From the NCBI RefSeq assembly GCF_000963865.1, contig NZ_CP011071.1:2360501-2424500 (forward strand): 64,000 bases of DNA, written 5' to 3'. Each line of letters opens with the position of its first letter. Positions within the stretch are counted from its first letter, which is position 1. The notes below the pieces were generated by a model. That model saw only the letters and a program-made list of their open reading frames with translations, was not told where the DNA came from and ran no database searches. Below, one piece after another: positions 1 through 64,000 of the stretch. This stretch comes from Flagellimonas lutaonensis. GTDB lineage: Bacteria > Bacteroidota > Bacteroidia > Flavobacteriales > Flavobacteriaceae. The translations under genes were made by a program, and so were the position numbers.

Positions 1-516
1 CATGTAGACAAATCCATCAGAGGCGGCATCTATTTTTCGAATGCGTTCTTCGCTCGTCTGTGGAGTGATAAGAAATATATTGATAAGACCATATTTTTTG
101 AAAATATGCTCGTATTCTTCTTGATATACATCAAAGGGAAGGTCGGGCAGTATAAGTCCGTCGATTCCGATTTCCGCACATTTTTTGCAAAAATCCTCTA
201 CGCCATATTGCAGCACGGGATTGAAATAGCCCATAATGATAAGGGGGATGGAAACCGTTTTGCGTATATCCTTCAGTTGTTCAAAAAGGATTTCGGTCGT
301 CATGCCATTTTTTAAAGCCGCTGTGGAACTCTCTTGAATGGTCGGTCCATCGGCCAGGGGATCACTGAAAGGCAATCCTATTTCAACCATATCGACACCG
401 TTTTTTTCCAATTCTTGGATGATAGGTACTGTATCATCCAATTTAGGATAGCCTGCTGTAAAGTAGATAGAGAGGAGTTTTTGGTCTTCTTGGAGTTTTT
501 GTTTGATTCTGTTCAT
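1..516 (-). CDS. trpA: Tryptophan synthase alpha chain, C-terminally cut by window edge
   Basis: The first 172 residues are visible; the family is about 250-270 residues, so roughly a third is missing beyond base 1. The chain cleaves indole-3-glycerol phosphate to indole and glyceraldehyde-3-phosphate and passes indole to TrpB. The family signature VEIGLPFSDPLADGPTIQ is present, with the catalytic Glu at residue 45 (Glu49 in E. coli) and Asp56 (Asp60 in E. coli). The barrel strand LIIMGYFNPV and the segment GLILPDLP follow. The ATG at 514-516 is the first in frame and starts the expected N terminus. It is the last gene of the trp operon and is separated from trpB by a palindromic repeat element. 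Confidence 0.97.
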   Translation of the reverse strand, partial: MNRIKQKLQEDQKLLSIYFTAGYPKLDDTVPIIQELEKNGVDMVEIGLPFSDPLADGPTIQESSTAALKNGMTTEILFEQLKDIRKTVSIPLIIMGYFNPVLQYGVEDFCKKCAEIGIDGLILPDLPFDVYQEEYEHIFKKYGLINIFLITPQTSEERIRKIDAASDGFVYM

Positions 517-532
517 TTAATTTTCTTGATTT

Positions 533-613
533 TGTCATTTCGAAATGAGTTCCGTTTGTTACCGGAACGATTGAGAAACCTCTTGAGATTTCTCACCTTC
601 GTTCGAAATGACA
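533..613. repeat. Palindromic element with 12-bp terminal inverted repeats (trpB-trpA junction)
   Basis: This 81-bp element begins TGTCATTTCGAA and ends TTCGAAATGACA, an exact inverted repeat, with internal matches such as GATTGAGAAA and GATTTCTCACC. It fills nearly all of the trpB-trpA gap. The same family recurs at 2269-2360 and 2652-2727. The structure suggests a small non-autonomous mobile or REP-like sequence that would form a long hairpin in the trp mRNA; that role is inferred. Confidence 0.85.
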
Positions 614-614
614 A

Positions 615-1838
615 TTACAAATTAAAATAGTCAATATAGGTATCTAGGTCCTTATCCCCACGTCCTGACAGATTGATGACCACCACATCATCGGTATCGA
701 ACTTCTTGTGGTCAAAGATCGCGAAGGCATGGCTGGTCTCGATAGCGGGAATAATGCCCTCTAATTTTGCAACTTCCAGCCCCGCTTGCATCGCCTTATC
801 ATCGGTAATGGAGATGAATTCGGCACGCCCAGATTTGAACAAATGGGCGTGCATGGGGCCCACACCAGGGTAATCGAGTCCTGCGGAAATAGAGTAGGGC
901 TCTGTTATCTGTCCGTCATCGGTTTGCATCAACAGTGTTTTGCTGCCATGAATGATACCCACCTTGCCCAAGGCCGAGGTGGCGGCACTTTCACCTGAAT
1001 GAATGCCCTTTCCCGCGGCTTCCACTGCAATGATGCCCACCGCTTCCTTATCTAGATAATGGTAATACGCCCCCGCGGCATTGCTGCCTCCGCCTACACA
1101 AGCGACGACATAGTCTGGATGCTCACGGCCTTCTTTTTCTTGTAACTGCCATTTGATTTCTTCGGAAATCACTGATTGAAACCGCGCTACCATATCTGGG
1201 TAGGGGTGCGGCCCTACCACCGAACCGATAATGTAGTGGGTATCCACGGGATTGTTGATCCAGTCGCGAATGGCCTCATTGGTGGCGTCTTTTAGCGTTC
1301 GGCTCCCCGATTTGGCCGGTCTGACCTCGGCACCCAACATTTTCATACGGGCTACGTTGGGTGCCTGTCGGGCTATGTCGATTTCGCCCATATACACCAC
1401 ACATTCAATGCCCATGAGTGCACAGACAGTAGCGGTGGCGACACCATGCTGGCCAGCGCCTGTTTCGGCAATGATGCGGTTCTTGCCCAGTTTTTTGGCC
1501 ATCAAAATCTGACCGATGGTATTGTTTACCTTATGTGCCCCCGTGTGACATAGGTCTTCGCGTTTTAAGTAGATTTTTGTGCCGTGTGTTTCTGATAACC
1601 GCTTGGCAAAATAGAGCGGAGTGGGGCGGCCCGCATAATCTCTGAGCAACTGTTTGAATTCTTTTTGAAAGTCTTCCGTCTCCATTATTTTGAGATAGTT
1701 CTGGCGCAGCTCCTCACAGTTGGGATAGAGCATCTCTGGAATGTAGGCTCCCCCGAACTCTCCGTAATAGCCTCGTTCGTCAGCGTGAAAGCCCCCTCCG
1801 CCCCCAAAGGGGGAACTTTTTTTGATGTTATGTTTCAT
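615..1838 (-). CDS. trpB: Tryptophan synthase beta chain
   Basis: This PLP enzyme condenses indole with serine to give tryptophan. The core is complete: [12 protein letters not shown] near the N terminus, the PLP lysine in HTGAHKVNN (Lys103 with this start), the phosphate-binding loop GGGSNA, and the C-terminal [10 protein letters not shown] chose ATG 1838; an in-frame ATG at 1850 lies inside a palindromic repeat (1845-1877) and adds only four residues. Residues 6-17 ([12 protein letters not shown]) are not family sequence: they are the translation of a second palindromic element (1788-1822). Homologues normally begin directly with a segment like [13 protein letters not shown]. The gene lies between trpF and trpA and about 407 residues is slightly long for the family for this reason. 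Confidence 0.97.
1788..1822. repeat. GC-rich palindromic element translated as TrpB N terminus
   Basis: The sequence contains CCCCCAAAGGGGG (1801-1813), a perfect palindrome around AAA, flanked by CCCCCTCC and AAGTTTTTT-like ends. On the trpB strand it encodes SSPFGGGGG. Short repeats of this type are common between genes in Flavobacteriia. Here it is inside the reading frame, just after the start codon. Confidence 0.75.
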
Positions 1839-1844
1839 ATTTTT

Positions 1845-1877
1845 GGTCATTGCGAGCGAAGCAAAGCAATCTGTTGC
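1845..1877. repeat. Short interspersed repeat (GTCATTGCGAGCGAAGC type) at trpF-trpB junction
   Basis: The element reads GTCATTGCGAGCGAAGCAAA then GCAATCTGTTGC. It has an inner inverted pair (TTGC / GCAA). It sits in the 38-50 base trpF-trpB junction and supplies the alternative, probably unused, start codon of trpB at 1850. It is a different family from the 12-bp-TIR elements nearby. Confidence 0.7.
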
Positions 1878-1888
1878 TGGATAATAGA

Positions 1889-2638
1889 TTACTTTGTCTT
1901 TCCAATCCTCGTGATTATTTTTTTAAACTCTTTCAGTTTTTCAACATCCTTTAGCCCTGGCGCTGTTTCAAACCGACTGTTCACATCGATGGCATGGCAG
2001 TACTTGGATTCCTGCGTTCGCAGGAATGACAAAAGGCTATCCAAATTTTCGAGTCCGATACCGCCACTCAGAAAATAGGGTTTCGAGGACGGATAGTCTT
2101 TCAATACTTTCCAGTCAAAAGTAAGCCCCGTGCCGCCAGGAAGCTTTCCTTTGGTGTCAAAAAGAAAATAGTCGCAGACATCTTCGTATTCTTTGAGCAC
2201 GTAAAAGTCAAATTCATCCCGATAGCTATCGGGATTGATGGAAAAGGCTTTTATAATGTCAATTTTTCTGTCATTCTGAAATGAGCAGAGCGATTGAGGA
2301 ATCTCTTTAGATTTCTCACCTTTTCCTTCGACGAGCTCAGGATGACGGTTCGAAATGACAAATAGATTCTTTTCTAATTCTTTGCAAAATTCAGCACTCT
2401 CCTTCCCATGCAGCTGTACGGCATCCAATTTATATTTTTTGACTTTTTCAAGTACTTCTTCCCTTTCTGCATCCACAAAAACCCCCACCTTTTTTATTTC
2501 GGGATCCAGTGAAGAAATCATTCCATCAAAAAACCGAGAAGATGGCTCCCAAAAGATGAACCCGAGATAGTCGGGCTTCAAGGCTGCCACTTCTTTTGGA
2601 TTGTATTTCATGCCACAGATTTTGAGTTTCAGTTTCAT
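1889..2638 (-). CDS. trpF: Phosphoribosylanthranilate isomerase with two in-frame repeat insertions
   Basis: This barrel enzyme converts phosphoribosylanthranilate to the carboxyphenylamino-deoxyribulose phosphate. The expected motifs are present: KICGMK with the catalytic Cys8, [39 protein letters not shown], and DVNSRFE with the catalytic Asp. At 249 residues it is 35-45 longer than most family members. The surplus matches two palindromic elements. Residues about 93-123 (containing NRHPELVEG) are the translation of the element at 2269-2360, between the QLHG strand and the IIKAFSI strand. Residues about 203-211 (SFLRTQES) translate the element at 2004-2032, just before DVNSRFE. Both keep the frame, and all core motifs survive, so the enzyme is probably active with two surface loops added. 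Confidence 0.95.
2004..2032. repeat. Palindromic element inside trpF (CCTGCGTTCGCAGG core)
   Basis: TTGGATTCCTGCGTTCGCAG then GAATGACAA, with a perfect palindrome CCTGCGTTCGCAGG-type core at 2011-2024. It is translated on the trpF strand as SFLRTQES, a peptide that is the usual translation of this repeat family. Degenerate copies are seen at 4603-4630 and at 19716-19736. Confidence 0.8.
2269..2360. repeat. Palindromic element inside trpF, with a nested second repeat
   Basis: The element starts TGTCATTCTGAA and ends TTCGAAATGACA (11 of 12 inverted). Compared with the related copies at 533-613 and 2652-2727, it carries an extra block at about 2323-2348 containing CCTTCGACGAGCTCAGGATG, which belongs to another repeat family and looks like a nested insertion. 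Read on the trpF strand it is open and encodes about 31 residues. Confidence 0.85.
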
Positions 2639-2651
2639 TTTTACTTCACTT

Positions 2652-2727
2652 TGTCATTCCGAAATGAGCGAAGCGATTGAGGAATCTCATGAGATTTCGC
2701 TCTGCTAAAGGCGGATTCGAAATGACA
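2652..2727. repeat. Palindromic element with terminal inverted repeats (trpC-trpF junction)
   Basis: A 76-bp copy of the same family, TGTCATTCCGAA ... TTCGAAATGACA, with the inner motif GAGCGAAGCGATTGAGGAAT. It occupies nearly the whole gap between the trpC stop (2729) and the trpF start (2638). Confidence 0.85.
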
Positions 2728-2728
2728 A

Positions 2729-3514
2729 TTATGTTTTTAATTTGTTTATAAACTCCTCAGCACTCTTGCCCGGATTATCTGTTTTCATAAAATTCTCGCC
2801 GATCAAAAAGCCCTGATACCCAAATTCTCGTAGTTCTTTGATGGCTCCCACATTGCTGATACCGCTTTCAGAAACCTTTACAAACGCATCTGGAATCATT
2901 TCTGACAATGATTTGCTGGTCTGCAAACTGACCTCGAAGGTTTTTAGGTTGCGGTTGTTAACGCCCAACATATCAAGACTGGGCATGATGGATTTCTGAA
3001 GTTCTTCCTCATTATGCACTTCGAGCAAAACTTCGAGATAGAGACTTTTGGCCAGTTCAGAGAGCATTTTGATTTCCTCTCTCGTCATCACTGCGGCAAT
3101 CAACAAAATGACATCGGCTCCGTGGGCCTTGGCTTCCAAAATTTGATACTCGTCAATGATAAATTCTTTACGAAGCAATGGAAGCTCGACCGAAGCCCGA
3201 GCCAATAACAGATCTTCGAGTGAACCACCAAAATATTTAAGGTCGGTCAAAACGCTCATTCCACTTGCCCCTGCTTTTAGATAGCCTTGGGCCATCTGTG
3301 CCACGTTGGTATGTTGGTTGATGGTGCCTTTACTGGGCGAACGTCGCTTATGCTCAGCGATGATGCCCGAATCACTTTGTTTCAGAGCTTTTGCCAATGA
3401 ATAGGTTTCCCTTTCAAAAAGTACGGATTGCTCCCACTGCGAAGCGGGTAGCAACGATTTTTTTAGTGCCACCTCTTTGCGTTTGTCGGCGATTATTTTG
3501 TCTAGTATGTTCAT
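2729..3514 (-). CDS. trpC: Indole-3-glycerol phosphate synthase
   Basis: The enzyme closes the indole ring in tryptophan synthesis. The 261-residue length is normal for a monofunctional TrpC. It shows IIAEHKRRSPSKG near residue 53 with the catalytic lysines, SVLTDLKYFGGS, LLRKEFIIDEYQILEAKAHG with the second lysine, LEVLLEVHNEEEL, LGVNNRNLKTFEV, and KVSESGI near the phosphate site. The single ATG at 3514 gives the usual start MNILDKIIADKRKEV. It sits between trpD and trpF, each gap holding a palindromic repeat. Confidence 0.97.
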   Translation of the reverse strand: MNILDKIIADKRKEVALKKSLLPASQWEQSVLFERETYSLAKALKQSDSGIIAEHKRRSPSKGTINQHTNVAQMAQGYLKAGASGMSVLTDLKYFGGSLEDLLLARASVELPLLRKEFIIDEYQILEAKAHGADVILLIAAVMTREEIKMLSELAKSLYLEVLLEVHNEEELQKSIMPSLDMLGVNNRNLKTFEVSLQTSKSLSEMIPDAFVKVSESGISNVGAIKELREFGYQGFLIGENFMKTDNPGKSAEEFINKLKT

Positions 3515-3517
3515 ATT

Positions 3518-3555
3518 GCCCTCACCTTAGCCCTCTCTCACGGGAGAGGAGACTT
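3518..3555. repeat. Short interspersed repeat (CCCTCACCTTAGCCCTCTC type), trpD-trpC junction
   Basis: The sequence contains CTCTCTCACGGGAGAG, a short hairpin (CTCTC / GAGAG). It is a different family from the other elements of this operon and fills the 43-base gap between trpD and trpC. Confidence 0.65.
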
Positions 3556-3557
3556 TT

Positions 3558-4553
3558 TTAATTTTTACTCAACTCTTGCAATCTTTTTAGCGCTTTCAAT
3601 GCCTTACCGCTTAAAAGCGATTCCTTGGCCTTTTCAAATCCGTCTTTGACATCAATGTTTTCGACCGTGGCAATGGCGATCCCCGCATTGGCACAGACCA
3701 CATTGTTCTGGGCTTCGGTGCCTTTGCCATTCAGCACGTTCATGAAGATTTGTGCGGATTCGGCTATATCGTCACCGCCCACTATTTCATGGGCTTGAAT
3801 GGTTTCCACTCCAAAATCTTCGGGTTTCAGCATGCCTTCGGTACCGTTTGAAATGGTCTTGGTATTACCTGTTAAACTGATTTCATCATAGCCATCGAGC
3901 GCATGCAGCACGGTAAAGTTCTTATCGGTGTTTTGGTACAGGTAGCCATACATTCTGGCCAACTCTAAATTGAATACCCCGACCATCTGGTTTTTCGGAA
4001 AGGCGGGATTCACCATCGGCCCCAACATATTGAAAAAGGTCTTTACGGCCAGTTCTCGTCTGATGGGTGCCACATTTTTCATGGCCGGATGGAACAACGG
4101 TGCGTGCAACACACAGATACCTGCTTCTTCAATGGATTTTCGCAAAAAATCTGCTTCATTGCTGAATTTTATGCCCAAGAATTCCATCACATTACTACTG
4201 CCACATTTTGAGGAAACCCCATAGTTACCATGCTTGGTCACCTTGATGCCAGTACCGGCAGTTACGAATGATGCCAAAGTCGAGATATTGAAGGTGTCTT
4301 TTCCGTCGCCGCCCGTGCCGCAGAGATCTATTGGGTTGTATTCGCTCAGATCCACTGCTAGGCACAGTTCCAATAGGGCATCACGAAACCCTTCCAACTC
4401 TTCAATATTGATGCTTCTCATCATATAGACGGTCAAGAAGGCTGCAATCTGGCTGGTGTTGTACTCGCCCTTTGCGATGTTCACCAATATCTGCTTGGCA
4501 TCCTCTTTGGTGAGCATTTCGTGGTTTATCAATCTATTTAAAGTCTCTTTCAT
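3558..4553 (-). CDS. trpD: Anthranilate phosphoribosyltransferase
   Basis: The enzyme joins anthranilate to phosphoribosyl pyrophosphate. The signature CGTGGDGKDTFNIST is at residue about 72, followed by KHGNYGVSSKCGSSNVMEFLG, HPAMKNVAPIRRELAVKTFFNMLGPMVNP and HALDGYDEISL, all typical. I chose ATG 4553 (331 residues, MKETLNRLINHEML). An upstream in-frame ATG at 4577 lies within a palindromic repeat (4565-4630) and would only add MRNDKKNS, which is repeat-derived. It lies downstream of trpG; no glutaminase fusion is present. Confidence 0.97.
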   Translation of the reverse strand: MKETLNRLINHEMLTKEDAKQILVNIAKGEYNTSQIAAFLTVYMMRSINIEELEGFRDALLELCLAVDLSEYNPIDLCGTGGDGKDTFNISTLASFVTAGTGIKVTKHGNYGVSSKCGSSNVMEFLGIKFSNEADFLRKSIEEAGICVLHAPLFHPAMKNVAPIRRELAVKTFFNMLGPMVNPAFPKNQMVGVFNLELARMYGYLYQNTDKNFTVLHALDGYDEISLTGNTKTISNGTEGMLKPEDFGVETIQAHEIVGGDDIAESAQIFMNVLNGKGTEAQNNVVCANAGIAIATVENIDVKDGFEKAKESLLSGKALKALKRLQELSKN

Positions 4554-4564
4554 GCTATTTTTTT

Positions 4565-4630
4565 TGTCATTCCGCACTTGATGCGGAATCTATTGCTTCT
4601 TTTGGATTCCTGCTTTCGCAAGAACGACAA
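4565..4630. repeat. Composite palindromic element, trpG-trpD junction
   Basis: Two pieces lie side by side: TGTCATTCCGCACTTGATGC with the inverted pair TCCGCA / TGCGGA (4570-4587), then GGATTCCTGCTTTCGCAAGA (from 4603), a degenerate copy of the family seen inside trpF at 2004-2032. Together they fill the gap between trpG and trpD. Confidence 0.7.
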
Positions 4631-4634
4631 CTAT

Positions 4635-5204
4635 TTAGATATTATTCAGCCAATTCTCTAATATTTTCTTTCCATGCGGAGTCAATACCGATTCAGGGTG
4701 GAACTGTACTGCCCGTACATCGTATTCTTTGTGTCGCAACGACATCACTTGCCCATTTTCATCAAAGGATGTGGCTTCCAAAACTTCTGGTAATTCAGGA
4801 TGTACCACCCAAGAATGGTAGCGGCCCACCTCGATTTTCTTGGGAATATCCTTGAAAATATAGTCTTTCTGGGCAATTTTTATTTCAGTGGCGATGCCAT
4901 GATACACTTGATCCAAATTAACCAAGCTTCCTCCAAAGACCTCCCCAATGGCTTGTTGCCCCAAGCACACCCCAAAAATTCGCTTGGTGGGCGCATACTT
5001 TTCGATGATGGGTTTGAGTAACCCTGCCTCATCGGGAATTCCTGGCCCAGGCGACAACACAATTTGGTCAAATGGCGTCACGTCATCCAGCGTCAATCGG
5101 TCATTCCGTTTTACCAGCACCTCACAATCCAAATCCTCTAAATAGTGCACCAGATTGTAGGTGAAGCTATCGTAATTGTCGATCATCAATACTTTTCTGG
5201 CCAT
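4635..5204 (-). CDS. trpG: Anthranilate synthase glutamine amidotransferase component
   Basis: A class I glutaminase subunit that supplies ammonia to TrpE. It begins MARKVLMIDNYDSFTYNLVH, the canonical N terminus. It contains the oxyanion region SPGPGIPDEAG, the nucleophile in GVCLGQQAIGEVFGG, and the His-Glu pair in FHPESVLTPHG. I chose ATG 5204, one base after the trpE stop; the longer in-frame start at 5228 would overlap trpE and add only MKSQKESK. The tight coupling to trpE suggests translational coupling for a 1:1 complex. It is 189 residues, normal for TrpG. Confidence 0.97.
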   Translation of the reverse strand: MARKVLMIDNYDSFTYNLVHYLEDLDCEVLVKRNDRLTLDDVTPFDQIVLSPGPGIPDEAGLLKPIIEKYAPTKRIFGVCLGQQAIGEVFGGSLVNLDQVYHGIATEIKIAQKDYIFKDIPKKIEVGRYHSWVVHPELPEVLEATSFDENGQVMSLRHKEYDVRAVQFHPESVLTPHGKKILENWLNNI

Positions 5205-5205
5205 C

Positions 5206-6603
5206 TTAGATTCTTTCTGCGATTTCAAGGGCCTTGTTCAAGGCCCCCAGTTTGTTGTAGGTTTCCTGCAACTCTGTATCAGGGTCCGAGGCCGCCACCA
5301 ATCCGGCGCCCGCCTGATAATGCAGCGTATGGTTTTTGCTCAAGAACGTACGGATTATAATGGCATGGTTGAAATTTCCGTGAAAATCCATAAAGCCGAT
5401 GGCACCACCATAATAGGCCCGATTGGTCTTTTCATATTTTTCAATGAGTTGCATGGCCATATGCTTGGGCGCCCCGCTCAAGGTACCTGCCGGAAAGGTA
5501 TCGGCCACAATTTTTAATGTCGAAATATCCTTCTTTTTTTGTCCGGTCACCTTTGATACCAGGTGGATGACATGCGAGAAGTATTGTACTTCACGGTAGG
5601 TCTCCACATTTACGGCATTACCATTGCGGCTAAGGTCGTTGCGCGCGAGATCGACCAACATCACATGCTCGCTGTTCTCTTTGTCATCAGCGGCCAATTT
5701 TTTGGCCAGTTCGGCATCTTTTTCGTCGTTTCCGGTGCGCTTGTAGGTGCCTGCTATGGGGTGTATTTCGGCCTTGCCATCCTTCACAACCAATTGGGCC
5801 TCTGGCGAACTACCAAAGATCTTGAAATCACCATAATCAAAATAGAACAGATAGGGTGAGGGATTGATGGAGCGCAATGCACGGTACACATTGAACTCAT
5901 CGCCCTTAAAACTTTGTGAGAACCGACGTGAGAGCACCAACTGGAACACATCGCCGCGATGGCAGTGTTCTTTGGCCAAGCGCACATGCTCACGATATTC
6001 CTCATCCTCTAGGTTGGAAACGGCCTCGCCCTGTTTCGAAAAATTATAGGTGGCAAAATTTTGGGCTTTAAGCAGTTGGTGTAGCTCTTCGATATTGTTT
6101 TCCGTATCAAAACAATGCGCAAAAATATAGGCCTCGTTCTTAAAATGGTTGATGGCGATGATGTTCTGATAGACCGCGTAAAAAATATCGGGAATCGCCA
6201 CCGAATTCTCCTTTTTGGAGATTTCGACGGATTCAAAATACCGCACCGCATCGTAGGCCATGTAACCAAAAAGTCCATTGTTGATGAACTTGAAGCCATT
6301 GTCCGTTGTGGAAAACCGCTTCGAAAAGGCATCGATGGCGGCCGTTAGGTCGGTTTTTTTTTCTATTTGGATTTCTTCGGAAGTACCATCGGGAAATTGC
6401 TGTACCACTTTTTCATCCTGTACTTTTATGGAGGCTATCGGGTTGCAACAGATGTACGAAAAGCTGTTGTCGTTGGCGTGGTAATCGCTACTCTCTAACA
6501 GAATGCTGTTCGGAAACCTATCGCGCATCTTCAGATACACACTCACGGGAGTGATGGTGTCTGCCAAGATGTGTTTGTAATGTGTTTTTAATTGATAAGT
6601 CAT
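5206..6603 (-). CDS. trpE: Anthranilate synthase component I
   Basis: The protein makes anthranilate from chorismate with ammonia from TrpG, the first committed step. The C-terminal chorismate-binding domain carries HPIAGTYKRTGNDEKDAELA, SEHVMLVDLARNDLSRNG, TLSGAPKHMAMQLIEKYE and YGGAIGF. The N-terminal part has LLESSDYHAND, in the position of the feedback (LLES) motif that binds tryptophan, so allosteric inhibition is likely. I chose ATG 6603 (465 residues); an in-frame upstream start at 6627 gives an atypical extension. It is the first structural gene of the operon, after a leader peptide and attenuator. Confidence 0.97.
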   Translation of the reverse strand: MTYQLKTHYKHILADTITPVSVYLKMRDRFPNSILLESSDYHANDNSFSYICCNPIASIKVQDEKVVQQFPDGTSEEIQIEKKTDLTAAIDAFSKRFSTTDNGFKFINNGLFGYMAYDAVRYFESVEISKKENSVAIPDIFYAVYQNIIAINHFKNEAYIFAHCFDTENNIEELHQLLKAQNFATYNFSKQGEAVSNLEDEEYREHVRLAKEHCHRGDVFQLVLSRRFSQSFKGDEFNVYRALRSINPSPYLFYFDYGDFKIFGSSPEAQLVVKDGKAEIHPIAGTYKRTGNDEKDAELAKKLAADDKENSEHVMLVDLARNDLSRNGNAVNVETYREVQYFSHVIHLVSKVTGQKKKDISTLKIVADTFPAGTLSGAPKHMAMQLIEKYEKTNRAYYGGAIGFMDFHGNFNHAIIIRTFLSKNHTLHYQAGAGLVAASDPDTELQETYNKLGALNKALEIAERI

Positions 6604-6660
6604 TTTGTTTTCTAAAATTTTACACACCCCGCCTTGACGCTGCGGTCAGGCCACCCCTAA

Positions 6661-6680
6661 TTCGACTGCGCTCAGCAAAG
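6661..6680. repeat. Short interspersed repeat in trpE 5' region (TTCGACTGCGCTCAGC type)
   Basis: TTCGACTGCGCTCAGCAAAG lies between the attenuator and trpE. A relative, TCACTGAGCGAAGTCGAAGT (6921-6940, ending GA), lies just after yceI, and a looser one (GCTGAGTGCAGCCGAAG) is at 21266-21282. These are common dispersed repeats in Flavobacteriia. Confidence 0.6.
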
Positions 6681-6697
6681 GTCTCAAGAGGGGAATG

Positions 6698-6728
6698 AAA
6701 AAGGCCTGTCGTGACGACAGGCCTTTTT
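6698..6728 (-). terminator. trp attenuator (intrinsic terminator hairpin before trpE)
   Basis: Read on the minus strand it is AAAAAGGCCTGTCGT / ACGACAGGCCTTTTT around a single central C, with the 3' arm ending in five T. It lies about 27 bases after the stop of the Trp-rich leader peptide and about 95 bases before trpE, the place expected for a transcription attenuator. The segment TCACGACA of its 3' half (6714 to 6707) is exactly complementary to TGTCGTGA at the leader-peptide stop codon (6762 to 6755), which would allow a competing antiterminator pairing. The competing structure is inferred. Confidence 0.85.
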
Positions 6729-6754
6729 ATATGTTTCATATAGTAGGGACTAGC

Positions 6755-6811
6755 TCACGACATCTGACGTAAGGTTGTCCACCACCAAGTATGTACCGTT
6801 GTTTGCTTCAC
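6755..6811 (-). CDS. trpL: trp operon leader peptide with three tandem Trp codons
   Basis: This short frame starts with GTG at 6811 and reads MKQTTVHTWWWTTLRQMS, stop TGA at 6757-6755. The three Trp codons (6787-6779) lie about 17 bases before the sequence that can pair with the attenuator. The GTG is only about five bases after the -7 promoter element, so the transcript would be leaderless or nearly so. No ATG exists in the frame before the Trp codons. The location between promoter and attenuator of a trp operon makes the assignment strong, though the start codon and initiation mode are inferred. Confidence 0.85.
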   Translation of the reverse strand: MKQTTVHTWWWTTLRQMS

Positions 6812-6816
6812 AGTGT

Positions 6817-6847
6817 CAAATATAGAAAGGAAATTGGTATTGACAAA
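6817..6847 (-). promoter_or_regulatory. trp operon promoter, Bacteroidota type
   Basis: On the minus strand TTTG (6847-6844), 19 bases, then TATATTTG (6824-6817): an exact match to the Bacteroidota primary sigma consensus TTTG-N19-TAnnTTTG. The predicted transcript start is about 6810-6812, at the leader peptide start codon. Confidence 0.85.
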
Positions 6848-6855
6848 CCAAAATG

Positions 6856-6894
6856 AAAAAATCCCGCCCCGGGGGAACCAGGGAACGGGATTTT
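6856..6894 (-). terminator. Intrinsic terminator after yceI
   Basis: On the minus strand the hairpin pairs ATCCCGTTCC with GGGGCGGGAT (with G-T pairs) and is followed by TTTTTTC. It ends about ten bases before the -33 box of the trp promoter and so insulates the trp operon from the upstream genes. Confidence 0.8.
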
Positions 6895-6960
6895 CAAACA
6901 CTAAACCACATTCTGGTCGCTCACTGAGCGAAGTCGAAGTGAGGCCGGAATGAAGAATTG

Positions 6961-7539
6961 TTAAAACTCCAGATCGACCACTAGATCGAATTCATCATAG
7001 ATGGTCTTGTCGCCAAGGTTTTCGAAGAAGCTGCCGGAGCCGTAACGAACATCGTATTGAGCGCGGTCAATCTTCATGGTTGCCGTGGCCTTACTTCCAT
7101 AAATCGAAACGTCAAAAGTCACAGGCTTTGTAATGCCCTTAATGGTCAAGTCACCTGTAACCTCGTATGCGTTTTTACCAGTAGATTTGACATTGGTGAA
7201 GACCAACTTAGAAGATGGATGGTTAGCCACACTGAAGAAATCGTCAGATTTTAGGTGGCCTTCCAGCTTGTCTTTGTACTCGCCTTCAAGGTCTGTGACG
7301 GTAATGCTGGTCATGTCTGCCTCAAATTCGCCCCCGGTCAGCATGCCATTGTCATCGAATATCAAGGTTCCTGATTTAAGATTGACAGTCCCAGTATGTG
7401 ATCCGGTAACCTTGTAGGCTTTCCAAGTTACCTTACTTTCATCGGTCTTTACTTCTTTTTTCTCCCCGTCAACGGGATTTGCCAAGGCCGATAAGCCAAA
7501 GACTAAGGTCAAAACCAAACTTAAAGTGTTCTTTTTCAT
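6961..7539 (-). CDS. YceI family periplasmic lipid-binding-like protein
   Basis: The 192-residue product has a signal peptide (MKKNTLSLVLTLVFGLSALA) followed by a YceI-type lipocalin-like barrel: SKVTWKAYKVTGSHTGTVNLKSG, a central FEADMTSI segment, HLKSDDFF near residue 100, the repeat GDLTIKGITKPVTFDV typical of the family, and a C-terminal FDLVVDLEF strand. Known members bind polyisoprenoid lipids or quinones in the periplasm; the ligand here is not known. I chose ATG 7539 rather than the TTG at 7548. It follows the nitroreductase gene by 38 bases and is likely in one operon with marR and that gene. Confidence 0.92.
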   Translation of the reverse strand: MKKNTLSLVLTLVFGLSALANPVDGEKKEVKTDESKVTWKAYKVTGSHTGTVNLKSGTLIFDDNGMLTGGEFEADMTSITVTDLEGEYKDKLEGHLKSDDFFSVANHPSSKLVFTNVKSTGKNAYEVTGDLTIKGITKPVTFDVSIYGSKATATMKIDRAQYDVRYGSGSFFENLGDKTIYDEFDLVVDLEF

Positions 7540-7577
7540 GATTTTCAATTAATTGTTGTTTTACTTCTGTTTTATAT

Positions 7578-8210
7578 TTATAAATAGGTGAATAATTCTT
7601 CTTTTGATTTACGAACTTTCGGATAATGCTGTGTCTCGTCCTCTTCTGAACGGTACCCAATGGCCAGTACCACGGCGGCGTTCAGGTTCTTACCATCAAG
7701 CCCCAAGATTTTATTGTACCGTTCGGCCTCAAAACCCTCCATGGGGCAGGTGTCTATTTTCAGTTCTGCTGCTGCCTGCATCATGTTTCCGAAGGCGAGA
7801 TAGGCCTGTTTCGATGTCCAAACGCTTTTTTCTTCAGTTGAAAGGCCTAACAGTTTAGACTTCATAAAGTCACTGTATCCCTTCAAATTCTCTGCCGGAA
7901 TGTTTCGTGTCTTGCTGACATTCTGTAAATACTCATCCACCAGTTCTTCTCCAAAATCTGTCTTGTTGGCGAACACGATGATATGCGAGGCATCGGTAAT
8001 CTGTGATTGCCCCCAAGAGGCAGGTTTCAGCTTTTCTTTTAGTTCTTGGTCGGTAATCACAAACACATGATAGGGCTGTAGCCCATAGGAAGATGCGCTC
8101 AGGCGGGTTGCCTCCAACAATATGTCAAGGTCGCCGCCAGAAACTTTTTTGTGGGTATCAAACTTTTTGGTGGCGTAGCGCCAAGTTCTATTTTCGAGTA
8201 CGGTTTCCAT
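7578..8210 (-). CDS. Nitroreductase family NAD(P)H-dependent oxidoreductase
   Basis: A 210-residue FMN-dependent member of the NfsB/NfnB-like group. It begins ENRTWRYATKKFD (the family usually has a short RxSxRxF-type flavin phosphate motif here), continues with EATRLSASSYGLQPYHVFVIT, and has ASKQAYLAFGNMMQAAAELKIDTCPMEGFE-like flavin and dimer-interface segments and a C-terminal AVVLAIGYR strand. It probably reduces quinones or nitro compounds. The gene starts one base after the marR stop, which implies co-transcription and control by that regulator. Confidence 0.93.
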   Translation of the reverse strand: METVLENRTWRYATKKFDTHKKVSGGDLDILLEATRLSASSYGLQPYHVFVITDQELKEKLKPASWGQSQITDASHIIVFANKTDFGEELVDEYLQNVSKTRNIPAENLKGYSDFMKSKLLGLSTEEKSVWTSKQAYLAFGNMMQAAAELKIDTCPMEGFEAERYNKILGLDGKNLNAAVVLAIGYRSEEDETQHYPKVRKSKEELFTYL

Positions 8211-8211
8211 C

Positions 8212-8658
8212 TTAAAATTTATCCAATAAACGATTCAACTCTTCAAGCTCTTTTTTTGAGAAATTTTTGACAATCTTTTTTTCGGCATCGGCCACGGCAA
8301 CATCGATTTTTGCCAACGCCCTATCACCTTTATCGGTCAGGGTAATCTCTACCTTGCGGCGATTGGCCTTGCAAATGGTTCGGTGTACATAGCCTTTGTT
8401 GATCAACTTATCCACTAACCGGGTAGTGTTGCTCATTTTGGTGACCATGCGCTCGTTGAGGGTCGATAGGTTGGCCGGTACCCCTTTTTGCCCCCGTAGG
8501 ATCCGCAGCACGTTGAATTGTTGCAACGACACTTCAAAGGGTTTAAGGGCATTGGCCAATATATCGTTGACTTTATGGTGTACCAAGGTCATATGAATCA
8601 AGGTTCTTGATTCCAACGGAATTTTTTTTGTCGTCTTGATGACCTCTTCTACATTCAT
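8212..8658 (-). CDS. MarR family transcriptional regulator
   Basis: This 148-residue winged-helix protein has the MarR layout: an N-terminal dimer helix, FNVLRILRGQKGVPANLSTL (helices before the recognition helix), MSNTTRLVDKLINKGYVHR (recognition helix and wing start), KVEITLTDKGDRAL (wing strand and following helix), and a C-terminal dimer helix. It is first in an operon with a nitroreductase and yceI, and its promoter region holds palindromes that fit autoregulation. The signal it senses is not known; electrophiles or quinones would suit the neighbours. Confidence 0.93.
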   Translation of the reverse strand: MNVEEVIKTTKKIPLESRTLIHMTLVHHKVNDILANALKPFEVSLQQFNVLRILRGQKGVPANLSTLNERMVTKMSNTTRLVDKLINKGYVHRTICKANRRKVEITLTDKGDRALAKIDVAVADAEKKIVKNFSKKELEELNRLLDKF

Positions 8659-8663
8659 GTCAT

Positions 8664-8688
8664 TACAATAATTGTATATACAAATGTA
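8664..8688 (-). promoter_or_regulatory. marR promoter with overlapping palindromic operators
   Basis: The -7 box TACATTTG lies at 8688-8681 on the minus strand, 23 bases before the marR ATG. Two perfect palindromes overlap it and each other: TTGTATATACAA (8672-8683) and TACAATAATTGTA (8664-8676). Palindromes of this size at the promoter of a marR gene are the normal form of an autoregulatory operator. Binding is inferred. Confidence 0.7.
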
Positions 8689-8783
8689 AATCTATTTCTT
8701 CGACCTGTACAACATATGAACCGATAAATTTTTGTTAAAAGCTATAAGCCCATTGTGGCATTGGTTAATTTTAAGAACTTAAA

Positions 8784-9341
8784 ATGTATATAATGAAGCA
8801 CTTGCACATTTTTTGTTTGATGGCCCTGCTTGTAATAGGGGCCTGCAATACCAAGCAGAAGGGCAAAGAGGTGGATACGGCGCCCGAATATGCAGATGCA
8901 GAAACTACCGCACCGCCTGTTGAGGTGAACTTTCCGGTGTACGACTTTGAAGGGTTCAAGCCTTATCTGAACAAGACCGATGGCAAGGTACACGTAATCA
9001 ACTTTTGGGCCACTTGGTGCAAACCCTGCATCAAAGAGCTTCCCTATTTCGAAAGGGTGAATGAGGAAATGAAAGATGAAGGGGTCGAGGTGGTTTTGGT
9101 GAGTTTGGATATGCCCTCGATGTGGAAATCGAAATTGGAGCCCTTTGTCGAAAAGAAGGATATCCAATCAAAGGTCATCATTCTTGACGACCCAAAAATG
9201 AACGATTGGATTCCACAGATCGATGAAGAATGGGGCGGGGGTATTCCCGCCACACTCATTTACAAAGGCGATAAGCGGGCTTTTTTTGAACGTAGCTTTA
9301 CCTACGAGGAATTGAAAACCGCATTGGACAAATTTTTATAA
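8784..9341 (+). CDS. TlpA-like thioredoxin-fold lipoprotein
   Basis: The 185-residue protein starts with a lipoprotein signal peptide ending in VIGAC (Cys21), so it is probably anchored in a membrane facing the periplasm. The thioredoxin domain has NFWATWCKPCIKELPYFERV with the redox pair CKPC, the buried-strand VEVVLVSLDM, and the cis-Pro turn GGIPATLIY. Such proteins act in disulfide reduction, for example in cytochrome c maturation or envelope repair. A second in-frame ATG at 8793 would give a tighter signal peptide and is equally likely. It heads a rightward run of seven closely spaced genes. Confidence 0.92.
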   Translation: MYIMKHLHIFCLMALLVIGACNTKQKGKEVDTAPEYADAETTAPPVEVNFPVYDFEGFKPYLNKTDGKVHVINFWATWCKPCIKELPYFERVNEEMKDEGVEVVLVSLDMPSMWKSKLEPFVEKKDIQSKVIILDDPKMNDWIPQIDEEWGGGIPATLIYKGDKRAFFERSFTYEELKTALDKFL

Positions 9342-9351
9342 AACAACCATT

Positions 9352-9966
9352 ATGGATATCTCAAAGAAATTGGCCGCTTTGGCACTTGTTTTGGCGCTCA
9401 CCTCGTTTACCGGGCCCTCATTAGAAATGAAAGGTTACGGCATTGGTGATGTGGCGACAGATTTTTCATTGAAGAATATTGATGGCAAAATGGTTTCTTT
9501 ATCTGATTATAAGGATGCCAAGGGCTTTTTGGTGATTTTTACCTGTAATACATGCCCGTACGCAGTGGCATACGAAGACCGCATCATCGCATTGGATGCC
9601 AAGTACAAACCAAAGGGTGTGCCGGTAATCGCCATCAATCCGAACAATCCAGCCGTTCAACCGGGCGACAGTTTTGAGGCCATGAAAAAACGGGCTTCTG
9701 AAAAAGGCTTTACTTTTCCATACCTCTTGGATGAGGGCCAGAAAATATTTCCGCAGTATGGGGCCAGCAGAACACCACATGTATTTTTGTTGGAAAAGAA
9801 TGAAAAGGGAAACATCGTACGATACATAGGTGCCATCGACGACAATTACCAAAGTGCCGAGCGTGTAAAGGAAAAATATGTTGAAAACGCTGTCGATGCC
9901 ATGTTGGCCGGCGACGAAATTGAGGTCACCACTACCAAGGCCATTGGGTGTTCGATAAAGGTCTAA
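9352..9966 (+). CDS. Exported thioredoxin-like/peroxiredoxin-like (AhpC/TSA) protein
   Basis: A 204-residue protein with a signal peptide (MDISKKLAALALVLALTSFT) and a peroxiredoxin-like thioredoxin fold: GDVATDFSLKNIDGKMVSLSDY, then VIFTCNTCPYAVAYEDRI with a CNTC motif, VIAINPNNP, and SRTPHVFLLEK with the cis-Pro. The CxxC form resembles a group of Bacteroidota 'thioredoxin family' proteins rather than true peroxidases, so thiol-disulfide exchange in the periplasm is more likely than peroxide reduction. It follows the TlpA-like gene by ten bases. Confidence 0.9.
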   Translation: MDISKKLAALALVLALTSFTGPSLEMKGYGIGDVATDFSLKNIDGKMVSLSDYKDAKGFLVIFTCNTCPYAVAYEDRIIALDAKYKPKGVPVIAINPNNPAVQPGDSFEAMKKRASEKGFTFPYLLDEGQKIFPQYGASRTPHVFLLEKNEKGNIVRYIGAIDDNYQSAERVKEKYVENAVDAMLAGDEIEVTTTKAIGCSIKV

Positions 9967-10042
9967 AAAGAAAATAATAAGTTGATTAAAATCTGGGGCA
10001 ATGCTCCGGATTTTTATTTTTGAAAAAATTTAACTGATAGAC

Positions 10043-10357
10043 ATGGCAGATTTGACACAAGAAGAATGGGCCCAACAATTGGCCAATGACCAAAACGCTT
10101 ATATTTTGGACGTTCGTACCCCCGAAGAGGTTGAAGAAGGGTACATACCCGGGGCGACCAACATCGATATCTATCTTGGACAAGAGTTTTTGAATAAGGT
10201 TGAAAAACTGGACAAATCCAAAAATTACTACGTTTACTGCCGCTCTGGTAACCGTAGTGGTCAGGCTTGTGCCCTTATGAACCAGTTGGGGTTTGCAAAG
10301 ACCTACAATCTGATGGGGGGCTTCAACGAATGGGAAGGGGAGGTTGCTGAACCCTAA
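10043..10357 (+). CDS. Rhodanese-like domain protein
   Basis: This single-domain, 104-residue cytoplasmic protein (no signal peptide) has YILDVRTPEEVEEGYIPGATNIDI at the front and the active-site loop YCRSGNRSGQA with the persulfide-forming cysteine at about residue 72. Rhodaneses move sulfur from one acceptor to another; the physiological substrate is not clear. Its stop overlaps the start of the DinB gene by one base. Confidence 0.93.
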   Translation: MADLTQEEWAQQLANDQNAYILDVRTPEEVEEGYIPGATNIDIYLGQEFLNKVEKLDKSKNYYVYCRSGNRSGQACALMNQLGFAKTYNLMGGFNEWEGEVAEP

Positions 10358-10866
10358 TGGAACCTCGAGCGATAATAGTTGAACTGAAAAGAAACAGGGC
10401 TGTATTCAAGCATTTACTGGAAGGGATTCCCCTTGAGATTAGAAAATGGAAGCCCAACCCAGAAAAATGGTGCCTCTTAGAGATTGTTTGTCATTTGCTC
10501 GATGAGGAGGTAGAAGATTTCAGAGAAAGGGTCAGGCATGTTTTGCAAACCCCAGATTTGCCCCTTAAGCCGTTCGATCAACTGGCTTGGCCGGTAGAAA
10601 GGTCGTACCTGAGCCAAGATTTCGACGAGATATTGATGAAATTTTTGAAAGAAAGAAACGCTTCTGTGATATGGCTTTACTCATTGAACAATCCGAATTG
10701 GAACAGCAAGGTCACGCATCAGGGTTTGGGTGAGGTTTCTGCCAAATCGTTTCTAGTCAATTGGCTCGCCCACGATTATCATCACATAAGACAGATCAAT
10801 AGCCTGAAGTACGATTATCTACGGTTCAAATCGGGTGATGATTTGACCTATGCCGGTAATTGGTGA
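10357..10866 (+). CDS. DinB-like metal-dependent protein
   Basis: A 169-residue four-helix-bundle protein of the DinB/YfiT superfamily. The likely metal-binding histidines are in EIVCHLLDEEVEDF (about residue 47) and in the C-terminal LAHDYHHIRQI (about residues 137-142), the usual arrangement. Members are thiol-dependent hydrolases or transferases, mostly of unknown substrate. The ATG overlaps the rhodanese stop codon (TAATG). Confidence 0.88.
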   Translation: MEPRAIIVELKRNRAVFKHLLEGIPLEIRKWKPNPEKWCLLEIVCHLLDEEVEDFRERVRHVLQTPDLPLKPFDQLAWPVERSYLSQDFDEILMKFLKERNASVIWLYSLNNPNWNSKVTHQGLGEVSAKSFLVNWLAHDYHHIRQINSLKYDYLRFKSGDDLTYAGNW

Positions 10867-10886
10867 GCAATCTCTACCTTAGTGCA

Positions 10887-12167
10887 ATGCGTGAAGATTT
10901 ACTCCATTTTGTTTGGAAGTACCAAAAGTTCTCCGGACAGTCCTTGATGACTACCGATAAAATAGCTGTACAGGTTAAAAACCCGGGAACGCATAACCAC
11001 GGGGCAGGGCCTGATTTCTTCAATGCCAGACTTTTGATTGGTGGCCAAGAATGGGCCGGCAATGTAGAATTGCATGTGAAGTCGTCTGATTGGTATGCCC
11101 ATGGGCATGAAAGCGATCTGAACTACAATAACGTGGTCTTGCACGTGGTTTGGGAAGACGATGTATCGGTCTTCAGAAAAGATGGTTCGGCCATTGCTAC
11201 CTTGGTATTGAAAGATTACCTTTCGAGAGCGTTGCTCATGGGGTATCGAAAACTACTGGAAGATTCGAAAAAGGCCTTTATCAATTGCGAACAAGACATT
11301 GCCAGTGTTGATGGTTTTCTTCTTGACAATTGGCTGGAGGGCCTTTTCTTTGAACGGTTAGAGCATAAGTCGGCCGCGGTCTTCGAATTGCTCGACCAGT
11401 GCCAAAACGATTGGGAGAAAGTGCTCTTTTCACTTTTAATGAAAAGTTTCGGATCAAAAGTAAACGGGGAGGCCTTTTTGGATATCGCCCGGGTTCTGGA
11501 TTTTTCCATTGTGAGAAAAGTGGCCCATGACGCTTTGCAGCTTGAGGCCCTTTTATTCGGCACGGCCGGCCTATTGCATGAAGACCATTTGGATGTATAC
11601 CACAATCAGCTCAAGCAATCGTATGGGTTTTTGGAAAATAAATTCAATTTAGGCGGTGTGGGTATACGCCCACCGGCTTTTTACGGTCTGCGGCCAAATA
11701 ATTTTCCTACCCTAAGGCTTTCGCAGGTAGCGGCACTATATCATAAGGTGCCCAACCTTTTTTCAGAAGTGGTTGAGGCCAAGCGGCTTTCTGAAATAGT
11801 CAGTTTTTTTGAAGTTTCAGCAGGCGAATATTGGAATTCACACTACACGTTTGGAAAAACATCCAAAGAAAGCAAAAAGCGCCTGACCAAAAATTTTATC
11901 GAACTCTTGGTGGTCAATGCCATCGTACCCATAAAGTTTTGCTATGCCAAACAGTTGGGCAAAAATGCCGATGAAGAGTTGGTTGAACTGCTCTCGGGCA
12001 TTAAACCAGAACAAAATGGCATTATAGAAAAGTTCAAATCGGCGGGGCTCAGGTCTGACAATGCCCTGCAGACACAAGCCAAAATTCAGCTTTACAACCA
12101 CTATTGCACAAAGAACAAATGCCTACAATGTGCCGTGGGCACCAGTTTATTGAACGGAAATTTCTAA
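10887..12167 (+). CDS. DUF2851 family protein
   Basis: A 426-residue protein starting MREDLLHFVWKYQKF, the usual start of this family of unknown function widespread in Bacteroidota. Conserved blocks include NPGTHNHGAGPDFFNARL, WAGNVELHVKSSDWYAHGH and NVVLHVVWEDD at the N terminus, IRPPAFYGLRPNNFPTLRLSQ in the middle, and a C-terminal run of four cysteines within CTKNKCLQCAVG. The acidic-His N-terminal blocks recall nuclease-like folds, but no function is established. An in-frame TTG at 10860 is rejected as start. Confidence 0.9.
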   Translation: MREDLLHFVWKYQKFSGQSLMTTDKIAVQVKNPGTHNHGAGPDFFNARLLIGGQEWAGNVELHVKSSDWYAHGHESDLNYNNVVLHVVWEDDVSVFRKDGSAIATLVLKDYLSRALLMGYRKLLEDSKKAFINCEQDIASVDGFLLDNWLEGLFFERLEHKSAAVFELLDQCQNDWEKVLFSLLMKSFGSKVNGEAFLDIARVLDFSIVRKVAHDALQLEALLFGTAGLLHEDHLDVYHNQLKQSYGFLENKFNLGGVGIRPPAFYGLRPNNFPTLRLSQVAALYHKVPNLFSEVVEAKRLSEIVSFFEVSAGEYWNSHYTFGKTSKESKKRLTKNFIELLVVNAIVPIKFCYAKQLGKNADEELVELLSGIKPEQNGIIEKFKSAGLRSDNALQTQAKIQLYNHYCTKNKCLQCAVGTSLLNGNF

Positions 12168-12175
12168 TTTTAACC

Positions 12176-12403
12176 ATGCGTTGGTTCTACAGCATACTAT
12201 ATTATTTTCAAAAGAGGGGCTTTGAAGTTTGTGAGCGTATAGCCGAACGGTTGGGCATACGGGCCAGGGTAGTTCGCACCTCTTTTATTTACCTCACCTT
12301 TGTAACGTTGGGTTTTGGCTTTGCACTATATCTATTCATTGCCTTTTGGCTCAAAATAAAAGATTTGGTGTACACCAAAAGAACCTCTGTATTTGACCTC
12401 TGA
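12176..12403 (+). CDS. PspC-domain small membrane protein
   Basis: A 75-residue protein: FQKRGFEVCERIAERLGIRARVVRTSFIYLTFVTLGFGFALYLFIAFWL, i.e. the amphipathic PspC-type helix (VCERIAERLGI) followed by one or two membrane helices. PspC domains are found in envelope-stress systems and alone. I chose ATG 12176, just after the DUF2851 stop; an upstream start at 12104 would overlap that gene. Its stop overlaps the K+ channel start (ATGA). Confidence 0.85.
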   Translation: MRWFYSILYYFQKRGFEVCERIAERLGIRARVVRTSFIYLTFVTLGFGFALYLFIAFWLKIKDLVYTKRTSVFDL

Positions 12404-13413
12404 TGATGCTTAGACTTTTCCGCTCAAAAATTGTCGTCGCCCTAATCTTGATGGTTTTGGTGCTTTTTTCTGGTGTGCTGGGATACCGGTATATTTCAGA
12501 CTACACATGGGTTGAAGCTGTTTACATGACCATTATCACGGTCACCACGGTAGGTTTTGCCGAAGTAAAGCCTTTGGATACCGAAGCAAAGATTTTTACC
12601 GTATTTTTAATCGTTACCAGTGTGTTTATATTCGGATTTGCCATTTCGGTGATAACTGAATATATAATGAGTAGAAATTCACTGCAAATTTTAAAAAAGA
12701 AAAGGTTGAAGAACATAATCGAGAATCTTTCAGGCCACGTTGTCATATGCGGATATGGCAGAAATGGCATGCAGGCGGCCGACAAGTTAAAGGCCTACAA
12801 TATGCCCTTTGTGGTTATTGAAAAAGATAAGGAGATAATAGAAAAGCACGAAGAAGACATACTCTTTGTGGAAGGCGATGTGAACGAAGATGAGGTGTTG
12901 TTGCAGGCTGGTGTGGACCGTGCCAAATATTTGATTACGGCGGTACCCGACGATGCCGTAAACCTTTTTGTGGTGCTATCGGCAAGACAACTCAACGAAA
13001 ACCTTTTCATCATTAGCCGCGCCTCACAGGTTACCTCTTCTAAAAAGCTTGAATTTGCCGGGGCCAATAAAGTCATCATGCCCGACAAAATAGGGGGCGA
13101 CCATATGGCTTCATTGGTGGTTATGCCCGACCTCATCACCTTTATGGACCAACTGTCTGTAGAGGGCGAAAACAGCACGAATTTAGAAGAGGTAGAAATA
13201 GAAGATTTCACCGATCAAATGGATTGTAAGTCCATCCGTGATCTGGATTTACGCCGCAAGACAGGTTGCACTATTATCGGTTATGTAGACCCCGAAGGAA
13301 ATTATATCATCAACCCAGAGGCTGATTTAGAGCTTGAACCCAAAGGAAAAGTAATTGTGTTGGGAAGGCCGGAGCAGATTCGAAAACTAAATCGTATGTT
13401 CCAAATCGGCTAG
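12403..13413 (+). CDS. Potassium channel protein with TrkA-N (RCK) domains
   Basis: The 336-residue protein has two membrane helices around a pore loop (residues about 10-85; pore TIITVTTVGFAEV), then an RCK module with the Rossmann loop VVICGYGRNGMQAADKL, the NAD-binding acidic end VVIEKDKEI, and FVEGDVNEDEVLLQAG, and a C-terminal TrkA-C domain. This is the Kch/MthK-like layout. The selectivity filter is TVGFAE where most channels have TVGYGD, so conduction properties may differ. The gene overlaps the PspC gene by one base. Confidence 0.92.
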   Translation: MMLRLFRSKIVVALILMVLVLFSGVLGYRYISDYTWVEAVYMTIITVTTVGFAEVKPLDTEAKIFTVFLIVTSVFIFGFAISVITEYIMSRNSLQILKKKRLKNIIENLSGHVVICGYGRNGMQAADKLKAYNMPFVVIEKDKEIIEKHEEDILFVEGDVNEDEVLLQAGVDRAKYLITAVPDDAVNLFVVLSARQLNENLFIISRASQVTSSKKLEFAGANKVIMPDKIGGDHMASLVVMPDLITFMDQLSVEGENSTNLEEVEIEDFTDQMDCKSIRDLDLRRKTGCTIIGYVDPEGNYIINPEADLELEPKGKVIVLGRPEQIRKLNRMFQIG

Positions 13414-13506
13414 TGAATCGACCGATAAATTTGATTGCGTTGAATTTTTTTAGGATATTGTCCGACTTTAAATATCGAACCAAAAGTTGCCAAATACCAA
13501 AAACCT

Positions 13507-15576
13507 ATGATGAAGGGATACATTTCTGCGCTGTTTTTAATGGTAGGATTGACAGCATTTTCACAAGATTTAACAGTAAAAGAAACAATTCTCAACCCAT
13601 CTAGCAACATCAATGATGGTGCTATAGATTTGAAAGTCACCGGTGGTACGCCCCCCTACACTTACAAATGGAGCAACCAAAGTACTCCGCTGACCTCGCC
13701 AAAGGCGGTTGGCCTGGTTGAAGGCGTGCCCTATTCGGTTACCGTTACCGATGCCAATGGGCAGTCGGTCACCAAGGCCTTCACAGTGCCTTCCGATGCC
13801 ATAACAGAGGTATTTAATGGTACCATGACACCAGCGGTAAGTGCCCTCGGCTCTATACTGTTTTGGGATCCTTTTGCCGCTATCGGAATCTACGATCCCA
13901 TTGCCTACGCTGATTTGAAATTAGTTGGCACTCCTGGTTGGTCTGCTGAGGTAGAAGATAAGTTTGTGCTCAAGAAATGGTTGAAACCAGAAGGGGCCAA
14001 AGTTTCAAAAGGCGATGAGATTGCTATAGTCTCTAGCGATAACACCGAAGACAAAACAGTGGTTGCCACTGCCAGTGGAACACTCCACTATTTGGTTGAA
14101 GAGGGGCAGGTCATTTATAACTCTGACAATGCAGAGCACGTTATAGAACAAGGCGCCCACTATTTAGCAGAGATTCGATATGACGAACCTGTTGTGATGA
14201 CGCATCCCAACGGAGACCCTATCACAAAGGGTATCCCATTTATTGTGATTTGGTTGGTGCTCGGGGCACTGTTTTTTACCCTTCGCATGGGCTTTATAAA
14301 CATTCGTGGTTTTAAGCATTCCATCGATTTGGCCAAAGGAAAGTATGACGACCCAAATGCACCCGGGCAGGTAACCCATTTTCAGGCATTGGCCACTGCG
14401 GTTTCAGGTACCGTTGGCCTGGGCAACATTGCAGGTGTAGCCGTCGCGGTATCACTAGGAGGTGCCGGAGCCACTTTTTGGATGATTGTATGCGGATTAT
14501 TGGGCATGTCGTCAAAATTTGTGGAATGCACCTTAGGGGTAAAGTACAGGGATATTTTACCTGATGGGCGTGTTTTTGGAGGTCCAATGAATTACCTCCG
14601 CTATGGTCTTGAGAAACGAAACATGAAAGGCTTCGGAAAGGTTTTGGCCGGTCTATTTGCAGTTTTGGCGGTAGGCGCCTCTTTCGGTGGTGGCAACATG
14701 TTTCAGGCCAACCAGTCTTTTGAACAGTTGGCCGGTCAATTTCCATCATTGGCTGGTAACGGATTCTGGTTTGGTGTTGTCACCGCTATTTTGGTCGGGG
14801 TGGTCATTATTGGCGGTATCAAGAGTATTGCCAAGGTTACTGGTAAGGTAGTGCCCTTTATGGCATCCATCTATGTTTTGGCTGCCCTTGCAGTCATCAT
14901 TATGAACATACAAAATATCGGACCGGCATTTTCGGCCATTATCGAAGGTGCTTTTAGCCCCAGTGCCCTTAAAGGTGGTATAATCGGGGTGTTGGTCGTT
15001 GGCTTTCAACGGGCAGCATTTTCGAACGAGGCAGGTGTTGGTTCTGCAGCCATTGCACACAGTACCGCTAAAACAAACCATCCGCCATCGGAAGGTTTTG
15101 TGGCACTGTTAGAGCCTTTTATAGACACCGTGGTGGTTTGTACCCTTACCGCCTTGGTGCTCATATTTACCGGTATGCACGAGGTAGGGGGCATGGCAGG
15201 AGCCCAATTGACCTCCGATGCTTTTGGTAGTCAGATTTCGTGGTTCCCCTACGTATTGGGCATTGCAGTGTTCCTGTTTGCTTTCTCTACCATGATCTCA
15301 TGGTCTTACTACGGCATGAGGGCTTGGACCTACCTTTTTGGGAAGAGCAAGCGATCTGAGATGATCTATAAAATGCTGTTCTTGGTATTTGTTGTAATTG
15401 GGGCTTCGGTAAGTTTGGGTGCCGTTCTCGATTTCTCAGATATGATGATTTTGGCAATGAGCTTCCCGAACATCATTGGTCTGTATATCATGTCAAGTGA
15501 GGTAAGGGCCGATTTGAACGATTACTGGAACAAGCTTAAGAGCAACAAACTTTTCAAAAAGGTTGAGGTGAAATAG
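13507..15576 (+). CDS. Alanine/glycine:cation symporter with SprB-like and lipoyl-like extra domains
   Basis: The transporter core (residues about 240-680) is clearly [78 protein letters not shown]. At 689 residues it is about 200 longer than usual. The first 20 residues form a signal peptide; residues about 21-95 resemble one SprB/PKD-like repeat ([31 protein letters not shown]), known from cell-surface adhesins. A first hydrophobic stretch (about 105-125) follows, and then a lipoyl/biotinyl-like hammerhead ([36 protein letters not shown]) with no clear attachment lysine. The transporter presumably imports an amino acid with Na+; the added domains may act as an external cap. ATGs at 13507 and 13510 are both possible. 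Confidence 0.9.
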
Positions 15577-15588
15577 TTTCAGTGCCAA

Positions 15589-16473
15589 ATGAAAAGAATT
15601 AAATCCCACTTCAGGCTTGGCCGCCGATTTGGAGGCTTTAGCAGACAAGAACGAAGTGGGATTTTCTTTTTGCTGCTTGCAATTGTACTTTTTCAAGGAA
15701 TTTATCTGGTCTGGAACCATTGGGTCCAAAGTGACCGTTCGCCATTATTTAGCCTTGATGAGGCAGGGCAACAGCAAGTGGATAGCCTCAAAAATAGGTC
15801 GATGGCAGGGGATACCGTTACAATTCGACCCTTCAATCCAAATTTTATTTCAGATTATAAAGGGTATACCTTGGGAATGTCCGTGGCCGAGATTGATAGG
15901 CTGAACCAATATCGGTCACAGGATAAATGGATAAATTCCCCAGAAGAGTTTCAAAAGGTAACGCTGGTCAATGATTCGCTGTTAAAGGCCATCGAGCCTT
16001 ATTTCCGCTTTCCTGAGTGGTCGGCTGGCGCAAAAGAACGGAAACCGAGAAGTCTTCAGAAAAAATCCACTACCTCCGTAGGCAATTTGAATACCGTGAC
16101 GGCCGATGAGTTGAAGAAGGTGTACGGTATCGGTGATAAGCTCTCGGCACGTATCGTAAAGTTCAGAGACCGTTTGGGCGGTTTTTTGGTCAACGAACAA
16201 TTATACGATGTCTATGGGCTGGAGCCCGTTGTGGCAGACAGGGTTTTACAACGTTTTCAGGTACAAGAGCCGCCGCAAATACAGCCTATAGACATCAATA
16301 CCGCCAGTAAGCAAGAATTGGTAAGTCTAATATACATCGACTACGATTTGGCAGATGCCATTTTGGCTTATCGCCAAAAGAACGGTAGAATCGAATCCTT
16401 TGACGAATTGGCCGCTATACAGGGCTTTCCAAAAGAAAAGATTGATAGAATTAGGTTATATTTGTCCCTATAA
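15589..16473 (+). CDS. Helix-hairpin-helix protein, ComEA-like, membrane-anchored
   Basis: A 294-residue protein with one N-terminal membrane helix (FFLLLAIVLFQGIYLVW, residues 25-42) and repeated helix-hairpin-helix motifs: about residues 95-125 (LGMSVAEIDRLNQYR), 165-215 (NLNTVTADELKKVYGIGDKL) and 235-290 (DINTASKQELVSL, FPKEKIDRI). HhH motifs of this type bind DNA in ComEA of the natural-transformation system, and the layout (anchor plus HhH) matches. A role in DNA uptake is possible but unproven; such genes are near-universal in Flavobacteriia. Confidence 0.85.
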   Translation: MKRIKSHFRLGRRFGGFSRQERSGIFFLLLAIVLFQGIYLVWNHWVQSDRSPLFSLDEAGQQQVDSLKNRSMAGDTVTIRPFNPNFISDYKGYTLGMSVAEIDRLNQYRSQDKWINSPEEFQKVTLVNDSLLKAIEPYFRFPEWSAGAKERKPRSLQKKSTTSVGNLNTVTADELKKVYGIGDKLSARIVKFRDRLGGFLVNEQLYDVYGLEPVVADRVLQRFQVQEPPQIQPIDINTASKQELVSLIYIDYDLADAILAYRQKNGRIESFDELAAIQGFPKEKIDRIRLYLSL

Positions 16474-16501
16474 AAAATTGCTATAAATGATTACTGAAAC
16501 C

Positions 16502-17650
16502 ATGTCTTCCATAAATTTTGATTACTCTGAGACCCAGAAGATGGTTGCCCAATCGGCAAAAGACTTTGCCGAGCAACATATTGCACCCCATGTTATGGAA
16601 TGGGATGAGGCACAGCACTTTCCGGTAGAACTTTTCAAAAGAGCGGGTGAAATGGGCTTTATGGGCATTTTGGTGCCCGAAGAATTGGGAGGTTCTGGCT
16701 TAGGTTATCATGAATATGTTGCGATTATTGAGGAAATTTCCAAAGTAGACCCATCAATAGGTCTTTCCGTGGCGGCCCATAATTCATTGTGCACCAATCA
16801 TATTCTTTCTTTCGGAAACAATCAGCAGAAGCAGCGCTGGATTCCAAAATTGGCGACCGCTGAATGGATAGGTGCCTGGGGGCTTACAGAGCATAATACG
16901 GGATCTGATGCAGGAGGCATGAATACCACTGCCGTGAAAGACGGGGACCATTGGGTTCTGAACGGAGCCAAAAACTTTATTACCCATGGAAAGAGCGGTG
17001 ATATTGCCGTGGTCATAACCCGCACGGGCGCTAAAGGCGATAGCCGTGGCATGACGGCATTTGTCATAGAAAAGGGAACACCCGGCTTTACAAGCGGCAA
17101 GAAAGAAAACAAATTGGGCATGCGAGCCAGCGAGACGGCAGAGTTGATTTTTTCTGATTGCAGGATACCCGATACCAACCGATTGGGCAAAGTGGGCGAG
17201 GGGTTCATTCAATCGATGAAGATATTGGACGGCGGAAGAATATCCATCGGGGCACTGTCTTTGGGTATCGCCAAAGGTGCCTACCAAGCGGCCCTGAAAT
17301 ATTCACAAGAAAGGGTGCAGTTCGGCAAACCTATCAGCAAGTTTCAAGGCATCTCATTCAAGCTGGCCGATATGGCAACCGAGATAGAGGCGGCAGAGCT
17401 GTTGTTGCACAAGGCTGCCTTCGTAAAAAACCAAGGGAAACCGGTTACAAAGCTGAGTGCCATGGCCAAAATGTATGCCTCTGAACTATGTGTAAGGGCA
17501 GCGAATGAAGCCGTGCAGATACACGGTGGCTATGGGTATACCAAAGATTTTCCGGTTGAGAAGTTGTATAGGGATGCCAAACTGTGCACCATCGGTGAGG
17601 GCACTACCGAAATTCAAAAAGTGGTCATTGCTAAAAATATTTTGAAGTAA
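16502..17650 (+). CDS. Acyl-CoA dehydrogenase
   Basis: This flavoprotein oxidises acyl-CoA thioesters at the alpha-beta bond and passes electrons to electron-transfer flavoprotein. Visible family blocks are GAWGLTEHNTGSDAGG (FAD and substrate binding), WVLNGAKNFITHG, KLGMRASETAELIFSDCRIP, RVQFGKPISKFQGISFKLADM, VQIHGGYGYTKDFPVEKLYRD and the C-terminal IGEGTTEIQK with the catalytic-base Glu. The chain length (about 382) is normal. An in-frame ATG at 16487 adds MITET and is a possible start. Substrate chain length is not evident; the closest general type is short/branched-chain. Confidence 0.94.
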   Translation: MSSINFDYSETQKMVAQSAKDFAEQHIAPHVMEWDEAQHFPVELFKRAGEMGFMGILVPEELGGSGLGYHEYVAIIEEISKVDPSIGLSVAAHNSLCTNHILSFGNNQQKQRWIPKLATAEWIGAWGLTEHNTGSDAGGMNTTAVKDGDHWVLNGAKNFITHGKSGDIAVVITRTGAKGDSRGMTAFVIEKGTPGFTSGKKENKLGMRASETAELIFSDCRIPDTNRLGKVGEGFIQSMKILDGGRISIGALSLGIAKGAYQAALKYSQERVQFGKPISKFQGISFKLADMATEIEAAELLLHKAAFVKNQGKPVTKLSAMAKMYASELCVRAANEAVQIHGGYGYTKDFPVEKLYRDAKLCTIGEGTTEIQKVVIAKNILK

Positions 17651-17674
17651 ATGGTACAATCATAATATGATTTG

Positions 17675-17682
17675 TATATTTG
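17675..17682 (+). promoter_or_regulatory. rpsU promoter -7 element
   Basis: TATATTTG matches the Bacteroidota -7 consensus exactly and lies 36 bases before the rpsU start codon. No good TTTG box is seen 19 bases upstream, so the promoter may rely on other features. Confidence 0.55.
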
Positions 17683-17700
17683 CGCTCCGAAATTCAAAAG

Positions 17701-17708
17701 AAAGGAGG
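17701..17708 (+). promoter_or_regulatory. Strong Shine-Dalgarno sequence before rpsU
   Basis: AAAGGAGG, nine bases before the ATG at 17718. Most genes in this window have no such sequence, as is usual in Bacteroidota, where bS21 and partner proteins hide the 16S anti-SD. In Flavobacterium johnsoniae an SD of this kind before rpsU is reported to serve autoregulation: ribosomes lacking bS21 can use it. The same logic probably applies here. Confidence 0.85.
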
Positions 17709-17717
17709 TTGTAGCCT

Positions 17718-17912
17718 ATGTTGATAATACCTGTAAAAGAAGGAGAAAATATCGATAGAGCCCTGAAGCGCTTCAAGCGAAAGTTTGATAAGACCGGTGT
17801 TATGCGCCAGTTGCGTCAGCGACAGCAGTTCACCAAGCCTTCTGTAAAGCGCAGGGCCGAAATACAAAAAGCCCAGTACATTCAAAGCTTAAGGGACAAA
17901 GAAGAGCTATAG
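17718..17912 (+). CDS. rpsU: 30S ribosomal protein bS21
   Basis: The 64-residue basic protein has the family sequence IIPVKEGENIDRALKRFKRK and the continuation KFDKTGVMRQLRQRQQFTKPS. It joins the small-subunit platform near the 16S 3' end. In Bacteroidota it takes part in hiding the anti-SD sequence. It is preceded by an exact -7 box and a strong SD, and followed by an intrinsic terminator, so it is probably transcribed alone. Confidence 0.97.
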   Translation: MLIIPVKEGENIDRALKRFKRKFDKTGVMRQLRQRQQFTKPSVKRRAEIQKAQYIQSLRDKEEL

Positions 17913-17935
17913 GCCTTCTGAAGACATAATTGAGG

Positions 17936-17972
17936 TCCGTTGCGGAAGATACCTTCTGCAACGGATTTTTTT
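17936..17972 (+). terminator. Intrinsic terminator after rpsU
   Basis: The hairpin TCCGTTGC...GCAACGGA, extended inward by GGAAG / CTTCC-like pairing, is followed by seven T. It lies 24 bases after the rpsU stop and before the xer gene. Confidence 0.85.
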
Positions 17973-18013
17973 GTGGCATTGAACGACTGGTTTTCATTTA
18001 GTAATTTTGAAAC

Positions 18014-18907
18014 ATGTCTATCGATGCCTTTGTACTTCACCTTTCAAAAGAAAAGAACTACTCGCCCCATACGGTTCTGGCATATCAAAATGATGTAATG
18101 GCCTTTGCCGATTTCTGCGAAGATGAGCATCAGCTTGCGGAGTTGGTCGAAGTGCAATACCCCATTATCAGAAATTGGATTGTCAACTTGGTAGAAGCGG
18201 GACTTTCCAACAGAAGCATCAACCGCAAGATGGCATCGCTTAAGGCCTATTATAAGTTTTTGCAAAAAACGGGTTTGCTAGACGCATCACCACTGGCCAA
18301 GCACAAGGCTCTAAAAACAGATAAAAAGGTAGAGATTCCGTTCTCAGAAGACGAGATGCGAAAAATACTCTCGCAGATTCCTTTTGGGGAAGATTTCGAG
18401 GGTGCGCGCGACCGGTTGATCATAGAGATGCTCTATACCACCGGTGTAAGAAGGGCAGAATTGGTCAACCTGAAATTGGTAAATGTAGATGCATCACAGC
18501 AAACCATAAAGGTGCTGGGCAAAAGAAACAAAGAACGAATAGTGCCCTTGCTCGATACGACAATGGGATTTTTAGACCAATATCTTCGGTATCGTAACAA
18601 TCTTGAAAACATCCATGAGCCCACCCATTTGTTATTGACTAAAACGGGTCATAAAATTTATGAAAATCTTGTCTATAGAATCATAAATAAGTATCTTAGT
18701 ATGGTGTCTCCGAAGGTGAAAAAGAGTCCACATGTGTTGCGGCACACCTTTGCGACACATCTCTTGAACAACGGGGCAGACTTGAACTCTGTGAAAGAGT
18801 TGTTGGGGCATTCGAGCTTGACATCGACCCAAGTCTATACGCACAACAGCATTGCCGAGCTGAAGAAAGTGCATCTTTCTGCCCATCCTAGAAACAAGAA
18901 CCGATAG
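18014..18907 (+). CDS. xerC: Site-specific tyrosine recombinase, XerC/XerD type
   Basis: A 297-residue recombinase with an N-terminal SAM-like core-binding domain (KNYSPHTVLAYQNDV) and a complete catalytic domain: Arg in TGVRRAELVNL, Lys in VLGKRNKERIVPL, the box HVLRHTFATHLLNNG, LGHSSLTSTQ, and the Tyr nucleophile in VYTH. This is the housekeeping Xer type that resolves chromosome dimers; there is no integrase-type arm domain and no att-like structure nearby. XerC against XerD cannot be settled from sequence alone. Confidence 0.93.
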   Translation: MSIDAFVLHLSKEKNYSPHTVLAYQNDVMAFADFCEDEHQLAELVEVQYPIIRNWIVNLVEAGLSNRSINRKMASLKAYYKFLQKTGLLDASPLAKHKALKTDKKVEIPFSEDEMRKILSQIPFGEDFEGARDRLIIEMLYTTGVRRAELVNLKLVNVDASQQTIKVLGKRNKERIVPLLDTTMGFLDQYLRYRNNLENIHEPTHLLLTKTGHKIYENLVYRIINKYLSMVSPKVKKSPHVLRHTFATHLLNNGADLNSVKELLGHSSLTSTQVYTHNSIAELKKVHLSAHPRNKNR

Positions 18908-18961
18908 GATTCTTGTCATTGTTTAACGTGGTCCGCGCCTTGGGCCAAAAAAAGTAATCAT

Positions 18962-19264
18962 ATGAAGGTAAATGCACAATCTGTAAATTTTGTGGCCGAC
19001 CAAAAATTGTTGGGATTCATTCAAAACCGAATGGATAAGTTGGATTTGTTCTATGACAAAGTGATCAGCTCAGACGTGTACCTCAAGGTTGAAAATACCA
19101 GTGCCAAAGAAAACAAGATTGTTGAGATAAAAGTGCACGTGCCGAGAGACCGTTTCATTGTAAAAAAACAATGCAAATCATTTGAGGAAGCGGTAGACTC
19201 GGCCTGCAGTTCACTCGAACGCAAGCTCGTTAAGCGGAAGGAGAAAATGCGGGCAAAGGCCTAG
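18962..19264 (+). CDS. hpf: Ribosome hibernation-promoting factor (short HPF/RaiA)
   Basis: A 100-residue protein: MKVNAQSVNFVADQKLLGFI at the start, then a KLDLFYDKVISSDVYLK strand-helix unit, VEIKVHVPRDRFIVKKQ, SFEEAVDSACSSLERKLVK and a lysine-rich tail. This is the HPF/YfiA fold in its short form. It binds the decoding region of idle ribosomes. It sits between xerC and the tRNA-tuf block, a grouping common in Flavobacteriia. Confidence 0.93.
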   Translation: MKVNAQSVNFVADQKLLGFIQNRMDKLDLFYDKVISSDVYLKVENTSAKENKIVEIKVHVPRDRFIVKKQCKSFEEAVDSACSSLERKLVKRKEKMRAKA

Positions 19265-19285
19265 CTAAAATTTTTGAAAATTTGT

Positions 19286-19315
19286 TTTGAATACTAAAAT
19301 AAATATATACATTTG
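19286..19315 (+). promoter_or_regulatory. Promoter of the tRNA-tuf transcription unit
   Basis: TTTG (19286-19289), 18 bases, then TACATTTG (19308-19315): a good match to the Bacteroidota consensus. It lies about 50 bases before the first tRNA. Confidence 0.8.
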
Positions 19316-19319
19316 CAGT

Positions 19320-19344
19320 CCGTTAGAAATAACGGGCTTTTTTT
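19320..19344 (+). terminator. Terminator-like hairpin at the 5' end of the tRNA-tuf transcript
   Basis: CCGTTA-GAAA-TAACGG with a GNRA tetraloop, then GC and seven T. It starts about five bases after the -7 box, so it would form at the very 5' end of the transcript. It may protect the 5' end, act as an early terminator, or end a very short RNA; the sequence does not decide. Confidence 0.6.
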
Positions 19345-19365
19345 GTGTTAAAAAGGGGCGAAAAC

Positions 19366-19439
19366 GCCGATGTAGCTCAGCTGGCTAGAGCACGTGATTT
19401 GTAATCTCGGGGTCGTGGGTTCGAGTCCCTCCATCGGCT
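19366..19439 (+). tRNA. tRNA-Thr (anticodon TGT)
   Basis: Acceptor arms GCCGATG / CATCGGC pair perfectly; D-loop TAGCTCAGCTGGCTAGAGC, anticodon loop TTTGTAA with TGT, and T-arm GTGGGTTCGAGTCCC-like sequence are present. CCA is not encoded. Confidence 0.96.
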
Positions 19440-19461
19440 CATAAAGTATTGGAAATTAGGC

Positions 19462-19544
19462 GGGGAGATACTCAAGCGGCCAACGAGGACAGACTGTAAA
19501 TCTGTTGGTTTTTACCTTCGCAGGTTCGAATCCTGCTCTCCCCA
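19462..19544 (+). tRNA. tRNA-Tyr (anticodon GTA)
   Basis: Acceptor arms GGGGAGA / TCTCCCC pair; the anticodon stem-loop is AGACTGTAAATCT; a long variable arm makes it an 83-base class II tRNA, as expected for bacterial Tyr. T-loop GGTTCGAATCC. Confidence 0.96.
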
Positions 19545-19634
19545 CAAAGGTTGGTAAATCACATGCTCCAAATACCAAATTGCAGATAATTCATTTTATG
19601 GGATTTGGATTGTGAAATATTGGATTTAAGTCTT

Positions 19635-19707
19635 GCGGGAGTAGCTCAGTTGGTAGAGCGTCAGCCTTCCAAGCTGAATGTCGCCGGTTCGAACCCGGTC
19701 TCCCGCT
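19635..19707 (+). tRNA. tRNA-Gly (anticodon TCC)
   Basis: Acceptor arms GCGGGAG / CTCCCGC; anticodon stem-loop CAGCCTTCCAAGCTG with TCC; T-loop GGTTCGAACCC. A remnant of a dispersed palindromic repeat (CCTGCGAAGGCAGG, 19717-19731) follows it. Confidence 0.96.
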
Positions 19708-19715
19708 CAAAAAAC

Positions 19716-19736
19716 TTCCTGCGAAGGCAGGAATCT
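19716..19736. repeat. Dispersed palindromic repeat copy between tRNA genes
   Basis: TTCCTGCGAAGGCAGGAATC is a near-palindrome of the same family as the element inside trpF (2004-2032). It lies in the spacer after tRNA-Gly. Confidence 0.65.
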
Positions 19737-19771
19737 CTTTCTTATTGAAGAAGAGATGTTAAACACTTTAC

Positions 19772-19843
19772 GCCGACGTAGCTCAGGGGTAGAGCGTTTC
19801 CTTGGTAAGGAAGAGGTCACGGGTTCAATTCCCGTCGTTGGCT
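19772..19843 (+). tRNA. tRNA-Thr (anticodon GGT)
   Basis: Acceptor arms GCCGACG / CGTTGGC (one G-T pair); anticodon stem-loop TTCCTTGGTAAGGAA with GGT; T-loop GGTTCAATTCC. It is followed by tuf after 51 bases. Confidence 0.96.
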
Positions 19844-19894
19844 CAAAGAAAACGATTTGTACACTAATATAAACTAAGATTAAAATTTTTAAAC

Positions 19895-21082
19895 ATGGCA
19901 AAGGAAACTTTCGATCGTTCCAAACCGCACTTGAATATTGGTACTATTGGACACGTGGATCACGGAAAGACAACATTGACTGCCGCTATCACTAAGGTGT
20001 TGGCTGACGAAGGTCTTTCAGAAACAAGAAGCTTTGATTCTATTGATAACGCTCCTGAAGAGAAAGAAAGAGGTATTACTATCAACACTTCACACGTGGA
20101 GTACCAAACAGCCAACAGGCACTATGCGCACGTAGACTGCCCTGGTCACGCCGACTATGTAAAGAATATGGTTACAGGTGCTGCCCAGATGGACGGTGCC
20201 ATTTTGGTGGTTGCTGCTACCGATGGTCCTATGCCGCAAACTCGTGAGCACATTCTTTTGGGTCGTCAGGTAGGTATCCCACGAATTGTAGTGTTCTTGA
20301 ACAAAGTTGACATGGTTGACGACGAAGAGTTGTTGGAGCTTGTTGAGATGGAAGTAAGAGAATTGCTTTCTTTCTATGAGTACGACGGTGACAACGGACC
20401 TGTGATTGCAGGATCTGCACTTGGTGCTTTGAACGGAGAGGAAAAATGGGTGAAGTCTGTAAAAGATTTGATGGAGGCTGTTGACACTTGGATCGAGCTT
20501 CCTGAGAGGGACGTTGACAAAGATTTCTTGATGCCCATCGAAGATGTGTTCACCATTACCGGACGTGGTACTGTAGCCACGGGCCGTATCGAAACTGGTG
20601 TTGCCAAGACCGGCGACCCTGTTGAGATCATTGGTATGGGTGCAGAGAAATTGACCTCTACCATTACTGGTGTTGAGATGTTCCGTAAAATCTTGGATCG
20701 TGGAGAGGCTGGTGACAACGTAGGTATCTTGTTGAGAGGTATCGAAAAGACCGACATCAAAAGAGGTATGGTGATCTGCAAGCCAGGTTCCGTGACTCCG
20801 CATGCCAAGTTCAAGGCTGAGGTCTATATTCTTAAGAAAGAAGAAGGTGGCCGTCACACGCCATTCCACAACAACTACCGTCCACAGTTCTACGTGCGTA
20901 CAACTGACGTGACAGGAAACATCAACCTTCCTGACGGTGTTGAAATGGTAATGCCTGGCGATAACTTGACCATTACCGTTGACTTGATCCAGCCTATCGC
21001 ATTGAACGTAGGCCTTAGATTCGCCATCCGTGAAGGTGGTAGAACCGTAGGTGCCGGTCAGGTAACTGAGATTTTAGATTAA
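19895..21082 (+). CDS. tuf: Elongation factor Tu
   Basis: This GTPase delivers aminoacyl-tRNA to the ribosome. The 395-residue chain has G1 GHVDHGKT, G3 [13 protein letters not shown]4 NKVDMVDD, G5 GSALGAL and the domain 2 and 3 blocks [13 protein letters not shown] and [20 protein letters not shown]. The start [20 protein letters not shown] is canonical. The gene lies downstream of four tRNA genes and upstream of tRNA-Trp, likely one processed transcript. Codon choice is strongly biased, as for a highly expressed gene. Confidence 0.99.
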
Positions 21083-21110
21083 TCATATTCAAAATAGTAT
21101 TGCACTTAAG

Positions 21111-21136
21111 GGTGTCCCGCTTACAAGCGGGATACC
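21111..21136 (+). terminator. Hairpin after tuf (possible partial terminator or processing site)
   Basis: GGTGTCCCGCTT / AAGCGGGATACC with an AC loop forms a strong stem, followed only by TTTC. It lies 28 bases after the tuf stop, just before tRNA-Trp, so it may be a weak terminator or an RNA processing site. Confidence 0.5.
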
Positions 21137-21153
21137 TTTCGGTGTAATTATAA

Positions 21154-21226
21154 ACGGGTGTAGCTCAGTTGGTAGAGCACTGGTCTCCAAAACCAGGTGT
21201 CGGGAGTTCGAGTCTCTCCTCCCGTG
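21154..21226 (+). tRNA. tRNA-Trp (anticodon CCA)
   Basis: Acceptor arms ACGGGTG / CTCCCGT (one T-T mismatch at the sixth pair), anticodon loop TCTCCAAAA with CCA, T-arm GGGAGTTCGAGTCTCTC and discriminator G, the usual Trp identity base. It lies between tuf and secE, its usual position in many bacteria. Confidence 0.95.
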
Positions 21227-21306
21227 CGAAGTAAAAAGGCGTGTTCGGGTCTCTCCGGAGTTTATGCTGAGTGCAGCCGAAGTATGCAGAAAAAGATAAG
21301 TTCAAT

Positions 21307-21495
21307 ATGCTCACTTACGTAAAGGAATCTTGGGAAGAGTTAAAAAACAATGTTACTTGGCTCAATAGGGAAGAAGCTTCGAACCTTACGGTCATTGTTG
21401 CGGTATTCTCCATAATCTTTGCCTTGGCAACATGGGGTGTCGATACCGTTTTCAGTAAGTTGATAGCATTATACTTTGAAAAATTAATAGGATAG
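21307..21495 (+). CDS. secE: Preprotein translocase subunit SecE
   Basis: A 62-residue protein with one membrane helix (VIVAVFSIIFALATWGVDTVF) preceded by the amphipathic segment MLTYVKESWEELKNNVTWLN typical of short SecE. It clamps SecY in the translocon. I chose ATG 21307; an in-frame start at 21271 would run back into repeat-like sequence. nusG starts three bases after its stop. Confidence 0.95.
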   Translation: MLTYVKESWEELKNNVTWLNREEASNLTVIVAVFSIIFALATWGVDTVFSKLIALYFEKLIG

Positions 21496-21498
21496 GCG

Positions 21499-22050
21499 AT
21501 GTCTGAGGTATTGGAGAAAAAATGGTACGTCGTTCGAGCTGTAAGTGGCCAAGAACACAAGGTCAAGGGGTATATTGAAAGCGAGGTAGAGCGACAGGGC
21601 CTTGGTGATTATCTTGAAGAGGTTTTGGTGCCCACCGAAAAAGTCGTGCAGATCAGAAACGGCAAGAAAATCAACAAAGAACGTACCTATTTTCCCGGAT
21701 ATGTTATGGTGAAGGCCAATTTGGGTGGCGAAATGGTCCATGTAATCAAGTCGATAACCAATGTAATCGGTTTCTTGGGCGAGACCAAGGGCGGTGACCC
21801 CGTACCCTTGCGAAAGTCCGAGGTCAATAGAATGTTGGGCAAGGTAGATGAATTGGCGGTGAACACCGACAATGTGGCCATACCATTTGTGTTGGGCGAG
21901 ACCGTAAAGGTAATCGATGGCCCGTTCAACGGATTCAACGGTACGGTAGAAAAAATCAACGAAGAAAAACGCAAGCTTGAGGTAATGGTGAAGATTTTCG
22001 GAAGAAAGACACCTTTGGAACTCAGCTACATGCAAGTAGAAAAAGTATAA
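21499..22050 (+). CDS. nusG: Transcription termination/antitermination protein NusG
   Basis: A 183-residue NusG: NGN domain starting KKWYVVRAVSGQEHKVKGYI, then YFPGYVMVKANLG, and a C-terminal KOW domain VLGETVKVIDGPFNGFNGTV. It binds RNA polymerase and links it to Rho or the ribosome. It is located between secE and rplK, the conserved order. Confidence 0.97.
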   Translation: MSEVLEKKWYVVRAVSGQEHKVKGYIESEVERQGLGDYLEEVLVPTEKVVQIRNGKKINKERTYFPGYVMVKANLGGEMVHVIKSITNVIGFLGETKGGDPVPLRKSEVNRMLGKVDELAVNTDNVAIPFVLGETVKVIDGPFNGFNGTVEKINEEKRKLEVMVKIFGRKTPLELSYMQVEKV

Positions 22051-22122
22051 AAGTTAAGAGCTGTTACATAGATAAATTGTGTTGCTTCCAAAATTTGACA
22101 CAATTCAAATTAATTAAAAACA

Positions 22123-22560
22123 ATGGCAAAAGAAGTAGATAAGGTTGTAAAACTACAAGTTAGGGGAGGTGCTGCGAATCCATCGCCGCCGGTCGGACCC
22201 GCCTTAGGTGCTGCCGGCGTTAACATCATGGAGTTCTGCAAGCAGTTCAATGCGCGTACGCAGGACAAACCAGGCAAGGTATTGCCCGTTGTTATCACGG
22301 TTTACAAAGACAAGTCGTTTGACTTTGTAGTAAAGACACCACCGGCGGCCGTTCAGTTGATGGAAGCAGCTAAGATTAAAAAAGGATCTGGCGAACCTAA
22401 CAGAGTCAAGTCGGGGTCGGTTACCTGGGATCAGGTAAAGGCCATTGCCGAAGACAAAATGGTCGATTTGAACGCCTTTACGGTAGAGTCAGCCATGAGC
22501 ATGGTTGCAGGTACCGCACGTTCGATGGGCCTTAAGGTTTCAGGCAAGAGACCCTTTTAA
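22123..22560 (+). CDS. rplK: 50S ribosomal protein uL11
   Basis: A 145-residue protein with [33 protein letters not shown] and a C-terminal [11 protein letters not shown] motif. It forms the GTPase-associated centre base with L10 and L7/L12. Likely co-transcribed with rplA (21 bases downstream). Confidence 0.98.
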
Positions 22561-22581
22561 AATCTTAAAAAGCAATTTAGA

Positions 22582-23271
22582 ATGGCAAGATTGACTAAAA
22601 AGCAAAAAGAGGCATATGCCAAGATTGACAAGAACAAGTTGTACTCTCTTGAAGAAGCCTCAGCTTTGATAAAGGAAATTACCAATGTAAAATTTGATGC
22701 CTCTGTTGATTTGGCGGTACGTTTGGGCGTTGACCCACGTAAGGCGAATCAAATGGTTCGTGGTGTGGTGACCCTGCCCCACGGTACCGGTAAAGACGTA
22801 AAGGTTTTGGCATTGGTGACCCCCGACAAAGAGGCAGAAGCCAAAGAGGCAGGTGCCGATTATGTTGGGTTGGATGAATACTTGGACAAAATTAAAGGCG
22901 GCTGGACAGACGTAGATGTTATCGTCACCATGCCCAGTGTGATGGGTAAATTAGGTCCGTTGGGCCGAATTTTGGGCCCACGCGGTTTGATGCCCAACCC
23001 CAAAACAGGTACCGTTACCATGGATGTTGGTAAGGCGGTAGCTGATGTAAAGGGCGGTAAAATCGATTTTAAGGTAGATAAAACCGGTATTGTACACGCT
23101 GCTATCGGAAAGGCATCTTTCTCAGCGGATAAAATCGCCGGCAATGCCAAAGAATTGATTGATACCTTGGTGAAGCTAAAACCTACTGCGGCAAAAGGGG
23201 TGTATATGAAAAGCATTTACATGTCAAGCACCATGAGTCCCAGCGTTCAATTAGACCCTAAAGCAGTTTAA
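22582..23271 (+). CDS. rplA: 50S ribosomal protein uL1
   Basis: A 229-residue L1 stalk protein with the signature [20 protein letters not shown], followed by [13 protein letters not shown] and [13 protein letters not shown]. In many bacteria L1 represses its own rplK-rplA message; no clear mimic of its rRNA site was identified by eye here. Confidence 0.98.
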
Positions 23272-23299
23272 TAGATAACTGGTAGTTAATATTGTAACA

Positions 23300-23815
23300 A
23301 TGACAAGAGAAGAAAAAGCAACCGTAATTGAAGATTTGACTGCACAGTTAGCTGAGAACGCCAATATCTATTTGGCCGATATCTCAGGGTTGGATGCGAC
23401 GACGACCTCTAATTTGAGAAGGGCGTGCTTCAAAGCCAATATTAAACTGTCTGTGGTTAAAAATACATTGCTCGCAAAGGCAATGGAAGCTTCGGACAAA
23501 GATTTTGGAGAGCTTCCAGAAGTGTTGAAGGGCAACACCTCTTTGATGCTTGCAGAAACAGGTAACGCACCTGCAAAGCTTATCAAAAACTTTAGAAAAA
23601 AGTCAGACAAACCCGTTTTAAAAGGTGCCTTTATTGAAGAGGCCATCTACATCGGCGACGAGAACCTCGATACTTTGGTGAATATCAAATCTAAAGAAGA
23701 GGTTATCGGAGATATTATCGGACTATTGCAGTCACCGGCCAAAAATGTTATTTCTGGCCTTAAATCAGGTGGTGGTAAATTGGCCGGTATACTCAAGACT
23801 TTGTCTGAAAAATAA
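23300..23815 (+). CDS. rplJ: 50S ribosomal protein uL10
   Basis: A 171-residue stalk-base protein: IYLADISGLDATTTSNLRRA, KLSVVKNTLLAKA, LKGNTSLML, and a C-terminal helix that binds L7/L12 dimers (IIGLLQSPAKNVISGL). It precedes rplL by 53 bases. Confidence 0.97.
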   Translation: MTREEKATVIEDLTAQLAENANIYLADISGLDATTTSNLRRACFKANIKLSVVKNTLLAKAMEASDKDFGELPEVLKGNTSLMLAETGNAPAKLIKNFRKKSDKPVLKGAFIEEAIYIGDENLDTLVNIKSKEEVIGDIIGLLQSPAKNVISGLKSGGGKLAGILKTLSEK

Positions 23816-23868
23816 TTTGTACGCACTAAAACTAGTATATTTTAAAAATTTGATTAAACGATAGAAAA

Positions 23869-24252
23869 ATGGCAGATTTAAAAGATTTTGCAGAACAGTT
23901 GGTTAACCTTACGGTAAAAGAAGTAAACGAGTTGGCCGACATTTTGAAAGAAGAATACGGTATTGAGCCCGCAGCTGCAGCTGTTGCTGTGGCCGGTGGT
24001 GCTGCCGCTGGTGGTGGCGATGCCGAAGCAGCTGAGGAAAAATCAGAATTCGATGTTATCCTTAAGGCTCCAGGTGGCTCTAAGTTGGCCGTTGTTAAAT
24101 TGGTGAAAGAATTGACAGGTCTTGGCCTTAAAGATGCCAAAGACATTGTTGACAGCGCACCAAAGGCGATTAAAGAAGGAGTCGCCAAAGACGAGGCCGA
24201 AGGCATCAAGAAATCATTGGAAGAAGCAGGAGCAGAAGTTGAGCTTAAATAA
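23869..24252 (+). CDS. rplL: 50S ribosomal protein bL12 (L7/L12)
   Basis: A 127-residue stalk protein: N-terminal dimer domain ([20 protein letters not shown]), an Ala/Gly-rich hinge ([13 protein letters not shown]), and the C-terminal factor-binding domain ([40 protein letters not shown]). Confidence 0.98.
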
Positions 24253-24274
24253 TAGCGTCTACCATAATGATTTG

Positions 24275-24311
24275 GTTAAGGTCTTTTTCGCCGCTGGCGG
24301 ATAAGACCTTA
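24275..24311 (+). promoter_or_regulatory. Hairpin in the rplL-rpoB gap
   Basis: AAGGTCTT ... AAGACCTT encloses a second short stem CGCC / GGCG. In other bacteria this gap carries an attenuator or RNase III site that sets the ribosomal protein to polymerase ratio. A similar role is possible; no T run follows, so simple termination is unlikely. Confidence 0.5.
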
Positions 24312-24384
24312 GCCTGTTTATAAAGACGTGTGCAAAGTCGCACACTGCCCAATAATAATATTCACGTACAAAATTTGTCCATTG

Positions 24385-27300
24385 ATGTTCAAAAATCAGA
24401 CTGAAAGAATAAGTTTCGCATCCGCTAAGAACATACCGGAATACCCGGATTTCTTGGACATTCAGATTAAATCGTTTCAAGACTTTTTTCAGCTTGAGAC
24501 CAAATCTGACGAAAGAGGCAATGAAGGGCTGTACAACACCTTCATGGAGAATTTCCCCATAACAGATACCAGAAACCAGTTTGTACTTGAGTTTTTGGAT
24601 TATTTCATCGATCCGCCTCGGTATACGATTCAAGAATGTATTGAGAGGGGGCTTACGTACAGCGTGCCGTTAAAGGCCCGTTTGAAATTATACTGTACCG
24701 ATCCCGAACACGAAGACTTTGAGACCATTGTTCAAGATGTGTATCTAGGCACCATTCCGTACATGACACCAAGCGGCACTTTTGTGGTCAATGGCGCTGA
24801 GCGGGTCGTGGTTTCGCAGTTGCACCGATCGCCGGGCGTATTCTTTGGTCAGTCGTTCCATGCCAATGGCACCAAGTTGTATTCGGCAAGGGTCATTCCG
24901 TTCAAAGGTTCTTGGATCGAGTTTGCGACCGACATCAATGGCGTGATGTACGCGTATATTGATAGAAAGAAAAAATTGCCCGTGACAACCCTTTTCAGGG
25001 CCATCGGTTACGAAAGAGACAAAGATATCCTTGAAATCTTTGACCTCTCTGAAGAGGTAAAGGTCTCAAAGGCAGGTTTGAAAAAAGTTTTGGGCCGTAA
25101 ATTGGCCGCAAGGGTATTGAACACTTGGCACGAAGATTTTGTTGATGAAGATACCGGCGAGGTGGTATCCATCGAGCGTAACGAGATCATTCTAGATCGT
25201 GACACCGTTCTTGAGAAAGAGCATATCGAGCAAATACTTGAAGCTGATGTCAAGACCATTCTTCTCCACAAAGAGAACAATGCCCAGTCTGACTACGCGA
25301 TCATCCATAATACACTACAAAAAGATCCCACGAACTCTGAAAAAGAGGCCGTTGAGCACATCTACCGACAACTGCGTAACGCAGAACCGCCAGATGAAGA
25401 AACGGCCAGGGGCATTATCGATAAATTGTTCTTCTCAGATCAACGCTATAACCTAGGTGAGGTTGGGCGCTATCGAATGAACAAAAAACTGGGTCTTGAT
25501 ATTTCTATGGACGAGCAGGTCTTGACCAAAGAAGATATCATTACCATTATCAAATACCTGATAGAGCTTATCAACTCTAAGGCTGAGATCGACGATATAG
25601 ACCACTTGTCGAACCGTCGTATCAGAACCGTGGGCGAGCAGTTGTCACAACAATTCGGTGTGGGCCTTGCCCGTATGGCAAGAACCATCAGAGAGCGTAT
25701 GAACGTTCGTGACAATGAGGTCTTTACACCGATTGATTTGATCAATGCCAAGACGTTGTCTTCGGTGATCAACTCGTTCTTCGGCACAAACCAGTTGTCT
25801 CAGTTCATGGATCAGACCAACCCATTGGCCGAGATTACGCACAAGCGCAGAATGTCGGCACTGGGGCCAGGCGGTCTTTCACGTGAAAGGGCTGGTTTTG
25901 AGGTTCGTGACGTTCACTACACGCATTATGGTAGGCTGTGCCCGATTGAGACCCCAGAGGGTCCGAACATCGGTCTGATTTCATCCCTATCCGTATTTGC
26001 GAAGGTGAATTCAATGGGCTTTTTGGAGACCCCCTATAGAAAGGTTGAAAACGGCAAGGTCAATACCAAAGACTATATATACCTAAGTGCAGAGGAGGAG
26101 GAAGGCATGAAGATAGCCCAAGCCAATATTCCTTTGAAGAGTGATGGTACCATTGACCAAGACAAGGTAATTGCAAGGGAAGAGGGCGATTTTCCGGTGG
26201 TAGACCCAAAAGAGGTCAATTACACCGACGTGGCCCCCAACCAGATTGCATCCATTTCGGCATCGCTTATCCCATTCTTGGAACACGATGATGCAAACCG
26301 TGCCCTGATGGGGTCTAACATGATGCGCCAAGCTGTACCGTTGTTGAGGCCTGAGTCTCCTATTGTGGGTACAGGACTGGAACGACAAGTAGCCACTGAT
26401 TCTAGGGTATTGATCAATGCAGAAGGCGATGGAGTGGTCGAATATGTCGATTCGCACAAAATAATCATCAAGTACGATAGGTCTGATGAAGAGCGATTGG
26501 TTAGCTTCGATGACGATTCGAAAACCTATGAACTTGTAAAATTCCGAAAAACGAACCAAGGCACCTGTATCAACCTTAAGCCGATCGTAAGAAAGGGCGA
26601 CAAGGTAAAAAGAGGCCAGGTACTATGCGAAGGATACGCCACGCAGAAAGGCGAGCTGGCCCTTGGTAGAAACCTAAAAGTGGCCTTTATGCCATGGAAA
26701 GGGTACAACTTTGAGGATGCCATCGTGATTTCTGAAAAAGTGGTTCGTGAAGATATCTTTACCTCTATCCATATCGATGAATATGCCTTGGAGGTTCGCG
26801 ATACCAAATTGGGTGCCGAAGAATTGACCAACGATATACCGAATGTATCAGAAGAGGCCACAAAAGACCTTGACGAATACGGTATGATCCGTGTGGGTGC
26901 AGAGGTAAAACCAGGTGATATCCTAATAGGAAAGATTACACCTAAAGGGGAATCAGATCCTACACCTGAAGAAAAACTGCTCCGTGCCATCTTTGGTGAC
27001 AAGGCCGGTGATGTGAAAGATGCTTCTTTGAAGGCACCACCATCGTTGAACGGTGTGGTGATCGACAAAAAGCTGTTCTCAAGGTCTATCAAGGATAAGA
27101 GAAAACGTTCAGAAGACAAAGAGGCCATTGCCAGATTGGAGATGGACTATGAGGTGAAGTTCCAGCAGTTGAAAGATGTTCTTGTAAAGAAACTCTTTGA
27201 GCTCGTCAACGGTAAAACTTCACAGGGCGTTCAGAACGATTTAGGTGAAGAGGTGCTTCCAAAAGGCAAGAAGTACACTATCAAGATGCTCAATTCAGTT

Positions 27301-28194
27301 GATGACTTTGCACATTTGGTGAGCGGTAGCTGGACAACGGATGAGAAAACCAATGCTTTGGTCAACGATTTGTTGCACAACTATAAAATTAAGTTGAACG
27401 ACCTTCAGGGTAACCTAAGAAGAGACAAGTTCACGATTTCAGTGGGTGATGAACTACCTGCAGGGATCATGAAGTTGGCCAAAGTGTACATTGCCAAGAA
27501 ACGTAAGTTGAAGGTGGGAGATAAAATGGCGGGTCGTCATGGTAACAAGGGTATCGTCGCCCGTATCGTTCGCCAAGAAGACATGCCTTTCTTGGAAGAT
27601 GGAACACCTGTTGACATTGTCTTGAACCCACTGGGCGTACCATCGCGTATGAACATTGGCCAGATTTACGAGACAGTACTTGGCTGGGCGGGGCAAAAAC
27701 TCGACAAGAAATTTGCCACCCCGATTTTTGACGGTGCAACATTGGACGAAATCAACGGATATACCGATGAGGCCGGCGTACCAAGGTTCGGCCACACCTA
27801 TCTCTACGATGGGGGCACTGGTGAGCGTTTTGACCAACCAGCAACCGTTGGAGTCATTTACATGTTGAAACTGGGCCACATGGTCGATGACAAGATGCAC
27901 GCTAGGTCTATTGGGCCGTACTCACTTATCACGCAACAGCCATTGGGTGGTAAGGCACAGTTCGGTGGCCAGCGTTTCGGTGAGATGGAGGTATGGGCAT
28001 TGGAAGCCTACGGCGCTTCATCGACCCTTCGCGAATTGTTGACCGTAAAATCCGATGACGTGATCGGTAGGGCCAAAACCTACGAAGCCATTGTCAAAGG
28101 AGAAAGCATGCCAGAACCTGGATTGCCAGAATCTTTCAACGTATTAATGCATGAACTCAAAGGATTGGGTCTAGACATCAGGTTGGAAGAATAA
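24385..28194 (+). CDS. rpoB: DNA-directed RNA polymerase subunit beta
   Basis: The 1269-residue chain begins [16 protein letters not shown], as in other Bacteroidota; the longer in-frame start at 24328 is rejected. Landmarks include the rifampicin pocket [20 protein letters not shown] with the wild-type-like Asp, His and Ser residues ([21 protein letters not shown]-type continuation), the [11 protein letters not shown] block near 27530, and the C-terminal [18 protein letters not shown]. Length is as usual for the phylum. Confidence 0.98.
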
Positions 28195-28236
28195 GAACAT
28201 TATTGAACAAGTATTTAAAGCTATCACCATACTATT

Positions 28237-31200
28237 ATGGCAAGAATTAAAGATATTAATACGCCAAAGAGGTTTAACAAAATTTCAATAGGTCTTGCAT
28301 CGCCAGAGGCAATCTTGGCTGAATCGCGAGGAGAGGTTTTGAAGCCTGAAACCATCAACTACCGAACGCACAAGCCCGAACGAGACGGTTTGTTTTGCGA
28401 GCGTATCTTCGGTCCGGTGAAAGATTACGAGTGTGCCTGTGGCAAGTACAAGCGTATACGGTACCGCGGTATTGTCTGTGACCGTTGCGGTGTTGAGGTG
28501 ACCGAGAAAAAGGTGCGAAGAGATAGGGTTGGACACATCAACTTGGTAGTGCCCGTGGCCCACATCTGGTATTTTAGGTCGTTGCCGAACAAAATCGGAT
28601 ACCTTCTTGGATTGCCATCCAAGAAGCTCGATATGATCATCTACTATGAAAGGTATGTGGTCATTCAGCCGGGTATCGCCAAAGGTCCGGAAGGAGAGGA
28701 AATCAAAAAAATGGATTTCCTTACTGAGGAAGAGTATCTGAACATTTTGGAGACCTTGCCGGCAGAGAACCAATATTTGGAAGATTCCGATCCCAACAAG
28801 TTCATCGCTAAGATGGGAGCAGAATGTCTAATCGACCTATTGTCGAGAATAGACCTCAAAGAGCTTTCATATGAGTTGAGGCACAAAGCCAACACCGAGA
28901 CCTCGAAACAACGTAAAACAGAGGCGTTGAAACGCCTTCAGGTCGTAGAGGCTTTCCGTGAGGCACAAGAAAACCGTGAGAACCGTCCAGAATGGATGAT
29001 CATGAAGGTCGTACCGGTTATTCCACCAGAACTGAGACCTTTGGTTCCGTTGGATGGTGGCCGTTTTGCGACCTCTGACCTGAACGACCTATACAGAAGG
29101 GTCATCATCAGAAACAATCGTTTGAAGCGCTTGATGGAAATCAAGGCGCCAGAAGTCATCCTTAGAAATGAAAAGAGGATGCTTCAAGAGGCGGTTGATT
29201 CGTTGTTCGACAATACCAGAAAGGCATCGGCCGTGAAAACCGAGTCTAATAGGCCATTGAAGTCACTTTCAGATTCGTTGAAAGGGAAGCAAGGGCGTTT
29301 CCGTCAGAACCTTTTGGGTAAACGTGTTGATTATTCGGCACGTTCGGTCATCGTCGTGGGCCCTGAAATGAAATTGTACGAATGTGGTCTTCCGAAAGAT
29401 ATGGCCGCAGAACTGTACAAGCCCTTTGTGATTCGAAAGTTGATAGAAAGGGGTATTGTAAAGACGGTTAAATCTGCCAAAAAGATAATAGATAAAAAAG
29501 AGCCCGTTGTATGGGATATTCTTGACAACGTTATCAAGGGCCACCCTGTATTGTTAAACAGGGCCCCCACATTGCACCGTTTGGGTATCCAGGCATTTCA
29601 GCCCAAATTGATCGAGGGTAAGGCAATTCGTTTGCACCCATTGGCTTGCACGGCCTTTAACGCCGACTTCGATGGTGACCAAATGGCGGTGCACCTTCCG
29701 TTGGGGCCTGAGGCCATTCTTGAGGCGCAGTTGTTGATGCTGGCCTCACAGAATATTTTGAATCCTGCGAACGGTTCACCGATTACCGTGCCGTCGCAAG
29801 ACATGGTTTTGGGTCTTTATTATATGACCAAAGAGCGAAAGTCTACCAAAGAGCACCCCGTTAAGGGAGAGGGATTGACCTTCTATTCAGATGAAGAGGT
29901 GGTCATTGCCTTCAACGAGGGTAGGGTTGACCTGAATGCCTGTATCAAGGTAAGGGCCAAAGATTTCAATGAAGATGGTGAACTGGTCTATCAAATAATC
30001 GAAACCACCGTTGGTAGGGTATTGTTCAACCGTGTGGTACCTGAGAATGCTGGTTTTATCAACGAGGTACTGAACAAAAAATCGCTTCGAAACATTATCG
30101 GAAAGATTTTGAGCGTTACCGATGTGCCGACGACCGCCGAGTTCTTGGATAAAATCAAGACCATGGGGTACGAATTCGCTTTCAAGGGAGGCCTTTCGTT
30201 CAGCTTGGGTGATATTATCATTCCAAAGGAGAAACAAGAAATGATCGATGATGCCAACCGGCAGGTAGATGGTATCATGGCCAACTATAACATGGGTCTT
30301 ATTACAAATAATGAAAGGTATAACCAGGTTATTGATGTTTGGACCTCTACCAATGCCATGCTGACCGAATTGGCGATGAAACGAATTCGTGAAGACCAGC
30401 AAGGTTTCAACTCTGTTTATATGATGTTGGATTCTGGTGCAAGGGGTTCTAAAGAACAGATTCGTCAGTTGACCGGTATGCGTGGTCTAATGGCGAAACC
30501 GAAGAAATCTACGGCCGGTGGTGGTGAGATTATCGAAAACCCGATTCTTTCTAACTTTAAGGAAGGATTGTCCATTTTGGAATACTTTATCTCGACCCAC
30601 GGTGCCCGTAAAGGTCTTGCCGATACGGCCTTGAAGACAGCAGATGCTGGATATCTGACACGAAGATTGGTTGATGTATCGCAAGATGTGATCGTGACCA
30701 TTGAAGATTGCGAGACCTTGAGGGGAATCGAGGTACAGGCCTTGAAAAAGAACGAAGAGGTAGTCGAAACACTTGGTGAACGAATTCTGGGCAGGGTTTC
30801 GCTACACGATGTGTATGACCCAATGACGGAAGAATTGTTGCTGAAATCAGGTCAAGAGATCAAAGAGGCCGATGTAGCGAAAATAGAGGCTTCACCTATC
30901 GAAAAAATCGAAGTTCGCTCTGCTTTGACCTGTGAGGCACCCAAGGGTATCTGCGCCAAATGTTACGGAAGAAACCTCGCCACCAATAAAATGGTGCAGC
31001 GCGGTGAAGCCGTTGGTGTGGTCGCTGCCCAATCAATTGGTGAGCCCGGTACACAGTTGACGCTTCGTACGTTCCACGTTGGGGGTATCGCCGGAAACAT
31101 TTCTGAAGACAACAAGTTGGAAGCCAAATATGATGGTATCGCTGAAATCGAGGATTTGCGAACTGTCGAAGGAGAGAATACCGAAGGCGAAAAGGCAAAC

Positions 31201-32535
31201 ATCGTGATTTCACGAACCACTGAAATCAAGATTGTTGACCAAAAAACCGGTATAACGTTGAGCACCAACAACATTCCTTATGGCTCGCAACTGTTCATCA
31301 AAAATGGGGCAAAAGTCAAAAAAGGAGATGTTATTTGCCAATGGGATCCCTATAATGGTGTAATCGTATCTGAGTTTACAGGTCAGATTGCCTATGAGAA
31401 CATTGAGCAAGGTGTTACCTATCAAGTTGAGATCGATGAGCAGACTGGTTTCCAAGAGAAGGTAATCTCAGAATCTCGAAACAAGAAATTGATCCCCACC
31501 CTACATATTAAAGATGGTAAGGGAGAGGTATTGCGTTCTTACAACCTACCCGTTGGATCACACTTGATGGTGAACGATGGTGACAAGATCAAAGAAGGTA
31601 AGATTTTGGTCAAGATCCCGCGTAAATCTGCAAAAGCAGGGGATATCACAGGTGGTCTGCCAAGGGTTACGGAGCTGTTCGAAGCTAGAAACCCATCCAA
31701 TCCGGCTGTGGTCTCAGAAATAGATGGCGTGGTATCTTTCGGTAAGATCAAAAGAGGAAACCGTGAGATCATCATCGAGTCTAAACTGGGTGAGGTCAAG
31801 AAATACTTGGTCAAACTTTCAAACCAAATTCTGGTGCAAGAGAACGATTACGTTCGTGCTGGCATGCCATTGTCTGATGGGTCGATTACCCCTGACGATA
31901 TTTTGGCTATCAAAGGCCCTTCTGCCGTACAGCAGTATTTGGTAAACGAAGTTCAAGAGGTATACCGTTTGCAAGGTGTAAAGATCAACGACAAGCACTT
32001 TGAGGTGGTCGTTAGACAAATGATGCAAAAGGTTCGAATAGAGGATCCGGGCGATACTGTCTTCTTAGAAAACCAGTTGGTTCACAAAGATGATTTTATC
32101 AAGGAAAACGATGAGATTTTCGGCAAGAAGGTGGTTGAAGATCCAGGAGAATCAGAAAACCTTAAAGCTGGTCAGATCATTACAGCACGTGAATTGCGTG
32201 ACGAAAACTCGTTGCTCAAGCGCTCTGACAAGCAACTGGTCACTGCCAGGGATGCTATTGCAGCCACTGCCACTCCAGTACTTCAGGGTATTACCAGAGC
32301 ATCATTGCAGACCAAATCGTTTATTTCTGCGGCCTCTTTCCAAGAGACGACCAAAGTATTGAACGAGGCAGCGGTGAACGGTAAGGTTGACACGCTTGAA
32401 GGATTGAAAGAGAACGTTATTGTGGGTCATAAGATTCCTGCCGGTACCGGTATGAGGGACTACGATAGTATAATCGTGGGTTCCAAGGAAGAATATGATG
32501 AGATCATGGCCCGCAAAGAGGAATTTAAATTCTAG
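28237..32535 (+). CDS. rpoC: DNA-directed RNA polymerase subunit beta'
   Basis: The 1432-residue subunit carries the N-terminal zinc ribbon ([22 protein letters not shown]), the active-site loop [15 protein letters not shown] that binds the catalytic Mg2+, the bridge-helix region around [22 protein letters not shown], and a second zinc site ([15 protein letters not shown]). It follows rpoB by 42 bases and ends at an intrinsic terminator. Confidence 0.98.
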
Positions 32536-32548
32536 ATACAAACAACGG

Positions 32549-32575
32549 ACCCCGGCCTAAAAAACCGGGGTTTTC
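32549..32575 (+). terminator. Intrinsic terminator after rpoC
   Basis: ACCCCGG / CCGGGGT stem around an A-rich loop, followed by TTTTC; 13 bases after the rpoC stop. Confidence 0.85.
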
Positions 32576-32591
32576 TTATATAACCCATTTT

Positions 32592-32903
32592 ATGGCTGAT
32601 AAAGAGAAAAAGCAAAAGCAGATTAACATAGAACTTGATGAGAAAACTGCCGAGGGAATATATTCCAACTTGGCAATCATCAATCATTCAGTCTCAGAGT
32701 TTGTAGTGGATTTTATCAGTATGATGCCGGGCACACCCAAAGCAAAGGTCAAAAGTAGGATTATTTTGACGCCGCAGCACGCCAAGAAGTTTCTAAAGGC
32801 CCTTAACGACAACGTGGTGCGTTTTGAACAGGCCCATGGCACCATAAAGGATTATGAACAGCCCCCAATTCCGCTCAATTTTGGTCCAACTGGGGAGGCT
32901 TAA
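32592..32903 (+). CDS. DUF3467 domain protein
   Basis: A 103-residue soluble protein: INIELDEKTAEGIYSNLAII, SEFVVDFISMMPGTPKAKVK, SRIILTPQHAKKFLKALNDN, and an acidic tail. The family is a short, widely spread protein of unknown role, very often next to rpoC in Bacteroidota. No catalytic motif is visible. Confidence 0.9.
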   Translation: MADKEKKQKQINIELDEKTAEGIYSNLAIINHSVSEFVVDFISMMPGTPKAKVKSRIILTPQHAKKFLKALNDNVVRFEQAHGTIKDYEQPPIPLNFGPTGEA

Positions 32904-32906
32904 AAT

Positions 32907-32937
32907 AAAAACCCTGACCACAAGTCAGGGTTTTTTT
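32907..32937. terminator. Bidirectional intrinsic terminator
   Basis: AAAACCCTGAC / GTCAGGGTTTT around a CACAA loop, with T runs in both directions. It lies between two convergent genes (DUF3467 and the membrane protein) and would end both. Confidence 0.85.
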
Positions 32938-32945
32938 GTTTCATG

Positions 32946-33380
32946 TCACCGCAACCAACCCTTTTGAATGCCTTTTTGGGCAAAGAAAATCAAAAATGCC
33001 CCGATTGCCACCACTAGGGCGGGTGTTACATATGCTTGGGGACCAAAAGCTTCTGCTGCATTTTGAAGGAACAACCAATTGATAAACTGCAACACGGCCG
33101 CTACCAACGAAAGGACGAATAAGGGTTTGGCCCATTTTTTTCGAAGCAAGAGTGCTATACTCGCCAATGCCCCAGAAAATACCGCAATGGCAAATGCTGC
33201 GGTGGCCCATGCTGGGATGGAAGTGAACAGTTCGCCCTGTTCTTCGGTCAATGCTTCTACAACAGCCGTTTTATTAAAGGCAAGATTCAAATAATTGAAA
33301 ACGCCCACTAAGTTCCAAAGAAGGGTGATAATTCCCACCACCCAGAACCGCGCTGGGGGTTTAACTACAGTACTGGTCAT
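32946..33380 (-). CDS. Small four-helix membrane protein
   Basis: A 144-residue protein with four hydrophobic segments: FWVVGIITLLWNLVGVFNYL, AWATAAFAIAVFSGALASIA, PLFVLSLVAAVLQFINWLFL and PALVVAIGAFLIFFAQ. It resembles unnamed inner-membrane proteins common in marine Bacteroidota; no conserved catalytic residues are seen. Function unknown. Confidence 0.75.
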   Translation of the reverse strand: MTSTVVKPPARFWVVGIITLLWNLVGVFNYLNLAFNKTAVVEALTEEQGELFTSIPAWATAAFAIAVFSGALASIALLLRKKWAKPLFVLSLVAAVLQFINWLFLQNAAEAFGPQAYVTPALVVAIGAFLIFFAQKGIQKGWLR

Positions 33381-33428
33381 AATCGTAAATTTTATTGGTT
33401 ATGCCAGAGTAAAGTACGAAAAAAGATA

Positions 33429-35018
33429 TTATAGTTCTTTTTCTGAAGTAAAGCGAAGCTTTACGGTCGGGTATTTTTGTTGGGTCATTTGTAACGAGAA
33501 GGCCGAATCGGCTAAAAACACCAACTGTCCGCTTTTATCTTTTGCCAAAAATTTTTGCTTCACACGCTTGAACTCCCTGAACTCGTCATTGTCACTTTCA
33601 GGATCTATCCAACAGGCTTTGTATACAGGAAAATTTTCATAGGTGCATTTGGCCCCATATTCGTGCTCCAACCTATATTGAATCACCTCGTATTGAAGCG
33701 CTCCTACAGTTCCAATAACCTTTCTCCCGTTCATTTCAAGTGTGAACAATTGGGCTACCCCCTCGTCCATCAACTGGTCAATGCCCTTGTTCAATTGCTT
33801 GGCTTTCATCGGGTCTGCGTTGTTGATATATCTGAAATGTTCAGGGGAAAAATTGGGTATGCCCCTATAATTCAGTGCCTCACCTGAAGTGAGTGTATCG
33901 CCAATTTTAAAATTTCCTGTATCGTGTAGGCCTACGATATCTCCTGGAAATGAGACATCGACAATTTCTTTTTTCTCGGCAAAAAAAGCATTCGGACTCG
34001 AAAACTTGAGTTTTTTGCCAAGTCTGACATGCAAATAAGGTTTGTTTCGTTCAAAAGTTCCTGAGACCACCTTGACAAAGGCCAGACGGTCTCTATGCTT
34101 GGGGTCCATGTTGGCATGTATTTTAAATACGAAGCCAGAAAAATCTTTTTCATTGGGCTTCACCAATCTTTCTTCTGCTTTTTTTGGCCGTGGCGTAGGC
34201 GCAATCTCAACAAAGCAATCCAGCAGCTCTCTTACCCCAAAATTATTGAGTGCCGAACCAAAAAAGACGGGTTGCAAGGCTCCATCTAAATAAGCTTTCT
34301 TATCAAATTCAGGATACACGCCCTTGACCAATTCAAGGTTTTCACGTAGGGTCTGTGCAGCAGTTTCCCCGATGATATTCTCTAAGTCGGGGTCTTCAAG
34401 ATTATCAAACGCAATGGTTTCTTCAATATTTTTTTTGCTGTTGCCACTGAACAGGTTGATGTTTTTCTCATAGATATTATAGATTCCCTTGAAATCGTAT
34501 CCCATTCCGATTGGAAAGCTCAATGGGGTTACCGAAAGCCCCAACTTTTGCTCTACCTCGTCCAGTAGGTCAAAAGCATCTTTTCCTTCCCTATCCAGTT
34601 TGTTGATAAAAACGATCATCGGTATGTTCCGCATTCGACATACTTCAACCAATTTTTCGGTCTGTTCCTCAACACCTTTTGCCACATCAATTACCACAAT
34701 AACGCTGTCCACAGCAGTTAGGGTTCTGAAGGTGTCTTCGGCGAAATCCTTGTGTCCAGGAGTGTCTAAAATGTTGATTTTGAAATTTTTATATAAAAAT
34801 GCGAGTACCGACGTTGCCACAGAAATGCCCCTTTGTCGCTCAATTTCCATGAAGTCGCTGGTGGCCGATTTTTTTATTTTGTTATTTTTTACGGCCCCCG
34901 CCTCTTGAATGGCACCTCCGAACAGCAGCAATTTTTCGGTCAGAGTAGTTTTACCGGCATCGGGGTGCGAAATGATTCCGAAAGTTCTCCTTCGGGCAAT
35001 TTCCTTTTCAAAATCCAT
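33429..35018 (-). CDS. prfC: Peptide chain release factor 3
   Basis: The 529-residue translational GTPase has G1 SHPDAGKTTLTEKLL, switch II DTPGHKDFAEDT, G4 INKLDREG and the RF3-specific tail with IDQLMDEGVAQLF and GALQYEVIQYRLEHEYGAKC. RF3 removes RF1/RF2 after termination. A -7-like box TATTTTTG lies at 35040-35033 on its strand, 15 bases before the ATG. Confidence 0.97.
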   Translation of the reverse strand: MDFEKEIARRRTFGIISHPDAGKTTLTEKLLLFGGAIQEAGAVKNNKIKKSATSDFMEIERQRGISVATSVLAFLYKNFKINILDTPGHKDFAEDTFRTLTAVDSVIVVIDVAKGVEEQTEKLVEVCRMRNIPMIVFINKLDREGKDAFDLLDEVEQKLGLSVTPLSFPIGMGYDFKGIYNIYEKNINLFSGNSKKNIEETIAFDNLEDPDLENIIGETAAQTLRENLELVKGVYPEFDKKAYLDGALQPVFFGSALNNFGVRELLDCFVEIAPTPRPKKAEERLVKPNEKDFSGFVFKIHANMDPKHRDRLAFVKVVSGTFERNKPYLHVRLGKKLKFSSPNAFFAEKKEIVDVSFPGDIVGLHDTGNFKIGDTLTSGEALNYRGIPNFSPEHFRYINNADPMKAKQLNKGIDQLMDEGVAQLFTLEMNGRKVIGTVGALQYEVIQYRLEHEYGAKCTYENFPVYKACWIDPESDNDEFREFKRVKQKFLAKDKSGQLVFLADSAFSLQMTQQKYPTVKLRFTSEKEL

Positions 35019-35376
35019 GCAAAAAATTTGGGCAAAAATAGGGCAAATACAACGATTTTGGTATGCTTTTCGAAAAGCTAATGGTCACCAGTTCTTCTTG
35101 GTACCATTGTTAAAGAGAAATATTGTACAAATTTTTGATTTTCAGGAAGTCCGAGGCAAGGAGGCTCAACGTATGTACATAGATGGCAGATGGGAAGAAT
35201 CCTTAGACCTTTTATCGAATAAAATAGGATTTAACTGATTTAAAAAGTAAATATGTACAAGGTTTGGCATATAGTTTTAATGCCATATCTTGCACCAGTT
35301 TAAGCAAAGCCCCATATTCTTAAACCTTGAAAGCCTACAAAGCCATGGTGATACGTTTACCTGAAAACTATCATTT
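35019..35376. other. Intergenic region between prfC and the surface-protein cluster, with a possible 21-residue ORF
   Basis: This 358-base stretch separates divergent prfC and the surface-protein genes. It contains a strong-looking SD (AAGGAGG, 35158-35164) followed after eight bases by ATG 35173 and the short frame MYIDGRWEESLDLLSNKIGF (then N, stop 35238). It may be a gene remnant or chance. A promoter-like TTTG-N19-TATCTTGC lies near 35261-35291, upstream of the next gene, with one mismatch in the -7 box. Nothing else is recognised. Confidence 0.35.
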
Positions 35377-38300
35377 ATGGAGAAAATTACTTTTTTGGCC
35401 TTTAGGAGTGCGGCTCTTTCATTCGTTATTTGCTCCTCTGCCTTTTTGTTTTTAACACTTCTGGCATCTTTCGATGATTTTTCTTCCTCCCTTTCTCTTG
35501 GTACAACCTATGTCGATACCGATGGGGATGGTGTGTTCGACCAATATGACATTGACGATGACAATGACGGAATTATCGACGCTGTTGAGGATAAAAACAC
35601 AGATGGCGATGGTAATCCATCGACCAATGCAACTGACTCTGACGGCGATGGTACACCCGACTATTTGGATGTGGATTCAGATAACGATGGGTTGCTAGAC
35701 AATTACGAAGCACAGCGTTCTTCTAATTTCATTGAAGCTTCTGATGTTGATTCGGATGGAAACGGGTTGGATGATAACTATGAATCTACACCCGGAGGTG
35801 GTGAAGGCCTGACTCCCATTGATACTGAAGGTGACAACATTGCCGATTATGTTGATATCGACTCAGACAATGATGGTATTCTAGATCAAACCGAATCAAG
35901 CACATTGGGCACTGATTTTGACTGTGAAACCATCCCTAACTTGAAATTTGGCCAAGAGCCGGTTCTAGAGTCGGGCGAGGCTTTCAGTGAAGGTGCCGTA
36001 TATAGAATAAGCAATGTCTTTCAGGGCACTGATGCACTGATAACCGTCGAAGAAATAGTCAATGGCAGAATTGATGTCTTGGATCAAAATGCAATCGATC
36101 CTGAGTATTTCAAGCCTGAGATTCAGTTTGAGTTTACAGATAATGTCCGAAGACCCCACGTTGATTTGAGAATATCATTGGTCTCCCAAGGCACCAATAG
36201 TCCCAAGGTACTTGAAGAATTGATAGCTAATTTTATCGATGTTGATGGAAACCAACAGTACCAAGAATTCAACCGCTTTGACCTTCCGGTAAGTTATACA
36301 GTTGACAACCCTACCGAGGTGGTGGTCAACACTACTTCGGGAGGTCTTTTGATAAATGGCGGTTTTGAAGAATACGATGGTATTTCCAATCAAAATCCTT
36401 CGGTTAATGTAGCGGTGCAATTTGTTGATATTTCCACCTTTGTCTTTAGGTTTGGTGTGCAGACAAGCACTACTGAAAACTTTAAGACCATCGTAAGGCA
36501 ATCGGGTATTCAGTTTTCTTGCATGGACAACTTTTTGGATCCCCAGACCACAACTTTTAGCGAGGATGTGGATTCTGACGGTGATAGTTTTCCTGATAGG
36601 GTTGATATAGACAGTGATAATGATGGTATTCCTGATAATGTGGAAGCACAGTTGACCGACGGCTACATTCCACCAACGGGCAATGATACAGATGGGGATG
36701 GTTTGGATGACGCGTATGATGATGGTGATTTCGAAGGATTGAATCCTGTAAATACAGATGGAACTGATAATCCCGACTATCTGGACGGTGACAGTGACAA
36801 CGACCTTGTGCCGGACAACAACGAGGGCAACGACTTCGACTTCGACGGGGTGCCCGATTGGACGTTTGTGGGCGAGGACACGGACGGCGACGGCCTTGAC
36901 GACGGCTACGAGGGCGCGGATGTCGACGACGGCTTCGACGTGAACGACGAGATCGACGACCCCGCGAACGACCTTCCCGATACGGACGGCACGGAGGACG
37001 TGAACTACCGGGACCTTGACGATGACGGCGACGGCATCGACACCCCTGACGAGGATGCCGACGGGGACGGGGACCCGACCGATGACGACACGGACGGCGA
37101 CGGCACGCCCGACTATCTGGACCCCGACAACGGCCCCGACACCGATGGTGACGGCGTGCCCGATGTGGTGGACATCGACGATGACAACGACGGCATCCTG
37201 GACACGGTGGAGAATCCCGATTTGGATGGCGACGGCGACCCCTTGACCGACCCGCAGGACAGCGACGGCGACGGCCGCCCCGACCACCTCGACATCGACT
37301 CGGATGACGACGGGATCCCGGACAACGTGGAGGGGCAGCCCACGGAGGGCTACGTGCCCCCGAGCGGCAACGACAGTGACAACGACGGCCTTGACGATGC
37401 CTACGAGGGCAGCGGTGACGAGGGGGTGACGCCCGAGGACACCGACGGCGACACGGCACCGGACTATCTGGACGGTGACAGTGACAACGACCTTGTGCCG
37501 GACAACAACGAGGGCAACGACTTCGACTTCGACGGGGTGCCCGATTGGACGTTTGTGGGCGAGGACACGGACGGCGACGGCCTTGACGACGGCTACGAGG
37601 GCGCGGATGTCGACGACGGCTTCGACGTGAACGACGAGATCGACGACCCCGCGAACGACCTTCCCGATACGGACGGCACGGAGGACGTGAACTACCGGGA
37701 CCTTGACGATGACGGCGACGGCATCGACACCCCTGACGAGGATGCCGACGGGGACGGGGACCCGACCGATGACGACACGGACGGCGACGGCACGCCCGAC
37801 TATCTGGACCCCGACAACGGCCCCGACACCGATGGTGACGGCGTGCCCGATGTGGTGGACATCGACGATGACAACGACGGCATCCTGGACACGGTGGAGA
37901 ATCCCGATTTGGATGGCGACGGCGACCCCTTGACCGACCCGCAGGACAGCGACGGCGACGGCCGCCCCGACCACCTCGACATCGACTCGGATGACGACGG
38001 GATCCCGGACAACGTGGAGGGGCAGCCCACGGAGGGCTACGTGCCCCCGAGCGGCAACGACAGTGACAACGACGGCCTTGACGATGCCTACGAGGGCAGC
38101 GGTGACGAGGGGGTGACGCCCGAGGACACCGACGGCGACACGGCACCGGACTATCTGGACGGTGACAGTGACAACGACCTTGTGCCGGACAACAACGAGG
38201 GCAACGACTTCGACTTCGACGGGGTGCCCGATTGGACGTTTGTGGGCGAGGACACGGACGGCGACGGCCTTGACGACGGCTACGAGGGCGCGGATGTCGA

Positions 38301-40197
38301 CGACGGCTTCGACGTGAACGACGAGATCGACGACCCCGCGAACGACCTTCCCGATACGGACGGCACGGAGGACGTGAACTACCGGGACCTTGACGATGAC
38401 GGCGACGGCATCGACACCCCTGACGAGGATGCCGACGGGGACGGGGACCCGACCGATGACGACACGGACGGCGACGGCACGCCCGACTATCTGGACCCCG
38501 ACAACGGCCCCGACACCGATGGTGACGGCGTGCCCGATGTGGTGGACATCGACGATGACAACGACGGCATCCTGGACACGGTGGAGAATCCCGATTTGGA
38601 TGGCGACGGCGACCCCTTGACCGACCCGCAGGACAGCGACGGCGACGGCCGCCCCGACCACCTCGACATCGACTCGGATGACGACGGGATCCCGGACAAC
38701 GTGGAGGGGCAGCCCACGGAGGGCTACGTGCCCCCGAGCGGCAACGACAGTGACAACGACGGCCTTGACGATGCCTACGAGGGCAGCGGTGACGAGGGGG
38801 TGACGCCCGAGGACACCGACGGCGACACGGCACCGGACTATCTGGACGGTGACAGTGACAACGACCTTGTGCCGGACAACAACGAGGGCAACGACTTCGA
38901 CTTCGACGGGGTGCCCGATTGGACGTTTGTGGGCGAGGACACGGACGGCGACGGCCTTGACGACGGCTACGAGGGCGCGGATGTCGACGACGGCTTCGAC
39001 GTGAACGACGAGATCGACGACCCCGCGAACGACCTTCCCGATACGGACGGCACGGAGGACGTGAACTACCGGGACCTTGACGATGACGGCGACGGCATCG
39101 ACACCCCTGACGAGGATGCCGACGGGGACGGGGACCCGACCGATGACGACACGGACGGCGACGGCACGCCCGACTATCTGGACCCCGACAACGGCCCCGA
39201 CACCGATGGTGACGGCGTGCCCGATGTGGTGGACATCGACGATGACAACGACGGCATCCTGGACACGGTGGAGAATCCCGATTTGGATGGCGACGGCGAC
39301 CCCTTGACCGACCCGCAGGACAGCGACGGCGACGGCCGCCCCGACCACCTCGACATCGACTCGGATGACGACGGGATCCCGGACAACGTGGAGGGGCAGC
39401 CCACGGAGGGCTACGTGCCCCCGAGCGGCAACGACAGTGACAACGACGGCCTTGACGATGCCTACGAGGGCAGCGGTGACGAGGGGGTGACGCCCGAGGA
39501 CACCGACGGCGACACGGCACCGGACTATCTGGACGGTGACAGTGACAACGACCTTGTGCCGGACAACAACGAGGGCAACGACTTCGACTTCGACGGGGTG
39601 CCCGATTGGACGTTTGTGGGCGAGGACACGGACGGCGACGGCCTTGACGACGGCTACGAGGGCGCGGATGTCGACGACGGCTTCGACGTGAACGACGAGA
39701 TCGACGACCCCGCGAACGACCTTCCCGATACGGACGGCACGGAGGACGTGAACTACCGGGACCTTGACGATGACGGCGACGGCATCGACACCCCTGACGA
39801 GGATGCCGACGGGGACGGGGACCCGACCGATGACGACACGGACGGCGACGGCACGCCCGACTACCTGGACCCCGACAACGATCCCCCTCAAGAAGACAAG
39901 ATTGAGGTAAACCAATTGGTTACTCCAAATGGGGATGGAAGGAATGACTTTTTGTTTATCCGCGGAGTAGAAAATGCTAGGAACAATACATTGAAGATTT
40001 TTAACAGATGGGGGGTTGCCGTTTACGAAGGCAAGAACTACAATAACATCAACAATGTATTTGATGGCCGGTCAAAAGGTAGGTCAACCCTATCAGCGGA
40101 CAATTACCTGCCTTCGGGGGTATATTTTTATATATTTGAGTACGAATCAGAACAAGGAAAAATAACCGACACCGATTACCTCTATATAAGCCGATAA
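35377..40197 (+). CDS. Giant thrombospondin-type-3-repeat surface protein with T9SS type B C-terminal domain
   Basis: The 1606-residue secreted protein has an N-terminal hydrophobic signal ([19 protein letters not shown]), thrombospondin-3-like calcium repeats of the DxDxDG form (residues about 50-175), a non-repetitive domain (about 187-395), and then a huge acidic repeat region (467-1501) built of 4.5 copies of a 229-residue unit. It ends in a gliding-motility-associated C-terminal domain (about 1507-1606: [43 protein letters not shown]), the type B signal for T9SS export and surface attachment. It stands directly before a porP/sprF gene, the usual partner. It is likely a calcium-stiffened adhesin or surface fibre. 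Confidence 0.9.
36775..39880 (+). repeat. Tandem array of 687-bp repeats within the TSP3 gene (about 4.5 copies)
   Basis: Marker sequences recur exactly every 687 bases (for example 37113, 37800, 38487, 39174). By eye the copies are identical or nearly so at DNA level. Each encodes 229 residues such as [10 protein letters not shown]-like and [12 protein letters not shown]-like calcium repeats. The array is strikingly GC rich: 39 of 60 bases at 36901-36960 are G/C against 24 of 60 at 36601-36660, just outside it. Codons end mainly in C or G inside the array. Confidence 0.95.
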
Positions 40198-40213
40198 TCT
40201 GTTAACTTACAGC

Positions 40214-41164
40214 ATGATAAGAAAAACCATATCGATTCTTTTACTGCTTTTCTGTATGGCATCTCCGAGTGTTTTTGCCCAGCAAGATGCGCAGTATACC
40301 CAGTACATGTACAATACCTTGAGTGTCAACCCGGCATATGCAGGCTCTAGGGGTCAGTTGACTTTTGCAGGTCTTTATCGTTCACAATGGGTGGGGTTGG
40401 ATGGCGCCCCTGAAACATTTACAATCAATTTACACTCGCCAATAAGAAATAGCAGATTGGGATATGGTATTTCGATAGTGAACGATAATATTGGCGATGG
40501 AGTGGTACAAGAAACCTATGTAGATGCTGTGTTGTCATATACCATTGATGTTTCCTTGGATGCCAAACTATCGTTTGGATTTAAGGCAGGGGGCAATTTG
40601 TTGAGTTTGGATTATAATGGATTACGGAACTTTGACCAAGAAGTTGTAGATCAAGAAAACATCGACAACCAATTTTCACCCAATTTCGGATTGGGAATCT
40701 ATTATCATACTGACAAATTCTACGCAGGTGTATCGGCCCCGAATATTTTGGAAACGGAATATTTCGATAATAGCGGGGGCGATAGCAACTCAATCAATTT
40801 TTTGGCCGCGGAACGAATCAATTTTTATGTGATCACTGGCTATGTTTTTGATTTAAATGGAAATCTGAAGTTCAAACCAGCTTTGTTGACAAAAGCGGTT
40901 GGGGGTGCGCCCCTTCAAGTGGATGTTTCGGCCAGTTTTTTGTTCAATGATCGGTTTAGTTTTGGAGCGGCCTATCGTTGGGATGCGGCCGTTAGTGGCC
41001 TTATTGGCTTTCAGCTTACCGAACAGTTAATGTTGGGATTGGCCTACGATAGGGAAACCACTGAGTTGGGGGGCACCCAGTTCAATGATGGTTCCTTTGA
41101 AGTTTTTTTACGGTTCGAATTGTTGAAATCGTTCCAACGAACAGTGTCACCACGCTTCTTTTAA
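40214..41164 (+). CDS. PorP/SprF family T9SS outer-membrane protein (copy 1)
   Basis: A 316-residue beta-barrel-type protein with signal peptide (ILLLLFCMASPSVFA) and the family start QQDAQYTQYMYNTLSVNPAY, then AGSRGQLTFAGLYRSQWVGL and a C-terminal strand ending in FF-type residues (SPRFF). Members of this family attach to or escort particular T9SS cargo such as SprB. It follows its presumed cargo (the TSP3/type B protein) by 16 bases and precedes the OmpA gene. Its closest visible relative is the copy at 62485-63441. Confidence 0.93.
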   Translation: MIRKTISILLLLFCMASPSVFAQQDAQYTQYMYNTLSVNPAYAGSRGQLTFAGLYRSQWVGLDGAPETFTINLHSPIRNSRLGYGISIVNDNIGDGVVQETYVDAVLSYTIDVSLDAKLSFGFKAGGNLLSLDYNGLRNFDQEVVDQENIDNQFSPNFGLGIYYHTDKFYAGVSAPNILETEYFDNSGGDSNSINFLAAERINFYVITGYVFDLNGNLKFKPALLTKAVGGAPLQVDVSASFLFNDRFSFGAAYRWDAAVSGLIGFQLTEQLMLGLAYDRETTELGGTQFNDGSFEVFLRFELLKSFQRTVSPRFF

Positions 41165-41170
41165 TATTTG

Positions 41171-43102
41171 ATGATTATGCCAAAAAGATTACTGCTGTTA
41201 ACGATATTGATCTTAGGGTTTGCCAGTTTGGAAGCCCAAGAAAAACAATTGGACAGGGCAGACAAAAAATACTCCGATTATTCTTTTAGGCCCGCCATCG
41301 ATATTTATCAGCGAGTTCTCGAAAAGGGCTATGTGTCACCTGAACTGCTTAAAAAACTTGGAAATTCATATTATTTCAATGCGGATTATGAAAAGGCGGG
41401 TGAAGTGTACAAACGCTTGTTTGAAGAGTATCCCGAAGAAATGGGTACCGACTATGTTTTTAGGTATGCCCAGACCCTGAAAACATTGGGAGATTATCAG
41501 GCCTCAAACAAAATGATGGCCCGATTTGAAGATATGGCCGGCGACGACAGTAGAATTGCGGCTTACCAAGACGATTATTTGGCCAAGATCGAAGAAAATT
41601 CTGGAAGGTATGACATTGAACCCTTTCCATACAACAGCAAGTACTCCGATTTTGCCGCTACCTTTTACAAAAAAGGCTTGATTTTTTCTTCGGATAGAGA
41701 CACGGGAAACCTTGCCCGCTATAGGCACACATGGAATGCCAAAGATTTTTTGGACCTATACAAAGTAGATGCCGACAGCGTTTCACAAGGGAAAGTGGTG
41801 AAACTTGAAGGAGACGTGAATACAAGGCTTCATGAATCTACATCGGTGATTACCAAAGATGGGGGTACCATGTACTTCACGCGAAACAATTTCTTGGACG
41901 GCAAGAAATACAAAGACCAAGAAGGCATCACCAGGTTGAAAATATATAGTGCCACAAATATGGATGGCGAATGGACCAACATCACCGAACTGCCTTTTAA
42001 CAGCGATTCGTATTCAGTGGCGCATCCGGTTTTGAGTCCAGATGAAAAAACGCTGTACTTTGTTTCCGATATGCCCGGTTCGCACGGCGAGTCTGATATT
42101 TTTATGACGAAGATAATCGGAGACGGCACGTATGGCCCCATTATCAATTTAGGAAAGAACATAAATACCCAGGCACGTGAAACATTTCCGTTCATAACCT
42201 CTGACGGGGTATTGTATTTTTCTTCTGATGGCCATCCCGGGTTAGGGGGATTAGATGTTTTTGCCACCAAAATTGCTTTTGGATACGACGAGCCAATAAC
42301 GAATGTCGGAAAACCAGTTAACAGCCCGTACGACGATTTTGCATTCGTTATTGATGAAGAGACCAAGAGAGGTTATTTTTCATCGAATAGGCCAGGTGGC
42401 CTTGGCGAAGATGACATTTATGCGTTTCAAGAGACCGAACCTCTGAAACTTGATTGCTTGCAAGATGTTACCGGTACCGTTCGTGATAGGATCTCGAATG
42501 AGGTCTTGGTAGGGGCAACCGTGAAGATTATCGATGAGGAAAACAATGAGGTTTCCTCTACCATAACCGATTCAGAAGGTAATTATGTGCTTGAGCTTGA
42601 TTGTTCAAAAGGAAATTTTGTGAGGGCCTTGATGGAAGGTTATGTTCCCTCAGAAGAATATCTCCCAAAGTCATATGGCAAACCTCGAATTGTTGACTTC
42701 TATTTGGAGCGGGATGTGGTCACGGGTGGTTTTGGCGATGATCTTGCGAAATTACTGCAGTTGAGTACCATATATTTCGACTTGAACAAGTACAATATCC
42801 GTCCTGATGCAGAGGTCGAGATCCAAAAGGTGATTGTTGCCATGGAAAAATATCCGAGCCTAAAGATCAAGGTCAATTCCCATACCGATAGTAGGGGCAA
42901 TGACGACTATAACATGTGGTTGTCGCAGAAGCGTGCCGAATCAACTGTAAACTATATGATTTCCAAGGGCATTTCACCTGATCGTTTAAAGGGCGAAGGC
43001 TTTGGCGAATCGCGACTTGTGAACGAATGTGGGAATGGGGTACCCTGTTCTAGGGAAAAACACCAGATGAACCGCAGGTCAGAGTTTATCATTCTAGAAT
43101 AA
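41171..43102 (+). CDS. OmpA family protein with TPR, PD40 and carboxypeptidase-regulatory-like domains
   Basis: A 643-residue envelope protein: signal peptide (LLLLTILILGFASLEA), TPR-like helices (about 20-135, YFNADYEKAGEVYKRLFEEY), a PD40 beta-propeller (about 165-420, with repeats like VLSPDEKTLYFVSD, GGLDVFATKI), a carboxypeptidase-regulatory-like domain (VTGTVRDRISNEVLVGATVK), and a C-terminal OmpA peptidoglycan-binding domain (IYFDLNKYNIRPDA, NSHTDSRGNDDYNMWLSQKR, NRRSEFIIL). The layout is that of T9SS-associated PorE/SprD-like proteins. ATG codons at 41171 and 41177 are both possible; a TTG at 41168 is rejected. It ends the first module. Confidence 0.92.
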   Translation: MIMPKRLLLLTILILGFASLEAQEKQLDRADKKYSDYSFRPAIDIYQRVLEKGYVSPELLKKLGNSYYFNADYEKAGEVYKRLFEEYPEEMGTDYVFRYAQTLKTLGDYQASNKMMARFEDMAGDDSRIAAYQDDYLAKIEENSGRYDIEPFPYNSKYSDFAATFYKKGLIFSSDRDTGNLARYRHTWNAKDFLDLYKVDADSVSQGKVVKLEGDVNTRLHESTSVITKDGGTMYFTRNNFLDGKKYKDQEGITRLKIYSATNMDGEWTNITELPFNSDSYSVAHPVLSPDEKTLYFVSDMPGSHGESDIFMTKIIGDGTYGPIINLGKNINTQARETFPFITSDGVLYFSSDGHPGLGGLDVFATKIAFGYDEPITNVGKPVNSPYDDFAFVIDEETKRGYFSSNRPGGLGEDDIYAFQETEPLKLDCLQDVTGTVRDRISNEVLVGATVKIIDEENNEVSSTITDSEGNYVLELDCSKGNFVRALMEGYVPSEEYLPKSYGKPRIVDFYLERDVVTGGFGDDLAKLLQLSTIYFDLNKYNIRPDAEVEIQKVIVAMEKYPSLKIKVNSHTDSRGNDDYNMWLSQKRAESTVNYMISKGISPDRLKGEGFGESRLVNECGNGVPCSREKHQMNRRSEFIILE

Positions 43103-43266
43103 GCCGCCAACTAATCGTAGATATTCGTATTATCGATAAAAGGATTTTTTTAAAAAAACTTCCAACAATGCAGGGTTCACATTGGTAAAGTACTAGTTCA
43201 CAACATATTTTGGGCATAGAATTTACTTCGGTCTATTTTTACCATGATTTATAGTTATTGAATATT

Positions 43267-46200
43267 ATGGGAAAAATGCTTAAGATATTTGTCCTGTTCT
43301 TTTTATTGACAATTTCGATAGCGAATGCCCAAGATACTTATTATGATACCTTTAGTTCGGTTTCTTATTCGAACAACGATGGTACACAGAATTGGTCGAC
43401 GAACTGGATAGAATCTGGGGATGACAATTCTCCTTCAGGGGGGTACATTAGAATAACGGGCAACCAACTGAGATTCGCATATATCTGGACGGAGACTATC
43501 AGGCGGTCAGCAGACTTAAGCGCTTATTCTTCGGCAACCTTATCTTTTGATTGGCAAACTTCAAGCCTTGAATCCGGTGAAACACTTGATGTTCAGGTTT
43601 CCAGTGATGGTTCTTCATATACCACGTTGGCCACTTTTTCCGGAAATCAAAGTGGAACTTTTAGTCAAAATATTTCTGCACATATATCAAGCAATACCAC
43701 GATTAGGTTTATTAAGGGAGGCAACAATTGGTCAGGAAATAACGACCGTGTATATATTGATAATGTTTTAATAACTGCAACAGCCACAGCATCGGTAAGT
43801 ATAGCCGATGTTTCGGTCAATGAAGGTGATGGTACCGCTACTTTTATGGTACAGCATGTCGGACCTAATGCCACAGGGGCATTTACTGTAAATTTCACCA
43901 CCAATGATGGCACTGCGGTGGCCGGCAGTGATTATACCGCCAGCTCAGGTACATTGAGTTTTAACGGAACTAGCGGAGATACTGAAAGCATTACGGTACC
44001 TATTAACGACGATGGTGATTTTGAAGGACTGGAAACGTTTACCGTTTCGTTTACTGGTACCTCAGATGGTACGATCAATATTTCTGATACTGCCACAGGA
44101 AGTATAACAGATAACGATTTATTGGGCAACACGCCGTTGGCATTGTTCGAAGCCTTTGATGGATATGTTGACTATACCTCAACTGGTGGCACACTTCGAA
44201 CCCAACCTAATACTGGAGATGCATGCGCAATAACCACTTCTTCAAGCAATACATTGACGTCAAGTATTCCTGCCACTGCAACGATTCAAAAGGCACTACT
44301 ATATTGGGCCCACAGTGCTGCCACCCCTGATTCCCAAGTGACCTTTGAAGGTAATACAGTGACAGCCGATCTAATGTACACTACAACCCTTACCAATAGA
44401 GTATTTTTTGGCGGTGTAAGTGATGTTACCTCGATTGTCCAGGGCATTTCAAACCCATCAACAAACACCTATGACTTTACCGACCTAACAGTGGACAATA
44501 CCGGGAATTATTGCTCAACTGCAACGGTATTAGGTGGCTGGAGCCTTTTTATCTTTTACGAAGATGCCAGTTTGCCAGCCTCAACTGTTAACTTATACCA
44601 AGGGTTTAACGGAGAAAGCAATTCATCATCCTCGTTTAGTTTAAGCGGCTTTTTTGCTATAGGTGCCTCGGGTTCAAAAACCACAGTGCTTTCTTGGGAA
44701 GGCGACCAGACCCTCAGCAATAATGAACTACTTACGGTAACCACCGGTTTGGGAACCTTTACACTTGCGGGAGATGGAGACAACAATGGCGTAGCGGTGA
44801 ACAACCCGTTCAACTCCACCATTTTTGACAACACAATAATACCAAATGTGAACAATGCATCGGCATATGGCCTTGATCTAGACACCTACGATGTTTCGCC
44901 CTATATACAACCAGGGGAGTCAACCGTCACTACAAATGTTCAGTCAGGCCAAGATTTTGTAATTATGAACGCCTTAGTGCTCAAAGTACCTTCGAACCTG
45001 ATTACCGGTACGGTTTTCGAGGATGTAAATTATGGAGGTGGTGCCGGGAGAAACCGAGCATCATCTTCCGGGGTGGGGGTACAAGGCGCGACCGTTGAGC
45101 TATATGATGCGCTGAACAATTTTGTTGACAATACCACTACAGATGCGAACGGCCTGTATCGCTTTGGTGGCATGGCAAATGGTTCATATAGCGTACGGGT
45201 TGTCAATGGTACGGTACGTTCTACCCGAGGAGGCGGGGCCGCATGTAACACTTGTTGGCCTGTTCAGACCTTTAGAACAAGTTTTCCTGGCGGTTCGGTC
45301 ATTGAAGTGACCAATGAGGTAGGAGGGGCCGACCCTTCTGCTGAAGACAGTGCCGCCGGTACATTGACAGGCGCTCAGTCGGTGGCCCCTGTGTTGATAA
45401 CAAGTGAAGGGGTGGTCGGAATGGATTTTGGCTATAATTTCAATACTATTGTCAATACGAACGAGGACGGGCAGGGTTCATTGGAACAATTTATCGTAAA
45501 CGCCAATAATTTGGACGAGATAGGATTGGACATTGTTGCTAATTCTATTTTCGATCCGGCCGCTGGCCAAGACACCTCAATCTTTATGATACCCAGTAGT
45601 TCGGACCCCTTGGGCCGTACACCAGATTCCAATTTTGCGTCAGGATACTTCGATATTTTTATCTCAGACGGAAATCCCTTATCTGATATTACGGCGGATA
45701 ATACGTTTATAGATGGCCGAACCCAAACGGCTTATTCGGGAGACACAAATTCAGGTACAATCGGCGCAGGAGGCAACCCTGTTGGGGTTTCCGGCAGTTT
45801 ACTTCCAATTTTCGAGTTACCGGAAATACAAGTGCACAGAGATGGCGGTGACGTACTGAAGGTACAAGCAGATGTGGTGCTGCGTAACCTATCAATATAT
45901 GCCGATAATACAGCGGGAATTCAGGTTGGTAGCGGGTCGGCGGTTATTGAACGAAATTTGATCGGGGTCAATGCACAGGGCACAAATTCAGGAAATATAA
46001 ACTATGGAATTGAAAATATAGGAGGCAGCATTTTGATTGATGGCAATTACATTGCTACCAATACCGATGCAGGAATTTTTGTGAACGGTGGCACGACAAA
46101 CATTATTCAAAACAACCACATTACCAACAACGGCAATTCGGCTTGTACGGATAATATTCTCGTTCAGGGAGGTAGTGGTCTGGTCATTACACAAAATTTT

Positions 46201-46995
46201 ATTGAAAATGCAGCTTCTGCTGGCATTGATGCCTCTGCAAGTAGCGGTAACATCACAATCAGTGAAAACTCCATAACGGCTTCAGGGCAAGATGGGGGCA
46301 ACTGTAGTGGTAACATTGAAGGAATGGCAATAAAAATTGGAGGCAACAATTCCGTTGTCACGAACAATATGATTTATGCAAATGGTGGTGCTGGAATTGT
46401 TGTAGTGGGCGGAACCGCAAATCGAATAAGCCAGAATTCCATTTATGCCAATGGCACTATTTCTGATGCCCTCGGCATTGATTTGGATGCTTCCTCAGGG
46501 GCAGGCGACGGTGTCACCCTAAACGATAATGGCGATGGTGACACTGGGCCCAATGATCTTCAGAACTTCCCAATAATCTCAGCTGCCTATATCTCTGGAA
46601 GCAATCTTGTGGTAAAAGGATGGTCAAGACCGGGCGCCACCATAGAGTTTTTCTTTACGGATATTAATGAGGGTACGGCAACAACGGGTGACAACCAATT
46701 GGGTATGGCGGTTGATTATGGGGAGGGCCAGACTTTTATAGGTGCTGCCGTTGAAGGCAGTGGTGCTGATGCAGATAATACATCTTCGTCCTATTCCGAT
46801 GTTGATGGCAATACCGACAATACCAACAGATTCCATTTTAACCTTCCAGTGCCAAGCGGAGCCACTTTAGGAGAAATGATTACGGCAACCGCGACTTTGG
46901 GGAACAGTACTTCAGAATTTGCCCCCATGTCAATCTTGCGAGCGGCAACTGTTATTACCAATCGCAGAATCACCTATCGGGTGAGCAAAAACTAA
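43267..46995 (+). CDS. Secreted multidomain protein with Calx-beta, SdrD-B-like and right-handed beta-helix domains
   Basis: The 1242-residue protein has a signal peptide (IFVLFFLLTISIANA), a jelly-roll-like N-terminal domain (about 20-170), a Calx-beta motif (about 175-285, VSIADVSVNEGDGTATFMV ... ITDND), a middle domain, an SdrD-B-like collagen-binding-type repeat at about 578-650 (GTVFEDVNYGG, GATVELYDALNNFVD), and a parallel beta-helix (about 870-1080, with runs such as IIQNNHITNNGNSACTDNIL). It ends VITNRRITYRVSKN, a motif shared with the next gene. No type A or B sorting domain is recognised otherwise. I chose ATG 43267 over the TTG at 43258. Confidence 0.85.
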   Translation: MGKMLKIFVLFFLLTISIANAQDTYYDTFSSVSYSNNDGTQNWSTNWIESGDDNSPSGGYIRITGNQLRFAYIWTETIRRSADLSAYSSATLSFDWQTSSLESGETLDVQVSSDGSSYTTLATFSGNQSGTFSQNISAHISSNTTIRFIKGGNNWSGNNDRVYIDNVLITATATASVSIADVSVNEGDGTATFMVQHVGPNATGAFTVNFTTNDGTAVAGSDYTASSGTLSFNGTSGDTESITVPINDDGDFEGLETFTVSFTGTSDGTINISDTATGSITDNDLLGNTPLALFEAFDGYVDYTSTGGTLRTQPNTGDACAITTSSSNTLTSSIPATATIQKALLYWAHSAATPDSQVTFEGNTVTADLMYTTTLTNRVFFGGVSDVTSIVQGISNPSTNTYDFTDLTVDNTGNYCSTATVLGGWSLFIFYEDASLPASTVNLYQGFNGESNSSSSFSLSGFFAIGASGSKTTVLSWEGDQTLSNNELLTVTTGLGTFTLAGDGDNNGVAVNNPFNSTIFDNTIIPNVNNASAYGLDLDTYDVSPYIQPGESTVTTNVQSGQDFVIMNALVLKVPSNLITGTVFEDVNYGGGAGRNRASSSGVGVQGATVELYDALNNFVDNTTTDANGLYRFGGMANGSYSVRVVNGTVRSTRGGGAACNTCWPVQTFRTSFPGGSVIEVTNEVGGADPSAEDSAAGTLTGAQSVAPVLITSEGVVGMDFGYNFNTIVNTNEDGQGSLEQFIVNANNLDEIGLDIVANSIFDPAAGQDTSIFMIPSSSDPLGRTPDSNFASGYFDIFISDGNPLSDITADNTFIDGRTQTAYSGDTNSGTIGAGGNPVGVSGSLLPIFELPEIQVHRDGGDVLKVQADVVLRNLSIYADNTAGIQVGSGSAVIERNLIGVNAQGTNSGNINYGIENIGGSILIDGNYIATNTDAGIFVNGGTTNIIQNNHITNNGNSACTDNILVQGGSGLVITQNFIENAASAGIDASASSGNITISENSITASGQDGGNCSGNIEGMAIKIGGNNSVVTNNMIYANGGAGIVVVGGTANRISQNSIYANGTISDALGIDLDASSGAGDGVTLNDNGDGDTGPNDLQNFPIISAAYISGSNLVVKGWSRPGATIEFFFTDINEGTATTGDNQLGMAVDYGEGQTFIGAAVEGSGADADNTSSSYSDVDGNTDNTNRFHFNLPVPSGATLGEMITATATLGNSTSEFAPMSILRAATVITNRRITYRVSKN

Positions 46996-47131
46996 CATCA
47001 GAATTTTTTCTGTCAGAAAATGTAAATGGTTGGTTTTCAATCATAGATGACGATTTTGTTCATCTTCACAACATTTTTTTCTTGTCTTACGCTATTAAGT
47101 GCAACTTGCACATTACCAAGGACTTGGTTTT

Positions 47132-50100
47132 ATGAATTATCCAAAAATTACATTCGTTGGCCTGTATGTGTGGATTGCTCTTTCAATGCTGACGGTCTAT
47201 CCTGTTATGGGGCAAACGACTTTTACTGAAAGTGCTGCTGCCTATAACCTAAATATGGGAGGTGGTAAAGACGGTGGTCACGCATGGGCCGACTATGATT
47301 TGGATGGCGATTTTGATCTTGTGGTCAATACAAATGGCAGGGGTTATTTAATGCGAAACGATGGGGGTGGTTTTACCGATGTAACCTCATCGTTGGCCCC
47401 AGACTTTACAAGTGGAAGTCTGGAACGTACAGCATTGTTTGTAGATTTCAACAATGATGGGTATCCAGATATTTTCCGTAACAGACATAACGACGTGCGC
47501 ATCTATTTACAAGATCCAGCGACGAACCGTTTTGGAAATGGTACGGGGGGTACCGCGCCCAATCAGCGTTTTACTTCACTTGCTGATGGTATGAACACTG
47601 AGGGAGCCGGTGCGCTTGACTACGATGGCGACGGTGATTTGGACATCTTTATTGACAACCATAACTACGGTATTGATATTCTTCAGAATGACGGCAATGG
47701 CAATTTCACGCACGTAACCAGAAAAGCTGACAGTCCTAACCCACCTTATAATGTGGCCGACCCAACTACTTGGCCATTGGGATTGGTACAGGATGCAACG
47801 GATGGTGATTATGGCTCGGCAACGGATTTTAACGATGACGGCTGGGTTGATATCGTGGTGCGCAAGCGAAACCAAGTAGACCTTTTCACCAATCTCGGGG
47901 GTACTTTTCAAAATGGGGTCAATATCGATGATGCTAATAACAGTAACAAAGGTTCTGTGGCCTTTTATGATTTTGATAACGATGGTGATTTTGACCTTTT
48001 CTGGACAGAGAACGGAATCAACCAAATACACAGAAATAATGGGGATGGAACTTGGACCGGCCTAGGGGCAGCTACAGGAATTCCCATAAACTTTTCGGGT
48101 CAGATAGAGGGTCTTGCCTGTGGTGACGTAGACAACGATGGAGACATCGACATTTTTCTCACCGGAAGCAGTACCAGCAAATTGTATTTAAACCAAATAA
48201 ACAACGGTGGAGGGGCTATGTCCTTTATTGATTCAGGGCTTACCTTCAATGCCAATCCAGGTGAAGGATGTACGTTTATTGACGTAGACAATGATGGCGA
48301 TTTAGATCTTTATGTGAATAGATCGGGACCCAATAGACTTTACATCAATCAGTTGGGAGCCCTTTCTAGGCCCAATCACCTGTACATCAATATTATTGAG
48401 GATAGGGATGCTTTCGGACTCATCAATACCGAAGAGCGCTTTGGTGTGGGCGCTACATCAAAAATATTGGATTGTGACGGTAACGTAATTTCAGGAACAC
48501 GAGAAGTAAATGGTGGCTATGGCCATGGCACACAAGAAACTGGGGTCATCCATTTTGGGTTGCCCAGCGGGCCTTTGGTACCTATTGTGGTTGAGGTGGC
48601 ATATCCGAGAACCACAGGGGGCAGGGTAGTGGTCAGAAGACAACTGCGGCCTATAGATTTCAATAATGGAAGCATCAATATCGTGGATGTTTTTCCAGAT
48701 TCGGCCAACCAACCACCCACAGCCACTGATGACAGTGCGACCACTTTGGAAGATACACCGGTTACGCTAGACCCCTTGGTTGACAATGGTAATGGGGCCG
48801 ATACCGATCCTGAAGGGCAACCGTTGGAATTACTTTCAGTGACCCAACCGGCCAATGGCACCTCAGTGTTGAATGGTGACGGCACGGTCACTTATACCCC
48901 AGACCCAGGTTTTTTTGGAAGCGATTCCTTTACTTATACAATAAGGGATAATGCGATCTGCACCTTTACTTCAGAACAGGATACAGCAACGATATTCATC
49001 ACTGTCTATCGCGACAATGATAATGATGGTATTGATGATAGAAGCGATCTAGATGATGACAACGATGGTATTCCCGATGCGTTGGAGAACGATTGTGGCC
49101 CCGATATTTCTGGTTTTGATGCCCATTGGCCACTGGAAAATTCGACAAATGATAATTCCGGAAACGGGTACAATTTACAGGCAGGTTCGGTTGGCTACTC
49201 CAACGAGAGCGTCCATGGCTTGTCATCGGCCTCTTTTAACGGTGTTTCAAATTATTTACAGTACAGCGACGGCACTTTTTTGAACCAGAAGATTACCAAC
49301 TTTTCATATGCTTTTTGGATAAAGCCCAATAATTTGATTGGCATCCAAACATTGCTTGATGAAGGTGGTGGCACCAACGGTGTGGCCATTCGATTGAATG
49401 GAAATATTTTGGAAAATGCCATACGAGAAGGCGGTGCAGGGAGTCAGATGAGCACATCAAGCTTTACATTTCCAAATGATGGACAATGGCACCACATAGC
49501 CTTTACATATGATAACGGAACGGTGATTATGTATTTAGACGGCGTAGCGAGCACTGCTATAAACACCGGTTTCGGAACATTGGCGGCCCATGGTAGTGCC
49601 CATAGTTTTGGTAGAAGTAGCGGTGATGCCTTTGGGCAGGGTACGGGAAATTATTTCGGTGGACTGATGGTTGAAATTTTGCACTACCCAATTGTGCTTT
49701 CACAATCAGATATAAATAACCTGATTTACGGCACCTGCGATGAAGACGGTGACGGGGTTGCGAATACAATTGATTTAGACAGTGATAATGATGGTGTTTA
49801 TGATGCCGTTGAGGCTGGCCACACGCAGGGTCATACCGCCGGGGTCATTAGTGGCCCCTATGGCAACAATGGCTGGGCCAACGCCGTTGAAACCCTTCCA
49901 GAAAGCGGTATTGCTAATTATACCCTTTTGAATACGGATACAACGGGCAACCCTGATTTTCTTGATACTGACAGTGATGGTGATGGCTGTAGCGATGCCA
50001 ATGAGGCCTATGCCGACGCCAATGCCGATGGAGGCGACAATGATTATTACGGTACCGGAAATCCGCCTGTAATCAATGCAAACGGCTCGGTTGCAGGGGC

Positions 50101-50506
50101 ATTGTACCCAATACCCGCCGATGCGGACTCCAGTGGTACATTTGACTTTCATGAAGCAGGGGCTGCGCCGGTTATTTCGGTTCAACCATTTGATAGTCAA
50201 GCATGTCTGGGTTGTAGCGTTATATTTTTTGTAACTGTTTCAAACGCAGATGCTTATCAATGGCAGGTGTTCAATGGTTCAAGCTGGGTTGATCTCACCG
50301 ATATGGGCATTTACTCCGGCACCACTACCAATACCCTTAGTTTGACCAATATTACCACTACAGAAAACGGAAACCGGTATAGGGTCATATTGGATAGCCA
50401 GAGCTTTATCTGTGCCAATACCATATCAAATATAGCCGTGTTGACAGTACAGGTGAACACGGTGATCACCAATAGAAGAATTACCTATCGTGTGAACAAA
50501 AATTAG
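47132..50506 (+). CDS. Secreted FG-GAP/UnbV/LamG multidomain protein
   Basis: The 1124-residue protein has a signal peptide (FVGLYVWIALSMLTVYPVMG), FG-GAP/VCBS-type calcium repeats (about 45-400, e.g. DYDGDGDLDIFIDNHNYG and DVDNDGDIDIFLTGSST), an ASPIC/UnbV domain (about 433-506, with VSGTREVNGGYGHGTQE), a cadherin-like/tandem-type Ig domain (about 525-620, DDSATTLEDTPVTLDPL), a short TSP3 stretch, a LamG-like lectin domain (about 660-850), more TSP3 repeats and a C-terminal Ig-like domain. It ends VITNRRITYRVNKN. The GTG at 47099 is an unlikely start. Probably a surface-bound carbohydrate- or matrix-binding protein. Confidence 0.87.
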   Translation: MNYPKITFVGLYVWIALSMLTVYPVMGQTTFTESAAAYNLNMGGGKDGGHAWADYDLDGDFDLVVNTNGRGYLMRNDGGGFTDVTSSLAPDFTSGSLERTALFVDFNNDGYPDIFRNRHNDVRIYLQDPATNRFGNGTGGTAPNQRFTSLADGMNTEGAGALDYDGDGDLDIFIDNHNYGIDILQNDGNGNFTHVTRKADSPNPPYNVADPTTWPLGLVQDATDGDYGSATDFNDDGWVDIVVRKRNQVDLFTNLGGTFQNGVNIDDANNSNKGSVAFYDFDNDGDFDLFWTENGINQIHRNNGDGTWTGLGAATGIPINFSGQIEGLACGDVDNDGDIDIFLTGSSTSKLYLNQINNGGGAMSFIDSGLTFNANPGEGCTFIDVDNDGDLDLYVNRSGPNRLYINQLGALSRPNHLYINIIEDRDAFGLINTEERFGVGATSKILDCDGNVISGTREVNGGYGHGTQETGVIHFGLPSGPLVPIVVEVAYPRTTGGRVVVRRQLRPIDFNNGSINIVDVFPDSANQPPTATDDSATTLEDTPVTLDPLVDNGNGADTDPEGQPLELLSVTQPANGTSVLNGDGTVTYTPDPGFFGSDSFTYTIRDNAICTFTSEQDTATIFITVYRDNDNDGIDDRSDLDDDNDGIPDALENDCGPDISGFDAHWPLENSTNDNSGNGYNLQAGSVGYSNESVHGLSSASFNGVSNYLQYSDGTFLNQKITNFSYAFWIKPNNLIGIQTLLDEGGGTNGVAIRLNGNILENAIREGGAGSQMSTSSFTFPNDGQWHHIAFTYDNGTVIMYLDGVASTAINTGFGTLAAHGSAHSFGRSSGDAFGQGTGNYFGGLMVEILHYPIVLSQSDINNLIYGTCDEDGDGVANTIDLDSDNDGVYDAVEAGHTQGHTAGVISGPYGNNGWANAVETLPESGIANYTLLNTDTTGNPDFLDTDSDGDGCSDANEAYADANADGGDNDYYGTGNPPVINANGSVAGALYPIPADADSSGTFDFHEAGAAPVISVQPFDSQACLGCSVIFFVTVSNADAYQWQVFNGSSWVDLTDMGIYSGTTTNTLSLTNITTTENGNRYRVILDSQSFICANTISNIAVLTVQVNTVITNRRITYRVNKN

Positions 50507-50939
50507 GGGTCTTTCCAGTTTAAAAGTATTGGTATCGTTGATAAAATCGATGAACGGTAAAATGGTTCGTCAAGGGGTTTAAAATCTTCCACACTTCAAA
50601 TTTATAGGGCTATACCGTACGAATTAGCACTTACACAACAATTATTTTCCTCGGGTGGGCATAAAAGTAATTTTGTATGGTGAAGAAATACTGTACTCAC
50701 TGAAAAAGAGCAAAATACAACCCAAATTATGAACTATTTGACCAACTTATCGAAGGCAAAGCTTAAGAAAGGACACAAACCAGTTGCATTCAATAGTAAT
50801 GGATTGACTGTTCTTAAAAAATACTTCCCTTCGGCATAAAGTTTTCAAGTTCAAGTTTTAGAGAATTTTTTTCGATTTGAAAAACAGATTAAACGTAAAA
50901 GACCATTTCATAAGGATGATGTCAAACAAAAACAAACCC
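50507..50939 (+). other. Intergenic region upstream of the giant repeat gene, with a possible 36-residue ORF and promoter
   Basis: A -7 box TAATTTTG lies at 50668-50675; the -33 side is poor. A short frame from ATG 50729 to stop 50839 encodes MNYLTNLSKAKLKKGHKPVA and a further 16 residues ending FPSA. It has no SD and no recognised relatives; its KLKKGH stretch recalls SLKKGH at the N terminus of the 682-residue protein at 60427, perhaps by chance. No other feature is seen. Confidence 0.35.
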
Positions 50940-53900
50940 ATGAAAAAGATAGTAATTTTCATCCTCTTCCTATTCGTTTCTGGTTATGGACTTGCCCAGA
51001 CAACGGTGACCCTTCAAGATCAATGTAATTGCGAGGTGTTAAGCGGAACAGATGTCTCAGCCCCAGGGGCCACAACTCCTGCGGGTGCCGATACGGGTGA
51101 CATATATGTCAATACCAGTACAGGAACCATTTACTTTTGGGATGGAGACTCATGGGAACTGACATCTACTGATGACCAACAACTACAGAATTTTAGTTTC
51201 GATAGTGGTACCAATGTGTTATCACTGCAGATTGAAGATGGAAACACTGTAACTGTAAATCTATCGGCTTTGAGCAATGCCGGAAGTGACGACCAAACTA
51301 TTTCAACCGATGGTACTTCGGGCAATATCACAATTGAAGATGGCAACACCCTGAACCTAAACGTTGACGATGCCGATGCCGACCCGACCAACGAGATAAC
51401 CACTGTGACCAACAACGGTGACGGTACCAGCACCATTGCAGACGTAAATGGTGGAACGGTAACGGTCGATAATGATGGCGTTGACAATGTGGACGACGCC
51501 GATAATGACCCAACCAATGAATTGCAGAACGCCGCCCAAGTGAGCTTTGACGATACGGTGGCAGGTCTTGGTGAAACTGATGTGCAGGGGGCAATTGAAG
51601 CTTTGGCCGCCAGTAATGCAGCCGATAATGATACAGACCCGACCAACGAGCTACAGGACATCAGTACCAACGGCACTTCCGGTGACATCAGCATTAGTGG
51701 GGGCAGTAACATTACATTGAACGTTGATGACGCCGATAGCGACCCTACCAACGAGATAACCACGGTGACCGACAACGGTGACGGTACCAGCACCATTGCA
51801 GACGTAAATGGTGGAACGGTAACGGTGGATAATGATGGTGTTGACAATGTGGATGATGCCGATAATGACCCGACCAATGAGAACCAGACGGTTTCTGCAG
51901 GTGTTGGGATCTCGGTCAATCAGACGGGTAACGACTTTCAAGTGACCAATACGTCCCCTGACCAGACAGTGACCTTGGCAGATGGTGGTGCCGGCAACGT
52001 TACCATTGGCGGCAGCTATCCCAACTTTACCATAGATGTGACATCTCTTGATGACGCCGATAGCGACCCAACAAACGAGATACAGAACCTGAACGAGGTA
52101 CTGGCCGACGGCAACGACGGTGGCGGACAGGCCATCGCCAACATCGCCGACCCTACCAACCCGCAGGACGCCGCGACCAAGAACTATGTGGACAGCATCA
52201 GCGTTGACGACGCGGATGCGGACCCGACCAACGAGCTACAGGACATCAGTACCAACGGCACTGCCGGTGACATCAGCATTAGTGGGGGCAGTAACATTAC
52301 ATTGAACGTTGATGACGCCGATAGCGACCCAACAAACGAGATACAGAACCTGAACGAGGTACTGGCCGACGGCAACGACGGTGGCGGACAGGCCATCGCC
52401 AACATCGCCGACCCTACCAACCCGCAGGACGCCGCGACCAAGAACTATGTGGACAGCATCAGCGTTGACGACGCGGATGCGGACCCGACCAACGAGCTAC
52501 AGGACATCAGTACCAACGGCACTGCCGGTGACATCAGCATTAGTGGGGGCAGTAACATTACATTGAACGTTGATGACGCCGATAGCGACCCTACCAACGA
52601 GATAACCACTGTGACCGACAACGGTGACGGTACCAGCACCATTGCAGATGTAAATGGTGGAACGGTAACGGTGGATAACGATGGTGTTGACAATGTGGAC
52701 GATGCCGATAATGACCCTACCAACGAGATACAGAACCTGAACGAGGTACTGGCCGACGGCAACGACGGTGGCGGACAGGCCATCGCCAACATCGCCGACC
52801 CTACCAACCCGCAGGACGCCGCTACCAAGAACTATGTGGACAACATCAGCGTTGACGACGCGGATGCTGACCCGACCAACGAATACAACACGGCCTTCAC
52901 GGTGACGGGCGGCAACCTCCGTATCACCGATGGCGGTGGCAACCTTGACGTTCCGTTGAGTTCCATCGACACGGATGACCAAGACCTTGGCATTGGCGCT
53001 GGCGGAGTCGCCAACGAGAGTATTGAAGTGACGATAACAGATGGTTCAAGCACCATCATTGACATTCGCGATGCGGATTCAGATATTACCAATGAACTTT
53101 CACAAGTTGGTGCGGGTACTCCGGCCGCAACAGGGGCCACTGCCTCCAATGTTGGTGAGACTTATGTCGATACCACTACAGGTCAATTATACGTATGGGA
53201 TGGTAGTGCATGGACTCAGGTAGGTGGTAACGCATCTCCAGATGCCGACCCGGACCCGACCAACGAGATACAGAACCTGAACGAGGTACTGGCCGACGGC
53301 AACGACGGTGGCGGACAGGCCATCACGAACATCGCCGACCCGACCAATCCTCAGGACGCTGCCACGAAGAACTATGTGGACAGCATCAGCGTTGACGACG
53401 CGGATGCGGACCCGACCAACGAGCTACAGGACATCAGTACCAACGGCACTTCCGGTGACATCAGCATTAGTGGGGGCAGTAACATTACATTGAACGTTGA
53501 TGACGCCGATAGCGACCCTACCAACGAGATAACCACGGTGACCGACAACGGTGACGGTACCAGCACCATTGCAGACGTAAATGGTGGAACGGTAACGGTG
53601 GATAATGATGGTGTTGACAATGTGGACGATGCCGATAATGACCCGACCAATGAGAACCAGACGGTTTCTGCAGGTGTTGGGATCTCGGTCAATCAGACGG
53701 GTAACGACTTTCAAGTGACCAATACGTCCCCTGACCAGACAGTGACCTTGGCAGATGGTGGTGCCGGCAACGTTACCATTGGCGGCAGCTATCCCAACTT
53801 TACCATAGATGTGACATCTCTTGATGACGCCGATAGCGACCCAACAAACGAGATAACCACTGTGACCGACAACGGAGACGGTACCAGCACCATTGCAGAC

Positions 53901-56900
53901 GTAAATGGTGGAACGGTAACGGTGGATAACGATGGTGTGGACAATGTGGATGATGCCGATAATGACCCGACCAACGAGATAACCACTGTGACCGACAACG
54001 GAGACGGTACCAGCACCATTGCAGACGTAAATGGTGGAACGGTAACGGTGGATAACGATGGTGTTGACAATGTGGACGATGCCGATAATGACCCTACCAA
54101 CGAGATAACCACTGTGACCGACAACGGTGACGGTACCAGCACCATTGCAGATGTAAATGGTGGAACGGTAACGGTGGATAACGATGGTGTTGACAATGTG
54201 GACGATGCCGATAATGACCCTACCAACGAGATACAGAACCTGAACGAGGTACTGGCCGACGGCAACGACGGTGGCGGACAGGCCATCGCCAACATCGCCG
54301 ACCCTACCAACCCGCAGGACGCCGCTACCAAGAACTATGTGGACAACATCAGCGTTGACGACGCGGATGCTGACCCGACCAACGAATACAACACGGCCTT
54401 CACGGTGACGGGCGGCAACCTCCGTATCACCGATGGCGGTGGCAACCTTGACGTTCCGTTGAGTTCCATCGACACGGATGACCAAGACCTTGGCATTGGC
54501 GCTGGCGGAGTCGCCAACGAGAGTATTGAAGTGACGATAACAGATGGTTCAAGCACCATCATTGACATTCGCGATGCGGATTCAGATATTACCAATGAAC
54601 TTTCACAAGTTGGTGCGGGTACTCCGGCCGCAACAGGGGCCACTGCCTCCAATGTTGGTGAGACTTATGTCGATACCACTACAGGTCAATTATACGTATG
54701 GGATGGTAGTGCATGGACTCAGGTAGGTGGTAACGCATCTCCAGATGCCGACCCGGACCCGACCAACGAGATACAGAACCTGAACGAGGTACTGGCCGAC
54801 GGCAACGACGGTGGCGGACAGGCCATCACGAACATCGCCGACCCGACCAATCCTCAGGACGCTGCCACGAAGAACTATGTGGACAGCATCAGCGTTGACG
54901 ACGCGGATGCGGACCCGACCAACGAGCTACAGGACATCAGTACCAACGGCACTTCCGGTGACATCAGCATTAGTGGGGGCAGTAACATTACATTGAACGT
55001 TGATGACGCCGATAGCGACCCTACCAACGAGATAACCACGGTGACCGACAACGGTGACGGTACCAGCACCATTGCAGACGTAAATGGTGGAACGGTAACG
55101 GTGGATAATGATGGTGTTGACAATGTGGACGATGCCGATAATGACCCGACCAATGAGAACCAGACGGTTTCTGCAGGTGTTGGGATCTCGGTCAATCAGA
55201 CGGGTAACGACTTTCAAGTGACCAATACGTCCCCTGACCAGACAGTGACCTTGGCAGATGGTGGTGCCGGCAACGTTACCATTGGCGGCAGCTATCCCAA
55301 CTTTACCATAGATGTGACATCTCTTGATGACGCCGATAGCGACCCAACAAACGAGATAACCACTGTGACCGACAACGGAGACGGTACCAGCACCATTGCA
55401 GACGTAAATGGTGGAACGGTAACGGTGGATAACGATGGTGTGGACAATGTGGATGATGCCGATAATGACCCGACCAACGAGATAACCACTGTGACCGACA
55501 ACGGAGACGGTACCAGCACCATTGCAGACGTAAATGGTGGAACGGTAACGGTGGATAACGATGGTGTTGACAATGTGGACGATGCCGATAATGACCCTAC
55601 CAACGAGATAACCACTGTGACCGACAACGGTGACGGTACCAGCACCATTGCAGATGTAAATGGTGGAACGGTAACGGTGGATAACGATGGTGTTGACAAT
55701 GTGGACGATGCCGATAATGACCCTACCAACGAGATACAGAACCTGAACGAGGTACTGGCCGACGGCAACGACGGTGGCGGACAGGCCATCGCCAACATCG
55801 CCGACCCTACCAACCCGCAGGACGCCGCTACCAAGAACTATGTGGACAACATCAGCGTTGACGACGCGGATGCTGACCCGACCAACGAATACAACACGGC
55901 CTTCACGGTGACGGGCGGCAACCTCCGTATCACCGATGGCGGTGGCAACCTTGACGTTCCGTTGAGTTCCATCGACACGGATGACCAAGACCTTGGCATT
56001 GGCGCTGGCGGAGTCGCCAACGAGAGTATTGAAGTGACGATAACAGATGGTTCAAGCACCATCATTGACATTCGCGATGCGGATTCAGATATTACCAATG
56101 AACTTTCACAAGTTGGTGCGGGTACTCCGGCCGCAACAGGGGCCACTGCCTCCAATGTTGGTGAGACTTATGTCGATACCACTACAGGTCAATTATACGT
56201 ATGGGATGGTAGTGCATGGACTCAGGTAGGTGGTAACGCATCTCCAGATGCCGACCCGGACCCGACCAACGAGATACAGAACCTGAACGAGGTACTGGCC
56301 GACGGCAACGACGGTGGCGGACAGGCCATCACGAACATCGCCGACCCGACCAATCCTCAGGACGCTGCCACGAAGAACTATGTGGACAGCATCAGCGTTG
56401 ACGACGCGGATGCGGACCCGACCAACGAGCTACAGGACATCAGTACCAACGGCACTTCCGGTGACATCAGCATTAGTGGGGGCAGTAACATTACATTGAA
56501 CGTTGATGACGCCGATAGCGACCCTACCAACGAGATAACCACGGTGACCGACAACGGTGACGGTACCAGCACCATTGCAGACGTAAATGGTGGAACGGTA
56601 ACGGTGGATAATGATGGTGTTGACAATGTGGACGATGCCGATAATGACCCGACCAATGAGAACCAGACGGTTTCTGCAGGTGTTGGGATCTCGGTCAATC
56701 AGACGGGTAACGACTTTCAAGTGACCAATACGTCCCCTGACCAGACAGTGACCTTGGCAGATGGTGGTGCCGGCAACGTTACCATTGGCGGCAGCTATCC
56801 CAACTTTACCATAGATGTGACATCTCTTGATGACGCCGATAGCGACCCAACAAACGAGATAACCACGGTGACCGACAACGGAGACGGTACCAGTACGATT

Positions 56901-59753
56901 GCCGATGTGAACGGTGGGACCGTGACAGTGGATAATGATGGTGTTGACAATGTTGACGACGCGGATGCTGACCCGACCAACGAGATACAGAACCTGAACG
57001 AGGTACTGGCCGATGGCAACGACGGTGGCGGACAGGCCATCACGAACCTGGCGGACCCTACCAACCCACAGGACGCCGCGACCAAGAACTATGTGGACAA
57101 CATCAGTGTTGACGACGCGGATGCTGACCCGACCAACGAGCTACAGGACATCAGTACCAACGGCACTGCCGGTGACATCAGCATTAGTGGGGGCAGTAAC
57201 ATTACATTGAACGTTGATGACGCCGATAGCGACCCTACCAACGAGATAACCACGGTGACCGACAACGGAGACGGTACCAGCACCATTGCAGACGTAAATG
57301 GTGGAACGGTAACGGTCGATAACGATGGTGTGGACAATGTGGACGATGCGGATGCTGACCCGACCAACGAGCTACAGGACATCAGTACCAACGGCACTGC
57401 CGGTGACATCAGCATTAGTGGGGGCAGTAACATTACATTGAACGTTGATGACGCCGATAGCGACCCGACCAACGAGATAACCACTGTGACCGACAACGGA
57501 GACGGTACCAGTACGATTGCCGATGTGAACGGTGGGACCGTGACAGTGGATAATGATGGTGTTGACAATGTTGGCGATGCGGATGCTGACCCGACCAACG
57601 AGCTACAGGACATCAGCACCAATGGTTCTGCCGGTGACATCAGCATTAGTGGGGGCAGTAACATTACATTGAACGTTGATGACGCGGATGCTGACCCGAC
57701 CAACGAGATACAGAACCTGAACGAGGTACTGGCCGACGGCAACGACGGTGGCGGACAGGCCATCACGAACATCGCCGACCCGACCAATCCTCAGGACGCT
57801 GCCACGAAGAACTATGTGGACAGCATCAGCGTTGACGACGCGGATGCGGACCCGACCAACGAGCTACAGGACATCAGTACCAACGGCACTTCCGGTGACA
57901 TCAGCATTAGTGGGGGCAGTAACATTACATTGAACGTTGATGACGCCGATAGCGACCCTACCAACGAGATAACCACGGTGACCGACAACGGTGACGGTAC
58001 CAGCACCATTGCAGACGTAAATGGTGGAACGGTAACGGTGGATAATGATGGTGTTGACAATGTGGACGATGCCGATAATGACCCGACCAATGAGAACCAG
58101 ACGGTTTCTGCAGGTGTTGGGATCTCGGTCAATCAGACGGGTAACGACTTTCAAGTGACCAATACGTCCCCTGACCAGACAGTGACCTTGGCAGATGGTG
58201 GTGCCGGCAACGTTACCATTGGCGGCAGCTATCCCAACTTTACCATAGATGTGACATCTCTTGATGACGCCGATAGCGACCCAACAAACGAGATAACCAC
58301 TGTGACCGACAACGGAGACGGTACCAGTACGATTGCCGATGTGAACGGTGGGACCGTGACAGTGGATAATGATGGTGTTGACAATGTTGACGACGCGGAT
58401 GCTGACCCGACCAACGAGATACAGAACCTGAACGAGGTACTGGCCGATGGCAACGACGGTGGCGGACAGGCCATCACGAACCTGGCGGACCCTACCAACC
58501 CACAGGACGCCGCGACCAAGAACTATGTGGACAACATCAGTGTTGACGACGCGGATGCTGACCCGACCAACGAGCTACAGGACATCAGTACCAACGGCAC
58601 TGCCGGTGACATCAGCATTAGTGGGGGCAGTAACATTACATTGAACGTTGATGACGCCGATAGCGACCCTACCAACGAGATAACCACGGTGACCGACAAC
58701 GGAGACGGTACCAGCACCATTGCAGACGTAAATGGTGGAACGGTAACGGTCGATAACGATGGTGTGGACAATGTGGACGATGCGGATGCTGACCCGACCA
58801 ACGAGATACAGAACCTGAACGAGGTATTGGCCGACGGCAACGACGGTGGCGGACAGGCCATCGCCAACATCGCCGACCCTACCAATCCACAGGACGCCGC
58901 TACCAAGAACTATGTGGACAACATCAGCGTTGACGACGCGGATGCTGACCCGACCAACGAATACAACACGGCCTTCACGGTGACGGGCGGCAACCTCCGT
59001 ATCACCGATGGCGGTGGCAACCTTGACGTTCCGTTGAGCTCATTGGGCACCGACGACCAGAACCTGTCCGAGGTACTTACCGAGGGCAACGATGCCGGTG
59101 GATCGGCCATCACAAACTTGACGGACCCTACCAACCCGCAGGACGCTGCCACGAAGGCATACGTAGACGCGATAGCAGACGACGATGTAAGCGTTACCAA
59201 CACAGTTGCAGGAAACCGAATAGCAACCATTTCAGAACCTGGTACGGCAGCGGTGGATATCAATGAGACTGTAACCTCACTGTCTCAAAATACCACGACC
59301 GGTGTTATCAGCTATACTGATGAAGATGGCGGAGCGCCGCAAACAGCCAATGTTGTGGGAAGTGAAGCTGATAACATGATAACAGTAGGCTCAAATGGCG
59401 GTGCCTATCTAGTGGCAATGCCAACCATTTATGCAACTGGAAAAGTTAATGGTAACGGAACCGCCGCAGCTATATATCAAGCAACGGTGTCAAGGCTCAA
59501 CGAAGGTGATTATCAAATTACTTTCACTACGGCCCTACCAAACGCAAACTATATCATTCAGCTTTCAACCATTGATTGTGGGGGGGATTGTCCCGGTAAC
59601 ACATCTGCCAATTATGATGACCCTGGCATCACATATTATAATCAAACCACTACAGGTTTCAGGGTCAATATTGGAGACAGTGATAATGGTACTACCCAAA
59701 AGGATGATATCGACTTAGAATTCATGTTTACAGTAATAACCATACCAAACTAA
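50940..59753 (+). CDS. Giant modular repeat protein (2937 residues) with tail-fibre-like modules
   Basis: Signal peptide MKKIVIFILFLFVSGYGLAQ, then a short cysteine pair (DQCNCEV), then an almost wholly repetitive body built of about six module types, each introduced by a D-x-D-x-DPTNE linker: ITTVTDNGDGTSTIADVNGG; IQNLNEVLADGNDGGGQAI with DPTNPQDAATKNYVD; LQDISTNGTAGDISISGGSN; YNTAFTVTGGNLRITDGGGN; ETYVDTTTGQLYVWDGSAWT; NQTVSAGVGISVNQTGNDFQ. The DPTNPQDAATKNYVD segments resemble phage tail-fibre repeats, and the acidic linkers may bind calcium. A non-repetitive C-terminal domain (about 2800-2937) is not a recognised T9SS signal. It starts a four-gene operon. Upstream in-frame starts (50877 TTG, 50916 ATG) are less likely than the ATG 50940 before the signal peptide. 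Confidence 0.85.
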   Translation: MKKIVIFILFLFVSGYGLAQTTVTLQDQCNCEVLSGTDVSAPGATTPAGADTGDIYVNTSTGTIYFWDGDSWELTSTDDQQLQNFSFDSGTNVLSLQIEDGNTVTVNLSALSNAGSDDQTISTDGTSGNITIEDGNTLNLNVDDADADPTNEITTVTNNGDGTSTIADVNGGTVTVDNDGVDNVDDADNDPTNELQNAAQVSFDDTVAGLGETDVQGAIEALAASNAADNDTDPTNELQDISTNGTSGDISISGGSNITLNVDDADSDPTNEITTVTDNGDGTSTIADVNGGTVTVDNDGVDNVDDADNDPTNENQTVSAGVGISVNQTGNDFQVTNTSPDQTVTLADGGAGNVTIGGSYPNFTIDVTSLDDADSDPTNEIQNLNEVLADGNDGGGQAIANIADPTNPQDAATKNYVDSISVDDADADPTNELQDISTNGTAGDISISGGSNITLNVDDADSDPTNEIQNLNEVLADGNDGGGQAIANIADPTNPQDAATKNYVDSISVDDADADPTNELQDISTNGTAGDISISGGSNITLNVDDADSDPTNEITTVTDNGDGTSTIADVNGGTVTVDNDGVDNVDDADNDPTNEIQNLNEVLADGNDGGGQAIANIADPTNPQDAATKNYVDNISVDDADADPTNEYNTAFTVTGGNLRITDGGGNLDVPLSSIDTDDQDLGIGAGGVANESIEVTITDGSSTIIDIRDADSDITNELSQVGAGTPAATGATASNVGETYVDTTTGQLYVWDGSAWTQVGGNASPDADPDPTNEIQNLNEVLADGNDGGGQAITNIADPTNPQDAATKNYVDSISVDDADADPTNELQDISTNGTSGDISISGGSNITLNVDDADSDPTNEITTVTDNGDGTSTIADVNGGTVTVDNDGVDNVDDADNDPTNENQTVSAGVGISVNQTGNDFQVTNTSPDQTVTLADGGAGNVTIGGSYPNFTIDVTSLDDADSDPTNEITTVTDNGDGTSTIADVNGGTVTVDNDGVDNVDDADNDPTNEITTVTDNGDGTSTIADVNGGTVTVDNDGVDNVDDADNDPTNEITTVTDNGDGTSTIADVNGGTVTVDNDGVDNVDDADNDPTNEIQNLNEVLADGNDGGGQAIANIADPTNPQDAATKNYVDNISVDDADADPTNEYNTAFTVTGGNLRITDGGGNLDVPLSSIDTDDQDLGIGAGGVANESIEVTITDGSSTIIDIRDADSDITNELSQVGAGTPAATGATASNVGETYVDTTTGQLYVWDGSAWTQVGGNASPDADPDPTNEIQNLNEVLADGNDGGGQAITNIADPTNPQDAATKNYVDSISVDDADADPTNELQDISTNGTSGDISISGGSNITLNVDDADSDPTNEITTVTDNGDGTSTIADVNGGTVTVDNDGVDNVDDADNDPTNENQTVSAGVGISVNQTGNDFQVTNTSPDQTVTLADGGAGNVTIGGSYPNFTIDVTSLDDADSDPTNEITTVTDNGDGTSTIADVNGGTVTVDNDGVDNVDDADNDPTNEITTVTDNGDGTSTIADVNGGTVTVDNDGVDNVDDADNDPTNEITTVTDNGDGTSTIADVNGGTVTVDNDGVDNVDDADNDPTNEIQNLNEVLADGNDGGGQAIANIADPTNPQDAATKNYVDNISVDDADADPTNEYNTAFTVTGGNLRITDGGGNLDVPLSSIDTDDQDLGIGAGGVANESIEVTITDGSSTIIDIRDADSDITNELSQVGAGTPAATGATASNVGETYVDTTTGQLYVWDGSAWTQVGGNASPDADPDPTNEIQNLNEVLADGNDGGGQAITNIADPTNPQDAATKNYVDSISVDDADADPTNELQDISTNGTSGDISISGGSNITLNVDDADSDPTNEITTVTDNGDGTSTIADVNGGTVTVDNDGVDNVDDADNDPTNENQTVSAGVGISVNQTGNDFQVTNTSPDQTVTLADGGAGNVTIGGSYPNFTIDVTSLDDADSDPTNEITTVTDNGDGTSTIADVNGGTVTVDNDGVDNVDDADADPTNEIQNLNEVLADGNDGGGQAITNLADPTNPQDAATKNYVDNISVDDADADPTNELQDISTNGTAGDISISGGSNITLNVDDADSDPTNEITTVTDNGDGTSTIADVNGGTVTVDNDGVDNVDDADADPTNELQDISTNGTAGDISISGGSNITLNVDDADSDPTNEITTVTDNGDGTSTIADVNGGTVTVDNDGVDNVGDADADPTNELQDISTNGSAGDISISGGSNITLNVDDADADPTNEIQNLNEVLADGNDGGGQAITNIADPTNPQDAATKNYVDSISVDDADADPTNELQDISTNGTSGDISISGGSNITLNVDDADSDPTNEITTVTDNGDGTSTIADVNGGTVTVDNDGVDNVDDADNDPTNENQTVSAGVGISVNQTGNDFQVTNTSPDQTVTLADGGAGNVTIGGSYPNFTIDVTSLDDADSDPTNEITTVTDNGDGTSTIADVNGGTVTVDNDGVDNVDDADADPTNEIQNLNEVLADGNDGGGQAITNLADPTNPQDAATKNYVDNISVDDADADPTNELQDISTNGTAGDISISGGSNITLNVDDADSDPTNEITTVTDNGDGTSTIADVNGGTVTVDNDGVDNVDDADADPTNEIQNLNEVLADGNDGGGQAIANIADPTNPQDAATKNYVDNISVDDADADPTNEYNTAFTVTGGNLRITDGGGNLDVPLSSLGTDDQNLSEVLTEGNDAGGSAITNLTDPTNPQDAATKAYVDAIADDDVSVTNTVAGNRIATISEPGTAAVDINETVTSLSQNTTTGVISYTDEDGGAPQTANVVGSEADNMITVGSNGGAYLVAMPTIYATGKVNGNGTAAAIYQATVSRLNEGDYQITFTTALPNANYIIQLSTIDCGGDCPGNTSANYDDPGITYYNQTTTGFRVNIGDSDNGTTQKDDIDLEFMFTVITIPN
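52588..56880 (+). repeat. Higher-order 1503-bp tandem repeats in the giant gene (about 2.9 copies)
   Basis: Long blocks recur exactly 1503 bases apart (for example 52734/54237/55740 and 53308/54811/56314), each carrying a fixed order of about ten smaller modules (501 residues). By eye, the copies are near-identical. Smaller repeats of about 126 bp lie within them, and shuffled modules lie outside the array at 51360-52590 and 56880-59030. Confidence 0.93.
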
Positions 59754-59775
59754 GTCTAAAGAAATAATCGGAAAG

Positions 59776-60426
59776 ATGAAAAGACTAATTTTTTTACTGA
59801 CCATTGTTGTGGTGATGTCATTTTCGATGTCAGTTAATGCGCAGATAGATGCAGGTTCTGTAATGGGAATGCCCACGGGAACCACGGCTGAGATAAATGC
59901 CATTACAACGGCAAATATTGGTTCTACTGCCTTTAACACGGATGATGAATCAATTTATTGGTATACATCGTCAGGATGGGTAAAGGCTATGGATGATCAA
60001 TTCGATGACGAGGTACAACTGAGGACGGCAATCGATGTAGATGAGGGCGGGGAATCCAGTCCAACCTCCGAAGCTACGGTGAAAGAGGTGATTGATGCCA
60101 TTGCTCCCATTACCTCAAAGGCAGCACGGGTATTTTATCCACCTTCCATAGCGATAGATGCCTCAACAAATGGAACGGGTAGAACGGTAAATCTTTATAC
60201 CGAATATGTTAACCAATTTGCCTCTATCAATACAGTGGCCAGTACCGGGGCGCCAGCTGCGGTACCTACCTACGCGGCCAACGAGCTTTATTATTATGTT
60301 ACATATTACGATCCAACGGTTTTTGACAATATTTCTATAGATGCCAATGGGGTCATGACCTACGACATCATAGGTCAACCAGCCGACTACAATTCGCTGA
60401 TCAACGTAGTGTTCGTGGTCAAGTAA
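59776..60426 (+). CDS. Secreted protein of unknown function in the giant-protein operon
   Basis: A 216-residue protein with signal peptide (LIFLLTIVVVMSFSMSVNA) and a module (about 35-70: GSTAFNTDDESIYWYTSSGW) that resembles the G-x-Y-x-W...W modules of the preceding giant protein. The rest, ending YNSLINVVFVVK, is not recognised. It is 22 bases after the giant gene and its stop touches the next start (TAAATG), so it is in the same operon and may be a partner or end-cap of the giant protein. That is inference. Confidence 0.75.
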   Translation: MKRLIFLLTIVVVMSFSMSVNAQIDAGSVMGMPTGTTAEINAITTANIGSTAFNTDDESIYWYTSSGWVKAMDDQFDDEVQLRTAIDVDEGGESSPTSEATVKEVIDAIAPITSKAARVFYPPSIAIDASTNGTGRTVNLYTEYVNQFASINTVASTGAPAAVPTYAANELYYYVTYYDPTVFDNISIDANGVMTYDIIGQPADYNSLINVVFVVK

Positions 60427-62475
60427 ATGTTAAAAACAACAACCAAATCTTTGAAAAAAGGACATCCAAATAAAATTTTCAGACTCCTACTGTTCATATT
60501 CACGGTAAGTGTTTCAACACTTCAAGGGCAATTTCTTTTGCAAGCGCCCAATAGTGGTGATGAGAGCAATTATAGGTGGTACGAGGCCTCAGATACGTCA
60601 ACGGTTCTGGGTACAGACTCCTTTTATGAAGCGACCCAACCGGGGGTGTATTTTGCCACCTACGATGGTACGCTATGTGGTTCAAATGCCACAGGATACT
60701 TCATCCTCACAAATTGTAATGCACCGGATAATGAAGTGACTTTGGACATTTCTGCCAGTATCCCTTCTGGAGCCACCGTAAGTTGGAGTCCCGTATTGTC
60801 AGGAGACCAGACCAGACCAATGGTAACCGCGACCCAAACGGTTGAAAGATATGTGGCGACCATAACAAAGGCGGGAAACAGTAGTGCGCTTCCCCGTTTT
60901 ACGGTTGTTTGCCTAGAGCAAGCAGCTACCCTTGTTGATGATTTTATTACGGTCAATGAAGATGAATCCATAGCGGTTCCCATCTTTGACAACGACTCCG
61001 ATTTGCCTACTACAGGTAATTTGACCACTTCAGACCCACCCAATGGTTCAGTGAATATAAATGACAACGGTACCCCGAATAATCCTACTGACGATATCGT
61101 GACCTATATTCCCGATCCCGATTTCAATGGCACAGATTCTTTTACATACACCGTATGCAATTCTTCGGGAGATTGTAGTACTGCGACCGTTACCGTGGAT
61201 GTTTTGCCAATTGTCGATGCTTTTGACGATTCTGTTTCCACAGAGCAAGACACCCCGGTTGATATAGACATCTTGGCCAACGACAATGATTTACCAACCG
61301 TTGGAACGCTGACAACACCTGTTGCGTCAAATGGAACAGTATCTATCAACGATAATGGCACACCGAACGATCCGTCTGATGATACCGTGACCTATACGCC
61401 CAATGCAGGGTTTACAGGCACTGATACGTTTGATTATACGATTTGTGACAATTTAGGAAATTGCAGCACCACAACTGTGACCGTTGTGGTGACCCCACCT
61501 GCCGTTTCTGATATTGATAGTGATGATGACGGTATTGTTGACAGTTTTGAAGATTTGAATGTTGATGGAGACAACGACCCATCGACCAATCCTACAGATA
61601 CCGATGGTGATGGTATTCCCGATTATTTAGACATCGATAGTGATGATGATGGAGTTCCAGATAATGTGGAAGCCCAGACCACTGCCGGTTATATTCCGCC
61701 GAGCGGTGATGATCTTGATGGAAATGGTTTGGACGATGCCTATGAAAATGGAGGTAATCTTGGCCTGATACCGGTTGACACAGACGGTGATGGAATACCT
61801 GATTATGTTGATGAGGATAGTGACGACGATGGGGTGCCTGACAATATCGAAGCCCATGACTTTGACCATGATGGTGTGCCAGATGTGGTGTTTATGGGAT
61901 CTGATAAGGACAATGATGGTCTAGATGATGGCTATGAAGGGGACACACAGATTGATAGTGATGTAAATGATGAAATCGACGACCCTGCCAATGATTTGCC
62001 AAATACCGATAACACCGATGATGTGGATTATCGTGATATCGACGACGACGACGACGGTATTGAGACCAGGGACGAAGACTTAGATCAAGACGGCAACTTT
62101 GCCAACGATGATTCTGATGGGGACGGTACACCAAATTACTTGGATCCTGACCTGGGTATGACAGACGACGATGAAATAGAGGTCTTTAATGTGGTGACCC
62201 CTAATGGTGATGGGGTACATGACGTACTGACCATAAGAAATATTGAAAATTATCCAAACAACACTGTAAAGATCTATAACCGATGGGGCGTACTGGTATT
62301 TACGACCAGGGCCTATAACTCCTCAGGAAATGTCTTTGATGGTACCTCTGAAGGTAGGGTGACCGTTGATCAAGACAACAAGTTGCCGGTTGGTACGTAC
62401 TTCTATATTATAGATTACGAAGACCTGAACGGTAACATGAAACAACTTTCTGGTTACATATACATAAACAGGTAA
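60427..62475 (+). CDS. TSP3-repeat surface protein with T9SS type B C-terminal domain
   Basis: A 682-residue secreted protein: signal peptide ([15 protein letters not shown]), an N-terminal Ig-like domain with two Cys, two cadherin-like/Ig repeats (about 175-355, with [20 protein letters not shown]), TSP3-like calcium repeats (about 360-575), and a gliding-motility-type C-terminal domain (about 580-682: [42 protein letters not shown]). Its TSP3 block is a single, normal-GC copy of the unit that is amplified in the gene at 35377, for example [20 protein letters not shown], which matches the repeat almost word for word. It is followed by a PorP/SprF gene. Confidence 0.9.
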
Positions 62476-62484
62476 ATGTAGATA

Positions 62485-63441
62485 ATGGTTTTGGATAAGA
62501 GTTATAAAAACAAAATGCTTGCGCCCATTGCGGCGGTATTGATGTTGATGGCGGGGATCGCTTATGCCCAGCAAGATGCACAGTACACGCAATATATGTA
62601 CAACACGGTGAGTGTAAACCCCGGTTATGCCGGTTCAAGGGGCCATATGAGCATTGCGGGCCTGTATAGGGCACAATGGGTTGGCCTCGAAGGTGCGCCC
62701 GTTACACAAACGCTTAACATACATACACCTTTAGGGTATCGTGGAGTCGGCCTAGGCCTTTCATTTGTCAATGATGAGATAGGGCCAACCTCCGAAACTT
62801 ACTTTGATGTTGATTTCTCGTATACCATCCAGACCAGCCTTGAAGGGCGTTTAAGTTTCGGTTTAAAGGCCAGTGCACATCTATTGAATGTTGACTTCTC
62901 CAAATTGAACCAAGATTTTGGCCAGGGCAACGACCCCATTTTGCAGAATAATATTGACAATCAATTTTCACCTAACATCGGAGCTGGGGTCTATTACCAT
63001 ACACAACGGTTTTACGCTGGATTGTCGGTTCCAAGGTTTTTGGAGACAGAACATTTTCAAGAAGGTACAAACCCAACCACGGCAAAGGAACAAATGAATT
63101 TCTATTTCATTACCGGCTACGTATGGGACCTAAATCCGTTTTTAAAGTTTAAACCGGCTCTTTTGACCAAAGCAGTTCAAGGGGCCCCGCTTCAGGTTGA
63201 TGTTTCTGCCAATTTTCTTTTTGATGAAAAGTTTATTTTAGGGGCTGCCTATCGTTGGGATGCTGCATTCAGTGGAATGGTCGGTTTTAGATTGTCAGAT
63301 GAGTTCTTAATTGGTTTGGCCTATGACCGAGAAATTACAGATTTGGGATCTGCTTCATTCAACGACGGTTCGTTTGAGATTATTCTTCGGTATGACTTCA
63401 TACGATCCTTGAGCAACCTCAAGTCTCCCCGTTTTTTCTAA
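62485..63441 (+). CDS. PorP/SprF family T9SS outer-membrane protein (copy 2)
   Basis: A 318-residue protein with signal peptide (APIAAVLMLMAGIAYA) and the family pattern QQDAQYTQYMYNTVSVNPGY, AGSRGHMSIAGLYRAQWVGL, an INNQFSPNIGAG-like middle, and the C-terminal strand LKSPRFF. It is closely related to the copy at 40214 (both share the QQDAQYTQYMYNT start and SPRFF end). It follows the TSP3/type B gene by nine bases, repeating the cargo-then-PorP order of the first module. Confidence 0.93.
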   Translation: MVLDKSYKNKMLAPIAAVLMLMAGIAYAQQDAQYTQYMYNTVSVNPGYAGSRGHMSIAGLYRAQWVGLEGAPVTQTLNIHTPLGYRGVGLGLSFVNDEIGPTSETYFDVDFSYTIQTSLEGRLSFGLKASAHLLNVDFSKLNQDFGQGNDPILQNNIDNQFSPNIGAGVYYHTQRFYAGLSVPRFLETEHFQEGTNPTTAKEQMNFYFITGYVWDLNPFLKFKPALLTKAVQGAPLQVDVSANFLFDEKFILGAAYRWDAAFSGMVGFRLSDEFLIGLAYDREITDLGSASFNDGSFEIILRYDFIRSLSNLKSPRFF

Positions 63442-63517
63442 CTTTTGCTTATCGTACCATAGGTTTTTATTAGGATAAAGTCTGCCATTGTGGGCTAAAG
63501 ATTTATATTTTTAGACC

Positions 63518-64000
63518 ATGAAAGAAGAAAATGTAATATTGGTTGATCGGAATGATAACCCTATCGGTCTTATGCCTAAAATGGAAGCCCATGAAAAAGC
63601 ATTGTTGCATAGGGCGTTTTCGGTTTTTGTTATGAATGATAAGGGGCAAACAATGCTTCAACAAAGAGCGGCGGATAAGTATCACTCTCCATTGCTATGG
63701 ACAAACACCTGCTGCAGCCACCAGCGAGAGGGTGAAACCAATATCGAGGCTGGAAAAAGGCGCCTACGGGAGGAAATGGGGTTTGAGACCGAATTGAAAG
63801 AGCTATTCTCATTCATTTACAAGGCACCTTTTGACAATGGCCTGACAGAGCATGAACTCGACCATGTAATGATGGGCCGTTTTAACGGAACCCCAAACAT
63901 CAATCCAGATGAGGTGGCTGATTGGAAATGGATGTATCCTGAAGAAATAAAGACGGATATAGAAAAATCTCCCGAAAAGTACACCGCTTGGTTTAAGATA
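63518..64000 (+). CDS. idi: Isopentenyl-diphosphate delta-isomerase, type 1, cut by window edge
   Basis: The first 161 residues are visible; the family is usually about 170-180 residues, so only the end is missing. It interconverts isopentenyl and dimethylallyl diphosphate. Key motifs: HRAFSVFVMNDKG (Nudix fold), WTNTCCSHQREGE with the catalytic Cys, GKRRLREEMG, and the HELDHVMMGRF segment with metal-binding His/Glu residues. It stands alone after the surface-protein block. Confidence 0.95.
   Translation, partial: MKEENVILVDRNDNPIGLMPKMEAHEKALLHRAFSVFVMNDKGQTMLQQRAADKYHSPLLWTNTCCSHQREGETNIEAGKRRLREEMGFETELKELFSFIYKAPFDNGLTEHELDHVMMGRFNGTPNINPDEVADWKWMYPEEIKTDIEKSPEKYTAWFKI

Follow-up and report, generated by a model that had tools for sequence, protein, structure and literature searches.

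A syntenic island of Flavobacteriaceae that joins type B, PorP and PorE-like genes to a giant fibre protein

Genes of the island

The window (the whole stretch of 64,000 nucleotides from Flagellimonas lutaonensis that was analysed) holds an island of nine genes, 35377-63441, located between prfC and idi, with rpoC as a further neighbour. The order of the genes is type B protein 1, PorP 1, a PorE-like protein, two tail-motif proteins, the giant fibre protein, a small fibre protein, type B protein 2 and PorP 2; by eye, all nine products carry signal peptides. The features are as follows.

35377..40197, +, type B protein 1, 1606 aa, Asp-rich repeats and CHU_C (Pfam CHU_C 86.1 bits, cut-off 27)
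40214..41164, +, PorP/SprF shuttle 1, 316 aa (PF11751, 301.9 bits); no Cys outside the signal peptide
41168..43102, +, PorE-like protein, 644 aa, with TPR, PD40 propeller, CarboxypepD_reg and OmpA (Pfam)
43258..46995, +, tail-motif protein 1, with Calx-beta, beta helix and SdrD_B; ends in VITNRRITYRVSKN
46945..46992, +, ITNRRITYRV tail of tail-motif protein 1 (alignment A5; profile 1.5e-18)
47099..50506, +, tail-motif protein 2, with FG-GAP, Big_9 and a laminin-G/lectin fold; ends in VITNRRITYRVNKN
50456..50503, +, ITNRRITYRV tail of tail-motif protein 2 (alignment A5; profile 9.1e-16)
50940..59753, +, giant fibre protein, 2937 aa (ATG at 50940, stop at 59753); signal peptide by eye; without T9SS CTD
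50997..51158, +, mature N-terminal domain of the fibre, QTTVTLQDQCNCEVLSG...GDIYVNTSTGTIYFWDGDSWE, Cys-Asn-Cys followed by a WDGxxW module
51381..58961, +, repetitive stalk from the first to the last DPTNE linker (54 linkers, six recurrent types)
52170-52193 and 59145..59168, +, first and last of the 13 AATK[NA]YVD motifs
53154..53213, +, WDGSAW module copy 1, Mtd_N-type (Pfam Mtd_N, 3 stretches)
54657-54716 and 56160-56219, WDGSAW module copies 2 and 3, Mtd_N-type
59421..59750, +, C-terminal head domain with a phage tail-fibre-tip-like predicted fold and its own C-x3-C
59776..60426, +, small fibre protein, 216 aa: Mtd-N-like domain, helix, C-terminal beta domain ending in INVVFVVK
60427..62475, +, type B protein 2: N-terminal region, two Big_9 stretches, Asp-rich repeats, CHU_C/TIGR04131
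62485..63441, +, PorP/SprF shuttle 2, 318 aa, no Cys (TIGR03519, 275.7 bits, cut-off 90.55)

The Asp-rich repeats of type B protein 1 look TSP3-like by eye, Pfam TSP3_bac reaching 12.1 bits against a cut-off of 25; relatives also have a type B gene at this position. The product of 41168..43102 is called PorE-like here, as its NCBIfam scores lie below the cut-offs (T9SS_PorE, NF052230, 322.6 bits versus 600; CHU_0125_OmpA, 419.3 bits versus 620) while the domain order TPR-PD40-CarboxypepD_reg-OmpA is present. Type B protein 2 exceeds the cut-offs of both TIGR04131 (48.2 bits versus 35) and CHU_C (97.5 versus 27). A first-pass annotation of this DNA had placed the fibre gene in an operon with a small secreted protein, a type B adhesin and a PorP. 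The three genes behind the fibre are indeed a small protein of no family, a CHU_C/TIGR04131 type B protein and a PorP/SprF protein, separated by gaps of 22, 0 and 9 bp counted from the fibre onwards; the unit, however, is one of nine genes and starts upstream at 35377. The gap upstream of the fibre gene measures 433 bp.

VITNRRITYRV is the C-terminal tail common to the two tail-motif proteins. Across the first two sets of loci, 28 of 1634 ORFs had this motif within their last 22 residues, and it was seen elsewhere 3 times in 486,599 aa. The tail profile was found in 32 of 199 family genomes at E<=0.01, its matches in the genome of F. lutaonensis being the two window genes only. For tail-motif protein 1 the earliest start codon is TTG, a later ATG being likely the true start; for tail-motif protein 2 the earliest start is GTG.

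The giant fibre protein

The modular protein of 2937 residues described earlier at 50940-59753, with about six modules joined by DxDxDPTNE linkers, was confirmed in frame, linkers and motifs. It contains 54 D[IP]TNE linkers (51 DPTNE and 3 DITNE), 13 copies of AATK[NA]YVD and 3 of GQLYVWDGSAW. Cutting at the linkers produced 17 distinct segments, 14 of which belong to six recurrent types; these six types and one single segment make up residues 148-2674, and no Gly-X-Y runs were present among the linker-split segments listed. The protein is acidic (K+R 27 versus D+E 578; net charge -551), and two 1503-nt blocks of its gene are 100% identical in DNA, which points to a recent tandem duplication. 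Its signal peptide, by eye, is MKKIVIFILFLFVSGYGLAQ. The four cysteines are residues 29, 31, 2880 and 2884, the first of them lying about 10 residues into the likely mature chain (cleavage judged by eye). Lipoprotein anchoring was considered and rejected, there being no lipobox Cys at +1 (GYGLAQTTVTLQDQCNC, by eye).

The resemblance of the modules to tail-fibre repeats, also proposed earlier, was borne out. Seven PHROGs families matched the giant fibre over 13 stretches each (best E 2.7e-57), and four of these families bear tail or tail-fibre names. Pfam Mtd_N scored 34 bits over 3 stretches (cut-off 26.3), and Phage_T7_tail (PF03906) 48 bits over the whole protein (cut-off 25.2), with no single stretch passing. 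When compared with solved phage fibres, the profile of the AATKNYVD module matched gp9 (E 6.4e-7, over 24 residues), gp47 (6.8e-4), KN1 depolymerase (3.1e-3) and, more weakly, phage hyaluronidases, these matches spanning about 18-27 residues.

The C-terminal domain had been said not to be a known T9SS signal. Since NCBIfam returned zero families for the giant fibre at E<=1, TIGR04131 and TIGR04183 both being absent, this statement holds; Pfam found no CHU_C domain in the protein and, at E<=1, no C-terminal anchor barrel of the trimeric autotransporter type. The last 110 residues of the fibre define the head family (alignment A1, 45 rows), and AlphaFold2 predicted the head to be an all-beta domain (pLDDT 86.1, pTM 0.78). 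Searched against predicted viral proteins (BFVD), the model gave 56 matches at E<=1e-3, and the named entries among the best 50 were mostly marine-phage tail fibres and uncharacterised phage proteins; Foldseek against the PDB gave nothing at E<=1e-3. VIA-align ranked highest the receptor-binding domain of the Pam1 tailspike (Z 8.2, 1.8 A, 70 residues), then the phiAB6 tailspike (Z 8.1), values near 8 being close to the tool's stated background and possibly reflecting a mere common arrangement; a shrimp-virus envelope protein, other tailspikes, discoidins, H-type lectins and pyocin fibres followed. The head profile matched the C-terminus of the phage tail protein gp13 in the PDB (9occ, E 3e-6), and the same profile also matched an unrelated gelation factor (E 1.4e-5). 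Pfam Gp53-like_C scored 15.9 bits on the window head, under its cut-off of 24.9; across the family, 11 of 45 members matched Phage_tail_C_2 and 3 of 45 Gp53-like_C at E<=0.1. Among known phages there were two weak tail-fibre matches (E 5e-3), and in viral contigs 91 pattern matches, none of which was confirmed by tblastn as a relative. We take the head to be a phage-tip-like domain, probably with a binding role; as a sorting signal it does not qualify.

Conservation of the island and of related cassettes

Nine other genera, chosen through matches to the tail proteins, all displayed the order tail protein(s), fibre, small protein (where separate), type B, PorP, with idi beyond; G172 has one extra type B gene before idi. 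PorE adjoins the tail genes in 8 of the 9, and in the other, G143, it comes behind the second PorP, and there is no type B-PorP pair upstream. Complete prfC-to-idi islands as in the window were found in G056, G160, G172, G182 and G191; the stretches examined in G026 and G032 end before prfC, and in G108 the first type B protein was seen as a 224-aa ORF only and the fibre is partly masked. Sixteen tail loci were considered, eight of them extended and that of G108 already complete; of the other seven, six reach the fibre ORF and that of G150 does not. A fibre ORF follows the tail gene(s) in 15 of the 16 (four of these ORFs being truncated where the contig ends or bases are masked), and in 14 a PorE-like gene stands before the tail gene(s).

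As a check independent of the tail, the 82-residue N-terminus of the fibre was used alone as the query. It was found in 52 of 299 genomes of the family (Flavobacteriaceae) at E<=1e-4, 45 of them below 1e-20; in a class sample, whose share of the family is only partly listed, it was found in the F. lutaonensis genome alone (1 of 198). In the best 30 loci of the 52 genomes, the nearest long upstream ORF on the same strand encoded a tail-motif protein in 29 (26 with the strict pattern, 3 with NK or NS in place of NR) and PorE in one. The frames listed between this ORF and the fibre were of 60-117 aa only, and 345-885 bp separate the upstream stop from the codons of the mature N-terminus. In Croceitalea dokdonensis (outside the best 30), PorE stands directly before the fibre with no tail gene there. 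Independent distribution of the genes, named by the first-pass annotation as the observation that would speak against a common structure, did not occur in the loci examined.

The suggestion that the neighbouring products build one structure gains from this order and from the small fibre protein, which forms a single ORF with the fibre (2329-4618 aa) in 8 of the 9 other genera; the two are split, as in the window, in G108. The ends of the eight fused fibres are 49-81% identical to the window's small protein, and the fusion is strong evidence that both work as one fibre. The small protein itself had no PDB sequence relative at E<=10, no convincing Pfam match and no Foldseek match at E<=1e-3; its structural scores against Mtd and collagen trimerisation domains were weak (Z 3.3-4.5).

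Between the conserved ends, each genus has stalk repeats of its own. Two of the eight complete fused fibres (G172 and G026) have collagen stalks of 270 and 346 Gly-X-Y triplets, and the other six have none; Aquimarina mytili has a related cassette in which a collagen-like protein of 2410 aa bears a head of the same family. The stalks are interchangeable between conserved ends. Several of the matched phage fibres are trimeric, and a collagen helix requires three chains. The collagen stalks on the same N-terminus in two genera, together with the Mtd_N-type modules, make it likely from sequence that the giant fibre is a homotrimer.

The head domain extends beyond the island: 44 of 299 family genomes have it, as do 62 named loci (Allomuricauda, Croceitalea, Eudoraea, Robiginitalea, Croceivirga, Aureicoccus, Aquimarina, Tenacibaculum and others). 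A type B gene on the same strand lay within 10 kb downstream of 57 of 72 head frames in the named contigs (4 others with none, 11 undecidable, 0 on the opposite strand) and of 36 of 47 in the family set (9 none, 2 undecidable, 1 on the opposite strand), the two samples (loci L075-L136 and L031-L074, respectively) overlapping in several genomes. Two giants (L043 and L049) had no type B gene within about 8 kb. Away from the island, the type B partner usually belongs to a family of 380-395 aa; F. lutaonensis itself has such a second cassette, a 1440-aa fibre with a type B frame of 388 aa. This family of about 385 aa was detected in 26 of 100 genomes with 25 strong places, 14 of which were examined upstream. 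Directly upstream and on the same strand was a gene with the fibre N-domain in 9 of the 14, and directly upstream a collagen, head-bearing or stalk-like ORF in 4; in the remaining one a companion gene came first, with a fibre-N gene beyond. In all, fibre N-domains numbered 12 among the 243 ORFs of these loci. At the level of the phylum, 304 of 395 genomes had SprA, and 9 of these 395 matched the head at E<=1e-3, six in the same family and three weakly outside it; one of the latter, G528 (4e-5), does not appear in the list of SprA-positive genomes.

Export, anchoring and likeness to known systems

Cysteines offer one hint as to how the fibre may be held. Cys-Asn-Cys stands at the fibre N-terminus in 30 of 30 cases (best 30 of 52 genomes, the loci coming from the homology search; another set of 12 giants was selected by patterns that include these cysteines and is no test of the motif), and it provides the only cysteines of the eight fused fibres. 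For type B protein 2, 27 sequences were collected (9 genomes, the window and 17 loci); the pattern recognised 21 chains, and the mature chain had 7 cysteines in 21 of 21. In G143 two close pairs, C-x5-C and C-x7-C, leave three of the seven, so that at least one is free for another chain. The fibre motif combined with the odd number in type B protein 2 suggests covalent anchoring of the fibre, or an inter-chain bond, through these cysteines.

As described in the sections of PMC12618676 on these complexes, type B CTDs depend on the PorP/SprF shuttle that is cognate to them; for the set of type B protein, PorP and PorE a static, wall-bound complex has been proposed, anchored via the PorE homologue. 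SprF, according to the account of it in PMC12635249, binds the moving track through the Cys-x-Cys of its C-terminal tail. Island PorPs have no Cys after residue 30 in 18 of 18 listed and thus no SprF-type Cys-x-Cys tail, which predicts a static fibre. We consider it reasonably probable that the island produces a homotrimeric surface fibre, acidic and very long, that is held via type B protein 2 and PorP 2. Three giant chains would come into register at the N-terminal CNC/WDGxxW domain and continue as a repetitive stalk in which the sequence may vary freely; the fibre would end in receptor-binding domains, namely the phage-tip-like head and the small protein encoded by a gene of its own. Type B protein 2 would be the T9SS-exported partner, and PorP 2 its shuttle and seat in the membrane. 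The upstream type B-PorP-PorE-like set may serve as a static foundation bound to peptidoglycan, and the two ITNRRITYRV-tailed proteins, with their adhesion-type domains, may be further surface adhesins; the putative function of the whole is adhesion. Against this reading, the giant, the small and the window tail proteins have no export signal of known type, so that their placement at the surface is argued from homology and neighbourhood.

A more ambitious version of this proposal, which we put forward tentatively and think rather unlikely, is that one CTD-bearing type B partner both exports and holds the trimeric fibre, the tip protein and the tailed adhesins, all of which lack a T9SS signal. 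CNC would bond to the odd Cys of type B protein 2 or link the three chains to one another, the ITNRRITYRV tail of 15 residues would act as a novel docking signal, and the stalk a spacer of free length and sequence, be it phage-type, acidic or collagen.

An alternative scenario, possible though on the whole unlikely, is that export and anchoring of the fibre do not involve the type B/PorP pairs but proceed, for instance, through SprA by an unrecognised signal, the island being only a set of co-regulated surface genes. NCBIfam detected neither TIGR04131 nor TIGR04183 on the giant, the small or the window tail proteins; the gaps upstream of the fibre, in the window and in the best 30 loci, suggest a promoter of its own, and other cassettes use the different 385-aa type B family. 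Yet a type B gene usually still follows when the type of fibre changes, fibre or fibre-like genes stand upstream of the 385-aa family in the 14 places described above, and the small protein, type B protein 2 and PorP 2 are spaced by 0-22 bp.

For the stalk, it had been proposed that DxDxDPTNE linkers bind calcium and thereby stiffen the fibre. The Asp-rich spacing of the 54 linkers is consistent with this, but the linkers are not conserved. A homologue of 3143 aa from the same genus has 3 DPTNE-like sites, and DDADSVVGN comes after 28 of its 32 AATKNYVD modules; in eight other genera, D[X][TSN]NE sites number 0-18 (0-36 with a looser pattern), two of these stalks being collagen. As the linker is replaced in homologues, neither it nor the supposed calcium is the principle of the fibre, and we regard calcium-dependent rigidity as quite improbable.

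Still less credible is a fibre that rides the gliding track, its N-terminus kept in the periplasm and disulphide-linked to GldK by Cys-x-Cys as is the C-terminal tail of SprF. The fibre motif does have the same Cys-Xaa-Cys form as that tail in the SprF account of PMC12635249, and the island PorPs lack it; against this, no way is known to keep the N-terminus of a trimer in the periplasm, and the PorE-like gene points to static anchoring. To the idea that the giant is a captured tail fibre, a remnant of a phage, tailocin or eCIS, we give almost no credence: tail-fibre repeats and a tip-like domain are what it would explain, but all nine island proteins have signal peptides (by eye), none of the nine genes encodes a sheath, tube or baseplate, the prfC-idi place in the chromosome is constant in relatives examined far enough, and the viral contigs gave no confirmed close relative of the tip (the phages two weak matches only).

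To our knowledge, T9SS type B/PorP/PorE sets are known and carried partners beyond the single CTD-bearing protein are not; no description of an island of the present kind was found in the open-licence papers searched. Here, such sets are coupled in a syntenic island with CTD-less fibres of up to 4618 residues. Were the fibres exported with the type B partner, the T9SS, believed to require a CTD on every cargo, would gain a carrier mode, and the short tail at the C-terminus would represent a novel signal for sorting or docking.

Among the known systems nearest to the island are the type B-PorP-PorE complexes of Flavobacterium johnsoniae (Fjoh_3952/3951/3950) and Porphyromonas gingivalis (PG1035/PorP/PorE), with which the island shares gene order, type B CTDs over cut-off and the PorP family (PMC12618676); the island differs in that its two type B/PorP pairs flank the CTD-less fibre, the small protein and the tail-motif proteins, and the sections of that paper on the Fjoh_3952/PG1035-type complexes do not mention fibre partners. 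Phage tail fibres (T7-tail-type, gp53-like tips, Mtd N-domain) share the repeats, the WDGxxW module and the tip-like head, whereas the island fibre has a signal peptide, is encoded by the cell without phage genes and reaches 2153-4618 aa (complete ORFs). Collagen-like adhesins (Scl, Lcl) resemble the Aquimarina mytili homologue and the two collagen-stalked island fibres, but the window stalk is not collagen and LPXTG or another sorting signal is absent; the swap of phage-type and collagen stalks on the same ends amounts to a natural experiment in fibre design. Trimeric autotransporters are alike in working principle as long trimeric surface fibres, the giant fibre differing in that Pfam shows no anchor barrel at its C-terminus. 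The gliding adhesin SprB with its SprF likewise pairs a surface protein of very large size with a PorP/SprF shuttle of its own; SprB, however, carries a type B CTD and the fibre none, and the island PorPs lack the SprF Cys-x-Cys tail. Homology to SprC/SprD was considered and rejected; in the same genome, the likely sprB region encodes a type B-like protein and a PorP-like fusion, but no fibre.

Head domain in the named loci

In 47 of the 62 named loci carrying the C-terminal head domain of the giant fibre (L075-L136), a contig end was found less than 5 kb upstream of the domain. The fibre repeats appear to break assemblies at these loci, and databases may therefore under-report fibres of this kind. 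The head domain was also observed on short proteins (167-396 aa; L131, L133, L135 and L136), with no type B gene (T9SS sorting domain) within 10 kb downstream.

Shared tail and related gene orders

A short C-terminal tail, ITNRRITYRV (last 16 residues), is common to the island products of 43258-46995 and 47099-50506; both are large and putatively secreted, and apart from this tail they are unlike each other. It is possible that the tail is a new sorting or docking signal.

A gene order resembling the island was seen in three loci of other genomes (L216, L217 and L220): a fibre-type gene, a protein ending in VITNPMLPSKAK or similar, a type B protein of ~410 aa and a PorP, with a PorE-like gene additionally present in L216 and L220. 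Two of the proteins with this ending or a similar one contain lectin or CshA-type domains.

Antisense frames and other regions of the same genome

Two very long antisense ORFs, opposite the Asp-rich repeats of the island's first type B gene, are probably a by-product of codon composition:

36175-39915, minus strand, antisense ORF of 1246 aa
36557-39520, minus strand, antisense ORF of 987 aa

Two further regions belong to the window's own genome (G000):

C1:2286001-2306000 (L201), second fibre cassette
C1:1425001-1445000 (L221), likely sprB region

The L201 fibre (1440 aa, VKIGDNP-type) has a coiled-coil-like end, and the type B frame next to it is 388 aa long. In L221, two proteins are encoded upstream of the likely sprB gene: a PorP-like fusion of 690 aa and a protein of 751 aa whose end is type B-like. 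These two are possibly SprD and SprC.
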